64,000 nucleotides of DNA from Sipunculus nudus. Lineage: Eukaryota > Annelida > Sipuncula > Golfingiida > Sipunculidae. The stretch covers positions 35,554,901-35,618,900 of the forward strand of contig CM049317.1 of the NCBI GenBank assembly GCA_026874595.1, read 5' to 3'. Position 1 is the stretch's first letter; every line of letters begins with the position of its first letter. The position numbers and the translations under genes were made by a program. Shown in pieces: positions 1 to 64,000 of this stretch. The notes under the pieces are model-generated. The model was not told the origin of the DNA, did no database searches, and saw only the letters and a list, made by a program, of their open reading frames with translations.

Positions 1-17
1 TAAACTTTACATTATCA

Positions 18-1160
18 GTGATCAAATCATGCAAAGAAAAAAGCACTGTGAAACTTAGGAAATTGAGGAGAATCAGTATTGACACTTTTGCACAGGACTT
101 AGCTGCAGCCTTCGTCATAACTGGATCAGCCACAGATGCATCAATACTGTCAGAGATGTACAACAGTACTGTGACCAGGACACTTGATAAACACGCCCCT
201 ATCTGTGAGATATCCCCAAAGCAAGGACTCCGGAAGGCTTGGTACAGTGATGATATTCATGAATCCAGAAAGTTACGTCGACGCCTTGAAAGAAATTATC
301 GGAAGACAGGTCTGGCGATACATTTTCAAATGTTTAAAACACAGCAGAAAAGAGTAGTTAAGATGATTGAAGAAGAAAAATCTAAGTATTATCGGACTAC
401 ATTTTGTGAGCAAGAATCAAAAACTATGTTTAAGCTTGTGAAAAGTCTAGTCCAACAAAACTCAACGAGGCCTCTCCCATCTAGTTCTAGTAGCATAGAG
501 CTTGCAAACAGCTTCGTCAAGTTTTTCTCTGACAAGATCATGAAGATTGGCACAGCCCTGGATGGCATCACAATAGACCAAGACATTACTTTGGTGGACT
601 GTCCTCCAGCTGAGCATGTGCTGGAGTGCTTCCCTCCCCTAACTCCACAGGATGTTAAAAATCTGATTGTCAAAAGCCCAACAAAGTCCTGCATGTTGGA
701 CCCTTTACCTACTTGGCTTCTCAAGCAAGAATCTGTCTTGAGAGTACTTGTGCCCACGATTACCTCATGCATTAATGCATCATTAACATCTGGCTGTATG
801 CCACTATGTTTGAAATCTGCTGTTGTATCTCCACTCCTGAAGAAATCCGGTCTTGACGAGAACAATTTAAAGAACTACAGGCCAGTCTCTAATCTAGCAT
901 TTCTTGGAAAGCTCATTGAAAAAGCTGTGGCCCATCATCTGACAAATCACATGTCACAAAATGCTCTGCATGACCCCTTACAATCAGCATATAGGAAGGG
1001 CCATAGCACTGAAAGTGCATTGTTGAGTGTGAAAAATGATATGGATGTGGCACTGGATCATGGAAATGAGGTTTTACTGCTGCTTCTCGATCTCTCCGCA
1101 GCTTTCGATACGGTCGACCACACAATTTGCTTGAAAGACTGTCCTCCACAGTTGGATTGA
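18..1160 (+). pseudogene. LINE reverse transcriptase, N-terminal part (fingers/palm)
   Basis: The open frame carries a basic linker (about residues 60-130), then RT block motifs NYRPVSNLAFLGKLIEK, QSAYRKGHSTESALL and LLDLSAAFDTVDH. The last includes the first catalytic Asp of the palm. No start codon can be assigned because the element continues past the window edge. The frame leaves the RT reading just after FDTVDH: the downstream GLRGSALK stretch is in another frame, and the codon before MESYLTSRSQ is TAG at 1178-1180 where related elements usually have Trp. The region between FDTVDH and GLRGSALK is also shorter than in related elements, so a small deletion is likely. Confidence 0.85.
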
Positions 1161-1180
1161 GAGGAAGTGCACTGAAATAG

Positions 1181-2215
1181 ATGGAAAGTTATTTAACCTC
1201 ACGGAGTCAGTCAGTTGTGATAGAGAACACACAGTCCAAAGAGACGCTTCTAACAACTGGTGTACCCCAGGGATCAGTTCTTGGCCCATTGCTTTTTTTG
1301 TGCTACCTCCTGCCGTTAGCTCGGGTCATCGAAGTTCACCGTGTGAAGAGACATGGCTATGCTGATGACACTCGGATATATGTCACTTTTAAGCTGAATG
1401 ATACCAGCAGCCTGTCGCATGCCATTTCCACACTCGAAGCATGTGTCCGTGATGTAAGAGCTTGGATGGTCAAAAACAGACTTAAGCTAAATGATGACAA
1501 GACAGAACTTTTGTTGGTGGCACCAAGGCATTATATGACCAGGCTGCTTAAATGCGATCCAAAAGTTTCTGTTGGGAGTGCCATCATCCGGCCATCAGAC
1601 TCTGTTAGGAATCTGAGTGCAATGTTTGACAAGAACATGGGCATGACTCCGCAAATGAGCCATATGTGCAAGGCTATGTACCACAACATCAGACAGATAA
1701 GCAAAATTGGACGCCATCTTGATGAAGAAACGTGTAACAGTTGTCATGCCATGGTTACTTCAAGACTGGATTACAACAATGGCTTGTTAATAGGACTGCC
1801 TTCCACCACCATTTCTCGCTTTCAGCATGCTCAAAACTCCGCCGCAAGGCTCATCTCAGGATTAAAGAAGCATGAACACATATCACCAATGCTCCGCAGT
1901 CTCCATTGGCTGCCTGTAAATGAACGGATTATATATAAAATCTTAATCTTTGTGTATAAGGTCATCTACAATCAGTCGCCACCCAAGTACCTGGTTTCAC
2001 TTCTTCAGTCACATGTTCAAACCAGACATCTGCGCTCCTCTGGACAAGCCCTGAAGCTTCATATCCCACGCATAAATAAAGTTGTGGGAGAGAGGGCTTT
2101 TAGCACAGCTGCACCAAAATTATGGAACGATATTCCCTGTGCCCTGAGACAAGCGTTGTCATTGGCAACATTCAAAAAACATCTAAAAACACTGCTTTTT
2201 GCTCGATTACAGTAG
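1181..2215 (+). pseudogene. LINE reverse transcriptase, C-terminal part (palm/thumb)
   Basis: This continues the same protein after the frameshift. It holds GVPQGSVLGPLLF (RT block 4/5) and the catalytic box YADD at about residue 61 (HGYADDTRIY), then LKLNDDKTELLL and the thumb/C-terminal block with LHWLPVNERIIYK and AAPKLWNDIPCALR. These are hallmarks of CR1/L2/Rex1-type RTs. It ends with a normal stop about 65 bp before the terminal microsatellite, so the 3' end looks complete. It would act at a target site by primed reverse transcription, but as part of a broken ORF it cannot be functional here. Confidence 0.88.
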
Positions 2216-2279
2216 CACAGAACCACACAAAAAGCGCACAGAAATGACTCATATACTTGCGCTTTATAAGTGAATAACA

Positions 2280-2313
2280 TTATTATAATTATTATTATTA
2301 TTATTATTATTAT
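2280..2313. repeat. TTA microsatellite at LINE 3' end
   Basis: About 30 bp of TTA/ATT triplets directly follow the LINE 3' UTR. It marks the 3' boundary of the element. Confidence 0.85.
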
Positions 2314-3300
2314 AGTGTTTAAAATAAATATATACAGATTTTACACATTCTATAGGAAACAGAACTTGGGCTTAAGCATCCAGGGCATTCTCTGAGAGGT
2401 GATCAACACTGACTGGCTGTAATGTATCAATATCATGTGAAGCAGAGAAAAGCCACATGATTTTTTGCACTCAAGCAGAGTTTACAAGATTTTGTCACAC
2501 AAGGCAATGGACACCAAGGCCAACAAGGATGGCTACTTCCATGCATTTGTTATACTTTATGAATAAAGGACCAAGCTCAGGGAAACATTCACAATAATGG
2601 AGACATGCAGTCACGCAAGGTTAAGGCCACCAGACCCTAACAATGATGGACTTTATCATTGAATTAAATAAGAAAGTTCAGAGAAAATCTCAATCAAACA
2701 TAAATGAAACCTTGGTTACAACCAAGAGGAAGGAGATGAAAATTCAATGAAAGAGTGGGGAATATCGTTTTCTTTACACAGAAATAAAAAAATATAATAA
2801 ATAGATTTTTTATCCATAATAGTGTTTAAAATAAATATATACAGATTTTCAAATTCTATGGGAAGCAGAACTTGGGCTTAAGCATCCCGGGCCTTCTCTG
2901 AGAGGTGATCAAGAATGACTGGCTTTAATGTATCATTGTCAGGTGAAGCAGAGAAAAGCCACAATTTTTTTGTACTCGAGCAGAGTTTACCAGACACACA
3001 AGGCAATGGACACCAAGGCCACACAGGGATGGACATAATCATTGTCAAAAATGAAAAAGGTTCAGAGAAAATATAATAATATGAGGCCAATCTAAAAGAA
3101 ACCTTGGTTCCAACATAGTGAAAGGTGATCAACATTCAATGCAGGAGTGGGAAGTATCTTTTTACAGAGAAATAAACAGATAATATATTGATTCTTTGAT
3201 CTATGCCTCATGAGAATAATAGTCTTCAAAACCATTAGATACAGTGTTTTACACATACCGGTAATATGGGATACACACCTTGGGCTAAAGTATCTAAAGA
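2313..3300. repeat. diverged tandem duplication, three copies (~400-500 bp)
   Basis: Three successive blocks start near 2313, 2820 and 3224. They share the same order of short matches: AGTGTTTAAAATAAATATAT, CAGAACTTGGGCTTAAGCAT, GAGAGGTGATCAA, GAAGCAGAGAAAAGCCAC and GGCAATGGACACCAAGGCC. The first two copies are clear; the third is degenerate and short. No coding sequence is visible. The first copy abuts the LINE 3' end. Confidence 0.7.
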
Positions 3301-4222
3301 GATTTTCATTACCGCACCCGCATTCTGGGAATACAGATTAACAATTTTTCATCGATGGAGTCGTGTACTAAAACATGCTGTCACGAAAATTTGACCACTA
3401 TTCGTTCTTGCATCCACCCTAACAGCAAACTATAGAAGTTTAGCTATAACCTGGTACCAATGGAAATTTCCTAGGAGGTGGGGTGAACAAAAACCTTAAA
3501 TAAGCCACTTTTTCTCACTTGGCTCCTGAACCATAGTTTACAGTTTCTCAGTAGGTAACTTTATCCATATCTTTGAAATAAGTCAAAATGCCCAGAAGGT
3601 TTGGACAGCAACACCTCACGATCCAGCCGTCCATACCTTTTGAGCCTAAATTTGTCACTGACCCACAAGGAATGGACACAGTGCAGCCCAGAGGGTTGGA
3701 CTGTAGGCTCACAATGTCCCCGCAGTCTGTAGGCTGAATGCTAACCTCACAAGGACTGTTTGTACAGATTTCCCAGCCCACAAGTACAAGGACTCCACTA
3801 GGCTCACAATGTCCCCCCCGTCTGTATGTCCGTCCATCCGGCTGTCCCTTAACAGGGCACAAATGGTAACTGCTGGACCTGGAATCTTCTTACTTGACAT
3901 CCAATGAGGTCCATAAAAGATTTCCTTGGAAACTTGAAATTAGGTCACTGTGACTTATATCCTCTGAGTTACGCTGCTTGAAAGCACCCCCTCCCCTCCC
4001 CCAGAATAATTAACAAGGGACCCATGGGTCACGGCGCTCAGCTGATCGTGATTGGACTATAAATGTTTCTCCACTGTGATACTATATCGAGTCGATAAAG
4101 CTTATGAATATCATGTACATGTTGGGCTATTATAAAGGAATGTAATGTAATATGTGAGTAAATGATAAATGAAATTACCTGACTGATGGATTAATAGAGT
4201 CAAATAAAGTGGTTAATTTTTG
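3301..4222. other. non-coding interval with a dispersed repeat fragment
   Basis: I see no gene here. The part 3850-4010 resembles 15420-15590 (shared words: AGGGCACAAA, CTTACTTGACA, GAGGTCCAT, GGAAAC, ATCCT.TGAG). At 4011 it runs into AACAAGGGACCCATGGGTCA followed by GCTCAGCTGA. This is the end motif of the family A repeat seen again at 42173 and 44851, and reversed at 15718. Confidence 0.6.
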
Positions 4223-4399
4223 CTTGCCGGAAATCTTCGATTTTGGCAAGCATATTGCTCAGTTGCGTATGTCTGTTTGTCTGTTTGTTTGTTTGTTTGT
4301 CTGCACTCCCCTGGCCACAATTTTGCCACAATCACCTTGAAACTTACAGGGATGATGAAAAACATAATTTCTAGGTGCCCTATTGTTTTTGGTTAAAAT

Positions 4400-4425
4400 A
4401 GGTCAAAGGTCAAAGGTCAAGGTCA
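4400..4425 (+). promoter_or_regulatory. nuclear-receptor half-site array (AGGTCA repeats), repeated in each monomer
   Basis: Four AGGTCA half-sites lie in direct orientation, with spacings of 1, 1 and 0, ending in TCAAGGTCA. The same array is at about 5797, 7418 and 8815; a degraded version is near 10467. AGGTCA direct repeats are the known binding units of RXR/COUP/HNF4-type receptors, and TCAAGGTCA fits monomeric receptors such as ERR or FTZ-F1. Whether anything binds here is not shown by the sequence. Confidence 0.45.
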
Positions 4426-4690
4426 CGACAGGTATGGTTAACGGTTTTTGCACTATAACTTCGCCATAAATAGGCTTATCCACTTCTGCAACAGCTCATT
4501 TTTCGTCATCACCTGGCCTTTCTTTTGACATGTAGCTAACTTAAATTTGCTGTTACCATGGTTACGCAATTTTGGGGAGAAATCATGGAATTTCGTGATA
4601 TTTTTCAAATTTGCAGCAATCGTACTGATTCTGAGAAATTTTATGTAACATAAGAATATCTCGAAATTGTTTTTTCAGATTTTGGAAATG

Positions 4691-4709
4691 GCCGCCAGGG
4701 GGCGTTGCA
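4691..4709 (+). promoter_or_regulatory. CTCF-like core motif, first of eight in the array
   Basis: GCCGCCAGGGGGCGTTGC matches the CTCF core consensus as I remember it (CCASYAGRKGGC). Copies are at 4691, 6090, 7709 and 9108. The variant CCGCTAGGGGGCGCTGC is at 5149 and 8167, and CCACCAGGGGGCGTGG is at 6548 and 9566. All are on the + strand. Occupancy is not demonstrable from sequence. Confidence 0.45.
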
Positions 4710-5508
4710 GATGAAAAAACATGAAAATTTGTTTTGGTGCTATACCTCCAGAACTATTAAACATTGGGCCATTTCCATCACAGCACCTTAAACTAGGGTC
4801 CATGGGCTTATTTTTGCGCATAGGTGCCAAAGTGCGCTATTGCCAGATTTCTCTATTTTTGGGGTAAAACTTTTGAATTTTCAAAATATGCAGTTTTCAG
4901 CTTCTAACTCTGTCAGTTTTTATGCTAGAGTGGTCAAACTTTTTGCATCTTGTAGCCCTTGGTGAGTTCTCGGTGATCCAATCAAAGATCTTGCGAAATC
5001 TCGCACCGTTTCTCGTCGAATGAGATTTTCCCGATTTCACGGTGACATGCCCTATAGGCCACAGATATGCAGGCATCGTTTTGAAACTGACACATGTTAC
5101 GTCATACATTAATATCTCGAAAGTAATTTTTCAGTTTTTGAAAAATTACCGCTAGGGGGCGCTGCACTGCAACCCCGTACCTACTATCATTGTTTAATCA
5201 TATCTCCAAATATACACCGTTTAGCTACATAAACTGTACATCATATGAATCGGCATTTCATGGCCTTTCTGCCCATGGCCAATTTTGTTTAATCATACAC
5301 GGTCCCCACAAGTTTTAGCAACTTTGTAAAAAATGGAAACCCGCATGCACATATACATATGCCATCACGCATGCATGCACGCGTTTTAGTATGAATGACA
5401 GACACGCTTTCCCGTGAGTGCAAAAATTATAGCGTTCGCTGTATAAAATAAGTAACTACGGACACTCTTTGCGGGCCGGTTTGCCATTTCTGTCGCGTTA
5501 TAGTTTAT

Positions 5509-5650
5509 TGCTTGCCGGAATCAGAGATTTCGACAAGTATGTTGATCAGTCCCGTATGTTTGTTGCTTGCCGGAATCAAAGATTCGGCAAGCATGTTGAT
5601 CACTTGCGTATGTTTGTTGCTTGCCGGAAATCTTCGATTTTGGCAAGCAT
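5509..5650. repeat. short tandem hairpin units at monomer A/B junction
   Basis: Three units of about 55 bp start near 5509, 5563 and 5622, and again at 8527, 8581 and 8640. Each contains GCTTGCCGGAA..GGCAAGC-type arms. A similar pair sits at 7171 and 7241, and at 10189 and 10259. The arms GCTTGCC and GGCAAGC are exact reverse complements; the inner GAAATC/GATTTC extend the stem in the cleanest copies. Confidence 0.8.
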
Positions 5651-8600
5651 ATTGCTCAGTTGCGTATGTCTGTTTGTCTGTTTGTTTGTTTGTTTGTCTG
5701 CACTCCCCTGGCCACAATTTTGCCACAATCACCTTGAAACTTACAGGGATGATGAAAAACATAATTTCTAGGTGCCCTATTGTTTTTGGTTAAAATAGGT
5801 CAAAGGTCAAAGGTCAAGGTCACGACAGGAATGGTTAACGGTTTTTGCACTATAACTTCGCCATAAATAGGCTTATCCACTTCTGCAATAGCTCATTTTT
5901 TTCGTCATCACCTGGCCTTTCTTTTGACATGTAGCTTACTTAAATTTGCTGTTACCATGGTTACGCAATTTTGGGGAGAAATCATGGAATTTCGTGATAT
6001 TTTTCAAATTTGCAGCAATCGTACTGATTCCGAGATATTTTATGTAACACAAGAATATCTCGAAATTGTTTTTTCAGATTTTGGAAATGGCCGCCAGGGG
6101 GCGTTGCAGATGAAAAAACATGAACATTTGTTTTGGTGCTATACCTCCAGAACTATTAAACATTGGGCCATTTCCATCACAGCACCTTCAACTGGGGTCC
6201 ATGGGCTTATTTTTGCGCATAGGTGCCAAAGTGCGCTATTGCCAGATTTCTCTACTTTTGGGGTAAAACTTTTGAATTTTGAAAATATGCAGTTTTCAGC
6301 TTCTAACTCTGTCAGTTTTTATGCTGGAGAGGTCAATTTTTTTGCATCTTGTAGCCCTTGGTGAGTTCTCGGTGATCCAATCAAAAATCTTGCAAAATCT
6401 CGCACCGTTTCTCGTCAAACGAGAGTCTTCGAGATTTCATTTAATATGACCTACAGGTTGCATTTTTTTAACAATGGCTTAGAAATTGATATATTTTGTG
6501 TTATTTTATAAATATCTCGAAATCAGTTTTTCATTTTATTGAAATAGCCACCAGGGGGCGTGGTACCTGAAACACTGTAACATATCATTTTTCTGCAATA
6601 TCTCAAAAAATATTAAACGTGACACCATTTTTTTTTTTTGTGGTATCTGAAACTTGGAACATTGGCTTATTCCTCCGCACATGTAGCTTTGTACTGCCGT
6701 TACCATGGTTACCAAATTTTGGGGTAAAACGTGACCACTTGAAAATACGAAGTTTACCTGCTTCTATCTCTGTTGATATTTGCCATAGAAAGGTCTGGTT
6801 TTCGGCGTTAGACAGCATCCGTCTAGTTCTTAGTCATTCAATCGCAAGTCTCGTCATATCTCGCACCGTTTCTCGTGAAACGAGAACACGTGACCATTCA
6901 AAGAAATGCCTATAATTCTGTCATTTTTACGCCACAGACACATGGTCTGCAGCGCCGGATAGCGTCGGACACTCGCAGTCACATTCAGGGGTCGCATTGT
7001 AAGTCTCGTCAAATCTCGCGCCGTGTTTCACCAAACCACGAAGTCACGTGCCGTCGCCGCAAGTGCCGGCAGGGTCCCTACGGTGGGCGGCCGGCGTGTG
7101 CAGCGGTGCGTGACGGCCTTTCCAGGCCCTGTCTATTATCATACATGTTGGAGGCACAGTCACAACTTTATTGCTTGCCGGAAATCTTCGATTTCGGCAA
7201 GCATATTGCTCAGTTGCGTATGTCTGTTTGTCTGTTTGTTGCTTGCCGGAAATCTTCGATTTCGGCAAGCATATTGCTCAGTTGCGTATGTCTGTTTGTC
7301 TGTTTGTCTGTTTGTTTGTCTGCACTCTCCTGGCCACAATTTTGCCACAATCACCTTGAAACTTACAGGGATGATGAAAAACATAATTTCTAGGTGCCCT
7401 ATTGTTTTTGGTTAAAATAGGTCAAAGGTCAAAGGTCAAGGTCACGACAGGTATGGTTAACGGTTTTTGCACTATAACTTCGCCATAAATAGGCTTATCC
7501 ACTTTTGCAACAGCTCATTTTTCGTCATCACCTGGCCTTTCTTTTGACATGTAGCTAACTTAAATTTGCTGTTACCATGGTTACGCAATTTTGGGGAGAA
7601 ATCATGGAATTTCGTGATTTTTTCAAATTTGCAGCAATCGTACTGATTCTGAGAAATTTTATGTAACATAAGAATATCTCGAAATTGTTTTTTCAGATTT
7701 TGGAAATGGCCGCCAGGGGGCGTTGCAGATGAAAAAACATGAAAATTTGTTTTGGTGCTATACCTCCAGAACTATTAAACATTGGGCCATTTCCATCACA
7801 GCACCTTAAACTAGGGTCCATGGGCTTATTTTTGCGCATAGGTGCCAAAGTGCGCTATTGCCAGATTTCTCTATTTTTGGGGTAAAACTTTTGAATTTTC
7901 AAAATATGCAGTTTTCAGCTTCTAACTCTGTCAGTTTTTATGCTAGAGTGGTCAAACTTTTTGCATCTTGTAGCCCTTGGTGAGTTCTCGGTGATCCAAT
8001 CAAAGATCTTGCGAAATCTCGCACCGTTTCTCGTCGAATGAAATTTTCCCGATTTCACGGTGACATGCCCTATAGGCCACAGATATGCAGGCATCGTTTT
8101 GAAACTGACACATGTTACGTCATACATTAATATCTCGAAAGTAATTTTTCAGTTTTTGAAAAATTACCGCTAGGGGGCGCTGCACTGCAACCCCGTACCT
8201 ACTATCATTGTTTAATCATATCTCCAAATATACACCGTTTAGCTACATAAACTGTACATCATATGAATCGGCATTTCATGGCCTTTCTGCCCATGGCCAA
8301 TTTTGTTTAATCATACACGGTCCCCACAAGTTTTAGCAACTTTGTAAAAAATGGAAACCCGCATGCACATATACATATGCCATCACGCATGCATGCACGC
8401 GTTTTAGTATGAATGACAGACACGCTTTCCCGTGAGTGCAAAAATTATAGCGTTCGCTGTATAAAATAAGTAACTACGGACACTCTTTGCGGGCCGGTTT
8501 GCCATTTCTGTCGCGTTATAGTTTATTGCTTGCCGGAATCAGAGATTTCGACAAGTATGTTGATCAGTCCCGTATGTTTGTTGCTTGCCGGAATCAAAGA

Positions 8601-10669
8601 TTCGGCAAGCATGTTGATCACTTGCGTATGTTTGTTGCTTGCCGGAAATCTTCGATTTTGGCAAGCATATTGCTCAGTTGCGTATGTCTGTTTGTCTGTT
8701 TGTTTGTTTGTTTGTCTGCACTCCCCTGGCCACAATTTTGCCACAATCACCTTGAAACTTACAGGGATGATGAAAAACATAATTTCTAGGTGCCCTATTG
8801 TTTTTGGTTAAAATAGGTCAAAGGTCAAAGGTCAAGGTCACGACAGGAATGGTTAACGGTTTTTGCACTATAACTTCGCCATAAATAGGCTTATCCACTT
8901 CTGCAATAGCTCATTTTTTTCGTCATCACCTGGCCTTTCTTTTGACATGTAGCTTACTTAAATTTGCTGTTACCATGGTTACGCAATTTTGGGGAGAAAT
9001 CATGGAATTTCGTGATATTTTTCAAATTTGCAGCAATCGTACTGATTCCGAGATATTTTATGTAACACAAGAATATCTCGTAATTGTTTTTTCAGATTTT
9101 GGAAATGGCCGCCAGGGGGCGTTGCAGATGAAAAAACATGAACATTTGTTTTGGTGCTATACCTCCAGAACTATTAAACATTGGGCCATTTCCATCACAG
9201 CACCTTCAACTGGGGTCCATGGGCTTATTTTTGCGCATAGGTGCCAAAGTGCGCTATTGCCAGATTTCTCTACTTTTGGGGTAAAACTTTTGAATTTTGA
9301 AAATATGCAGTTTTCAGCTTCTAACTCTGTCAGTTTTTATGCTGGAGAGGTCAATTTTTTTGCATCTTGTAGCCCTTGGTGAGTTCTCGGTGATCCAATC
9401 AAAAATCTTGCAAAATCTCGCACCGTTTCTCGTCAAACGAGAGTCTTCGAGATTTCATTTAATATGACCTACAGGTTGCATTTTTTTAACAATGGCTTAG
9501 AAATTGATATATTTTGTGTTATTTTATAAATATCTCGAAATCAGTTTTTCATTTTATTGAAATAGCCACCAGGGGGCGTGGTACCTGAAACACTGTAACA
9601 TATCATTTTTCTGCAATATCTCAAAAAATATTAAACGTGACACCATTTTTTTTTTTGTGGTATCTGAAACTTGGAACATTGGCTTATTCCTCCGCACATG
9701 TAGCTTTGTACTGCCGTTACCATGGTTACCAAATTTTGGGGTAAAACGTGACCACTTGAAAATACGAAGTTTACCTGCTTCTATCTCTGTTGATATTTGC
9801 CATAGAAAGGTCTGGTTTTCGGCGTTAGACAGCATCCGTCTAGTTCTTAGTCATTCAATCGCAAGTCTCGTCATATCTCGCACCGTTTCTCGTGAAACGA
9901 GAACACGTGACCATTCAAAGAAATGCCTATAATTCTGTCATTTTTTTACGCCAAAGACACATGGTCTGCAGCGCCGGATAGCGTCGGACACTCGCAGTCA
10001 CATTCAGGGGTCGCATTTTAAGTCTCGTCAAATCTCGCGCCGTGTTTCACCAAACCACGAAGTCACGTGCCGTCGCCGCAAGTGCCGGCAGGGTCCCTAC
10101 GGTGGGCGGCCGGCGTGTGCAGCGGTGCGTGACGGCCTTTCCGGGCCCTGTCTATTATCATACATGTTGGAGGCACAGTCACAACTTTATTGCTTGCCGG
10201 AAATCTTCGATTTCGGCAAGCATATTGCTCAGTTGCGTATGTCTGTTTGTCTGTTTGTTGCTTGCCGGAAATCTTCGATTTCCGCAAGCATGTTGGTCAG
10301 TTCCGTATGTCCATTTGTCTGTTTGTTTTTTTGTTTTTTTGTTTGTTTTTTTGTGTGTTTGTCTGCGCTCTCCTGGCCACAATTTTGCAGCAATCGACAT
10401 GACCCTTACAGGGTTGATTGACAACCGAACACCCTGGAACCCTATTGTTTTTGGTCAACATTGCTCCAAGGTCAAGGGTCAAGGTCACGACAGGTGTGGT
10501 TAACGGTTTTTGCACTATAACTTCGCCATAAATAGGCTTATCCACTTCTGCAATAGCTCATTTTCTTCGTCATTACCTGGCCTTTCTTTTGATATGTAGC
10601 TTACTTAAATTTGCTGTTACCATGGTTACATTTTTTGGGCAAAAATCATGGAAATTGGAAATAAAACGA

Positions 10670-12130
10670 CCATTTTTTTGTAACTTTATCAGTTTTTAAG
10701 CTAGGCAGATCTAGTTTTCGGCATTTTGTTCCACATGACCAGCTTGACACGACAGAACTGAAAGTCACGCCAAATCTCGCGCCATATCTCGTCAAACGAG
10801 AAAAAACGAGACTTCGCGGAAATGCTTATAACTCAGCGACTTTTACAGCTAGACAGGTCTGGTTTTCGGCATTTCGTTCCACCAAACAAGCTTGACACGA
10901 CAGAGCTGCAAGACAGGCCAAATCTCGCACCGTATCTCGTCAAACGAGAAAACACGGGATGTCACGGAAATGCTTATAACTGGGCCAGTTTTACAGCTAG
11001 ACACGTCTGGTTTTCGGCATTTAGTTCCACTAGACCAGCTTGACACGACAGATATGCAAGTCTGGCAAAATCTCGCACCGTATCTCGTCAAACGAGAAAA
11101 CACGAAATTTCACGGAAATGCTTATAACTCGGCCAGTATCACAGCTAGACACGTCTGGTTTCCGGCATTGCCTTCCACATGACCAGCTTGACACGATAGA
11201 TGTGCAAGTCAGGCCAAATCTCGCACCGTATCTCGTCAAACGAGAAAACACGAAATTTCACGGAAATGCTTATAACTCGGCCAGTTTTACAGCTAGACAC
11301 GTCTGGTTTCCGGCATTTCCTTCCACATGACCAGCTTGACACGATAGATGTGCAAGTCAGGCCAAATCTCGCACCCTATCTCGTCAAACGAGAAAACACG
11401 AGATTTCACGGAAATGCTTATAACTCGGCGAGGTTTACAGCTAGACAGGTCTAGTTTTCGGCATTTTCTTTCACATGACCTGCTGGACATGACAGAACTG
11501 AAAGTCAGGCCGAATGTCGCACCGTATCTCGTCAAACGAGAAAACATGAGATTTCACGGCATTGGTTATAACTCGGCGAGTTTTACAGATAGACACGTCT
11601 GGTTTTCGGCATGTTGTTCCACTAGACCAGCTTGACACGACAGACATGCATGTCAGGCAAAATCTCGCACAGTATCCCGTCAAACGAGAAAACACGACAT
11701 TTCATGGAACTGCAGCTAGACAGGTCTAGTTTTCGGCATTTAGTTCCACATGACCCGCTTGACATGACAGAACTCCAAGTCAGGCACAATCTTGCACCGT
11801 ATCTCGTCAAACGAGAAAAAACACGAGATTTCACCGAAATGCTTTTAACTCGGCGATTTTTACAGGTACGAAGGTCTAGTTTTCGGCATTGTGTCACATA
11901 TGAACTGCTTGATTAGATAAAGCCATAAGTCTGCCCAAATCTCGCACCATATTTTGTGCAACGTGAACAAACGAGATGTCACTGAAATGCTTATAACTCG
12001 GCGCCTTTTACAACAAAGTAGTTCTAGTTTTCGGCATTTTGTCACATATGACCAGCTTGACATGACAAACCTGAAAACGTCTCACTGCTTCTTGTCAAAC
12101 GAGATTAACGGGATTTCATGAAAAAATTTT
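10670..12130. repeat. ~148-bp minisatellite, about ten copies
   Basis: The unit contains ATGCTTATAACTCGGC, TTTTACAGCTAGACA, GGTTTTCGGCAT, CATGACCAGCTTGACACGA and the palindrome TCTCGTCAAACGAGA. The palindrome recurs near 10785, 10935, 11083, 11231, 11379, 11528, 11677, 11803, 11950 and 12090, giving periods of 148-150 bp with a few shortened units. Overlapping short frames on both strands are translations of the repeat. Related fragments at 6392, 6865 and 7017 inside monomer B suggest that the minisatellite and the 3-kb unit share ancestry. Confidence 0.92.
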
Positions 12131-13944
12131 GAACTTGGTCCCTTTTACACTAGAAAGATATGCAGCTGTTAAAGGTCAGCATGCATAAATAAACATATTA
12201 TCCGTTTCTGCTGCCCCCACATTGTTGCTCATTCATATGACTGTTTCTACATGCACTCTCTGTCTATCTGTCTGTATCATTTCCATTTCCGGCAAGCGCG
12301 TGACCTCTGGTCATCTTGTTTATTTATTTAGGAGGGGTTGAAAATTGTGATATATTTGAGCAAATATGAATAAAATGACAGCAGTAATAAGTGCTCAGTA
12401 GTAAAATGATGATAAGGCTATTTGTTGAAGGATCTAAAGTGTATGGTAGTCTGCAAGCGTTCAATTTGACAGATATGATGTTATGATTAACTATGCTGAT
12501 GAAGTGATTTATGAATATGTGACTGTATGACACAATATCTCTTTAGTCTTGACAAGGTACATTATTGTGATGCCCACTATGTCTACATATTACACAATAT
12601 TGACATTATTTCTGGCATGTACATAGGTACCTATGGACGAATAGTTATACAAAATATTAAAGTATGAATATATCTGATTCATCTTGTTCCTGCTTACTGA
12701 GGCTGACCTTGGGATGGGGTTCGGAGAATGGAAAAGTGAGGGCAGCACGAAGGTGGATGTAGAAATATTCTATTGTAATGTTTTTCATTTATATAAGAAT
12801 ATGAAAAGCTAAGAGGAAAGGGGCCCTCCTACTTGGTTCTAGTAAAGTTCTAAATATATGATTGCAAACTAATACTCTGACAAGACTGTCATGAAGAAAA
12901 ACAGTAAACGTTTTGAGATACTGTGTTGCATACGAAAATTTACAGATGGACAGGCAAGTGGACAGAATGGACTAATACCTTTATTTCACTTTCAAGAGAA
13001 TAATGCATTTAAGTTTATATATAATCCTATTTTTTTAAGCAGATCCACTTTTTCCATTAAGAAGTTTTTATCTGAATCTTTTTTTTATTTACAGGTTTAT
13101 AAATTTTTAATTAAAAAACCTGAAAATATAAGTTAAAATATTAGAATTGTTGCAAAAGTTGCAATCATTATATATACAGAGTAAAAAACATTGGGTCATA
13201 TTATGCATACACATATATTTTATTATTTTTTAAATCATAAATGTTTAAACTGATTTTAAAAGAAAATAATGCCACAAAATGGCATCTACAAGAATATTAC
13301 TTGAATCACTATTAAAAAGTTTTGCACATTGGAGTTTTCAGGACATGCTTAATTTTATTCACCAAAATAAAATAAAAGTAAATTTGATAAAATAAAACAT
13401 CTTTTCAAATAAAGTATACACACTGTTGGTTTAATGAGGGACAAACAATATCATTGTGCTAATTACTATCCCAGTTTTAATTAATTACTGGAATTAATAG
13501 TCAATTTCACACCTGGTGAAGTTTTTACTCTTCTGAAGTAAGGAATTACTTATCTCATGAACATCCACACTTTCACAGCAATACACCACTTTGTGGACAC
13601 AATTAAATGTACACTTTAATCATTGTAACCCTGGTGGTTCAATACATACTCTTAAATGTAGCATGTCCAAGAATAAAATAAAATACAGAAAAATTATAAC
13701 ATTCATCTAGTTTATGCACCAGCTGGGGGGGTGTGAGTGCAGGGCAGAGGGGAAGCCTGCTAGTAGTGGCCAAGCTGGGCCAAGGTAAGCTGCCTGGGGT
13801 GGGTAACATGATGCAAGTGAAGGCTGTACTACTAGGTGGGCTAGATGTAAACAACACTTGACATGGTGTATGAAAACATGAATAAAAGCTATTCATTCCA
13901 ATCAATGTCTTTTGAAAGTTCAGATTTTAAAAGATTAAATCCTT
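12131..13944. other. AT-rich non-coding interval
   Basis: No frame here has recognisable similarity or splice-supported exons. The 81-codon frame at 12891-13136 is AT-rich and ends in Phe/Tyr/Ile/Lys-rich sequence typical of chance frames. I see nothing else I can name. Confidence 0.6.
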
Positions 13945-15246
13945 ATGCATATATGCTGGGAAAATTAAATCAACAGTGCCAAAGTTGGACAAAATTTAAG
14001 GTATTGATTTTTTATTTATGCTAATAACTTGAAAAATTTGCAAAATTCAGATCTAATTTTGGGCAAACAATTGAATCTTGATTAAATAAAGTTATATTCC
14101 TGAAAAAAAGTCTCTAGGTTCAGCAATTCTCATGTTAGGTGAGTAAATATATTTCCTGATTTAAAAAAAAATTGCATTATGTTTTGGCCCATAACTTCAA
14201 AATAATACCCAATACTGACCTAATTTTTGGTATGTTCATAGAAAATGTATAAAAGAATGTGAATACTAAATACGATCAAAAACAAATCAGTGGTTTTGAT
14301 ATTAGGCAGCCTTGAAGTGTAACAATGGCTTTTTTTATGGAAAACAGAGTTTTTTTTCCTTAATATCTCAAAGAAACAAAGTCCTAATGACCCAATTTTT
14401 GGTATGGTAGGAGATTTTTGGGACATCTAAAAATATGTCAACAGCCTGGGGAGCATAGAGATGTGCACTGAATGACCTACAGTCATCAAAGTGGACTGCT
14501 TGACAATGCAAGGGAATACAACAAGAGCCTCCAAAAAAATTCAATAACTAGCCTAATTTTGCAGCTTTTATTTTCAAATTTCAGATTTTAACAGATTAAA
14601 TCCTTTTGTATACATGGTGTGAAAATTAAATCCACAGTACTTACAGGAAAAAAACGTGCCATGGCCAAAGTTGGGCAAAATTTAAGGTACCAATTTTATA
14701 TTTTTGCGAATATTTAAAAAAATTTAACAAATTTTGATCTAATTTTTGGTATACAATTAAATTTTGATTAATTAAAGTTGTATTACTGGAAAAAATCCCT
14801 ACCTTTAACACTTTTGGTCTTAAGTGACCAAATATCTTCCTGATTTTTTTACAAAGTCCATTATGTTTGGGCCCATAACTTTTTTAAATTATATAATACT
14901 GACTTAATATCTGGCATGTACATAGGAACTATATAGAGAAATATTTATGGTAAATATGAAGATAACCAGATGAGTGGTTTTGATATTAGGCAGTCCTGAA
15001 GTGTGAAAATAGATTTCTAATAAAAAATTGAGGTTTTTCCATAATATCTCAAAGGAACGAAGTCCTATTGACCCAATTTTTGGCATGGTAGGAGATTATG
15101 GGGACATCTAACTGTATGCAGAAATTCAGATTCGTAGGTCCAACGGTGTCGAAACGTGCCAGTCTTACAGACAGACAGACGGACGGACGACGGACAATGG
15201 ACCATGACCATAGCTCAGATGACTTATAGTCAGCTGAGCTAAAAAT
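13945..15246. repeat. family A dispersed repeat, tandem dimer
   Basis: Two ~650-bp units start near 13955 and 14610. They share the words AAATTAAATC.ACAGT, GTTGGGCAAAATTTAAGGTA, CAGTGGTTTTGATATTAGGC, TGAAGTGT.A.AATGG and GGCATGGTAGGAGATT. The second unit ends with a GACGGACG microsatellite (about 15170-15195) and TAGTCAGCTGAGCTAAAAA. The same family occurs at 43480, 44150 and 45895. Short minus-strand frames (14220-14426, 14904-15086) are similar between copies only because the repeat is. Confidence 0.85.
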
Positions 15247-15984
15247 TTGATACACAAGCTCCACAATCTGAATAACTAATGCATTGACCTCCATGAATGG
15301 TTGCAGACATATTGATAACGTGTTTCATCAGTTCCTGCTGACTGGTGGCGCTACCTGTATTTTTTTCGATTTTTACATATTTTTTTCTCCATTTTTGAGA
15401 TCTTGAAAGATGTGGTCATCCGTAGTAGGGCACAAACCATCACTGTTTGAGTTAAAGTCGTCTTACTTGACAGCCTGAGAGGTCCATGTAAAGTCTTCAT
15501 GGAAACCTGAAATAGGGTCTCTGTTATCCATATCCTGTGAGCTATGGAGGTCATAAGAAGCCCCAAGAATGATTAAGAATGTGATACAAAAACTACAGTG
15601 TCTCAATAAATGATGCACTGATTTTCATGATGTTTTGCATGTTTATAGATCATGGATTGTTTGATCAGGTCTATAAGTCAGACTATATGACCTTCAAGGT
15701 CAACTTAAACTGAGCATGGTGACCCATGGGTCCCTTGTTTGCTTTGAAATCCTCAACACCTGGTTCCCTAGGCTGGTTTTAAGTCAATAATAATAAAAAT
15801 TTATTTATTAACTTATAGCAGTGCCCTGCCTTTGCTCTGTCCATCTCTCCTTTTGTTTCTTTGTACACTTTGATTATAGCAGGGAACAGGTCCAAACTTC
15901 AATTCCAGGTGTGTGTCATGGCCCATGGGTAACTTGCTTTGTTTTGGCTTTCAGAATACCTCACAGCATGCTTTTTTTTTTCAG
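15247..15984. other. non-coding interval upstream of gene 0, with repeat remnants
   Basis: It includes a diverged relative of 3850-4010 (at 15420-15590). At 15718-15741 it carries GTGACCCATGGGTCCCTTGT, the reverse complement of the family A end motif. The last 14 bases form a pyrimidine tract and AG (15971-15984) that looks like a splice acceptor for the next exon. Confidence 0.5.
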
Positions 15985-16910
15985 GTCCAGTAGCAGGTAC
16001 CAGTCACCATGAACAAACCTCAACCCAACCCCTGCCCACACCTGACCCTCAACAGGCACAGAAGCACCTCAACAGGAACTTGTACCCTCAGGTCGCTGCG
16101 GGTTCCACTCAAGGAACTTCTCCTGCAGCAAGAAATGACAGCCGTTCTGGCACATGTGGTGTCAGAGAAACTCCCAGTCCTGATCTGGCTCTCTACCAGT
16201 GGGCAGAAGACTTTGAAATACCCTGGGATCTCGCTAATCATGAGAAAAAAGTCCTTCTCGGGGATGGGACCAACACAGTGCTCAAAAGATTACTTAACTA
16301 CGTGGAGAGCAAGAACAGAACATCATGTGCTAATTCTCTGCAGAGACAACTGTATAGTCTCAGTGAAGAGGAAATTAAAGAAAAGAAAAATAAACAAAAG
16401 CGTTAGTCGTCCTCTGTTTTCCTGAAAGACAGTTATGGGGCTGTGAATTGGCAGCCAGACTCTTATCCACCTGGTGAAACCAAGGAATCACAGGAAGAAA
16501 AGCACCTGTGGTTAATGGAAGAAAGTTCAAGGGGCCATAAAGACAGTGTCAAGTGTCATAATACTGGAAAGAAACCTATGTGTCACAAGGGCTGGCCATT
16601 AACCAAAAGGGTAAAAAAATATCACAGCTGTGTACTGACTGGCCCTACTTAAAGCAGCCACAGCACATGCTGAGTCACTTCAAGGAGCTTATGGACTTTG
16701 AGCTGGAACGGTTTGATGAACAATTTCAACTAAGATGTTCGGAAATTTTGGATTATTCCGCAAGCCATGTGAAGAAGCAAGTCAGAGAGGCTGCTGCTGA
16801 ACTCGCATCCCTGCCAGAAAGTATGAACAGTGAGGGACCAAAGCTCTCTGGAGTGATTCTGCTCATACCACTCTTGCTCAGTGAAGACTCTGATATTTAG
16901 CTGGTCTGAG
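15985..16910 (+). pseudogene. gene 0 exon 1 (large exon)
   Basis: The acceptor is a run of T ending in CAG at 15984. The donor is CTGAG|GTGAGT at 16910. Reading changes frame once. The conserved block YGAVNWQP..GETKESQEEK is in the first frame; SQGLAINQKGKKISQLCTDW and the following DFELERFDEQF are in the second. The Lys/Glu-rich stretch before the first stop (LSEEEIKEKKNKQK) parallels a charged linker in the family. Confidence 0.7.
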
Positions 16911-17255
16911 GTGAGTCACATACATATACACTTTACCTGGGAGGTTCAGTTATTTGATTATGTAAGGGGGTGTGCATTTTTAGCTTGTTATGAATGTTGT
17001 ATGAATAAAATGTAATTAGATTTGAAGAAAACAACATTGTATTGACTCGCTAATTGTATAGCACAGTGCACTTTGCAAGAGATGCCAGTTAAAATGAGGA
17101 AACCCTGTATTTACAATCTTAGAAAAACTGTTATTTAGATACTGGCAATAAATTTGCATGACCTTGATACTGTTTCAGATTTCATATCTGAATTATATTA
17201 TGTGTTTGCATTTCTTTTTCATTGTATTTATAGCATTTATGGTGTTGTTTTACAG

Positions 17256-17321
17256 GATACACAACTGCCAGGCTCATTGAGCAAACAGACAAGATTGGAC
17301 ATCCCCACATTGTTGTTGCAA
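17256..17321 (+). pseudogene. gene 0 exon 2 (short)
   Basis: It lies between TTTTACAG and GCAA|GTAGAG. It encodes ARLIEQTDKIGHPHIVVAS, which fits the family's '..P.LIVLG' segment just before the next exon. The donor is weak, so the end is approximate. Confidence 0.55.
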
Positions 17322-17751
17322 GTAGAGTAATTTTATGAAGATCAGTTAGTGTGTCAGTGTGTTAATTCATATGGATAGGGATGAGGTGCGACATGGGCTT
17401 TCGGACCACCTCTCATATGTTTGAGTACTGAAATATATTTTTTTTGTTTTTATGAATCAAATTCTAGTGATACTTTTCCTTAAACTTTAAGTCTTATCAT
17501 AATGGATAAATCATATAAGAAAACCCTTGAAAGATTGGGATATGTATTGTTAAAGTATGTAAGCAACACAATCATAAATATTAGAAAAGCATTATATATT
17601 GATTTGAAATATGAAGTTGCAATCTGAATTATTACCTGTCATAATGGCTGTCAATATACCTGCTTTCCTTAAATAGTTTATTTTCTAAAGAAGTTAAAAA
17701 ATTTGTAGATTTCATGACATATTTTGAGGATATTTATATTTTCTGTTTCAG

Positions 17752-17915
17752 GAGAGCACCCCTTTCAAGAAAATTGCTATGTGCTGGTGGAAGGCATTTT
17801 GCTGGCGGCAAATGTGCCATTCAGAAAGGCCCTGAGCTGTTATGTTTTCCGCCTACTATGTTCTGAATGTACAGTATCCTTCAGAACTGACAGCAACACT
17901 GGAGTTTATTCAGAG
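17752..17915 (+). pseudogene. gene 0 exon 3 (YYVLNVQYP block)
   Basis: The acceptor is TTCTGTTTCAG and the donor CAGAG|GTAACC. The first part reads YVLVEGILLAANVPFRKAL. After a one-base shift near 17848 it reads FSAYYVLNVQYPSELTATLE, the family's hallmark C-terminal motif. It ends in codon phase 2 and continues in phase into the 18856 exon. Confidence 0.7.
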
Positions 17916-18855
17916 GTAACCATATATTTAATGTTAATAATAAAAATTGACAGGAAGTGTCTTGATCATATCCTGTTTAAATCCAGGCAGTTGAGAATTG
18001 AGAGCCTTCTGGAACCCCCCCCCCCCACCTTTTTGCAAAAGGAATTTATTTACAGAATATTGTTTTGGGGTTGCAACAGGGATATTGCCAAGTTTGTGCT
18101 TAGGCGCATATAAAAATGAATTTTTGTACATATATTTTGACGTTTGTAAATACTAGATGACCAAAAGAGTAGGATAAATAGAAGGATATTTTACCCACCC
18201 ATCTAAACATCTAAATCCCATGATCCCTTATCAGATTATCATAAAAAAAACATATTTCCTGTAAATGTGCAAATGTTTAGAAAGTTAAGGGAGGGTTTGG
18301 ATGTAGACAAATTTTATATCTGAGGGAGTAGGGTTCCTTCCATAATTCCTCAATATCAAATAGCTTTCAAAACAAGTGAAATTACATTGGAGTGGATCTT
18401 TTAAATACCACTTTTATTTTTTTAAATCGACCCATCCTCAATTTTCTTTTGATTTTACCACCAACAAGGCCATTAAGGTTAAGGTCATGAAAATATTGAT
18501 CATCATTTGTAAGTTTGTATTTACACCCACTGCATCATGTACTTGGAAGATTTTATGACCTTAGATTAAACAGGTTTATATTTTTTATTCATAAAATTGA
18601 AAGTATTATTTTTCACCCATTTCATTTAGTAAAGATTTTGCAAATACAATGTACTTAGTTGCTAAAATCAAGGGAACACATAATATCAGGGAGTTACCAT
18701 ACTTTTTATACATGTATTTTTGTGTTATTAGCAATTCTGAGGTACAGCAGGCAGGCTTCATCTGATGTTTTTTCACATCTGTCCATTCATTAAACTTGAG
18801 GTGTGATTTTTGGAAGCATATTATCCTTCCTTAATGGATTTAATTATATTTGTAG

Positions 18856-19114
18856 GATGTTTGCTGGATTAAATCCTGACCGGGGCAGCAAGGTGGAGAA
18901 AGGCAAAAAGAAGAGAGTCAACCCAGTGAATTCCAAAGTGGTGGGACTGATGGAGAATTACGAAGTTTCAGAAGTAAATTGGACATTTAGGAAATTGGGG
19001 GAGGCTACGGTTTTATGTCGGCCCACCACCACCGCCCACAGAGAATTCTTATCTGTGCGAAAACTAAAATTTCATGGATCTTTCCAAACTTTACATGTGC
19101 ATAGATATGGATGA
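18856..19114 (+). pseudogene. gene 0 exon 4 (C-terminal, basic)
   Basis: The acceptor is ATTATATTTGTAG. It encodes FAGLNPDRGSKVEKGKKKRV then VVGLMENYEVSEVNW, like the GINPERGSK..LMDFEW tail of the family. The family usually ends at about the NW..F position. Here the frame runs on to a stop at 19112-19114, so the true end may have been lost. Confidence 0.65.
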
Positions 19115-19129
19115 GAGGACAATGGCTAT

Positions 19130-19850
19130 GTAAACCTTCACTAGGAGAGTGACCTTGACCTTGAATAGATCTATTTTGGGAGAAAATCGCACAGATTCTT
19201 AAATATCTCAAGAAATCTTGCATGGATTGATCCTAATCAAGTTGAAGGAAGATCTTGGATAGTTTGTTATGTACTGGAAACTGGTGGCACCACCTATTCT
19301 TTCCATGTTTGAGCACCTTTAAACACCCCCAATACTGACACTTGAGAGTACTATGAGCATTATATCTAAAAAAACTAAGACAGATTTATTTTATATTAAG
19401 CATGTACAAAGCTACGAGTTATGGTATGATATATATTAAAGTTGGGGTCATGACCTTTTCTATGTGAGCGGCCTTGACCTTGAATATTTCCATATTTGCG
19501 TCAAATCACACAAATCCTTAAATATCTGAAGAAATCTTGCATGGAATGATCTGAAAATCAAGAAGACCTTTGATAAGGTTACCATATACCGGAAACTGGT
19601 GGTGCCAGCTTTTATCCTTTTCTTGTTTTTGTGCCTTTTTTATATCCCCATCATTGCCACCTGACAATACTGTGAGCATTATAAGTAAAACTCTAACAAA
19701 CAGATTTCTCTCATATTATTCTTATACATAGATATATATGAGTATGGGATGAGGAATATTTAAATATAAGTTCTGACCTTTCCTGTGAGAGTGGCCTTGA
19801 CCTTGAATATTTGCATGTTTTGGGAAAAATATCATTTCTCAAGTAAACAA
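19130..19850. repeat. ~325-bp tandem repeat, about two copies plus a start
   Basis: The word GACCTTGACCTTGAATA or close variants occurs near 19146, 19470 and 19795. It is followed each time by AAATATCT.AAGAAATCTTGC, ACTGGAAACTGGTGG-type and GTGAGCATTATA words. It lies between genes 0 and 1; no coding sequence. Confidence 0.8.
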
Positions 19851-19876
19851 ACGGAGAAAATGTCAAGTTATTTAAG

Positions 19877-20102
19877 TATTTGATGTGCCGAAGGACCCAC
19901 CACTACCAAAATTTTCTGAAGTGTGGAAGCTAGTCTGCGGTCCAACCAGTCCCACATTATATGGGACCAATTTATCAGCGAGTCTGCAAACTATTATTAT
20001 GTGAGATACCCCGGTATAGGAAGCAGCGGCGAATACACACAAATCGGGAAGAAGATGCTGAACGGCTATCCCCATATTGAACGTGAAGGACACTACCCAT
20101 GG
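19877..20102 (+). pseudogene. gene 1 exon 1 detected (YP..EYTQIGKKML block)
   Basis: VPKDPPLPKFSEVW in one frame is followed, after a one-base shift near 19926, by SNQSHIIWDQFISESANYYY and YPGIGSSGEYTQIGKKML. The exon ends TGG|GTAAAT in phase 0. The acceptor is uncertain (AG near 19876). Upstream exons were not found. Confidence 0.6.
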
Positions 20103-20419
20103 GTAAATATACTCACGCCATGCCAGAAAACCTAGTTCACTAAACTAACACCTATGTAGTTTAAACTCAATTCATAAAATATCACATACAATGATTACAA
20201 AGTCCGTTGATTCAAAGTTACTCCAATCAAAATATTTATTTCATATATCATAACATATTAGAAATATTATTCAACTTAAGTTAGTGATCAAACCAGTGAT
20301 CACATTTTATTAGGCTTGTTTCCTCAAAGCAGATCTTTATTTTGAGATACATGCATGTACTGCTGATATATTTTCTAACAATTATAATGATTTTAAAATA
20401 CCTGTGCTCCATTTAACAG

Positions 20420-20775
20420 AGCCTGTTCACCCACAATATGAGCCAGAGGATCAGGCATATGCGATGGGCGTTGAAGAGGAAGAGCACACCTAGCTCCACC
20501 AATGGAAGTGTCTCCTCTCCACCTGCCAAGAAGATGGCAGAGGCAGCGGCTGTACCTCAAGGCCAGCATCCTCAGGAAACGCTGCCTCAAGACGATTACA
20601 ACCAGCATGTCCAACAGATCAAGTCAGAATGGGCAAAACCAAGCGAAAAGCGGAATATTTCACACGTAAAGATGTTGCTAAAGGAAATGTTTGTCAACAC
20701 ACAAGCTTGGATCAAGTCCCTTCCTGATGGCAAGATAGCGCCGATACTGCAGAGGATCAGTTGCTATGAGGATGG
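20420..20775 (+). pseudogene. gene 1 exon 2, 5' part (interrupted)
   Basis: The acceptor ATTTAACAG is at 20419. It encodes a basic start (MSQRIRHMRWALKRKS), a Ser/Pro linker, then DDYNQHVQQIKSEWAKPSEK and KMLLKEMFVNTQAWIKSLPD. This follows the family pattern HV..L..E..K..HV..LM..TF...WI. The frame runs straight into the LTR at 20776. The remaining 7 nt before the donor lie beyond the far LTR. Confidence 0.75.
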
Positions 20776-20954
20776 TGTAGTATATCAGTACCGTTGTCGG
20801 TACCCGGATTTGTGTTTTCAACAATTGTCTGTATGCCATGACTATGCGCATGTGCGCTCTTACCGGAAGTAACTTCCGTCTGCCATCTTAATAAACAGGC
20901 TAAGCAGTCACGTTGGTTACCTTGTTCCTAATCAGGACATTAAAGATATAAAAG
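20776..20954 (+). repeat. 5' LTR
   Basis: 179 bp, identical to 26656-26834 except at 20897. It contains an AATAAA at about 20890 and ends ATATAAAAG. It begins TG, but the end is not the canonical CA. Confidence 0.95.
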
Positions 20955-20970
20955 TGGCGACGAGTCGTGG
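20955..20970 (+). other. putative primer-binding site
   Basis: TGGCGACGAGTCGTGG lies immediately after the 5' LTR and begins with the TGG expected opposite a tRNA CCA end. TGGCGAC starts occur in elements primed by tRNA-Arg in insects, so an Arg tRNA is a guess. Confidence 0.55.
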
Positions 20971-21023
20971 ATAAATAGTTAATCAATCGGTTAACGCAAC
21001 AGACAGTGACACCACGCGCTAGT

Positions 21024-23794
21024 ATGGCTTTCCTAGGAACGGTTGGAGAATACTCCCAAGGCCACGAAAGCTGGGAAACGTATATTGAAAGGTATGAACA
21101 GTTCATTCTTGCTAACGGCATTAGTGATGCAAAGAAAGTTCCCGTTTTGCTGTCAGTCATAGGATCAAAGACTTATAATTTGCTAAGAAGCTTAACAAGC
21201 CCAGATAAGCCAGCCACGAAGTCATATGCTCAAATTATAGAGATACTGGGGAATCATTTCACGCCTGAACCGATTGTCATTGCGGAACGATACCAATTTT
21301 ATAAATGCAACCAGGCTACTGATCAGCCCGTGAATAGGGGTCAGACTAATCACCCAATCGGACCCAATCGTACCCCATCGGACCCAATCGTACCCCATCG
21401 GACCCAATCGGACCATGTTAAATGCAAATAACCCTTAATGAATCATATTTTCTCTTCAGATTATTACAAAAAAGGTCTAATTTAATGTTTCAATCATGTT
21501 TTTTTACAACAAAAATACTATCTGTTACTTTTATTTTATATTGTGATAAGGTAGCCCCTAATATTTCTGTTGCAAATGTTAAATTGGAAAATAATATAAA
21601 TTTTAATCCCGTTCCATACATGCACAAATTTATACCCACCAAAATAGAATGAAAAACTTAACCAAGCAGACCCAATCGGACCATGGAATATAAACATATC
21701 CCTTAAAAAATATTTTCACAAGAGGAAAACTGTATTGAGATGTTCAACCTTTCTTACAAATCTATAAAATACAAATTTCAGTCTCATTACAAACACAAAG
21801 ACATACACACACATATTCTGGCTGGTCTTATTTCACAGGGCTCCCTGTACTTCAAAAACTATTACTCCAATGTTTAGCTTATAAACTTGACCAGTGTATC
21901 TTGCCGATTGCCTCACCTGCATATACTTTGGTCATACTTGGGTGATATTTCTGATAATTATACATACACATATAAGTATTGTACTAGTACACAGTTGTAT
22001 CCAGTAGAAAAAAGACCCAATTATAACAAATATACAAATTCATATGACAGAAAAAAAAAACAAATAGTGGCACAAGATGTGAAAATGTGGAATATGCCTA
22101 TCAGTCCCCATCCGACAAATGGGACTTGAATATATAAATTTTAGATACCCTGTTTACTTATATATCATCTTATCCCTTTAGATTAATGTACAAATTGGTT
22201 TAATTTCAGATGTCACTTTTTTATCATGAATGAAATTATTTTGATATTTAATTTTATACATGATGGTTATTCCTATGGTTGTATTATGATTGTAGTTTGC
22301 CCCCTACCCCCGCCTGTCCCCCCCCCCCCCCGCCCGGTTTTAAATTTGTCAGAATGGATGTAACATCTCAATATACCACTTTCATTGAGAAAAAATAAAT
22401 TTTAGTTTCTTTTGTGAAAAATATTTTATAAAGGAATATCTTTATATTCAAAGGTTTGATTGGATCTGCTTAGTTCATTTTTTTTTGTGCATGTTTGAAA
22501 TGGGATTAGAATTTATATTATTATCCAATTTAACATTTGCAACAGAAATATTAGGGGCTACCTTATCACAATATAAAATAAAAGTAACAGATCGTATTTT
22601 TGTTGTAAAAAACCTAATAGAAACATTAAATTAGACATTTTTTTTGTAATTATCTGAAGAGAAAATATGATTCATTGAGGGTTATTTGTATTTAACATGG
22701 TCCGATTGGGTTCGATGGGGTCCGATTTGGTCCGATGGGGTACGATTGGGTCCGATGGGGTACGATTGGGTCCGATTGGGTGATTAGTCTGACCCCGTGA
22801 ATAGCTATGTGGCTCAGCTGCGTCAGCTGACGGAACACTGTAAGTTCGGTGCTTTCTTAAATGATGCACTTGGGGATAAATTTGTGTTAGGACTTCAGAG
22901 TGAGGCCATACAGAAACGGTTATTAACCGAGAAAGACTTAACTTTTGATAAGGCCTCGAGGTCGCTGTGGCAATGGAAGTTGCAGCACGTGATAGTAAAG
23001 AGCTCAGTCAGCAGCAGAATTCTGCTCTTGATGTACATAAGCTTGGTGCACATAAACCACACAATAGAAATAGGTGCTGGAGATGCACAAGGTCAAACCA
23101 TGGGCCAGATGATTGTTTTTATAAATCAGCAAAGTGCCGTGCTTGTGGGTTAATTGGACATATTCAAGCTTCAAAGTCATGTAAAGGACAGGTTACTGGC
23201 AGTAAGAAATTTCATGGTGCTAAAAAGATGACTAAAAAGAAACAGCCTGATGGTTCAGTGAAAAGTGTCGCAGAGTTAAGTCCGTCAACATCAGAGAGTG
23301 ATGATAATAGTCTCTGTTTAAAAGCTATCAAGAGTAAACAAAAAAAGTGTCCACCAATAATGATTCCTGTAACCGTGGAAAACAAACCAGTAAATATGGA
23401 ATTAGATACAGGCTCCACAGTGTCTATTATCTCCAAACAGTTGTACCAGGACTTGTTTCCAGATTTAAAACTGAGCAAGACTAGTGTTTCATTGAAAACA
23501 TACACAGGGGAAGCTATCTTCCCAGTAGGAGTCCTGAGTGTTTCTGTTGAGTACAACAGACAGATCTATGACAATATGGAACTTTATGTGGTTGATCAGG
23601 ATTCGACGCCCTTGTTCGGCCGTGCATGGCTAACCTGTATCCAGCTGGATTGGCAATCAGTCAAGTTACTAAGAGAGAGCAGCAAACTAGACACAGTATT
23701 AAATGCTCACAAACAGCTATTTAAGAAAGAACTTGGTGAAATTAAAGAATGCAGGGCACACATTACTTTAGGATTCTGTACCCAAATTCTGTAA
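21024..23794 (+). pseudogene. gag and protease of the Ty3/gypsy element, interrupted
   Basis: The gag ATG is at 21024 (MAFLGTVGEYSQGHESWETY). The frame runs to 21337, is broken by the nested transposon, and resumes at 22796 with NSYVAQLRQLTEHCKFGAFL. Removing the insert and one 9-bp repeat joins the two without a frame change. A one-base shift near 22955 leads into the nucleocapsid: CX2CX4HX4C at CWRCTRSNHGPDDC and a second Cys/His box, CRACGLIGHI. The aspartic protease follows with MELDTGSTVSII (Asp codon 23405). A second one-base shift near 23775 precedes the pol frame. Gag packages RNA; the protease matures the polyprotein. Confidence 0.88.
21338..22795. mobile_element. nested DNA transposon with ~340-bp TIRs, 9-bp TSD (MULE-like?)
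   Basis: The ends are GGGTCAGACTAATCACCCAA and its reverse complement. Inverted similarity extends about 340 bp on each side (to about 21680 and from about 22452). Subterminal GGTCCGATTGG/GGTACGATGGG words are repeated several times. CGTGAATAG flanks both sides (21329-21337, 22796-22804). Long TIRs and a 9-bp duplication fit Mutator-like elements; hAT or P (8 bp) are alternatives if the boundary is read differently. The interior has a C-run at about 22318-22332 and no convincing transposase, so it is non-autonomous. Confidence 0.9.
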
Positions 23795-23849
23795 GCCGCG
23801 TCCAGTAGCATACTCACTACGTGAAAAAGTAGAATCAGAACTTGACCGC

Positions 23850-26510
23850 TTGCAGAGAGATGGAATTATCTCACCTGTAGCTACTAGTGAGTGGGCCACA
23901 CCCATAGTCCCAGTGGTCAAGAGGTCCGGTGATATACGTATATGTGGTGATTTTAAGGTCACGGTTAACCAGGCACTTAATGTTGACCAGTACCCTTTGC
24001 CAAAGGTTGAGGACATATTTGCCGGATTGGCAGGTGGTAATGCCTTTTCAAAGCTTGATCTAGCGCACGCGTATCAACAGATGGTGGTCGACGAAGACAG
24101 TCGAAAATATCTTTGTATTAACACTCATAAGGGATTATTTGTATATAATCGCCTTGCGTTTGGAATCGCGTCGGCACCAGCCATTTTCCAAAAGACTATG
24201 GAACAGATAGTACAAGGATTACCTGGTGTCCAGGTATATCTAGATGATATACTCGTCACAGGTGTAAATGAAGATGAACATTTAGTGAATCTTGACAAAC
24301 TGTTGACAAGACTGGAACAATTTGGATTGCGTATTAGACGTGATAAATGTGAATTCTTCCAGCCATCAGTTACCTATTTGGGTTACAAGATTGATGCTCA
24401 AGGGTTGCATGCGACCTCCGATAAAGTTCAAGCAATCCTTGATACCGAACCGCCAAAGTCAGTTGAGGAACTTCGCTCATTTCTAGGGCTACTTAACTAT
24501 TATGGCAAATTCCTCCCAATGTTGTCTTCAGTGTTACAGCCGCTAAACTCTCTACTCAGCCCAAAAGTGAAATGGAATTGGTCTGAGGAATGTGACAGCG
24601 CTTTTGAAGAAGCCAAACAGCTGATGACATCAAATCGTGTTTTGACACACTACGACCTTCACTTACCACTTACACTAGCTTGTGATGCGTCAAGTTACGG
24701 TGTAGGGGCCGTCATCTCTCATGTGTTGCCAGATGGTAAGGAAAAACCTATTGCATTTGCTTCAAAGACACTCAATAAAGCTCAGCGTAACTATTCGCAA
24801 ATAGAGAAAGAAGCCCTCGCAATTGTGTTCGGTGTGCGCAAGTTCTACCAATATCTCTATGGTCGTCGATTCACCCTGATAACAGACCATCGTCCATTAA
24901 CATCTATATTTGGTCCTAAGAAGGCTGTGCCACCCATGGCAGCAGCACGTTTACAGAGATGGGCCTTGTTTTTATCAGGTTTCCAGTATGACATTGTCTA
25001 TAAGAATACACATCTCCATGGAAACGCCGATGGATTGTCACGCTTGCCTTTGCGTCATATCCAGAGTAAAGATGGCAGTGATGCTGTTGATGTATATCTG
25101 CTTACTCAGATAAATCACAGTTTACCAGTCAACACGCAACAGATTCGGCAAGCAACTAGCAAACACCCTGTACTCGCCAGAGTACGTGACATGATAATGA
25201 ACGGGTGGTCAAACGAATTCAAACAAGACAGTCAGTTTTCTCCATTTTATACCAGACAAGATGAGTTATCTGTACTGCAGGGATGCATATTGCGGGGAGT
25301 CCGTGTTGTGATACCTCCCAAACTGAGAGAAAATGTGCTAAATGAGTTACATGAGGGTCACCTCGGCATCGTAAAAATGAAAGGACTTGCCAGGAGCTTT
25401 GTATGGTGGCCGTCTTTAGATACCGACATTGAACAAATGACCAAGAGCTGTCAAAGTTGCAAGACAACTCAACATATGCCGCCATTATCGCCATTACATC
25501 CGTGGATTTGGCCATCTAGGCCATGGCAGCGCGTCCACATGGACTTTGCGGGGCCATTTCAAGGACACATGTATCTTGTCCTTGTCGACGCACACTCAAA
25601 ATGGCCAGAAGTTATCATTATGGATAACACTACTAGTGCTAATACAATTAATGTGCTAAGACAAGTGTTCAGCAGAACAGGCTTGCCAGAACAGCTTGTA
25701 TCAGACAACGGGCCTCAGTTTTGTTCAGCAGAGTTTAAACAGTTTTCTCTGTCCAATGGCATAAAACATGTTTTCTCAGCTCCGTATCATCCATCTACAA
25801 ATGGACTCGCAGAGCGGTTCATCCAGACCATGAAACAAGCTCTACGTGCTTCTCGATCACAGAACACACAAACAAGCTTAGATCGATTCCTCTTGGCCTA
25901 TCGAAATTCCCCTCATACCACAACCAAGGAGAGTCCTGCTATGCTGTTTATGTGTCGACCGCTCAGATCCTGTCTTGATCTGATAAAACCTGATTTAGCT
26001 GCAGATGTTGCAGATCGCCAGGTCAAACAACGATTGTCCACGGGTCCATCTTCGTTACGCCAGTTTGACCTTGGTGACACAGTCCTTGTGCGGAATTACC
26101 GGGGAGGAGATAAGTGGGTCCCTGGTACTGTTAAATCAAGGTCAGGACCTGTGTCATATTCAGTAGAGTTGCGCGATGGACCTGTTGTAAGAAGACACAT
26201 TGAACAGATTGTGTCTGATCATCAACCCAGAGTGTTCGCACATGGTTCTAGCACGTCATGCAAGGACCATGCACCAACGGTTGTCTCCGCTGAGAATGTC
26301 AGTGTTAGTATGTTCGGAGAACCTCTACCGGATGCTACAGAACATTCCAGTGATAATTCAGATATTGATGTACATGTTCAGATTAATGCAACACCTAGTG
26401 GTGATAGTAATAATTCTGATGATACTGAAGTTCAAAGTTCTCATGTTGAATCTCCAAAGCGTAGGTACCCGCTAAGAGACCGAAAACCGCGTAAAATTGT
26501 GGACATGTAA
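23850..26510 (+). CDS. pol: Ty3/gypsy pol: reverse transcriptase, RNase H, integrase
   Basis: Uninterrupted 886-codon frame. RT: VKRSGDIRICGDFKVTVNQ, then SKLDLAHAYQQM (first Asp) and YLDD at residues 130-133. RNase H: ACDASSYGVGAVIS (Asp 279) with RNYSQIEKEALAIV. Integrase: zinc-binding HEGHLG (His 501 and 504) with KSCQSC, and catalytic D565 (HMDFAGPF), D619 (SDNGPQF) and E655 (LAERF). The last two are 35 residues apart, giving DD35E. A C-terminal region with GDTVLVRNYRGGDKWVPGTV follows, and the end is rich in Ser/Asp. The frame is open upstream, so pol was probably made as a gag-pol fusion; the upstream frameshifts would block that here. Confidence 0.95.
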   Translation: MQRDGIISPVATSEWATPIVPVVKRSGDIRICGDFKVTVNQALNVDQYPLPKVEDIFAGLAGGNAFSKLDLAHAYQQMVVDEDSRKYLCINTHKGLFVYNRLAFGIASAPAIFQKTMEQIVQGLPGVQVYLDDILVTGVNEDEHLVNLDKLLTRLEQFGLRIRRDKCEFFQPSVTYLGYKIDAQGLHATSDKVQAILDTEPPKSVEELRSFLGLLNYYGKFLPMLSSVLQPLNSLLSPKVKWNWSEECDSAFEEAKQLMTSNRVLTHYDLHLPLTLACDASSYGVGAVISHVLPDGKEKPIAFASKTLNKAQRNYSQIEKEALAIVFGVRKFYQYLYGRRFTLITDHRPLTSIFGPKKAVPPMAAARLQRWALFLSGFQYDIVYKNTHLHGNADGLSRLPLRHIQSKDGSDAVDVYLLTQINHSLPVNTQQIRQATSKHPVLARVRDMIMNGWSNEFKQDSQFSPFYTRQDELSVLQGCILRGVRVVIPPKLRENVLNELHEGHLGIVKMKGLARSFVWWPSLDTDIEQMTKSCQSCKTTQHMPPLSPLHPWIWPSRPWQRVHMDFAGPFQGHMYLVLVDAHSKWPEVIIMDNTTSANTINVLRQVFSRTGLPEQLVSDNGPQFCSAEFKQFSLSNGIKHVFSAPYHPSTNGLAERFIQTMKQALRASRSQNTQTSLDRFLLAYRNSPHTTTKESPAMLFMCRPLRSCLDLIKPDLAADVADRQVKQRLSTGPSSLRQFDLGDTVLVRNYRGGDKWVPGTVKSRSGPVSYSVELRDGPVVRRHIEQIVSDHQPRVFAHGSSTSCKDHAPTVVSAENVSVSMFGEPLPDATEHSSDNSDIDVHVQINATPSGDSNNSDDTEVQSSHVESPKRRYPLRDRKPRKIVDM

Positions 26511-26655
26511 TTTGGTTAAGTTTTGAGTATTTGATTTGGGTAGTTCATTGTTCAACTTGTATTCTTTCTGATTACTGGAATATCAAAGACACTGCTCCTG
26601 CGCTAAACAGACTCATTGGTACTTGTTTTTGTTTACATAATTAAGCCCGGAGGGG

Positions 26656-26834
26656 TGTAGTATATCAGTACCGTTGTCGGTACCCGGATTTGTGTTTTCA
26701 ACAATTGTCTGTATGCCATGACTATGCGCATGTGCGCTCTTACCGGAAGTAACTTCCGTCTGCCATCTTAATAAACGGGCTAAGCAGTCACGTTGGTTAC
26801 CTTGTTCCTAATCAGGACATTAAAGATATAAAAG
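26656..26834 (+). repeat. 3' LTR
   Basis: Matches 20776-20954 with one difference (G at 26777). It is preceded by the polypurine-like GGAGGGG and followed by the target duplication and the remaining 7 nt of the gene 1 exon. Confidence 0.95.
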
Positions 26835-26838
26835 ATGG

Positions 26839-26845
26839 CACAATG
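26839..26845 (+). pseudogene. gene 1 exon 2, last 7 nt and splice donor
   Basis: After the second target duplication the sequence CACAATG|GTAAGA restores two codons (Thr, Met) and a strong donor. This tiny remnant shows that the retrotransposon landed 7-8 bp upstream of an exon end. Confidence 0.7.
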
Positions 26846-27160
26846 GTAAGATTATACTGATCATAGACATGGTTATATCTTTAATATATAGTAGCCTATA
26901 TGTATATATATGTAGTAGTCTAGGTAAAATTTGGATTATAAATGATGTGTGATCTAATGATATAATAATAGGTTCAAACTTTGTATAAACCTAGTAACAG
27001 ATATTAAAAATGCAAACCACCTTACATACAGTGTATTCATTGACTTAAATATTATAATACAAAAATGTATTGTTTACCTATAATTGCTTTTGCTATTTCA
27101 GATACATTATACACTAATTTGTCTGAAAATGATTTAACATTTGCTTTATGTTTCCTGTAG

Positions 27161-27268
27161 ATCGTTCATGACTTCAAACAGGTTTTGGGTGAGCCGTTCT
27201 CTGAACTAGAGAAAATTCTCAGGAGAGTCACACAGGCAGTGGAGGATCTGATGGGGAGCAAACAGGAG
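27161..27268 (+). pseudogene. gene 1 exon 3
   Basis: The acceptor is TTTCCTGTAG and the donor CAGGAG|GTACTT. Thirty-six codons read HDFKQVLGEPFSELEKILRR and end AVEDLMGSKQE. Open throughout, phase 0/0. Confidence 0.7.
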
Positions 27269-27602
27269 GTACTTCAATTCATTATCCTTTTAATTCATAA
27301 TCAGAGAAATCCTTATCATTGAAAGGTATTTAATTTGTTGAATAATGGTGTGTTAAATTATTAACTTACCTAATTAGTGAATTTAAAGTGTTTAAATATG
27401 CTAAATATATATGTGTTAAATAATTATTAAATGATGTAATATGTAAATAACATTCTTTGGAATGTGATTGCTAGTTTTACTTTTATACTAAAAGTGTGAC
27501 CTGCTCTGCTGTTTTATTAGGTTTTGAGAAATGAGATACCACTGCCTTCATGTTCAGATTTCTTCAGAATATTCAAAATGCAATGTATTTTTTTTAATAA
27601 AG

Positions 27603-27697
27603 GGAAAGAAGAGAATGTTACCTGTCCTGCAGTACGTGGAAAAAGCTACAGTGTTTGACAGGGGAAGAAGACAAAATCAAATGTTGAGGTCCATGAG
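27603..27697 (+). pseudogene. gene 1 exon 4
   Basis: The acceptor is TTTAATAAAG and the donor ATGAG|GTGAGA. It reads GKKRMLPVLQYVEKATVF and ends in phase 2, matching the next exon. It occupies the position of the MPAVAFCGR exon of gene 2. Confidence 0.6.
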
Positions 27698-28210
27698 GTG
27701 AGATTTTGTTTACCGGCAGATTTTTTAACTCGGAAGAAGGTTATTTTTTCATCTCTGTTTGGCGTTGTATTGGTCACATATATTTTTAAAGTTATAAGTG
27801 TTTTAAATGAACCTTGTAGGAAATTAGATCAAAATCCAAGGGTCAAGTTTTTATCTGGGAATCGGATCCCGGCCTGGTTCCCGAAAAAAACTAAGGTGTT
27901 TAAACTGTGTCACTTACATTGTATGTTAGCAGCATTTTGAAACTTTCATATATGACTGAATAAGGCAACATTAGAGAAATTTAAATTCTATACCTCTAAT
28001 TTTAATCTGTTTACCTTTGCTATCATTCTGGTGAAGTTACAGTTTGATTTGTTTGCAATATTAAAGATTTCATTAAACAACTAAATATCACATATAGAAA
28101 TAATAATGAACCATGTACTTTGATATAAGAATACACTGTAGTAGGTCTTGGGGTGTGCTTCGTAAGACCTGTCATTCTGAAACATAAAGAGAAACCTTCT
28201 CTGTCCACAG

Positions 28211-28582
28211 GACATTCCAGATGATCAAGTTGTTCGGATATCCAGGAAACAAGTGAGCAAACACCACCTCACATCCATGTGTTCGTCAGAGACGGGGAAA
28301 TCGTCGGGACATTTGTTGTTGGAGATGGCATTAAGATAATGTTCCGGCGTAAGAGTTTTGCGGCATCTTTGATAGTGCTTGTTGGCGCATATTATGTTTT
28401 TAATTTGGCCGGAGTACCCAAGAGTGTATTCACAGTTGCTGGGGTTGCTTCAAACCCGTGTGATCAGAAATATACCTTATGCAGGCGTCAAGGCACAGAA
28501 AGAGACATTTTCTGTACAGTTGAAGAAGAAACTGGAATTAGAGGCTGGGAAAACCACAGAACCCCTTTCACCCTTAGAATGA
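28211..28582 (+). pseudogene. gene 1 exon 5, C-terminal (YYVFN block)
   Basis: The acceptor is CTGTCCACAG. The text reads TFQMIKLFGYPGNK, then after a shift HVFVRDGEIVGTFVVGDGIK and KSFAASLIVLVGAYYVFNL. After a second shift it reads EYPRVYSQLLGLLQTRVI and ends at a stop at 28580-28582. The order matches the family's C-terminus (FVV.DG, AYYVFNLEYP, TLEFLQ). An AATAAA at 28658 could serve for polyadenylation. Confidence 0.7.
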
Positions 28583-30899
28583 ACATTTATTTTATGCTGA
28601 TGTGACATTGCAAATACTATTCTTGTTAAATTACACAATTGTCACAATTAGAAGAAAATAAATGTCCCAAAAACTTAACATTTCAATAAAAAATTTGAAT
28701 TCAAGGTAATATGCAAAAAGAGAAGTTTAACCAAAATATTTTTATTACACATGCAGTGTTTGCCAATATATATGACTTATGCTTTAAGCTTTATGCTTTT
28801 AATTTGCTTTGTCATACCTTTCATACCTTAAACATACAACTCCTATGCAATAAATACAATATTCTTGGATACAAAAATCTGTGTTTGTGTTTACATATAT
28901 TGTGTCATATATTTTCTAAATATAATTTCAGCCTGAAGCAGCATTTGAAATAAGAGGAACCGCATAAGTTGGTCACCCACATATACTTAAAGGTCTGATA
29001 AAAACTCTTTACCAGCTACAAAAAACAGAACCATAGTGTTCAAACACAAACACAACTTTATGAAGTTAAACTACATGTTTAACCTAAACGCTTTAAAGTG
29101 TTTAAAAAGTGTTACAAAATGTAAACGCGTCACACTGTTTAGATCCTAAACACTTTGATGGGTTTAACTCATAAACACTATGTTCAACCCTAAACACCTT
29201 GACGCGTTTAAAAACTGTTACAGAAAAGTGTTTAGTTTGTGTTTAGATCCTAAACACTTGGATTTACAGTGTGTGGCAAATGTGGAAAAAGCATGGACAA
29301 CAAATTTTGCAACTCTTGCAATCTTCCAGCTACCCATGCACTGCACAATTTGCTTATATGGTGACCATGACTCAGTTCGATTTTTGGAGATTAAGTAACT
29401 GAAGGATACTTACAATGTAATGAAAATGAAAATACTGTTTATTATTTATAAGTATACATTTGTTAATCCTGCTGAATATTATTCCTTATAATATGTCACA
29501 CAGTTCAAGAGAATTCTACTGCTTAATGATGTCATAACATGCTTAGTTCATTCATCTAGATCAGTGTGAACTGCCTTTGATTTTCTGCTACCTTTTCTGC
29601 ATACTTGATAATACATGTATAGACTTCAGAATATGGTACATATCATTTAGGATAAAATTTGAAGGTAAAACACAAAATCATAGGCAGTATCACCCATAAT
29701 TTTCATGTACAATTATCATATCATGCGCACATTCATATCATTTTATGTCACATAGCATTGCGAATGACATCTGTTAATATACTGTACTTCATTCAATTGT
29801 TCAGAAACCATGTTTTAATGGCTTTGTTTAAAATTATGTTTCAGATGTTATGTTTCTTAATGGTGCATAGTCATCAGAACTAGGTTATACAGTGGTATAA
29901 ACTAAAAAAAATAACTGAGCTGAAAAAAAAATCATATCTAATTATTATAAATATATCAAGGGGACACAAAATAAAAAATGTTTGCATTTTTAAGCATCTA
30001 TATGGGTCAGTTAAACAAGTGAATATTCTGTGATATTTGGAATTGACTCGGAGTGTCAATTTTGCAGATGCCCACCAACTATCACCGTAGAGTAATTCTG
30101 AAAATGTTATGTTGTGTTTTAGGTAGTTATATGAAATAACATCTTAATGCACATATACAAAAGCCTGATCAAAATATATCATTAATTAATGTGGAATCTT
30201 AGGTCAGTCATCCATGTGTGAAGTTTGCTGCCCTGAATGCAATTGGAGAACCTCTTATGGTTTGTTAATTAGAAATGAGTTCAACTTCAAGACAGCCTGA
30301 TTGGCATGTTGGCAGTTGAACATAATAGTTTGGCATATTTCTAGTTTGATTGTATATTCATTATGTAATAAGTGTTAATTCATCTTCATGGCATAACATG
30401 TTGTTGAGACATGAAAAGTACTTAAAGGGAAACAGCGTGAAGCAAGCAGTTAGTTTTTGGACTTGAAGATCAGAGGAACTCGGATTCATCAAGACCTCAG
30501 CATGGACGACCAGTTGCACACAGTTGGAATAACAACAGTCTATGTTGATCCAATACCTCCAGTTTGTAATTGTTATTTTCTATAGAATCATCTTCAATAA
30601 ATCAAGTTTTTATACAACATCACTGGGATCTCATTTATTCATCTACAGACCAGCATATACCAAACATCCCGGTGATAAGGTGTATTCTATTGTGCTCACA
30701 AGCAAAGACCTTGCATGAATACTATGTAGCATCTGTAAACTTTTATCCTATAAACTTGAAATTTTGTACATGGATTGTCTTAATGTTTCATTACCATGTC
30801 AAAGCATTTAGTGTTATATAGCTACTGTGGTGTCCTGTAATTGATAGATAAATTCTGGGTACTTTGGGATACTTAGCGCCAGGAGCAGAAAGTGTGCAC
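28583..30899. other. AT-rich interval between gene 1 and the YR retroelements
   Basis: Apart from the GTTTAG/CTAAAC element at 29020-29290 I see no repeat or gene here. Short frames lack similarity and codon character. Confidence 0.5.
29020..29290. repeat. short self-similar palindromic element (GTTTAG/CTAAAC words)
   Basis: About 270 bp is composed largely of CTAAACAC, GTGTTTAG and GTTTAA words in both orientations (for example GTTTAGATCCTAAACAC twice). One end reads ATTTACAGTGTG, so the reverse strand would begin CACTGTAAAT. It may be a MITE; no clear target duplication was identified. Confidence 0.5.
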
Positions 30900-31399
30900 T
30901 CACTTGCCCCCCTGCTGGGCAGCCTTGCTGGCCAGTCCCAGTGATAAGTGCCAGCTGTGGCTGAGTGGGGGCCCTGTTCTATTAAACACAACAGCAGCAG
31001 ACAAGTGTGAGTTGTCCGCTTTGACACTAGATATAACTCAAGGTAAAGCAACCAATAGGATTCGCCATGCAAAAAATCTCCCCCTTGGGCAGTGTCAAGT
31101 GGTTGTCCTGCAAACAAAACCCCCAGGTCCTTGTCCCGTCAAAGCTGTCTCTTTTCTTAAAGTTAAGAGGGAATCTTAAAGGTGCTCTTTTTGCTAGTCC
31201 CACTCCCATCAGTCGCTCGGATTTTTCTACACAGCTAAACAAAGATCTTATTTTCTGTCAGCTGGACCTTAACAAATTCAAAGGCTATTCTGTCAGGGTA
31301 GGTGCTGCCACTGAAGCAGCTGCATCAGGGAAAAGTGATAGAGAAACTTGGGAAGATCGAAGTCCAATGCTTTCTTGCGATATATCAGGTTATACCTAG
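30900..31399 (+). pseudogene. tyrosine recombinase fragment of a YR retroelement (element 1)
   Basis: Two adjoining frames give PPGPCPVKAVSFLKV and, after a one-base shift near 31160, SRSDFSTQLNKDLIFCQLDL and GYSVRVGAATEAAASGKSD. This parallels the recombinase at 36081-36674 (PQPCPVQALRDF.., GHSFRIGAATEAAAQGKSD). The catalytic HxxR His is Tyr here, and the last Tyr region (W..NAF..YIR) is degraded, so it is dead. Only the C-terminal catalytic portion remains. Confidence 0.8.
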
Positions 31400-31480
31400 C
31401 CCAATAGACTGTATTACAGCTAAGAAATCCCTTGCAGTTTGTCAGGTTAGGCCCATCATTTAAGACAGCATTACTGCTGA

Positions 31481-31695
31481 GTGACCCAAGTGGGCACCCA
31501 GTCAGTGTCTCTGCATAGACAGTGTATTATAATTTCATTTGGGTGACTCAAGTGGGCACCCAGTCAGTAGTGGCTTCGCATAGACAGTATGATGATAAAA
31601 TCATTTGTGTGACCCAAGAGGGCACCCAGTCAGTAGTGGCTCAGCATAGAGAGTATGATTATAATTTCATTTGGGTGACTCAAGAGGGAACCCAT
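31481..31695 (+). repeat. ~65-bp tandem repeat with GTGACCCAAGTGGGCACC
   Basis: Four units start at about 31481, 31543, 31609 and 31675 (periods 62, 66, 66), each with GTGACYCAAG.GGG.ACCCA and, in three, TAGTGGCT..GCATAGA. The same core is seen singly at 32153, 36702 and 36769, and as TAATCCCAAGTGGGCACGCC at 37388 and 37477, always downstream of a YR recombinase. Confidence 0.8.
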
Positions 31696-32301
31696 AGGGT
31701 TTTTCTCATTATATATTTACCAAGTCGAGAACTTCTTGCCTTGCCTGCCTTCAATCATGGAGCCCTCACCATACTAAAACTAACGCGTTATCATGATACT
31801 CATGTGAAATGCATATTATACTATGTTGTTTATGTGTTACGTTATATATTACGTTGATAATTTTACTGTTGCATGATGGACTTTTTTATATTGATGGACC
31901 ATATAACATTATCAGATTGTGATGGGTAAGACCCAAGGGGTCTTCCCACATGCCTTGGCTGTCTACATGCACCATTTGTTTGAATGTCTAACATTTATTG
32001 TAAATATATGTACATATTGGTTATAAAAATTGATCAAAAGTAGTTGCTCCCTCCATGAATTCCTTGGAGCCATACATTAATACATACTATATTATGATAC
32101 TAGTGATTCAAATTAAAATGTGTTCTCATGCAATGCTGTGTAGTCTGCTCAGGTGACCCAAGTGGGCACCTGTCTGACACACTGCTCGTGCCGAATCTGG
32201 CTTCCACTATAAGGAATTCAAATCATGTATGAAGTTTTTGGATAATAAGCTTGGCAGCAAGTATTCTAGAGCTGTGTGGGGGGCCACATGTGGCCTGTGG
32301 G

Positions 32302-33054
32302 GATTTTGGTCCCACACTGTTCTTGGGCAGCTTCTTGCCCCATATTTCTTTAATTAAATTTATTACTAAAATTTGTTTACACAGCCTTTCGGCCCATATT
32401 CACCAATACATTGTTTTACACCTTTGTGTGTTGGAAAGTGTGTATGAGCATAAATGCCCTCTTAGTTTGCAAGACTATGAGGTTTTATGCGAACATACAA
32501 CGTAAGTTTTGGATCTGTAAATTTAAATTAATCCTTGACCTTGCTTTGCGATCGACCTAGGTCCGCATTGGATTTCTTTTAGCATGTGTCCTTGACCTTG
32601 CTCAAAGTTCGACCTAGGTCTGCAGTAAATTTATTAATAGCTTTACTATGAGCCAATCAGAAGGGAGTATTCATTTTGCGCGGTATTTGTATTGCTTTGG
32701 GTTATAAGCGGGTCACCATAGCACAAACATCACTTTTCGTACTTGCTGCCTCCCTTGATTATCCTGAATTCCACCTCCCACCCCTCCTCCAGTCTTTGAT
32801 AATACATTATTTGATTTTATTTTTATTTTTATATATTACTTAACAATGTCTAATTATGTAAGTTTGATACATCTGTGTATAATTTTACTTCTGTATGGTT
32901 GGGCGATTTCGGCCCCACACTGTTCTTGGGCAGCTTCTTGCTCCCTTTTTCTTGAATTAAATTTATTAATAAAATTTGTTTATACGGCCTTTCGGCCCGT
33001 ATTCACCAATACATTGTTATACTCCTTTGTGTGGGAAAGTGTGTGTGAGCATAA
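32302..33054. repeat. element 1 terminal block: B1 - spacer - B2 direct repeats
   Basis: About 150-bp direct repeats lie at 32302-32455 and 32905-33054 (CCCACACTGTTCTTGGGCAG, CCTTTCGGCCC.TATTCACCA, ending GAGCATAAA), 603 bp apart. The spacer contains CCAATCAG at 32653 and TTATAAGC at 32702. The arrangement resembles the split direct repeats (B1-A2-B2) at the 3' end of Ngaro-type YR retroelements. Confidence 0.7.
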
Positions 33055-33332
33055 AAAAAATTATCTCTCCCTTCATGCTTGATTTATTTTCCTAACCCGG
33101 TCACCAAGAAACAATTTTTTATGATGGCCTAGGCTAATAAGGGCGTACACATGGCATAACGGTTTCACCTTCTGTACGTTACCCCTGCAGTTATACACTG
33201 AAAGCATAGGGTAGTTAACTGGGGCCCTGAGTCACTACCTCACGGGTAGTAAGTGTGATAAACTGATAAACCGGTCACTGCGTGAGCTGGACAGACCTGC
33301 TTTTGACCACCAGCGAGTAGTCAGAGCGCGGA

Positions 33333-33340
33333 TATAAATA
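33333..33340 (+). promoter_or_regulatory. TATA box of YR element 2
   Basis: TATAAATA within GCGCGGATATAAATAGCGC, 128 bp upstream of the likely gag ATG at 33468. Confidence 0.5.
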
Positions 33341-33467
33341 GCGCTGGACTGGGTACAACTGTACCTAAGCTGCTGCTGTGCTGCAATTCGCTGTTCTGTA
33401 CCACGTGCTTTTACACCGCGCACATTTCAGTTTCTGCAAGGGGCTTGTTGCCCCGGATGGTGACGAT

Positions 33468-34141
33468 ATGGAGGTCGCAACTCAACCAGTAGCGGAAAAC
33501 ATCATAGATGAGGTTATACCCCAACCTGTACCACAACCTCCACCTCAACCCATCGCTGTACATGATGATATCATTACCCCTTTAGATAAAGTTGACGCCT
33601 CCATCAGGGATGCCATCTGGACATTTCATTGACCTTAAGAAACTTGAGTTTCTTGTCCCATTAGATAAGAAAGAAACCACTCCCAAACCTGTCTCTGAGG
33701 ACGCTAAATTGAGTTTCAACAATTGGATGTCTGCAATGCACACATATATGCCCATCTACTGCTCAAAACCAGAGCTAGCTGTTCAGGCTCCCCAGCTTTG
33801 TACCTACATTGAATCAGTGAAATTTCTGTATGTTAAGGGCTATGACTGGCGCCACTTTGACTTCCAGTTTCGCCGCCTTAAGGGAAAGCTCCAACTGACG
33901 TTGGGATAAGCGCCACCAGGATTTCTTGATGGACGCCATAACATTACGCGAATCTAGGTCATCCAGTAAACAGAAAAACCCCCAGCCCTTTCGTTCCCAA
34001 CAGATCTGTTTTAATTACAACAAACAAAAACCATGTGCAAAAGATCCCTGCCCCTATCTCCATGCATGCAAACATTGCAATGGGGCACACCCAGTCTTTC
34101 GATGTCAATCCAAACAGCAGTTTAACCACAACGCTTGCTAG
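33468..34141 (+). pseudogene. YR element 2 gag-like protein, frameshifted
   Basis: It starts at ATG 33468 (MEVATQPVAENIIDEVIPQP). A one-base shift near 33615 leads to HFIDLKKLEFLVPLDKKE and NNWMSAMHTYMPIY. A second shift near 33905 leads to SQQICFNYNKQKPCAKDPCP and YLHACKHCNGAHPVFRC. The spacing of Cys and His in this last part resembles the CCCH/zinc-knuckle tail of DIRS-group gag proteins, which bind RNA. Confidence 0.7.
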
Positions 34142-34211
34142 ACCCACAACCCAGCAACCTAACACCCCAGTGCAAGGGGTCTCCGCTCGCCCCCAAGCAG
34201 CTAGCAGGCCT

Positions 34212-35079
34212 TCCAACTCCTATCAACGTCAAACACTTAGGTGATCTTTTACCACAGTTCTCATACCCTGATCACTTGCTAGATTGATTAGTCAAAAGCT
34301 TTTCTGAAGGGTTTGATATTGGGTTCCAGGGCGAGCTTTTGTTTAAAACTTCTGATAACCATGCTTCTGCTAGGAACAGGCCAGATATAGTGACTGCTAA
34401 GATCGAAAAGGAATTATTTCTTAATCGAATTGCAGGGCCATTCAGTTCTCCTCCCTTAGGTGTAGTTCCCAAAAAGCAGCCCAACCAGTTCAGGCTGATA
34501 CATAATTTATCCTACCCAGAGTCTGATTCGGTAAATTCAAGCATCCCCAGAGATTTGGCTACTGTTCATTATGCTTCTTTTGACAACGCTATCAAATTGC
34601 TTTTACCTTTAGGACCATCAGCTTTCTTAGCAAAATCTGATATTGAATCGGCATTCCATCTTCTCCTAATATCCCCGTCAAATTACCCACTACTAGGATT
34701 TACATGGAACGGTTCTTACTACTACGATAAGTGTTTACCAATGGGCTGTGCCTCCTCATGTCAGTTGTTCGAATCTTTTAGCTCTGCAGTCGAGTTTTTA
34801 CTCACAAAATTTGTTCAGGCCGGGTATGTAATGCATGTTCTGGATGATTTTCTTTTTATTGGAAGCTCATATGCTGAATGTGAACATTTGCTCAAATCAT
34901 TCATACAACTGTGCGATATGCTAGGTATCCCCCTTGCTCAGGACAAAACTGAAGGTCCACAACAGTGCATCACTTTTCTAGGCATTGAGATTGACGTGCA
35001 GTCTAGGACTGCACGATTACCTGATGATAAAGTGTGTAAGGCACGGCAGCTCCTACAATCATTTCTACTGAGAGATTAA
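34212..35079 (+). pseudogene. YR element 2 reverse transcriptase
   Basis: The frame opens around 34212 (TPINVKHLGDLLPQFSYPDH), has a TGA at about 34285, and continues open from 34339. RT motifs: GPFSSPPLGVVPKKQPNQFR, LIHNLSYP, AKSDIESAFHLL (Asp of motif A), LPMGCASSCQLFESFSSAVE and HVLDDFLFIG (catalytic DD). The HVLDDF form and NLSYP block are typical of DIRS/Ngaro-group RTs as I know them. A frameshift at the end of the frame leads into the RNase H part. Confidence 0.85.
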
Positions 35080-35764
35080 AGGTCACTTTGTTAGAACTTC
35101 AGTCCCTCATAGGGTTCTTGAATTTCACATGCACAGTGGTGCAGCCAGGTATATAGGGCCTTTCTTAGACGGCTAATGGACAAAACTCGTGGTTTAAAGC
35201 GGCCACACCACCATACTAGACTCACCCATGAGGTCAAAAAGGATATAGAGCTCTGGTTAACCTTCCTAAATGATTTTAATGGTAAAGCTTTTTTGCTGTA
35301 TGACCATTGGTCGTCATTTTTTGCCCTCCATTTGTTCACAGATGCTGCTAAAGGATTTGGCTTTGGGGCAATGTTTGGAAAAAGATGGTCAATGGCCAGT
35401 GGCCCAAGTCATGGAATAATTACAGCATAGTTACACTGCAGCTTTTTCCAATTGTACTAGCTTTAGAAATGTTGGGCCCCTGCTAGCCAACAATAGATTG
35501 ATACTGATGTCAGATAACCAGGCATTAGTCTTTGTTCTTAATAAGCAGCCAACTCCCGAACCTAAAACCATGTCCTTGATGAAAAGGTTCGTCCTTGCAA
35601 CAATAAAATTCAACATTATTTGTAAAGCAGAACACACCCCAGGAAACAGTAATAGAGCAGTTTGTTCACTCTCTCATTTACAGGTCGAAAGGTTTCACAT
35701 CCTTCACCCGGGAGCGAACATTCATCCCACAAAAACCCCAGTGCTTCCGCAAACTCTGAGCTGA
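35080..35764 (+). pseudogene. YR element 2 RNase H region, frameshifted
   Basis: Pieces: TLLELQSLIGFLNFTCTVVQ, RLMDKTRGLKRPHHHTRLT, HLFTDAAKGFGFGAMFGKRW (first RNase H Asp), LMSDNQALVFVLNKQ (second Asp) and AEHTPGNSNRAVCSLSHLQ (where active copies usually have N..AD..SR). The reading changes frame at least twice. Confidence 0.75.
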
Positions 35765-35769
35765 TCCGG

Positions 35770-36674
35770 GTAGGACAACATTTAATTACCAAAAGCTTGT
35801 CTGTTAATTCCACCCGCACATACCAGAGGGCCTGGGCTCAACTAACGCAGTTCTGCTCCCAACAACATCACCCAGAATGGGCTGATATTCCTGTTTCTAC
35901 TTACACTGTATTCCTATTCTTATCAAGCCGTTCGCTGCTGGCTGCTCTGGCAGCACATTAGCTTCTTTATCATCTGCGATTTCTTTCGCCCATAAAATCA
36001 CCAATAAACGTGATCCAACATTATCAGAGGCCATTAAGAAACTCATTGCTGGGGCTCGGAAACTAAGTCCCTCTGTTGACATGCGCTTGCCGATCACAAA
36101 ACCTCTGCTGCACCAGCTTGTTGCTGCTCTCCCTTTCACAATAGGTTCCTATTACCAACAAAAAATGTTCAGAGCCATGTATTTAATTTGCTTCTATGGT
36201 TTCTTCAGGATAGGGGAATTAATACCTAAATCAAAAATGACTCACACTCAAGTAGTACAGCTAGCAGACATTAGTCTCCCCTCTCAGCTCTTTCCCCACT
36301 TAAATACAAGGTTAAGACACTCAAAAAGTGCACCCTCCGGTTCATGGCAGTCTGTTACAGTAACATCTAAAGCTCCACAGCCCTGTCCTGTCCAGGCTCT
36401 GCGTGATTTTGTTCATGAAAGAGGCTCCTCCCCGGGTCCTGGCTTTTCTTCCCCTTCTGGTATACCTCTTTCCCATAAGCAGTTTTCTGATCAGCTGACA
36501 AGGGACCTTACCTTTTGCAATCTAGACATAACTAGATTTAAAGGCCACAGTTTTCGCATAGGAGCCGCAACTGAAGCGGCAGCTCAGGGCAAAAGTGATG
36601 CTGAAATAAGAACCTTAGGTAGCTGGCGATCAAATGCCTTTCAGAAATACATCCGTATGCACCACCTTCATTAA
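35770..36674 (+). pseudogene. YR element 2 tyrosine recombinase
   Basis: The N-terminal SAM-like part reads LSVNSTRTYQRAWAQLTQFC. After a one-base shift near 35950 the catalytic domain is open: FYGFFRIGELIP (first Arg), GHSFRIGAATEAAAQGKSD (HxxR) and LGSWRSNAFQKYIRMH (W and the nucleophile Tyr). All R..HxxR..Y residues are present, unlike the element 1 copy. It would integrate a circular cDNA by recombination. Stop at 36672-36674. One repair would make it intact, so this is the best preserved protein of the element. Confidence 0.88.
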
Positions 36675-37598
36675 TCTCAATGTTCCTCCCTCCCCTTGAG
36701 TTGACCCAAGTGGGCATCTCAATTACCCCCCCCCCCCCCGACCAATCTTAAACATATGTTTTCCTGGTGACCCAAGTGGGCACCAACATTTTTACCCCCC
36801 CCCCCCCCCTTTTACAACAGTGCTTCATCATATCTTCTGCAACAAGCCAAGACCCGAAGGACCTGCAAGATGCAATCATTCATATACACTGCCATAGTTG
36901 CTGCGCGTAGCTTGCATCAAGGACGCTGTCAACACAAACGCTGTGAATACTGCTACTCTACGAACACTGTGAATACTGCTACTCTTCGAACAATCGCTCT
37001 AAGTAACAGTCACAATGGATACCTACCTCATACCGGAACACTGGATTATTGCTGTGCGCCATACTTGGTGTATCATACAAATGTCTACGAACATTGGAAT
37101 TGATGCTTTACACTGTGGATCATACCGCCTATACAGACTTTGAAATGTCTCCCAGTGCCAACTTTTTATATGCAGTATGTGTTGAGAACTGTTGTATCAG
37201 GATTTATATGATGCATATGGACTCTTATTTTTTTTTTTTTTTTTTTGCTCCCAGGGTATGTTCATGTTGATTGTGAACATCAAATTGTGTATCTGCATAT
37301 GGACTAAGTTGCAGCCGTACATTTTATATGTGGACATTTAGTGTTTACTTTATATACTTATAGTGTTGATTAACACCTCATGAGGGTAATCCCAAGTGGG
37401 CACGCCCTCAAAAATAATGTTTATTGTTTAATGTATAATTTTCTCATTAATAACATAGTCGTACCTTTAGCAATGGTAATCCCAAGTGGGCACGCCATTT
37501 TTTAGCTTTATCATTTTATTTTTTTACTTAAATAGCAGGTCTCTTGCCAGTGGTATTTGCTAGGTGGGGGGCCATGCCTGCCTTCAGTCATGGCCAGT
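36675..37598. other. YR element 2 3' spacer with CCAAGTGGGCAC cores and C-runs
   Basis: It holds GACCCAAGTGGGCA at 36702 and 36769 and the TAATCCCAAGTGGGCACGCC form at 37388 and 37477. Two long C-runs lie at 36727 and 36794, and a T-run at about 37231. No coding sequence; frames at 36870-37270 look like chance. Confidence 0.6.
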
Positions 37599-38327
37599 GG
37601 CGTTTCTCGGGTCCCCACCTAACATATATCATGTATTTTTATCGGTTTCTCAGAAACCTCTTTAATTTTATATAATAAATGTTTTAAGGCCCAGTGGGCC
37701 CTTTATCTCAATCCATGACTTTTATCTGTGTGAATGTGTGTGTGTGGATGCATAAATCCCCTTTTTGGTTCGCAGGCCAAACGGCTTTATGTATCCTCAC
37801 ATACTTGCATTTGGTGGCAGCCATATTTTACCGGATGTTTTGATCCATGACCTAATTTGCGATCGGCAAGGCTCGCTGGCGTATGCACACGAGTTGGCCC
37901 GAGAGCACCCCCGACGGCCACGTCGGGCATGTTCAGAAACCTTCCAAAATTCCCCTACATTCAGCTAACCAATCAGCGTAAAGCGGCTCATCCGGGCCCT
38001 TATCACTAGCCAAATGGTCTATTTAAACACGGTTCATTTCGGATAGAATTTACTCTCGCCTTGCTTGCTCAAGACTGCTGCCACCAATTGCTTTCGTTTT
38101 CCGCCACCCACCCCTGCATCTTTTTCTTGTGTAATATTATAGTTGTTAAATGATTTAGTTGAATTTGGGGCGTTATTCGGGTCCCCACCTAACATATATC
38201 ATGTATTTTCATCGGTTTCTCAGAAACCTCTTTAATTTTATATAATAAATGTTTTAAGGCCCAGTGGGCCCTTTATCTCAATCCATGACTTTTATATGTG
38301 TGAATGTGTGTGTGTGGATGCATAAAT
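37599..38327. repeat. element 2 terminal block: B1 - promoter-like spacer - B2
   Basis: Direct repeats at 37599-37757 and 38169-38327 are nearly identical (GGTCCCCACCTAACATATAT, AGGCCCAGTGGGCCCTTTAT, ending GATGCATAAAT), with a period of 570 bp. The spacer contains CCAATCAG at 37969 and TATTTAAA at 38020. The layout and the CCAAT-to-TATA distance mirror the element 1 block. Confidence 0.8.
37969..38027 (+). promoter_or_regulatory. CCAAT/TATA pair in the spacer of element 2
   Basis: CCAATCAG at 37969 and TATTTAAA at 38020, 51 bp apart. Element 1 has the same pair at 32653 and 32702, 49 bp apart, in otherwise diverged sequence. Likely element promoters; inferred only. Confidence 0.45.
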
Positions 38328-38746
38328 AGCAATTATTATGAAAAACTTAAAAAAAAAAAGAAATGAATAGTTTGATATTGCATTTAGACCTACAGTTCCC
38401 CCCCTCATCATTTCACTCAGTTTTATATAATTGGTGTCATTAAATTGTTCTGTCATGAACTATTTTCCTGAATATTGATCAAGTGCATTACCGAATGGTA
38501 TATACACAGAAAGAAAAACAATGTGCAAGTTTGTCATATGAAGAAGCATTCTGGCTACTGGCGGTCAAATGTATACAATCCCAGCTCATTTTTTCATCTG
38601 TAGGCAAGTTGTAAAAAATATATTTGTGCCCAGTTTATATCCCAAGAAGGGAATTAGGTCTTTATTAGTTTGGTTGAAACAACAGATTTGAAACTTCCTC
38701 TTTCTAGTCTAGATGTAATATTTCATATCATCATTTTTTGTTGCAG

Positions 38747-38923
38747 ATTTAACGGTAACATCAAGCAATAGTAAGGCAGCTGGTTCAGACACTCAGGGCA
38801 TCTCAAGCAACAGTGGGGTGAGCCCATCTAAAGGTGTATCACTGTCTGCTGGTTCCACAGAGGATGGGGGAAGGAAGACCACAGAGCAAAATGAAGCCGT
38901 TGGTCTTAATCATGTTGATGCAT
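38747..38923 (+). CDS. gene 2 exon 1 detected (Ser/Gly-rich)
   Basis: The acceptor TTTTTTGTTGCAG is at 38746 and the donor is TGCAT|GTAAGG. It reads TSSNSKAAGSDTQGISSNSG and on, low complexity and probably disordered. It is phase-compatible with exon 2 through a split Ser codon. Confidence 0.65.
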
Positions 38924-41900
38924 GTAAGGACATACCGACTTACTGTTATCCATTAAATTTTAAAAGCCAAATAAATTCATGAATGTATATGATTTATGAT
39001 GCAGGGATAAAGCTAAGATTTTCCAGGCATGGTCACTTTGTTTAATTAGCTCTGTATTTCAGAAATGATGTGTATGGTACTGTAATACGCTTTCATTTAG
39101 ATTATCAAGTAATGTACTCAGATAGATGGGTAATTTATCTACCTATCAGTTTTACCTGCATCCATTGGATGTTTTACTAACTTTATCAATTAGAGGTCTT
39201 GCAATATTTGGCTTTAGTGATAATATTACATTTTTGAAAAACCTGCTGTATTAATAGGCTTCTTGAATATTAGCTGAGCTTCAACACAAACTTCATTTGT
39301 TCTAGCTGAAACTGAAAATGAAACAGCAGAGGGAACTGCTTGTGCCTCCATAGAACCATCTAACCCAAGCCCTAGCACTTCATCCACTTCTGGCTGCTCC
39401 TCTCCAGCAAAGTAAGATTCACAGTTTGATTTGTTGATCATTCATTGCTTATATCTCCAAAATTTAGCTTAAAATCCTCACACAAATTGTTAAGACTACT
39501 TAAAGCAGCAATTTTTTTAATGCATTTATTTTTTGCAAATGACATGTGCGTATTTTGCTTGTAAACTAATACTTGTTTTTAAAATTACAAGGTCTTTATC
39601 AAGCACACTTAAAATGAAAACCTTAAAATACTTTCTTTAGGCCATTTCTGAAAAAATCATATAAGGCTATGTCTGAAAATTTCACAGTTTTCAGTATCGT
39701 AAAGACTACATTGATTGAAGCTAACAGCCTAATGGTTATAATCAGTGAGATAATAAACTAAATTTTTTTACAAGCAAGTAAAAGTTATGTTGAGCAAATA
39801 AAAATTTAGCTCGTAAATTGCACCACGTTAAAATTAATGTTTAACCTTGTAACATGTGTAATGGATGATTATGTATGGTTTGATTTAGTCAAGTTGCCAC
39901 AGTGCCCCTGAAACCTTGGAAGAAGCCTTATCTGTTTCCAGTCAAGAACCTGCCACAGAATCTTCAGGACCACCTGAGAGAAAAAAAAGGCTCTGGACTC
40001 TACCCAAAGAAAGATTTTTCTCTCAGTCCTGTATGAGGATGTCACCAAGTTCACTTTGTATGTATCATTTGAAGTCTGATTTTGTCTCATGATAATGGAC
40101 TGATTATTATCCCCTGCCTCAGTGAAGTGGGGGTTATAGTGATCAGCTCCATCAATCTGCCTGTCCCTATGTCCATCAGTATGTCTGTAAACAATTGTTA
40201 ATTGACACAATATCTAAAAAAAATCTTACAGCTACTTCTTATTGTAGTTGAAGGTGCATCTTATAGTTTTTCCAGTGCTGATTAGATTTTGTAGTTTTTA
40301 GTTATCTTCTGTTTCTGTTCATTGTCAGTCTGTGGCAGTGCAGGAAAGGTATGAAACATGATTTGGTTAAGAATAGAAAATTTATTTCCAGATATTGAGA
40401 GTATAATAGTCATTCTCTGTGAAAGAGGTTGATAATGCCTAGATTCTGCTGATCAGATGAGTGACATGATACATAGGTCACTAATTTTGTCGGGAGTTAA
40501 TGAAATATTAATGTTTTCAGCACAAAGGTTAATGAAACAAATCTTAACAAAAGCCCTACAGTGTTCAAAGTTTTTTTTTATTTTGTAGCTACCCTGTACC
40601 AGATCAGTATACAGACATCATTCGAGGAATCATCATGAAGTGGCCACACTTGGCCAGTGTAGCTAATATGGAGGGCATAGACACAATTGTAAGTTGTATA
40701 ATTCTTACTTTTATTTCTTGACAGATTATTCCAAATGGTGTATATGAAGCCCATATTGTGTGTGTGTGTGGTGGTGGTTGTTGGGGGGGGGGACTTGGAA
40801 AATGGGACCTTCTGTATATTATTCATGGTAATATCTTTACTTAGATTTCCATTATTATTTGACAGGGTATGTCATTTAAATTGTGAAGCCTTTGTGTGCA
40901 GTCAGGAAAGGTGAACAAGTAACATAATAAACATGTTAGCCCCCCCCCCCCCCCCTTAGCGGCAATGTATCACTGAGGTGATTTAAACAACCAACACTAC
41001 CATAATGACAATAACAATGCATTCTTTGATGCTATTGACTGGGTGTGACACTATGTTGTATACTGTATTTCAGAACTACTGGAGGACTAAGATAAGGGAA
41101 AAATTCTGCAATGCCAGGAAAAGGAGGGACAGGCTTCAGCCACTAGTCAAGGCGAGAGTTCTGGGTAAGAGGAAGAAGAAGGGAGAAGCAACAGCTGCAG
41201 GGCCACCATGCAAGAAAGCCAAAGCTTGGTATGGTGTGCCCTATTATCTCCCTGAGAGGCCTCCAGGAGAGGATGCCAGCACCATCAGGGTTCACATTGA
41301 GTGGATGAAAGAGGAGAAGAGGGTTCATCCAAGGAGGCCAGACTTTGCAAAAATAAAGACTTGTATGGCAAGGACTCTAGCTGATCGCCGAGAGATGGTG
41401 GTCCTGCAGGCAGCATCCATAGAAACCATAATGGAGACATTTCCATGGCTTTGGGATGAAGATGAGGTAAATTCTTTGAATTCTTTACTGTATTTTTTTT
41501 AATTTAATAAAATAATTATAACCCAGGGTTTTTTTTTGTGCAGTGGTGAATTAAAGGAGGCTCTCTGAAACTATATTTTCTCAGAGTATTATTAATGTAT
41601 ATAATCATGAACTCCAGAATAGTGTATTCTATGTTCATTAAACATTAAAGCCTGCTGCAAGTTAGAGATATCAGATGTTCATGATTGTTGGTATATTACA
41701 TGAAGAAAATTTATGTGTTTAAAAATTTGGTTCATTTATACAAACAGCTGGCTGATGAATATCAGAGGCTTACAGGCAAGGATTTATCCAATCAAGTGGA
41801 CGAATTTTCCCAAAAATATTGGAAAGCTATCATCCAAATGGGTCAGAGGATTGACGAGAAGAAAAAGCATCCCCTCATCAAGGGCTTTGTTGAACATATG

Positions 41901-44900
41901 CAGTCACTGCGTACAGAAGAGGAATGTAAAGGTAATATTTCAGATGTTACTAGCCATTCCTTAAAGGCTTTTCAGAGCTTTTATTTGCGTTGGGAATAGA
42001 TGGATAACTAGAAATCTACCCCCCCCCCCTTCCCCCCCCCCCCCCAAAAAATGACATGTACACTTGTGCATGTAACCAGACACATTCAGCAACAAATTCA
42101 AATCCACTATCCGTCCATTAACAATTTGGTCTCTCAAAAAAAGATCACAGCCACACCTACACAAACATGAAACAAGGGACCTATGGGTCACGACGCTCAG
42201 CTGTTATATATGAAAAAAAAATAAAAAAAATATTTTTTAGAAATGAGGCACATGCTGGTTTTGTGTGGTAATAAATATAAGCTGTATTATGAGTTGTGGG
42301 TGTTTAGCTTATGTATGATTTTGATAGTATCTTTGGAGACAGGGAAGAGAATTGATTTCATTTATTTTATTAACAAATGGAGTGCTATTGTCACACAGAT
42401 TTTGACTTGGCCATATAACTTATAAGCAGAACATATAATATAAGAGTTTAACTATTTATTAAAAAAATTACAAATATTGTCCCAAATATAATTTTTATTA
42501 AAAATAATAAGAGAATCATATGATTTTTTAAAATGAAATATAACTGATATGATTATTAAAATAATATTAAAGAATATATTCATGAATGCATTCATGAATA
42601 CATTTTGAAAGTATTTGCACGAGTATTCATATACTTTCATTTTTACCTGAATTCCCATTCTTAATGCAAGAAATTTTATAATGGAGTACATAATCATATA
42701 CGTATTTAAATACAATTACAAAGTATTTGCACCATGTCTGGTATTTGTTCAGTTTTCACCAAACAATGATTTTGAGAATCCAGAATATACAAAATTCACA
42801 CATTTAAATAATGATCATAAGTACCTGGTTTTATGGCTTTTATTTATATTAAAAAATAACTGTAAAAAATTCATTTTGGACTAATTTCACATCAATGTAC
42901 ACACTAGACACAGTAGGAATCTAGATTAATATTATCAACTGCATCTTTGTCTATCATTAATTTCCTTCATATAATCCCTAATGATTAGTAATGAAAAATA
43001 TGATTTACTTCTTTATCATTAAAAATGAACTGAAAAATGCCATAGGTGACTGCATGGTGTTATTTGGAATATGTGACATTCTACCCATCGATACAAGATT
43101 CTTATATCATCAGTAACTGCAAGTTAATTTCCTGTTATTATAAACTAACAAATTCCTTTTCTATTTTTCTTTAATTTGTTATTAAAAACCAAGAAAAATT
43201 TATTAATTTATTGTTTATTGTTATGTTGTTGGTTAAAACTACTAGATGAGTTGGGTTGGACACCTGGATCAACTGTGGCTGGCCATAAGCTGCCTGGATT
43301 CTCGCCTCAAGCGTGCATAATTTGATGAAAGGTCAACAAGGTCAACATACAGGTGACTCAAGAGGGGCTGGAGAGAGCCAAAGTCTGACAGGGTCTCATA
43401 AAAACATTAATAAAAGCTACAATATTTGGCAAATTTCTTTCAGCTTTCTAAACTAAAAAGCTGAAATCCTTGTGTGTGCATGATATGAAAATTATATCAA
43501 CAGTGCTCTCAGGAAACAAACGTGCCATGGTCACAGTTGGGCAAAATTTAAGGTACTAATTTTATATTTATACTAATAACTTATAAAATTTGAAAAATTC
43601 AGAACTAATTTTGGGTATTCAATTGAATCTTGATTAAATAATGTTACATCCCTGACAATAAAATCTCTAGCTTCAGCAATGCCCTTGTTAAGGGAGTAAA
43701 TATATTTCTTGATTTTTTACAAAGTGCATTATGTTTGGTCCCATAACTTAAAAAAAATACACAATACTGACATCATTTCTGGCATGTGCATAGCGAATGT
43801 ATAGAAAAATATGTATATTATATATGATCAAAGTCAGATCAGTGGTTTTGATATTAGGCAGTCTTAAAGTGTAACAATGGGTTTTTAATGGAAAAAATGA
43901 AGTTTTTCATTGATATCTCGAAGGAATTAAGTCCTAGTGACCAAATTCTTGGCATGGTAGGGGACTTTGGAGAAATCTAACTGTATGCCAAATTTAAGGA
44001 ACTTAGAGCTGAAGCTCGGGAGCTGAGCTCTAGCAAACTGCATAACACTAGCAATATGTGACATGGTGCTTGAAAACTTGAATAAAATCTACAGTTTTTG
44101 ATCAACTGGTTTCAAATTTTTGGTGTTAACAGTTGAAATGCTAACAAAAACATGCTGTGAAAATTAAATCCACAGCAGTTACAGCAAAAAAACGTGCCAT
44201 GGTCAAAGTTGGGCAAAATTTAAGGTACCAATTTTTTATTTTGCTAATATTTTAAAAAATTTTAAAGATTTTGATCTAATTTTGGGTATACAATTTAATT
44301 TTGATTAATAAAAGTAATATCACTGGAAAAAAGTGCTTAGCTTTAACAAGTTTTGTGTTAAGTGATAAAATTTCTTTCCTGATTATTTACAAAATGCATT
44401 ATGTTTGGGCCCAAACCTTTTTGAATTATATAATACAGACCTAATTTCTGGCATGTACATAGGAATTATATAGAGGATTAGTTATAGGAAATATGAGGAA
44501 AAACAGATGAGTGGTTTTGATATTAGGCAGTCCTGAAGTGTGAAAATAGGTTTTTAATAAAAAATTGAGGTTTTTCCTTAATTTCTCAAAGGAATGAAGT
44601 CGCAAAGACCCAGTTTTCGGCTTGGTAGGAGATCTTGGGGACATCTAACATTATGCTGAATTTTGGATTCCTAGGTCTTATGGTTTCAAAACGTGCCACA
44701 TCTACGGACGGACGGACGGACGGACGGACGGACGGACAGACGGACGGACGATGGACAATGGACCACGACTATAGCTCAGATGACTTATAGTCAGCTGAGC
44801 TAAAAATCCTTAATCTTATGCCCCCGCCTCCTCCCCCCCCCCCAAAAAAAAACAAGGGACCTATGGGTCACTGTGCTCAGCTGACGTTAACCTTGAAGGT

Positions 44901-47900
44901 AAAAATCTTAAATAATATCTAATGGAGATAAAGTGTAAGAGGAAGAGGTAATAAAGGCCATGGTTGGTTTATATGATTGGTTTGTATTGATGAGCAAGAA
45001 ATTGTTGCAAAAAATATTTTGTGACCTGACCATGTGTTTCCTAATGTTGAAACTAAAGCATGTGAGCAGTTTGTGAACAAATGATCTGTACTATTATCAT
45101 GATCATTAGTTGGTTTTTCGATTAACAACATAAAACAGGGCAAACAAAGCCTGATCTCAAATTCTGCTGAGGCAGGAAAATAATGAACAAATGTTTGTAT
45201 TAAATCCTGATTTTTTTATCACATCAATTATTTTCTAATTTAAGTTTATATTTCTATACATTTCCAATTTAACATATATATCTGAATATAAAAGTTGATT
45301 CATAATTCTCAATTGCATCATCATAAATCTAAATCTTGTTAGATAACACCACATCATGCATACAAATGTTTATTTATTTTTTACCACAAAAATATATCTT
45401 TTAAATCTGCAAAACAATTAATATCTAAAAATAATACTTGATTTAGATTTCACAATTTTTAATTGTGTCTTTATTTATCCATAATGTGCTTCATATTTTA
45501 TAATAATTTAAGCATACTGATGGGTTCATTTTTATTTGTTAAAATCATTAATGAAAATTGATTTCTTTAAAAATGCTACATTACACAACATTGCATCTTC
45601 TGGATTACACCTTGAATAATTTTTTCAAGGAAAGTTTTTGCATATCGGAGTGGAAACAGCATTACAATTAAGGAGATACAGTGAAAACAAGAACAATTAC
45701 TGCATAACACTTGGTGGGTTGGGTTTGCAGGGGGGGGGGGTGATTGGGGTGGTGATATGAGAATAACTGTACACCTGTCACAGCAGGGAAACTCCCTCAG
45801 TGACTGTAACAAATCAGAAACACTGGCATAGCTGACTTCCAGTGACCTGGAGTGGGACCCCTGCATCTGTAGACAAACTAAATATTTATGTTTACATGCT
45901 GTGAAAATTAAATCAATGGTGCTTACAGGAAAAAAACGTGCCATGGTCAAAGTTGGGCAAAATTTAAGGTACTGATTTTTTTTTATGCTAATAACTTAAA
46001 AAATTTACAAAATTCAGATCTAATTTTGGGTAAACAATTGAATCTTAATTAAACATAGTTATATACTTGATAAAATAGACTTTAGTTTCAAAATTTTTCA
46101 TGTTAAGTGAGTTATTATTTTTCCTGATTTTTTACAAAGTCCATTATGTTTGGGCCCATAACTTAAAGAATTTATACTTTACAGACATAATTTCTGGCAT
46201 GTACATAGAAACTATATAGAGGAATATTTATGGTAAATATGAGGAAAAACAGATGAGTGGTTTTGATATAAGCCAGTCCTGAAGTGTGAAAATAGGATTT
46301 TAATAAAAAATTGAGGTTTTTCCTTAATTTCTCAAAGGAACAAAGTCGCAAAGACCCAGTTTTCGGCTTGGTAGGAGATCTTGGGGACATCTGACATTAT
46401 GCTGAATTTTGGATTCCTAGGTCTTACGGTTTCAAAACGTGCCACATCTACGGACGGACGGACGGACAGACGGACGGACGACGGACTATGGACCACGACT
46501 ATAGCTCAGATGACTTATAGTCAGCTGAGCTAAAAAATGACATATAAACTAGTGCATGTAACCAGACAAATTCAGCTACAAATTCAAATCCACTGTCCAT
46601 TAACATTTGGTCTCTCAGAGAATCCCCCGCCCCCGAAAGAAAAAGAAAAGCATGACTCCTCGAAGACATGTACATCATTGCTTTTAACCAGTCACATTAA
46701 GTCACAGAGTCAGTTAACAATTAACAGTTTAATGTCAATTAACAGTTTGGTGTATTTTGGTACTTGAAATCAGACTTTTGGTAGATTTCAAACTTGCTGA
46801 ACACACATTTCGTGTTGGTGATTTAATTAAAATCATGTATCATTAACACTGATGAGACTCAGCATGCAAAGTTTGAACAGAACTGGCAAATCAAGTCCCT
46901 CAGTTATGACACTTAAATTCATTATCATGGTTTGAGTAGAATTTCATACAAATGCTCCAATAGCTAATATTAGCTATAGCGAACACATTTTGTCTAATAG
47001 TCTTTTTGTGCCAATTCAACCTCTTCCATAGATCCCATCAAATTGAAATACAGTAAACCTGTATAGAAAGTTCCAGAAATATATAAACCTGTTTTTCTTT
47101 TTTTGTTTTTTTAAACGACTGATTTGTTTTACTGTTTCAGCTGTGATGCCTGCAGTGGCTTTTTGTGGCCGTCAAGCTCTCTTCAGAGAGGATCCAGCAT
47201 GCTTCCTGAGTACTGCCCAGGTTTGTGTGATAAAAATAACTTTGTTGAAATGCTAATAACATGTCACTATCAATATTTCGAAAGTAAGGTGGATTTAATT
47301 TTAGCTATTTTTTTATTCTTTTTTCCAGATCACTAATTTTAACATATAATATTTGAGAGCATTATATTTAGATATATATTTTGTGGGCAAAATCACAGAT
47401 CAAAGTTAATTAAATTTGATGTTCAGTTGTTTGTGCCTCCTTTAGCATTACATAAATCTGTTTGTTCTAGCTTTACAGCTGATCAGGTCCGCATGTAAAC
47501 TCCAAGGAGAATATTCTTAAACTAATTGTGGCCTATTTCACTTCATGATATGTTGTGAAAAAGTGGCTTGAACATCTCCTGGAGGAGATAACCCCTTTCT
47601 TGGTAATACCTGAATGGATTATTGTAAAATATGTCTGTTTGTTGATCTTGAAGAGTTTACCTACTGTACAAGACAGGAGGACAAATTCTGATTTATTTTA
47701 CATTATTTCTTGTAATTTTGAAAATGACAGCCAATAGCCCTGGGTTTATAATCCATCAGGGCATGCCAGGAATATGGTTTCCCGATAATAACACATTAAT
47801 AATGTTTATCTTAGAGTTTATCAATTTACCTAACACTTTTATGTTTTCTAATCTGAGAATAAATTTGAACTTATATTTTCCAGATTCAAGAGGAGCCTGT

Positions 47901-48042
47901 TCATCTTGTATTTGATGGGTCAAGTATGGATGGGCCCTTTGACCTAATGGTTGATTCTGCACCTGTTTGTTGGCGAAAATCTGCCAAGAAAGCAGTTGTC
48001 ACTTTCTTGGCAGCTTCATATGTTTTTAACCTCGCCTACTAG
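38747..48042 (+). CDS. gene 2: SAMD3-like family member, 8 exons, one frameshift
   Basis: Exons: 38747-38923, 39306-39411, 39889-40057, 40589-40688, 41074-41466, 41748-41931, 47141-47220 and 47884-48042; 1368 nt, about 455 residues. All junctions are GT..AG and every phase agrees, except that exon 3 carries one extra base near 40005-40030. Order: Ser/Thr-rich N-terminus; WKKPYLFPVKNLPQNLQDHL; LYEDVTKFTFYPVPDQYTDI; NYWRTKIREKFCNARKRRD; YYLPERPPGEDASTIRVHIE; MARTLADRREMVV; LADEYQRLTGKDLSNQVDEF; AVVTFLAASYVFNLAY and stop. From memory this is the order in the uncharacterised SAMD3-like family. Function unknown; no membrane or signal segment. It ends right after VFNLAY, where the family usually continues with a TLEFLQ segment. 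5' exons were not found. Confidence 0.78.
39306..39411 (+). CDS. gene 2 exon 2 (Glu/Ser-rich)
   Basis: The acceptor is TTTGTTCTAG and the donor GCAAA|GTAAGA. It reads ETENETAEGTACASIEPSNP and ends SGCSSPAK. Disordered linker. Confidence 0.65.
39889..40057 (+). CDS. gene 2 exon 3 (contains the frameshift)
   Basis: The acceptor is TTTGATTTAG and the donor CACTTT|GTATGT. In phase it reads VATVPLKPWKKPYLFPVKNL and QNLQDHLREKKGSGLYPKK. One extra base near the T-run at about 40016 then shifts it to SVLYEDVTKFTF, which is in phase with exon 4. This could be a real mutation or an assembly error in a homopolymer. Confidence 0.7.
40589..40688 (+). CDS. gene 2 exon 4 (YP..QYTDIIRGII)
   Basis: The acceptor is TTTATTTTGTAG and the donor ACAATT|GTAAGT. 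It reads YPVPDQYTDIIRGIIMKWPH then LASVANMEGIDTI. This is the most recognisable family block, parallel to YPGIGSSGEYTQIGKKML of gene 1. Confidence 0.78.
41074..41466 (+). CDS. gene 2 exon 5 (largest exon)
   Basis: The acceptor is TACTGTATTTCAG and the donor GATGAG|GTAAAT. 131 codons, open. It starts NYWRTKIREKFCNARKRRD (basic), then a Lys/Gly-rich linker, YYLPERPPGEDASTIRVHIE, DFAKIKTCMARTLADRREMV and TIMETFPWLWDEDE. Confidence 0.8.
41748..41931 (+). CDS. gene 2 exon 6
   Basis: The acceptor is ATACAAACAG and the donor GTAAAG|GTAATA. It reads LADEYQRLTGKDLSNQVDEF, SQKYWKAIIQMGQRIDEKKK and FVEHMQSLRTEEECK. Its phase (one base left over) fits exon 7, which lies 5.2 kb away across the family A repeats. 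Confidence 0.75.
42047..42138. repeat. 92-bp segment, repeated at 46536-46618
   Basis: AAAAATGACAT, GTGCATGTAACCAGACA, CAAATTCAAATCCACT and TTTGGTCTCTCA occur in the same order in both places. The two copies flank the pair of family A elements in gene 2's large intron. Confidence 0.75.
42173..44805. mobile_element. family A element, longer copy (two internal ~650-bp units)
   Basis: It starts AACAAGGGACCTATGGGTCA..GCTCAGCTG and ends TAGTCAGCTGAGCTAAAA. GCTCAGCTGA and TCAGCTGAGC are inverted ends. Units at 43480-44030 and 44150-44800 carry the same words as 13955-15246, and a GGAC microsatellite lies at 44703-44750 near the right end. Much of 42240-43230 is plain AT-rich sequence. No transposase frame was recognised. 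Confidence 0.6.
44851..46536. mobile_element. family A element, shorter copy
   Basis: It starts AACAAGGGACCTATGGGTCA..GCTCAGCTGA and ends TAGTCAGCTGAGCTAAAAAA, with one ~640-bp unit at 45895-46536. The unit includes ACGTGCCATGGTCAAAGTTG and the GGAC/GACG microsatellite (46450-46485). Two copies lie head to tail in the same intron. A G-run is at about 45730. Confidence 0.6.
46619..47140. other. end of gene 2 intron 6
   Basis: No repeat or gene recognised. It ends in a T-rich tract and the exon 7 acceptor. Confidence 0.5.
47141..47220 (+). CDS. gene 2 exon 7
   Basis: The acceptor is TTACTGTTTCAG and the donor GCCCAG|GTTTGT. It reads VMPAVAFCGRQALFREDPAC then FLSTAQ, fitting the family's 'LP.LF....FL.T' stretch. 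Phase 1 in, phase 0 out. Confidence 0.7.
47884..48042 (+). CDS. gene 2 exon 8, C-terminal
   Basis: The acceptor is ATTTTCCAG. It reads IQEEPVHLVFDGSSMDGPFD, then LMVDSAPVCWRKSAKKAVVT and FLAASYVFNLAY, with the stop at 48040-48042. VFNLAY is the family signature also seen as YYVFNL in gene 1 and YYVLNV in gene 0. Confidence 0.78.
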   Translation: MQEEPVHLVFDGSSMDGPFDLMVDSAPVCWRKSAKKAVVTFLAASYVFNLAY

Positions 48043-48179
48043 GACAAATTGGCCAAAACGCACATTTTTGCCCAAAAAGTTATCCTTAAGATAGACAACA
48101 ATTCAGAGGAACATGTACCGACTAGGCAATTTAAAGACCGTTACAAAGCTGACAGTGCTTAGCATGATTCCCTTACGAA

Positions 48180-48500
48180 AATGGAAAGTACTCACATATA
48201 TGTGCCTTATATGCCCCTTATAAGGGCCTTATATGTCCCTTATATTTCCCATATAAGTGCTGTGTATGTGAGTTATATGTATATTGCAGCTATATGTTTA
48301 GTCAGGCATTGTTATATGTGAGTTATAAGGGAGTTGTATGTTTGTTATATGTCAGTTATAAGGAGTTGCACATGAGGCCATTCTGTACATTTCATTTATA
48401 TGTGACTTGTATGGGAGATATAAGGGAGGTGAACGTGAAGGGGTTCTGTATATGTCAGTTATATGTCAGTTATAAGTTTATATACTGTGAGCTTACTGTT
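48180..48500. repeat. degenerate TATA-word repeat, left block
   Basis: Many variants of TTATATGTCAGTTATAAGG and CCCTTATAAGGGCC. No single period. Shares its words with 51985-52370. Confidence 0.75.
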
Positions 48501-49183
48501 CTATGAGATAGGACTTAGACATTTTCCAAGGGAACACAAATGCTGCAGAAACTTCTAAGTCCCAGCTCCATTATGGTTTTAAGAAAATGAATTATAATTG
48601 AATAATAAATACTGAAGACGTATTTTAAAATGGGTATCAAAATAACCAGCTTCCTCAGAACTTTATGTATATTAGAAAAATAATACTATAAATAATTTTT
48701 TTTTCATCTGACTTATTCATTAAGAAGTGTAAAATATAGTTTTCATGCATGCAGTAAAACATCATTTACACAAAACACAATACAAAAAAATAATTTGACT
48801 ATATTTCACATTGGTTATAATTTGTGCCCTTGATAATTATAAGAAAAAATAATTCTTTTGGAATGTAGTGTATATACAAGTACTTCAGCATCTAATTGCA
48901 ATTGATAACTACTTCATAAATACAGAACAAAGGGTACTGATGTAGTGTGCCACTGACCAATTATGGGAATACATAGGCATTAACCTAATATCATATTGGT
49001 TTTAGAAACAGCTCAGCACCCACACATTTTAGCAGTAAAATATTGCCACTGAAAATCAACAGCATTGATAAAAGCAGAGGTACTTAAAAAGAATAAGTAT
49101 CTGCATTCTTATTGTGACAATAACCAGCATTCTAATCAGTAAATTTCACTAGTATATGTAACTACCCCCCCCCCCCCCTGCAG

Positions 49184-51615
49184 ACAAGCTTGCTGTACAA
49201 GCACTCTCTGCAATGGGCCATTGACCTTACTGTACTCTGCCCTGGAATAGTGGTGATGTCACATGAATACTGTACAGGCTGTGCACAACTAAGGCATGCA
49301 GAGTCAGTTTACATCTGTGTGATAACATCCGGTAACCGTTGTACACACTTTGAAGAGAAGTTCTTTGTCAAGCTGCTCAAGCAGAAGGGGAATGTATAGC
49401 TGAAAAAATGTCTCATTGGTAAGTAATCTTGCATTATTTAAGTTATTTTTGCATAGTAAACCAGTGATTGCATAAAGATAACTTCACCTATCTTGGTTTG
49501 CCCTGCAAAAACAGAATTTGTGTGTTTCAAGATAACATTTCCTATTTGGTGGCCCATTTTTACAAAATACCACATTTTCTACAAAAAGCTGATGCTGTTG
49601 CCCCTATATAGTGACAATGTGCATGTTCTATGCACCAACAGGAAGCTAAGAACATATTCTTTTCAGTGGTGCTATTTGCAATAGGGTGTGGAAAAATCAA
49701 GAGTCAGCAGCAGGCCCTAAAATTACATATTGATTTAATTTCTGAATGTCCCCTACCTGTGAAGGGTTGATCAGTTAACCTACATAAAGCTTAATTGGCA
49801 CACAAATGCTATGAGTACCACATACTACCATTTTATTTGTTGAACCTATACATGGCTATTGACCATGTTATTATTTAGCTGAACTCTGGGTCATGAAAAG
49901 AAAAGCTGCTACAAGGTAATTATGTTTCTTTCCATTTTTCAAATTGACTTGAATTTTTCTGTCTTGCTAGAGTGCCCAAAAGTTATAATATGATTAAAAA
50001 TGTTTAATTATACAATATTTATAAGTTTTTTTTCAGCCAAAGTAAACATTAACACTGTTGATCATTGCTGAATTTACAGCCACTGTCTCAATTTTGATGA
50101 ATGCTTTTTTTATAAAATTGAAGAGAGGTTTGCTGTACTCAACCAAAACATATCAACTAATCAAATATTTTTTTACTATTGGAGTCTATCACACAAAAGC
50201 TCCTAAATTAAGCTTTAATTTAGTAATATGCCTTTCTACATGTCATTTACATATACTGTAAACACCAATTAATTAACAATTTGACACATAACACACTATG
50301 TTTCATAACAACCCATAAACCATTCATAACCATATGTATGAATTTAATCTGAATTTGACATCAGAAGATCAAGAACACTCTTTATAAAGGTCATGAGCAC
50401 TTTAAAGGGCTTGGTCCTCTGACTTTTCTTTTCCTTTGAAGTTTTTCTGACATATTCACTTTCATCACAAAAGAAAAAGCATAATAATTTGGGAATTTGT
50501 TTCACTAAGGATCAGATGATTTCATTAGGTACTGTTTTGATTCCCAAAGAGAAATCAAATCCGGTTCAATTTACAGGTTAATCAAGAGTGGGTTTTTAGT
50601 CCACCTTGAATGATTTCTTTTTACATGTACATGTATTAGTGCCATTTTACCATAAAAGATCAAGACGTCATTTTGAACATTACTGACCACCAATATATCA
50701 TTAATGTACTGTTTTAGTAATATTATTGATGTGAGGCCCTTTTTTAGTTAAATAATTTGTCTACTTAAATGTCAAAATATGCAAGACTCCATGTTCTTAA
50801 TTATTTATTTCCAACAACCTTTGTTTCTATGATTTGTTATGATTTCTTTACTTTTCTTAGAACCAGTATGAAGAAATGGTGCAGAAAGTATAAGGAGAGC
50901 CCAGATATCTCCAGCCCTTGCAAGAATTGTCTGGTAAGCATATTCAGTTTATCATATAAAGGAACATTTAAATCTTTTAGCAAATGGGAAATATTATGAA
51001 TTGTAAGGTTTTTTTTATCAAATAGCTGGAACTTACCATATTTGAAGTGCAAATTTGGTGGTTAACATTTATTGTGCATATGGGATATTAATACAACTGC
51101 TTACATGTTAAAATTGTTTCAACTGAGTAACCTACTTTCTGAACCTATGAGCATCTTTAAGCCACAGTGTCTGTCCTGTGACCAGTATATTTAATAATCT
51201 GTATGTTTGTATATACTCTGTATAACTGGAAAACTCTTCCTCTGTTAGTAATTGAGAAGTCCAACTGTATTAAATTATAATCCTAAATGTTAAACAGGCA
51301 TATTTTCAGAACATTTAAAACCCCTATATAGAGAGCAGATGTACTTTCAGTGAAATAAATTCTTTTCATTTTTTGACTTGTGTGTTGCCTCCAGATATGG
51401 TAAACTAATGTTAATGTTAAGAAAAGCAATACTAAGCATCAATGTCAAAAGATTATCTTTAAACTTATGTAATAAAATAATTAATTTGAGCAATAATGAC
51501 TATATGTGTATACTAAGACTGGCAACATTTGTTTTTGCAGGTCAAACAGGAGGGGACAGAAAAGGATTTAGAGTGTGGCAAGGCTGTATATTTCCTTCCA
51601 GCCTTCATTCCCTAA
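49184..51615 (+). CDS. gene 3: unrecognised Cys-rich protein, three exon-like segments
   Basis: Segments: 49184-49420 (acceptor CCCCCTGCAG, donor CATTG|GTAAGT), 50861-50933 (acceptor CTTTTCTTAG, donor TCTG|GTAAGC) and 51541-51615 (acceptor TTTTTGCAG, stop). They encode LTVLCPGIVVMSHEYCTGCA then QLRHAESVYICVITSG; MKKWCRKYKESPDISSPCKN; and VKQEGTEKDLECGKAVYFLP. Exons 2 and 3 join in phase. In exon 1 a TAG at 49397 precedes the donor, so that exon is either terminal or mutated. An AATAAA at 51697 follows the last stop. I do not recognise the family; the Cys and His spacing (C..SHEYC..C, then C..C) might bind metal. It lies between the inverted TATA-word blocks. Confidence 0.45.
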
Positions 51616-51696
51616 AATGACAACACTCTCAAATCTGACTGAACCAGGGAATTTTAAAAATCTTATGAAATCTTATTTTCAGTTTACAAATGTGTA

Positions 51697-51702
51697 AATA
51701 AA
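51697..51702 (+). terminator. polyadenylation signal after gene 3
   Basis: AATAAA 82 bp after the last stop codon of the exon-like segments. Confidence 0.4.
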
Positions 51703-51984
51703 CATTAATTTTGGCTATTGTATTTTCTTACTTTTATGTTTCATGTGTTTGCATCCATGTGACTGTGTGAAGTTGATGACCCCCAGTGTGACTGCAGGCC
51801 AGCATTGATTTCAAGGAATTGCACAGTGCAGGAAGCTCACCACACACACACACAAAGCTTAATTTCTACCATCTAACGTAATTGCTTGTGGAATAAAGAA
51901 AAGAGTAAACACCTTTCAAAACAGAACATACAACAGATAGTAACTGAGCTATTGACAAACAGCACAGAAGGTGCATACACTGGT

Positions 51985-52370
51985 CTTGTATGTGAGTTAT
52001 ATGTCATTTATAAGGGACATATATGGCACTTATAAGTCCCATATATGTCACATATATGTCACATATATGGGAGTTATAAGGCACATATATGGGAGTTATA
52101 AGGCACATATATGGGACATATATGGGAGTTATAAGGGACATGTATGGGATATATGGGAGTTATAGGGGACCTATATGTGGAAGCCTTATAAGTGACATAT
52201 AAGGCCCATATATGTGACATATAAGGCTCCTACCTAATTTGCATATAAAATCCATATACCCGACATATATGTGACATATATGGGAGTTATAAGGTTGGAT
52301 ATAAGGGACATATATGGCACATATATGTGCCTTATATGTGCCATATAACTTTCACATATATGGCACTTAT
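51985..52370. repeat. degenerate TATA-word repeat, right block
   Basis: ATATATGGGAGTTATAAGGC and CATATATGTGACATATA words are repeated about 15 times with variable spacing. In inverted orientation it matches the left block in content. Confidence 0.8.
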
Positions 52371-52388
52371 AAAAATTTTCGGTAAGGG

Positions 52389-53013
52389 TTGTTAAACTGA
52401 AAAATGTAATGAAATAATGCTCTCAATGAATTGAGATCCAAGCTGCCTGACTGCATATTAAATTCTGGATATCTTGCTCACATGTGAATCTTTGGACAGT
52501 ACCAATACCAATATGATATTTGACCTTGTATTGTGATGTACATGCAGATGCATCAGTTTATTTGATTTGATGACTTGTATTTTTTGTACTTTATTGTTGT
52601 ATTTCACTACTGATGTATGTTTTTGTGTAATAAAAACATTAATCTGATAAGATTTGTATTTTTTAGCAACAGTAAGCTGCGCAGCATCAAGTTAACACAA
52701 GTAAAATAGATCACCTCATTTCCCACAAGTTATTAGGATGCAGTAGAAAAGGTAGTCATTTGACTATTCTTTGGTACAAAGTGACTACCCTGATGGGTAG
52801 TCATCATAAACTTTACTACTTCGTAGGGTAGTAAAATCAATATTTTGACTACCTGGGTAGTCAAATTAGATATATCCCAATGACTACCCTAAGGTAGTCG
52901 GTTTTACTACCTTGTACTTTCAGTGTACTGCATAAGGATATGGCTGGTTCTTTGATAGTTTGAGAAAACTCCTAAAGAACATGTCTTCTCAAAAGTCAAT
53001 AAATAATCGCTGA
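52389..53013. other. non-coding interval with a GGTAGT/ACTACC palindromic element
   Basis: The part 52750-52925 is made of GGTAGTCA, TGACTACC, GGGTAGTAAAA and TTTTACTACC in both orientations and ends CTTTCAGTGTA, so the reverse strand begins TACACTGAAAG. This resembles the 29020-29290 element in design. The rest is unremarkable. Confidence 0.5.
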
Positions 53014-54339
53014 TTGTCTGCTGATTTCTCTTTTTTACACGCTATTCAGAACTGTTGCAAACGGACAATTTTGGATGCCCAGGCGTGTAGTATACTACAA
53101 GTCTCTGATTGGTTCTCCTTGGAGGGTGCGAGGCCGGGCATATCATCCATCATTCGCGTTTCATGTAGCTTTATGCAGATGCTGCCAAGCAATTTCTCAC
53201 AAAATGTAAAGGATAAGAACAGCAGTGGTCACCCGTGGATCATTTCCAAAGACCGCAGAAAAGACTTGTGAAAAATAATAAAACTTAAAGGTATTTCATA
53301 TTGCCTATCAAAATAGAGAAGGGAATATTGCTTGATGTTACCAAAGCTTTCAGGGATAGAAAGCTTCAAACACGTGCATATAAATATTACTTGAATTCTG
53401 TCAATGAGCACGAAAATCATGTCATAGATTTTTATCAGAAACTTCCAATGTCAAAATTGGTTTGAAAATTGGCATCTCAAAGTTTTGTGATCTGAGACCC
53501 AAGTGGTGTGTGACAGCTGGGTCAAGTGGGTCACACTCAGTGTGTGTCTGTCAGATACACCAAAATGTAAAGTTGATGTTATTCACTTCAGCTTTAACAA
53601 AATACAAGTTCACTTATCAAGACTTGATGCAAGTTGTGGTGTGTGACACAACATCAGAAACCTGTATGGTTCACAGATGTGAGAAGTGTCCTGGAAAAGC
53701 AGCACTTCTTGACCACATGAACACCATCATCTCTGATGATTTTGATGATGACGATGTAATTGCTTATAAACAGTGGACACACAGACACCACCAACCTGGT
53801 AGTCAATGAACATCCTGCTGCAGAATTTCTTTCAATTCTGGCAGACAGAATTGACTCTCTCACTGTACATCATTATATATCAAAAGCACAGTCAGCTTTT
53901 CTTTCTTTGTCAAAAGAAAATCTTCCTGAAGATCAAGCCATTATTATGCTTGATTTTGCAGAAACTACTCTTTTGTTGTTCAGGATGCCACACAAGGTTT
54001 CCATTGGGATAATTCACAGGCAACCTTGCATCCCTTTGCAGTTTACTACAAACAAGGTGAACTGATCTAGAAGTTGTCCTACTGTATCATATCCAACTGT
54101 ATGAAACATGATACAGTTGCTGTGTATACTTTCCAAAAGGTCATTTTTGATCATCTCAAAGAGCAAAATCCTTCTATCACAAAAATCAAGTACTTCTCCG
54201 ATGGTGCAGCAATCCAATACAAAAATTTCAAAAACTTTGCCAACCTTCGCCATCATAGGCTGGATTTTTCCCTGGGTGCAGAATGGCATTTCTTTGCCAC
54301 CAGCCATGGCAGAAGTGCCTGCAATGGCATAGGTGGCAC

Positions 54340-56442
54340 CAGCGACGTACCTAGCCTCATTGCTGCCCAGGGCGGTCTTAGAAATTGCCGCCCCTCTAAC
54401 AAAACATTACAAACCTGGATAACATATTGAAATATATCATGTAAAATGTCCTTGTAACAGACTTGTATTTGACCACAACGTAATTATATGGATTCACTGG
54501 CAGGGAATTCTTCCGCCACATATTAAAGAGCAGATATATCTTTGCTAATTAAATTAAAAGATCACTCGAAGCTCAAACAATTATATTTCATCATGAAGTG
54601 AACAAAAAGGAATAAAACGAATAAATTATAACTATAAACTGATTACACTGCAGGATACACATATGTGTGAATTGAAACTTTCATCATTCATGTAAACACG
54701 ATTCATGATTACTTTATACTCAGCTTGGGAAAAAACTTTATTTCGTGAGTGTTATTCCATTCTCCATGTATACAAATACCTTGTCACTTTTATAATTCCA
54801 CCTCTTGTTAATACACATGACAGCAGGTACACCTAATAGAGCTATTGAGATATGCATGGTAATGCTGCATGCAAGGCACTTTAGTCTTTACTAAAAAAGG
54901 ATAATTCATGAGTTAAGCCTTTATGTAGGCAGGGCATATTTAATATTTTCACATAAAAAAATCCAATGTTTAGACAAACTGACTTTGTTTAATAAAAAAA
55001 ATCTCCAAGTTAAAGCATACTTTATTTCAAGGCTACATCAAAATCATTTAATTATAGTGATTATGCACTTTGCGAGGTTTTATTTATTAACTTATGACTA
55101 TTTGTTATTCAATAAAGTATTTAAATAAATTTCAAGTAATGATATAATTTAAATATATATTATAATTTAATTTTAAATGATTCTCACAATATACAACAAT
55201 TGTCTGTAGGGAGTGGATAATTAAACTGTTAATAACAGAATTAACAGTACAGGTTAATATATCTTTAACTTAAATTTTGAACTCTAAAGATCATGCTGGC
55301 CATATTGGTTAATCAAAAGACACAGGCATTTATAGGTATAGTACTCATTATATACATGATAGTGTAAACGTCTGTATTTTAACAAGACTGATGTTAGACT
55401 ATAAAGAATCGTGGAAAAAGGGCATTTCAGGTTGTTTCAGGCTGTTTAAATATCCTGGAATTTCGGGAATCCAAGGGTTCAAGAATGGAAATTCTTAATA
55501 CTTTCCAAGGAAAGAGCTACACAATTCGTCAAAATATTTTTGCACAATGTGTATGACAGACACCCCACCCCCACCACCGGGGGCCATTGGTCTTCTGGCA
55601 GGGTTTTTCCTATCAGGTGCTGCTAGGGATTTCTGTAAATGACGACCGCCCTGAAATGCAGGCTTTTTGCATGATTGGTCAGTTTATCAATGGCGTTCTG
55701 ACATTACAAGACCACAGATCTTAACAAAGAATAACTACAGATATGTATTTCTTTTTTGCGTATAGCTTGCCTCTATAGAGATTGTCCGCAAATAATTTGG
55801 TAGGTTCCATTGTGCAGTTTACAATCCCTTGAACACTTGAACATGGGACAAAAAGGTCAAATTTGTACTTTTTGAGAACTCCTTATGCCACTGATTATAC
55901 TAAATCCCAGAAATGCCGCCCCAAAAAATGTACAAAACATTCTCTAATCATTTGGTAGGTTCCATTGTCCAGTTTATAATCCCTGGAATACTTGAATATG
56001 GAACAAAAAAGGCCAAATTTGTACTTGTTTAGAACTCCTTATGCCACTGATTATACTAAATCCCAGAAATGCCGCCCATAAAAAAATGTACAAAACATTT
56101 TCTAATGATTTAGTAGGTTCAATTGTCAAGTTTATAATCCCTGGAATACTTGAACATAGGACAAAAAGGCCAAATTTGTACATTTTGAGAACTCCTTGTG
56201 CCACTGATTATACTAAATCCCTGAAATGCCGCCCTAAAAAATGTACAAATCGTTCGCTAATCATTTGGTAGGTTCCATTGTCCAGTTTATAATCCCTGGA
56301 ATACTTGAACATGGGACAAAAACGACAAATTTGTATTTTTTGAGGAATTCCTTTGGCCACTCATTATACTTATTCCTCGAAATGCCACCCCCCAAAATGA
56401 GCCGCTCGGGGCAGGCCGCCCCTGCCGCCCCCCCTTAGGTAG
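54340..56442. mobile_element. hAT-like non-autonomous element, 8-bp TSD
   Basis: The left end is CAGCGACGTACCTAGCC. The right end reads CCCCCTTAGGTAG, whose reverse complement CTACCTAAGG matches the left end but lacks its outermost bases. GGTGGCAC flanks it at 54332-54339 and 56443-56450. Removing the element and one repeat restores GIGGT-TIKR in frame in the host pseudogene. The CAG start and 8-bp duplication fit hAT. The interior is AT-rich with a ~156-bp tandem repeat at the right; no transposase. Confidence 0.85.
55790..56400. repeat. ~156-bp tandem repeat, four copies, inside the hAT-like element
   Basis: TTTGGTAGGTTCCATTGT or variants at about 55796, 55951, 56107 and 56264, each followed by TTTATAATCCCTGGAATACTTGAA-type and AATGCCGCCC words. 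Short frames here repeat with the unit. Confidence 0.88.
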
Positions 56443-56921
56443 GGTGGCACTATCAAAAGAACTGCTGCCTGTGCAAGTCTGCAAAGACCAGTTGACAATC
56501 AGATTCTAACTCCTAATTAAGGCACTTTTTGACTTTTGCACACATAGCATTACAGGTATTCAATATTTCTTTGTAAACAGGGAGGAGGTTGAAGCTTGTG
56601 GTGAGGTACTGAAATCTCGATTTGAAAAAGCAAGCAAAATTACTGGTACAAGATTTTCACTGCTTTATATCGGGTCAGGAACCCAAAGATCCACTCCAAA
56701 CAAGCAGGGTTTCAGTCAGTGCAGCAACTCCCCTGAAAGACCAATCCAACATCAGGCTTGAAGACCTGCAAACAGGTAATTATGTGGCATGTCTATATGA
56801 CAGTTTCTGGGGGGTTGGGATGATAACTGACACAAATGATGAACATGGGGATGCTCTTGTAAAGTTCATGCATCCCCATGGCCCTAGCTCGACATTCAAT
56901 GGCCAAGTAGAGCTGACCTGT

Positions 56922-57216
56922 GCTGGGTCCCATGCTCAAATATTTTGTGCAAAAGAGGTGCTCCAGATGTCACTGTAATGGGAAGGACATATTCTTTAAA
57001 TAAAGAAACACTAGATAAATAGCTATTTCTTGTAAATGATGAATTTAAGTTTTGTATCATTTGCTGACCTCTGCTGGGTCCCATGCTCAAATATTTTGTA
57101 CAAAATAGGTGCTCCAGATGTCACTGTATTGGGAAGGACATATTCTTTAAATAAAGAAACACTTGATAAAATAGCTATTTCTTGTAAATGATGAATTTAA
57201 GTTTTGTATCATTTGC
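56922..57216. repeat. ~142-153-bp tandem duplication at the 3' end of the pseudogene
   Basis: 56922-57063 and 57064-57216 share GCTGGGTCCCATGCTCAAAT, GGTGCTCCAGATGTCACTGT, TTCTTTAAATAAAGAAACAC and GATGAATTTAAGTTTTGTAT. The duplication includes the last codons and the stop. Confidence 0.9.
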
Positions 57217-57352
57217 AGGTGCTTGTTAGGTTGCAATCCCAAACCTTATCTGAATGTATGTACAATAAAAAGCTACACCTGGTTTGGCATGACTCCTAAT
57301 GAAGATGTAAACTAAACACAAAATGATGGAAAATGTGGAAATCATTTCATTT

Positions 57353-57690
57353 ACAAACTGTGCATAAGTTTTTTATCATTAAAAAAAATATAAACAAAAA
57401 AAATTCACTGGCCACGCCAAGGCTTCAGGGTTAATAGATGTTTCCTCAAAACAACTAGCCAAATTATTTAGATTGTAATTATAAGTTTTGAATGGTTTGT
57501 TTTACTTGAATTACAGACCACAAACTGTGCATAAGTTTGTTTGTCCTAAAAAACAAATATATTAACAAAAATATATTTGCTGGCACGCCAATTGGCTAAG
57601 TGGTTAATAGATGTTTCCCTAAATCAATTAGATTATTTAGATTGTAATTATATATGTTTTGAATGGTTTATCTTACTTGAATTACTGACC
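57353..57690. repeat. ~168-bp tandem duplication, diverged
   Basis: Copies start at 57353 and 57521 with ACAAACTGTGCATAAGTTTG/T. They share GTTAATAGATGTTTCC, ATTATTTAGATTGTAATTAT and TACTTGAATTAC.GACC. Confidence 0.85.
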
Positions 57691-59090
57691 ATGTTGTCCA
57701 TGCTATAAAAAGAATGAAGTAATGGTGTTATAAAGGTTTCTTTAACTCTTCAATGAAAAGCACACATCATTTCTTAAGTTACAACAATGTGATTTTCCTC
57801 ATTTTTGACCAGATATTACTATATGAAGGGGGAGGAACACCATTATGATATTTTGCATTTCAATATACTGTCTATTCAATCATAAGCTTATATTTAAGAT
57901 AAAGGTTTGGCCACATCTTGAAAATTAAGGTAAAAAATTGTAAAAAATTAAAAAAAGGCTGTGGACTTGATGAAAAACTTGACCACTGAACAATGATGTT
58001 TGTTGAAGACACCAGGGGATGAGAAAAAAAAACTTGATAAGGTATGTGTTAAATTTGAAGCCCATTTTATATACATAAGAAGAATGAAATCTATGAAAGC
58101 ACATATTTAAGTCAAGTGTTCAGAGACATGACTGTGTGTTTCTGCATCCTATTTGCCACGTCGCCAAAGGCTAATTAAAATTGTGTGTGGAAAAAATTTG
58201 CTCACCAACATTAGCCACAATGGCAAAAAATCACTTTTCCTGCTTCCATTATATCTGATGACTGCTCAGTGAAAGGCTGAACATAAAACAATACCCTGCC
58301 TTCACACTGGCAAATCTTTATTTCATGGATGATTTTGTCATATACTTAAATAACTTCTTATTTCATGGATGATTTTGTCATATACTTAAATAACTTCTTA
58401 AAAGACCATTTTTTAAGACTAAAATTTGAAGTTAAATCTGAAATGGTCACTAAATTTCGTTCTGTTTGCAGTGCTGATATACAAGTAGCCATGATAAGTG
58501 ACTCTGTGATGTTTTACAATTTTTCTCTGAAGCTCACGTTGATTTGTCAGTTTGACATTGGTGAGCCGTATAGCTGTATTTACGGGTGCAGTTCAAATCT
58601 TTTATATCATGGTTTCTGGGTCTTCATCTGAAATTCTGGTAAAAGCCTCTGTGATTTTTTTCTGTCTTTCAAGAATTTGTTCTTGGGATTTGAATGGGAG
58701 TAATAAACAAAACTTTCCTTTCAGAAAATCTATGATACATTGGAAGTTATCAAAGTTGACTAGGATTTGTAGGTAATTGGCTGCTAAAAGTACATCCCTA
58801 ATCAGCATGGTTAGTTGGTGTAGTGTATTTACGGTGAGCTCCATTATTTATGGTAACTGCATGCACTATTTTGTATGGTGTCCTGATACCCAAAGTCATG
58901 GGTCACTGGGCACTTGCGATGAATATTAAAGTATAATTCTGTTGATGCAGGATGTCTATGGATTGGTTGCTGAGGATGGGATTGTTTAGTCGCAGATGTA
59001 TCTTTTTGGACTGATTTTTATTATGGACTTTGCAGGCGGGTTTGTTCCTTAACAAAATGTTATGTCAGTGCGGTGACACCAGAGTGCACA
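57691..59090. other. non-coding interval with a small tandem duplication at 58319-58400
   Basis: TTTCATGGATGATTTTGTCA followed by TATACTTAAATAACTTCTTA occurs twice in a row (58321 and 58361). Otherwise I see nothing I can name; the frame at 58365-58631 has no recognised similarity. Confidence 0.6.
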
Positions 59091-59091
59091 A

Positions 59092-59610
59092 CATGATGGC
59101 GGCTGTTTACATCAGCAGACTTGACCCATTTGACGGCAATACGGAGAATTTGGATACTTGTGTCAAGCATGCTGAACTGTTCATGAGTGTTAAAGCCATC
59201 AACCAAGATAAAAAGGTACCTATTTTAATCAGTTCTATTGGCTCAAAGACTTAAGATTTACTATGTAACTTTTTGGCTCCCAAAGTACGTGCAACACAGA
59301 CATGGGAGACTGTTCCAGAAACATATAGCCCCATTGCCACTGGTGATTGTAGAATGTTTCCGTTTCCACAAGAGAGACCAAAAAGAAGGCAAAATGTCAT
59401 TGTTTTTAAGCACTGAACTGAAACTTCTGTCAAGTTATTGTAACTTTGACAATCTTAATAATGCACTGAGAGAAAGATTAGTTTGTGGTTTGTAAATATC
59501 TAATGAGAACAATCAAAAGAAGTTTTTCAAACTTATGTTTGATTGTGCAGTGGAGATCACTGTTGCCATGGAAACAGTATCTCAAGATGCAGTTGAGCTT
59601 CAAGTACATA
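59092..59610 (+). pseudogene. Ty3/gypsy gag remnant 1
   Basis: AVYISRLDPFDGNTENLDTC and DKKVPILISSIGSKT, then, with stops and shifts, NALRERLVCGL and ITVAMETVSQDAVELQ. The order follows invertebrate Ty3/gypsy gag (compare VPVLLSVIGSKTYNLLRSL in the intact-looking element at 21024). No zinc knuckle remains. Confidence 0.7.
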
Positions 59611-60094
59611 CTAAAAGTCCACAGACAGAATACAGATGGCGCCACATGCAAAGCGAAGTAAGAAGCTCATATATAAGACTGTCATTTACCACAAGATATA
59701 GAGTGCAGAGTGGAGTTAATCCATCTTTAAGTATACAGTATAACTGGTTTACCTATAAAGACAACGGCCACAATATTCTATTGTCATGTTAACATTCGAT
59801 ATATTTTGCAGTTTCTGGAAGTCTTAAGCCATGTGTAGTCCGAAGTAAGGTTCCTGAATAGAAGCTTGTAGTGTCCACTTCAGTCTTGTGTTTTATTAGC
59901 CATAATATTTGGACTGTTAGTTATGAAATGAAGGCCAGGCCACCACATAAAATGGCGATGAAGTGAAGCGGTCTACATGGACAGTTTTTGTATGTTCCTT
60001 CCCGCCTATCACCGACTGTTTTTAAGGCAAGTACAAACTTTTTGATTCTCGCAAACTGACGAACCTCCAAGTTGGTTCTGTATCTCCTTTTGAT

Positions 60095-60290
60095 CACTCC
60101 AGCCAGTCATGGGAGGATTATGCAGAAATTTTGTCACAGTTTTGTTTATGCAAATTTCATTACTGACTCTGAAAAAAAGACGGCGATACTGCTTTCTTTT
60201 GTAGGGGCAAAGACATATGCTTTGATTAAAAATTTGTGCCAGCCCTGTTCCCCAGCTTCAAAAACTTACTCTCGGAGCTGGTTCACCTTG
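60095..60290 (+). pseudogene. Ty3/gypsy gag remnant 2
   Basis: YAEILSQFC and, after a shift, KKTAILLSFVGAKTYALIKN then LCQPCSPASKTYS. It parallels the AILLS.IG.KTY.L...L..P..P..K.Y pattern of gag, but from a different subfamily than remnant 1. Confidence 0.65.
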
Positions 60291-60609
60291 TAAAACATCA
60301 TTTCATTACAAAATGCAGCCCCTGAGGATCATCAAACAGGGATCCAGAATCACCATGCTTGCTATCTGCAGCATGTTCAGTTTTGTGGACATACAGAAGT
60401 TCTGTGCTCCGTCCACCAGCCTGGACATGCTCAGTTCATGAAGTCAGAAAAGTTGAGCCTGGAAAAATTTTTCTTCCAGTACGAATGGTTGATTCATATG
60501 ACAAAATCAACGCCACCTCCCTTTCTCAATGTAGGCATTTAATTTCGGCATCCGGAATAAAAATACTCTGGGTGATAATGAGCAAGAATTCCAGGCCAAC
60601 TACCTGAAT

Positions 60610-61461
60610 TGATATCTTAGGACCCCTCCCTTTTACATACCGCGGAAATGCCAACATCCTACTGGTGGCTGATTACTTCCCTCGGCAGGTGGAAGCCTAC
60701 CCGCTTCCTGACCAAACAGCAGAGACCACAGTTAACACCTTAGTATTTCAATTTTGTTATGGAATGCCCCTGGAAAAACATACGGATCAAGGTCGAAATT
60801 TTGAAAGTGAGCATTCCAAAGAGCTGTGTAAAATGCTAGAAATCAAGAAGACACGTATTACCCCGTACCATCCTGCATCAAACCGGCTGGTAGAAAGATT
60901 TAATAGGACCTTGGCAAAGATGATGGAATGCTATATTGATGCGGACCAGAAGGAATGGGATGTCTATCTGTCCTTGCTGAGAGCTGCATATCATAGCACA
61001 CTTCACCATGCCACAGGATAAAAGTCAAATTTTACTACGCTAGGAGGGGAAGTTGTTCTACCAGTCAAACTGATGTTTCCTAAACCCAGCAATGATGGTG
61101 TGACTACTAATGAATATGTGGACAATCTCAAGGAGAAGTTTGCTGACAGTTATCATAGGGCTAGAATTAACATTAAAGATGCTGCAAGTACTGTGAAGAA
61201 GAATGACAAAAGAGTGATTGAACACATGTATGAACCAGGTGACTTGTTCTACAAACGCAATTCGCAAGGAAAGAAACATGATGCCCATTGGTTAGGACCA
61301 TTTAGTGCTGACATCTTTAGGGAATACTTTGTAAAAAATTACTGATAAGAAGAAGGCCCAAGTTATCCATCATGTTCACCTCACGGCATATGATGCATCA
61401 TTTGTTGCTTCCTGGGCAAAACAGCTAAAGAATAAAATATGTGAAATGACTCAGAAGGTTT
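60610..61461 (+). pseudogene. Ty3/gypsy integrase remnant
   Basis: ILGPLPFTYRGNANILLVAD holds the first catalytic region (VADYFPRQVEAYPLPD). KHTDQGRNFESEHSKELCKM holds the second Asp, and PYHPASNRLVERFNRTLAKM the Glu. The frame stops at 61019-61021 and, in another frame, continues VVLPVKLMFPKPSNDGVTTN, IEHMYEPGDLFYKRNSQGKK and HDAHWLGPF, the integrase C-terminal region, then to a stop near 61461. RT and RNase H are missing between gag and integrase. Confidence 0.82.
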
Positions 61462-62449
61462 AGCCCACCTTAATTAACTAATCTGAGCGCTGTATTCCCT
61501 TTTGCTTGTCTATTGGTTGCTCTGTTCTCCTGACCAAGGTAAGAAGTATTTATAGTAGAAGCAAGGTCACTAAGAATGCCAGCGATTTATTGAGGGAGCA
61601 GATCATAGTAAACAATATATTGACACTCAAGTGACAGTTTGTTATGACGAGTCGTCAGGGGTTATTATTAGCTTAAAGTCATATTAACATGTTTTAATAC
61701 TACTTAAAAGATGAAATAGAGTCAATATTATAACTATCCTGCGGGATACATCATAAAGGCTTGTTAGTACAAGTGATGAACTCTAATGTTTAAAAGTTGT
61801 CATCGGATCCCCATGTGAGGCCGTGGGCGGTAATACCGGGTGTAGTCTATCTGAGCATTCTTATTATATAACTTACCTGATTTTTGGATGTCAGGTCAGA
61901 AAACCTATGTAATTTCTTTATAATTAATCTATTTTTGTAAGATGTCATCATTCATAGTAGTCATTTATTTAGAGTTTATCCTCAAGTGTTCCATGTCAAC
62001 AAACTAAGTCAGCTGACTATTTTTTGAGGAGTTATACCAAAGCACGGATGTCAAAGCTCAGGTGCTGCAGTCCTGTATACTGGTTTAATGAAGTTATCTC
62101 TTTGACATAATAAGCATCGTAACATCATTGTCATCATAGTTGTTGGCATTTATTGGTGCAGAAAGGATAAAATATAGAGATAGCAGATGACATGTATGAC
62201 TATGATAAGGCTATGGCACATGAAAAATATGCCGATCTGTATGACAACGCATATCCCAACTTGCACAAAGTATATTCAAGGGTGTATATGCTTGCTTGAT
62301 ATTTTGACCTGGGCCTTGCTTTGAATGACAGATTCCTCGAGGGGGGGGGTGGAGTGTGACTTATGGCAAGAGTCTGGCAGGTGTTACATTGGTCCGAAGC
62401 TGAGCACATAAGTGCTTTTTTTATCACATAATTAAAGGTTATTAAACTC
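61462..62449. other. non-coding interval
   Basis: No gene recognised. A segment at 62377-62450 (GGCAGGTGTTACATTGGTCC, AAGCTGAGCACAT.AGTGCTT) repeats at 63547-63620, on the other side of the SWIM/YqaJ pseudogene. A G-run lies at 62341. Confidence 0.5.
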
Positions 62450-62458
62450 TGGTAGCTA

Positions 62459-63545
62459 GTCCAGCTTTATTAGCTTTTTGTGCGGGCACAGAGAGCTAAT
62501 GGGACACAAATCAGAGGCAACTACTGGGCTGAAATGAGGAAGGCATTGGCTTATGACGTTGACTTTATGTCGGATGCCCATGGTAACATGTGCCAAGCAC
62601 TGTGAATGTGCTGCAGGAATGGGGCTGTGTGCCCACTGCAAACATATAATTTGCTTGTAATTTTGTGTGGTATAGTTCTTTGTATCTGGCAACTTAGAAG
62701 TTGAGCAAACATGTACTGACAGACTGCAGTCATTTCACAAGACAAAGAGATTCACTGGTTCACCTAACAAAAATGGAGGACCATGTTTTTGGCAGGATTT
62801 CTGAACAGGGAGGCAAAAATTTGGCCATTGAAAATGAAATACTTTATGATCCAAGGCTTCCTGAAGATAGATAAAATTCTGAGTTCACTGACCATTTCAA
62901 AAACCAGCCAATAGCACTTTCCTCTAAAGATAATATATAACTTGACAAAAATGGGATGCTTGCAATGGATTGAACCAGCGAACCCCTTTTGCCCTGTCTC
63001 CTGATCACAATTATTTTGCTGAAGCTGACCCAAAACTCCCTCCTTAGGTACATCAAGGTCACCACCATCACCCAGGACCAATGTCAGGAACTGGAGGAAA
63101 AAACAATAATGGGGTCAGTCTAACGGTGGCATGTGGAAAGAGGAGAGGCTGCACAGGGTGCAGTCCTCTAAATCTGTTAGGATCTGTAAGGCCACAGATA
63201 GGACTGATATGGAGTCTCTAGCCACGAACTTGACATACTACCAAGGTCAGTCAAGGCTATAAGACATGGCTGTACATATGAAAGTGTTGCCTTTGTGAAT
63301 ATCAGAAACTGGCAATACAGTTCATAAATGTGGTTTGTTTTTCAGACCAGAGCAACCTCATCTGGGCAGCTCCCCAGATGGTATAGTAGATGAGAACACC
63401 CTCATTGAAGTCATACGTCTATGCACAGCAAGGGACAAACCCATCACCCCTGACACTGTCAGTTTTCTAGCAGAGACGGATAACTGACCAGAGCTTTGTC
63501 CTGACCATCCATATTTTTATCAGGTCCAAAGCCAAATGACTGTGG
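62459..63545 (+). pseudogene. SWIM zinc finger plus YqaJ-like exonuclease protein, frameshifted
   Basis: Pieces in order: NYWAEMRKALAYDVDFMSDA; a CxC..CxH zinc box CECAAGMGLCAHCKHI (about 62600-62650), the SWIM pattern; EQTCTDRLQSFHKTKRFTGS; ITQDQCQELEEKT; MWKEERLHRVQSSKSVRICK; RHGCTYESVAF; HKCGLFFRPEQPHLGSSPDG with the nuclease GSSPDG loop, then TLIEVIRL; and HPYFYQVQSQMTV. This order is that of a large invertebrate family of SWIM-YqaJ proteins. YqaJ is a PD-(D/E)xK-type exonuclease fold. Here the motif continues EVIRL where active members have E-x-K, so the Lys is missing. Stops at 63485 and several shifts confirm decay. Confidence 0.78.
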
Positions 63546-64000
63546 CAGGTGTTACATTGGTCCTAAGCTGAGCACATGAGTGCTTTTTTTTCATATGATT
63601 AAAGGTGTTTAATGCTGTTCATTTAAAAGGCTAATGCTTCATTTCACTTGTTTAACTTGGCAAACTCTCACAGTACAACAACTGATGCATATGCAACAAG
63701 GGAGCATTTATATTGGAGTGATGGGTGCTTTAATAAAGGACAGTGGCCCGCCATGGACATGAGGAACCACCTCATGCTTGAGCTTTTAATGAGGACCTGT
63801 GCAGAAACGCTTGCAAGATGGCGATGCGAGCATAACCAGCCATCAGTAATCTTTCCGCTGCTTCTGCAGTACTGCATCAGCACATGTTTTCAAACTGTCA
63901 GCTGCATTTGTTTTGAAAAGATTTTCATAAATATTAAGGAAAATATGGCTGGTAAATAAAGAAACTGGACCCTTCAGATGCTGAAGGAGGAGTTGAAGTG
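63546..64000. other. downstream of the SWIM/YqaJ pseudogene; frame of unknown meaning
   Basis: The repeat of 62377-62450 lies at 63547-63620. The 103-codon frame at 63648-63959 is not recognised; its core (CFNKGQWPAMDMRNHLMLEL and LARWRCEHNQP) looks more protein-like than most frames here but has no partner or clear start. Confidence 0.35.

What the first reader, a model, noticed from the sequence alone, without database searches (positions are those of the whole stretch)
20420..26845. Retrotransposon inserted in an exon; removing it restores a 121-codon exon
The exon begins at 20420, meets the 5' LTR at 20776, and its last 7 nt plus a GTAAG donor reappear after the 3' LTR. Excision with one GATGG copy gives 363 nt in phase 0/0, with VQQIKSEWAKPSEK-type family text throughout. 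The LTRs differ at 1 of 179 positions, so the insertion is young and may be polymorphic. LTR-derived splice or polyadenylation signals could still let a shortened mRNA be made.
Basis: partly seen in the sequence, partly recalled or inferred. Interest (0 to 1): 0.75.

Follow-up and report, generated by a model that had tools for sequence, protein, structure and literature searches.

The report
Young jumping gene inside dying gene
A recently inserted retrotransposon, which itself carries a second small transposon, splits one exon of a duplicated animal gene; a nearby copy still shows the site before the insertion, but both gene copies are broken in other ways too, so this is a well documented but ordinary event.

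Summary
A Ty3/gypsy-type element fills window 20776-26833. Its 178-nt LTRs differ at one base (20897); GATGG is duplicated at 20771-20775 and 26834-26838. All six family insertions readable at both ends have perfect 5-bp duplications. The exon is 20420-20775 plus 26839-26845 (363 nt, phase 0/0); three homologues support its start, five of six its end. A 96% identical copy of this stretch, 68.7 kb upstream on the same contig, lacks the element: a natural pre-insertion site.

Three things change the picture. (1) Only about 1.48 kb is shared. The window copy has a 1-nt frameshift in its preceding exon; the empty copy has 2-nt and 7-nt deletions. Neither is intact, so removing the element would not restore a gene. 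(2) A 1.46-kb inverted-repeat transposon sits inside the element's gag, and its frame is further broken. (3) The family moved recently: three other two-LTR copies match the window's 3' LTR completely at both ends. Polymorphism and RNA effects cannot be tested here; a stop then AATAAA in the LTR make truncated mRNA plausible. Ordinary; interest low.

The parts
19885..20102 (+). Preceding host exon (VEASLRSN...GHYPW), homologous to copy A from 19885 only; carries a 1-nt deletion near 19922 relative to copy A and to the C10 homologue
   Evidence: donor TGG|GTAAAT, as TGG|GTAAGA in C10
20420..20775 (+). Host exon, 5' 356 nt, starts phase 0 (SLFTHNMSQRIRHMRW...)
20771..20775 (+). Target-site duplication, left copy (GATGG)
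20776..20953 (+). 5' LTR, 178 nt, AATAAA at 20890; read-through of the host frame ends at stop 20870-20872
20955..20966 (+). Putative primer-binding site (TGGCGACGAGTC), one base after the LTR; tRNA not identified
   Evidence: inference
21024..21336 (+). gag, first part (weak DUF7083 match, below curated cut-off), cut by the nested element
21330..21336 (+). 7-nt target-site duplication of the nested element, left copy (GTGAATA)
21337..22796 (.). Nested transposon with about 290-nt terminal inverted repeats and 10-nt tandem repeats at its tips; no ORF of 120 codons or more lies wholly inside it; dispersed family
22797..22803 (+). 7-nt target-site duplication of the nested element, right copy
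22797..23153 (+). gag, second part (no Pfam match)
22952..23794 (+). Aspartic protease region with a sub-threshold zinc knuckle, in another frame than gag and pol in this copy
23772..26510 (+). pol: reverse transcriptase, RNase H, integrase (H2C2 and core)
26656..26833 (+). 3' LTR, 178 nt, one difference from the 5' LTR
26834..26838 (+). Target-site duplication, right copy (GATGG)
26839..26845 (+). Last 7 nt of the host exon, followed by donor GTAAG
27161..27268 (+). Next host exon (IVHDFKQVLGEPFSELEK...)
27521..27577 (+). Probable further host exon (VLRNEIPLPSCSDFFRIFK); no second copy found
28225..28530 (+). Probable C-terminal host exon (HIHVFVRDGEIVG...YYVFNLAG); no close second copy found

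Best explanation
A low-copy, recently active Ty3/gypsy-type LTR retrotransposon integrated, in the sense direction, into an exon of one of two partly duplicated copies of a host gene. The insertion made a 5-bp GATGG duplication close to the exon's 3' end, leaving 7 exon bases beyond it (shown). A non-autonomous inverted-repeat transposon landed in the element's gag (shown), most likely afterwards (inferred: the three sister copies C5, C16 and C14 have an LTR spacing too short to hold it). In this genome the exon is split. Transcripts reading into it would run 32 codons further, meet a stop in the LTR, and could be cleaved at the LTR's AATAAA (inferred, no RNA). The gene copy carries another frameshift and the paralogue is broken as well, so the insertion is most likely one lesion in a decaying gene pair rather than the sole cause of loss; the order of the lesions is unknown.
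For: LTRs, TSD and exon boundaries. Pre-insertion state in copy A at C12:35506117-35507595, with GACGG at the target and no element. Sister copies: LTR spacing 4419 nt on C5 and C16 and 4421 on C14, against 5880 here; copies on C5, C16 and C13 with both LTRs fully matching the window's 3' LTR; a 1-kb pol piece 99% identical in four sister copies. RT/RNase H closest to Ty3 among solved structures, E 3e-63. Nested element with 7-nt TSD and a dispersed family. Host lesions: copy B 1-nt deletion; copy A 2-nt and 7-nt deletions. Stop at 20870-20872 and AATAAA at 20890.
Against: No RNA, population or sister-species data. The B frameshift could be an assembly error, and the role of the preceding exon is inferred from homology only. 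pN/pS between A and B is 0.28 over 188 codons, which hints that at least one copy was under selection for part of the time since duplication, so the insertion could have hit a still-working gene. Against that hint, exons as a whole (23 of 681 sites) are not less diverged than introns (20 of 797), and the synonymous divergence (0.082) lies well above the intron value (0.025), so the ratio rests on few sites.
Confidence: 0.85

Rival explanations
1. The insertion was the event that killed (or is polymorphic in) an otherwise working gene; the frameshift in the preceding exon came later or is an assembly error.
For: The exon frame is otherwise open for 121 codons; the downstream exons that were found are open in copy B; pN/pS 0.28; very young LTRs.
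Against: Preceding exon frameshifted in B relative to A and to the C10 homologue, and homology to A stops at 19885 near a highly repeated sequence; A is independently broken, which suggests that the gene is dispensable.
Confidence: 0.25
2. Copies A and B are the two haplotypes of one locus wrongly placed in tandem by the assembler, so the empty copy is an allele.
For: 2.9% divergence is within the heterozygosity recalled for marine invertebrates (no call; that the host is one was not established).
Against: Homology covers only about 1.48 kb and ends abruptly on both sides within the 80 kb upstream of the window and the window itself; no copy of B's later exons was found near A and the upstream flanks differ.
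Confidence: 0.05
3. The element is removed from RNA as an intron-like unit, using the GT formed by the last TSD base and the LTR's first T and the AG formed by the LTR's last A and the TSD's first G; this would leave the frame open with one extra Asp.
For: The GT-AG pair exists and the join is 366 nt, in frame, ending ...CYEDDGTM. A full-length ONSEN insertion in an exon spliced out in Arabidopsis is described (PMC12112155, passages).
Against: Donor score is only at the 82nd percentile of GTs in the window and acceptor at the 9th percentile of AGs, with no pyrimidine tract (generic consensus frequencies recalled); each LTR, inside the would-be intron, holds an AATAAA.
Confidence: 0.03

Closest known systems
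Ty3/gypsy LTR retrotransposons (Ty3 RT/RNase H, PDB 4ol8; Ty3 Gag-Pol 7q5b)
   Same: PR-RT-RNase H-integrase order, short LTRs, constant 5-bp target duplications, single long gag-pol frame in some sister copies
   Different: Lineage not placed by a tree; the copy in the window is not intact
Steamer and Steamer-like elements of bivalves (PMC8905726 section 9, first of two parts read; PMC11046912 and PMC10663159 passages)
   Same: LTR length (178 vs 177 bp in Mya), 5-bp target duplication, element length about 4.6 kb (4,543-4,968 there), single frame of 1,356 codons in some sister copies (1,376 in a Mytilus element), low copy number
   Different: LTR starts TGTAGTA, not TGTAACA; ends ATATAAAA, not (T/A)TAAACA; PBS TGGCGACGAGTC, not TGGTGTCAGAAG; 0 of 6 insertion sites show either half of the CATN...NATG flanks reported for Steamer
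Exonic LTR-retrotransposon insertions that change termination or are spliced out (ONSEN in Arabidopsis, PMC12112155, passages)
   Same: Full-length LTR element in an exon with possible LTR-encoded termination
   Different: There RNA was sequenced; here nothing is known of RNA, and the gene copy has another lesion

Membership tests
Ty3/gypsy LTR retrotransposon | Direct LTRs flanked by a short constant-length target duplication | tested here: met
   178-nt LTRs; 5-bp TSD in 6 of 6 insertions readable at both ends (five pairs and one solo LTR); a seventh fetched locus (C8) has one LTR next to internal sequence and was not counted; the other 14 of 26 LTR matches were not tested
Ty3/gypsy LTR retrotransposon | Domain order protease - RT - RNase H - integrase | tested here: met
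   Pfam order in ORFs 22952-23794 and 23772-26510
Ty3/gypsy LTR retrotransposon | RT closest to Ty3-group RT | tested here: met
   Best of 14 matching PDB sequences are Ty3, E 3e-63 and 9e-63; no tree was built
Steamer family | LTR begins TGTAACA and ends (T/A)TAAACA | tested here: not met
   TGTAGTA ... ATATAAAA against PMC8905726 section 9
Steamer family | PBS TGGTGTCAGAAG directly after the 5' LTR | tested here: not met
   GTGGCGACGAGTCG follows
Steamer family | RT/RNase H falls in the Steamer branch of the C-clade | not tested
   No tree was built
SAMD3-like host gene family (name recalled, from no call) | Recognised domain or curated model match | tested here: inconclusive
   The exon has no Pfam match above cut-off, only CPSF73-100_C at E 0.17, below cut-off; the other host exons were not scanned

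The most novel reading that the evidence does not exclude
The element's ends and its GATGG duplication happen to make a GT-AG pair, so the whole retrotransposon could be spliced out as a newborn intron, leaving one extra aspartate and an open exon; alternatively the LTR supplies a stop and poly(A) site and a stable truncated chimeric protein is made.
Probability: 0.04. Interest if true: 0.5.

Novelty: new member of a known kind. Interest (0 to 1): 0.2.

Why it matters
It is a clean case of a young LTR insertion in a coding exon, with a natural empty site in a nearby paralogue and a nested DNA transposon, useful for relative dating or as a presence/absence marker. Biologically it is an ordinary gene-disruption event in a gene pair that is decaying anyway.

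Tried and rejected
Steamer membership: suggested by LTR length and TSD, rejected on LTR ends and PBS. False haplotype duplication: rejected because homology is limited to about 1.48 kb. Finding the missing flanks of A in B and the reverse: local alignment scores were at shuffled level (32 against a shuffled maximum of 30; 30 against 32). Viral contigs for the host exon: 12 stretches matched a pattern, none confirmed. Organism: two paper searches gave no answer; the one paper listed, the Tridacna gigas note (search listing only), reports 1,175.9 Mb against 1,426.5 Mb here, and the chromosome number that I searched for was a guess from contig numbers. The bacterial-type promoter scan of the 3' LTR is not informative for an animal genome. 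An exon-wide divergence test and pN/pS point in different directions and are both reported. In one search the preceding exon was taken one base too long (to 20103), which does not change the count of differences. The Poisson comparison over five LTR pairs assumed two differences in all; the C14 pair was not read base by base, so only the comparison for the window's own pair is used here.

Full report
What was checked. Direct repeats found are LTRs at 20776 and 26656. Comparison with other genomic copies fixes the LTR at 178 nt, because copies whose 3' flank does not begin with G match only to position 178. Each of the six insertions readable at both ends has a perfect 5-bp duplication: GATGG here, GAAAT, ATCTC, TTTAT, AAAAC, and CAAAT around a solo LTR. 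One search listed 26 LTR-like stretches; 11 of them make up these six insertions, one further locus (C8) was fetched but has one LTR only, and the other 14 were not tested. The two window LTRs differ once, at 20897.

The exon. Frame 0 from 20420 is open up to the insertion, and with one GATGG plus CACAATG it is 363 nt. Homologues set both ends. The C10 homologue has a phase-0 acceptor at the same Ser codon and the same donor position on its preceding exon (GHNEW|GTAAGA against GHYPW|GTAAAT here). L004 and L006 begin at the same place (my reading). Donors lie three codons past the equivalent position in L004, L006, L007, L008 and the window's own relative at 40987; L005, the sixth looked at, is degenerate there.

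The empty site. A copy 68.7 kb upstream on the same contig (C12:35506117-35507595) aligns on both sides of the insertion without the element and has GACGG at the target. It is the only other match found for the flanking intron and next exon in the genome (2 matches, the window included). The shared block is 1.48 kb, with 43 substitutions in 1478 sites plus indels. Neither flank continues in the other copy within the sequence examined, so this is a partial segmental duplication rather than a haplotype placed twice.

State of the gene. Copy B (window) has a 1-nt deletion in the preceding exon relative to copy A and to the C10 homologue, which aligns to A there without a gap, and its homology to A begins only at 19885, some 40-60 nt beyond where matches to a highly repeated sequence end. 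Copy A has a 2-nt deletion in the preceding exon and a 7-nt deletion in this exon. Later exons that copy B keeps (27521 and 28225) were not found near A. Both copies are thus broken independently of the element. Whether B was already broken when the element arrived is unknown. Exons are no less diverged than introns (23 of 681 against 20 of 797 sites), but pN/pS is 0.28 over 188 codons (9.5 synonymous and 10.5 nonsynonymous differences; pS 0.082, pN 0.023), which hints at past constraint; as pS lies well above the intron value, the hint rests on few sites.

The element. Pfam finds protease, RT, RNase H, integrase zinc finger and core in Ty3/gypsy order, and the closest solved RTs are Ty3's. 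In this copy gag is interrupted at 21337-22796 by a transposon with about 290-nt inverted arms, flanked by GTGAATA. It belongs to a family with at least ten matches over all or most of the 1,286-nt query, the window copy included, and many partial ones (40 of 96 candidates scored). The LTR spacing is 5880 here, 4419 on C5 and C16 and 4421 on C14. The excess over 4419 is 1461 against 1467 for insert plus duplication, so a few other small length changes exist. The protease stretch also lies in a different frame from gag and pol, while sister copies with an uninterrupted 1,356-codon frame exist. This copy therefore cannot make the normal polyprotein.

Age. One LTR difference in 178 gives about 0.3% per lineage. 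If the pair were as old as the A/B duplication, 5.2 differences would be expected, with P of one or fewer 0.035. Sister copies on C5, C16 and C13 have both LTRs fully matching the window's 3' LTR, and the C14 copy has one LTR at 100% and one at 99%. A 1-kb pol piece is 99% identical in the four sister copies C16, C14, C5 and C13. The family moved recently; an absolute age needs a mutation rate that was not available, and polymorphism cannot be judged from one assembly.

Consequences. Element and gene are in the same orientation. The host frame runs 32 codons past the last whole exon codon, the first of them straddling the LTR boundary, to a stop at 20870-20872, and AATAAA follows at 20890. Truncated LTR-terminated mRNA is plausible but unseen. 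The element's edges also make a GT-AG pair whose removal would leave an open exon with one extra Asp, but the acceptor scores at the 9th percentile of AGs in the window (consensus frequencies recalled). Splicing-out of a full-length exonic LTR element has been reported for ONSEN (PMC12112155, passages read).

Comparison. LTR length and TSD recall Steamer (PMC8905726 section 9, first of two parts; PMC10663159 passages), but LTR ends, PBS and insertion-site flanks differ, so it is not filed there. It is an unnamed Ty3/gypsy family of low copy number. The exon has no Pfam match above cut-off; the resemblance of the gene to SAMD3-like proteins is recalled only.

Verdict. Real, well supported by a natural empty site, and ordinary: a young insertion in one of two decaying gene copies.

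Noticed in passing
window 21337-22796: Foldback-like transposon with 10/20-nt tandem repeats at both tips and a 7-nt target duplication, nested in gag; at least ten matches over all or most of the query genome-wide including this one.
   Followed up: partly
window 40987-41466, with weak C-terminal matches at 46805 (E 0.51) and 47974 (E 0.066): A second member of the same host gene family downstream of the disrupted one, with the same exon-end pattern (WLWDEDE|GTAAAT).
   Followed up: partly
window 27215-27235: All six substitutions in the next exon between copies A and B are packed in 21 nt and mostly change amino acids; a conversion tract or mutation cluster is possible.
   Followed up: no
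window 34288-36674: Open frames, one with a weak tyrosine-recombinase match (PF00589, E 0.029, below cut-off) and one that reads like a reverse transcriptase (my reading, not scanned): possibly a DIRS-like element (name recalled).
   Followed up: no
window 5503-7400 and 8521-10420: Near-identical blocks about 3.0 kb apart with the same internal repeats and open frames, followed by a 148-nt satellite at 10690-11713, to 12067 in longer periods.
   Followed up: no
G000:C13:70158219-70170699: A sister retrotransposon copy with LTRs 12,303 nt apart, so about 7.9 kb of extra sequence inside, yet both LTRs match fully.
   Followed up: no
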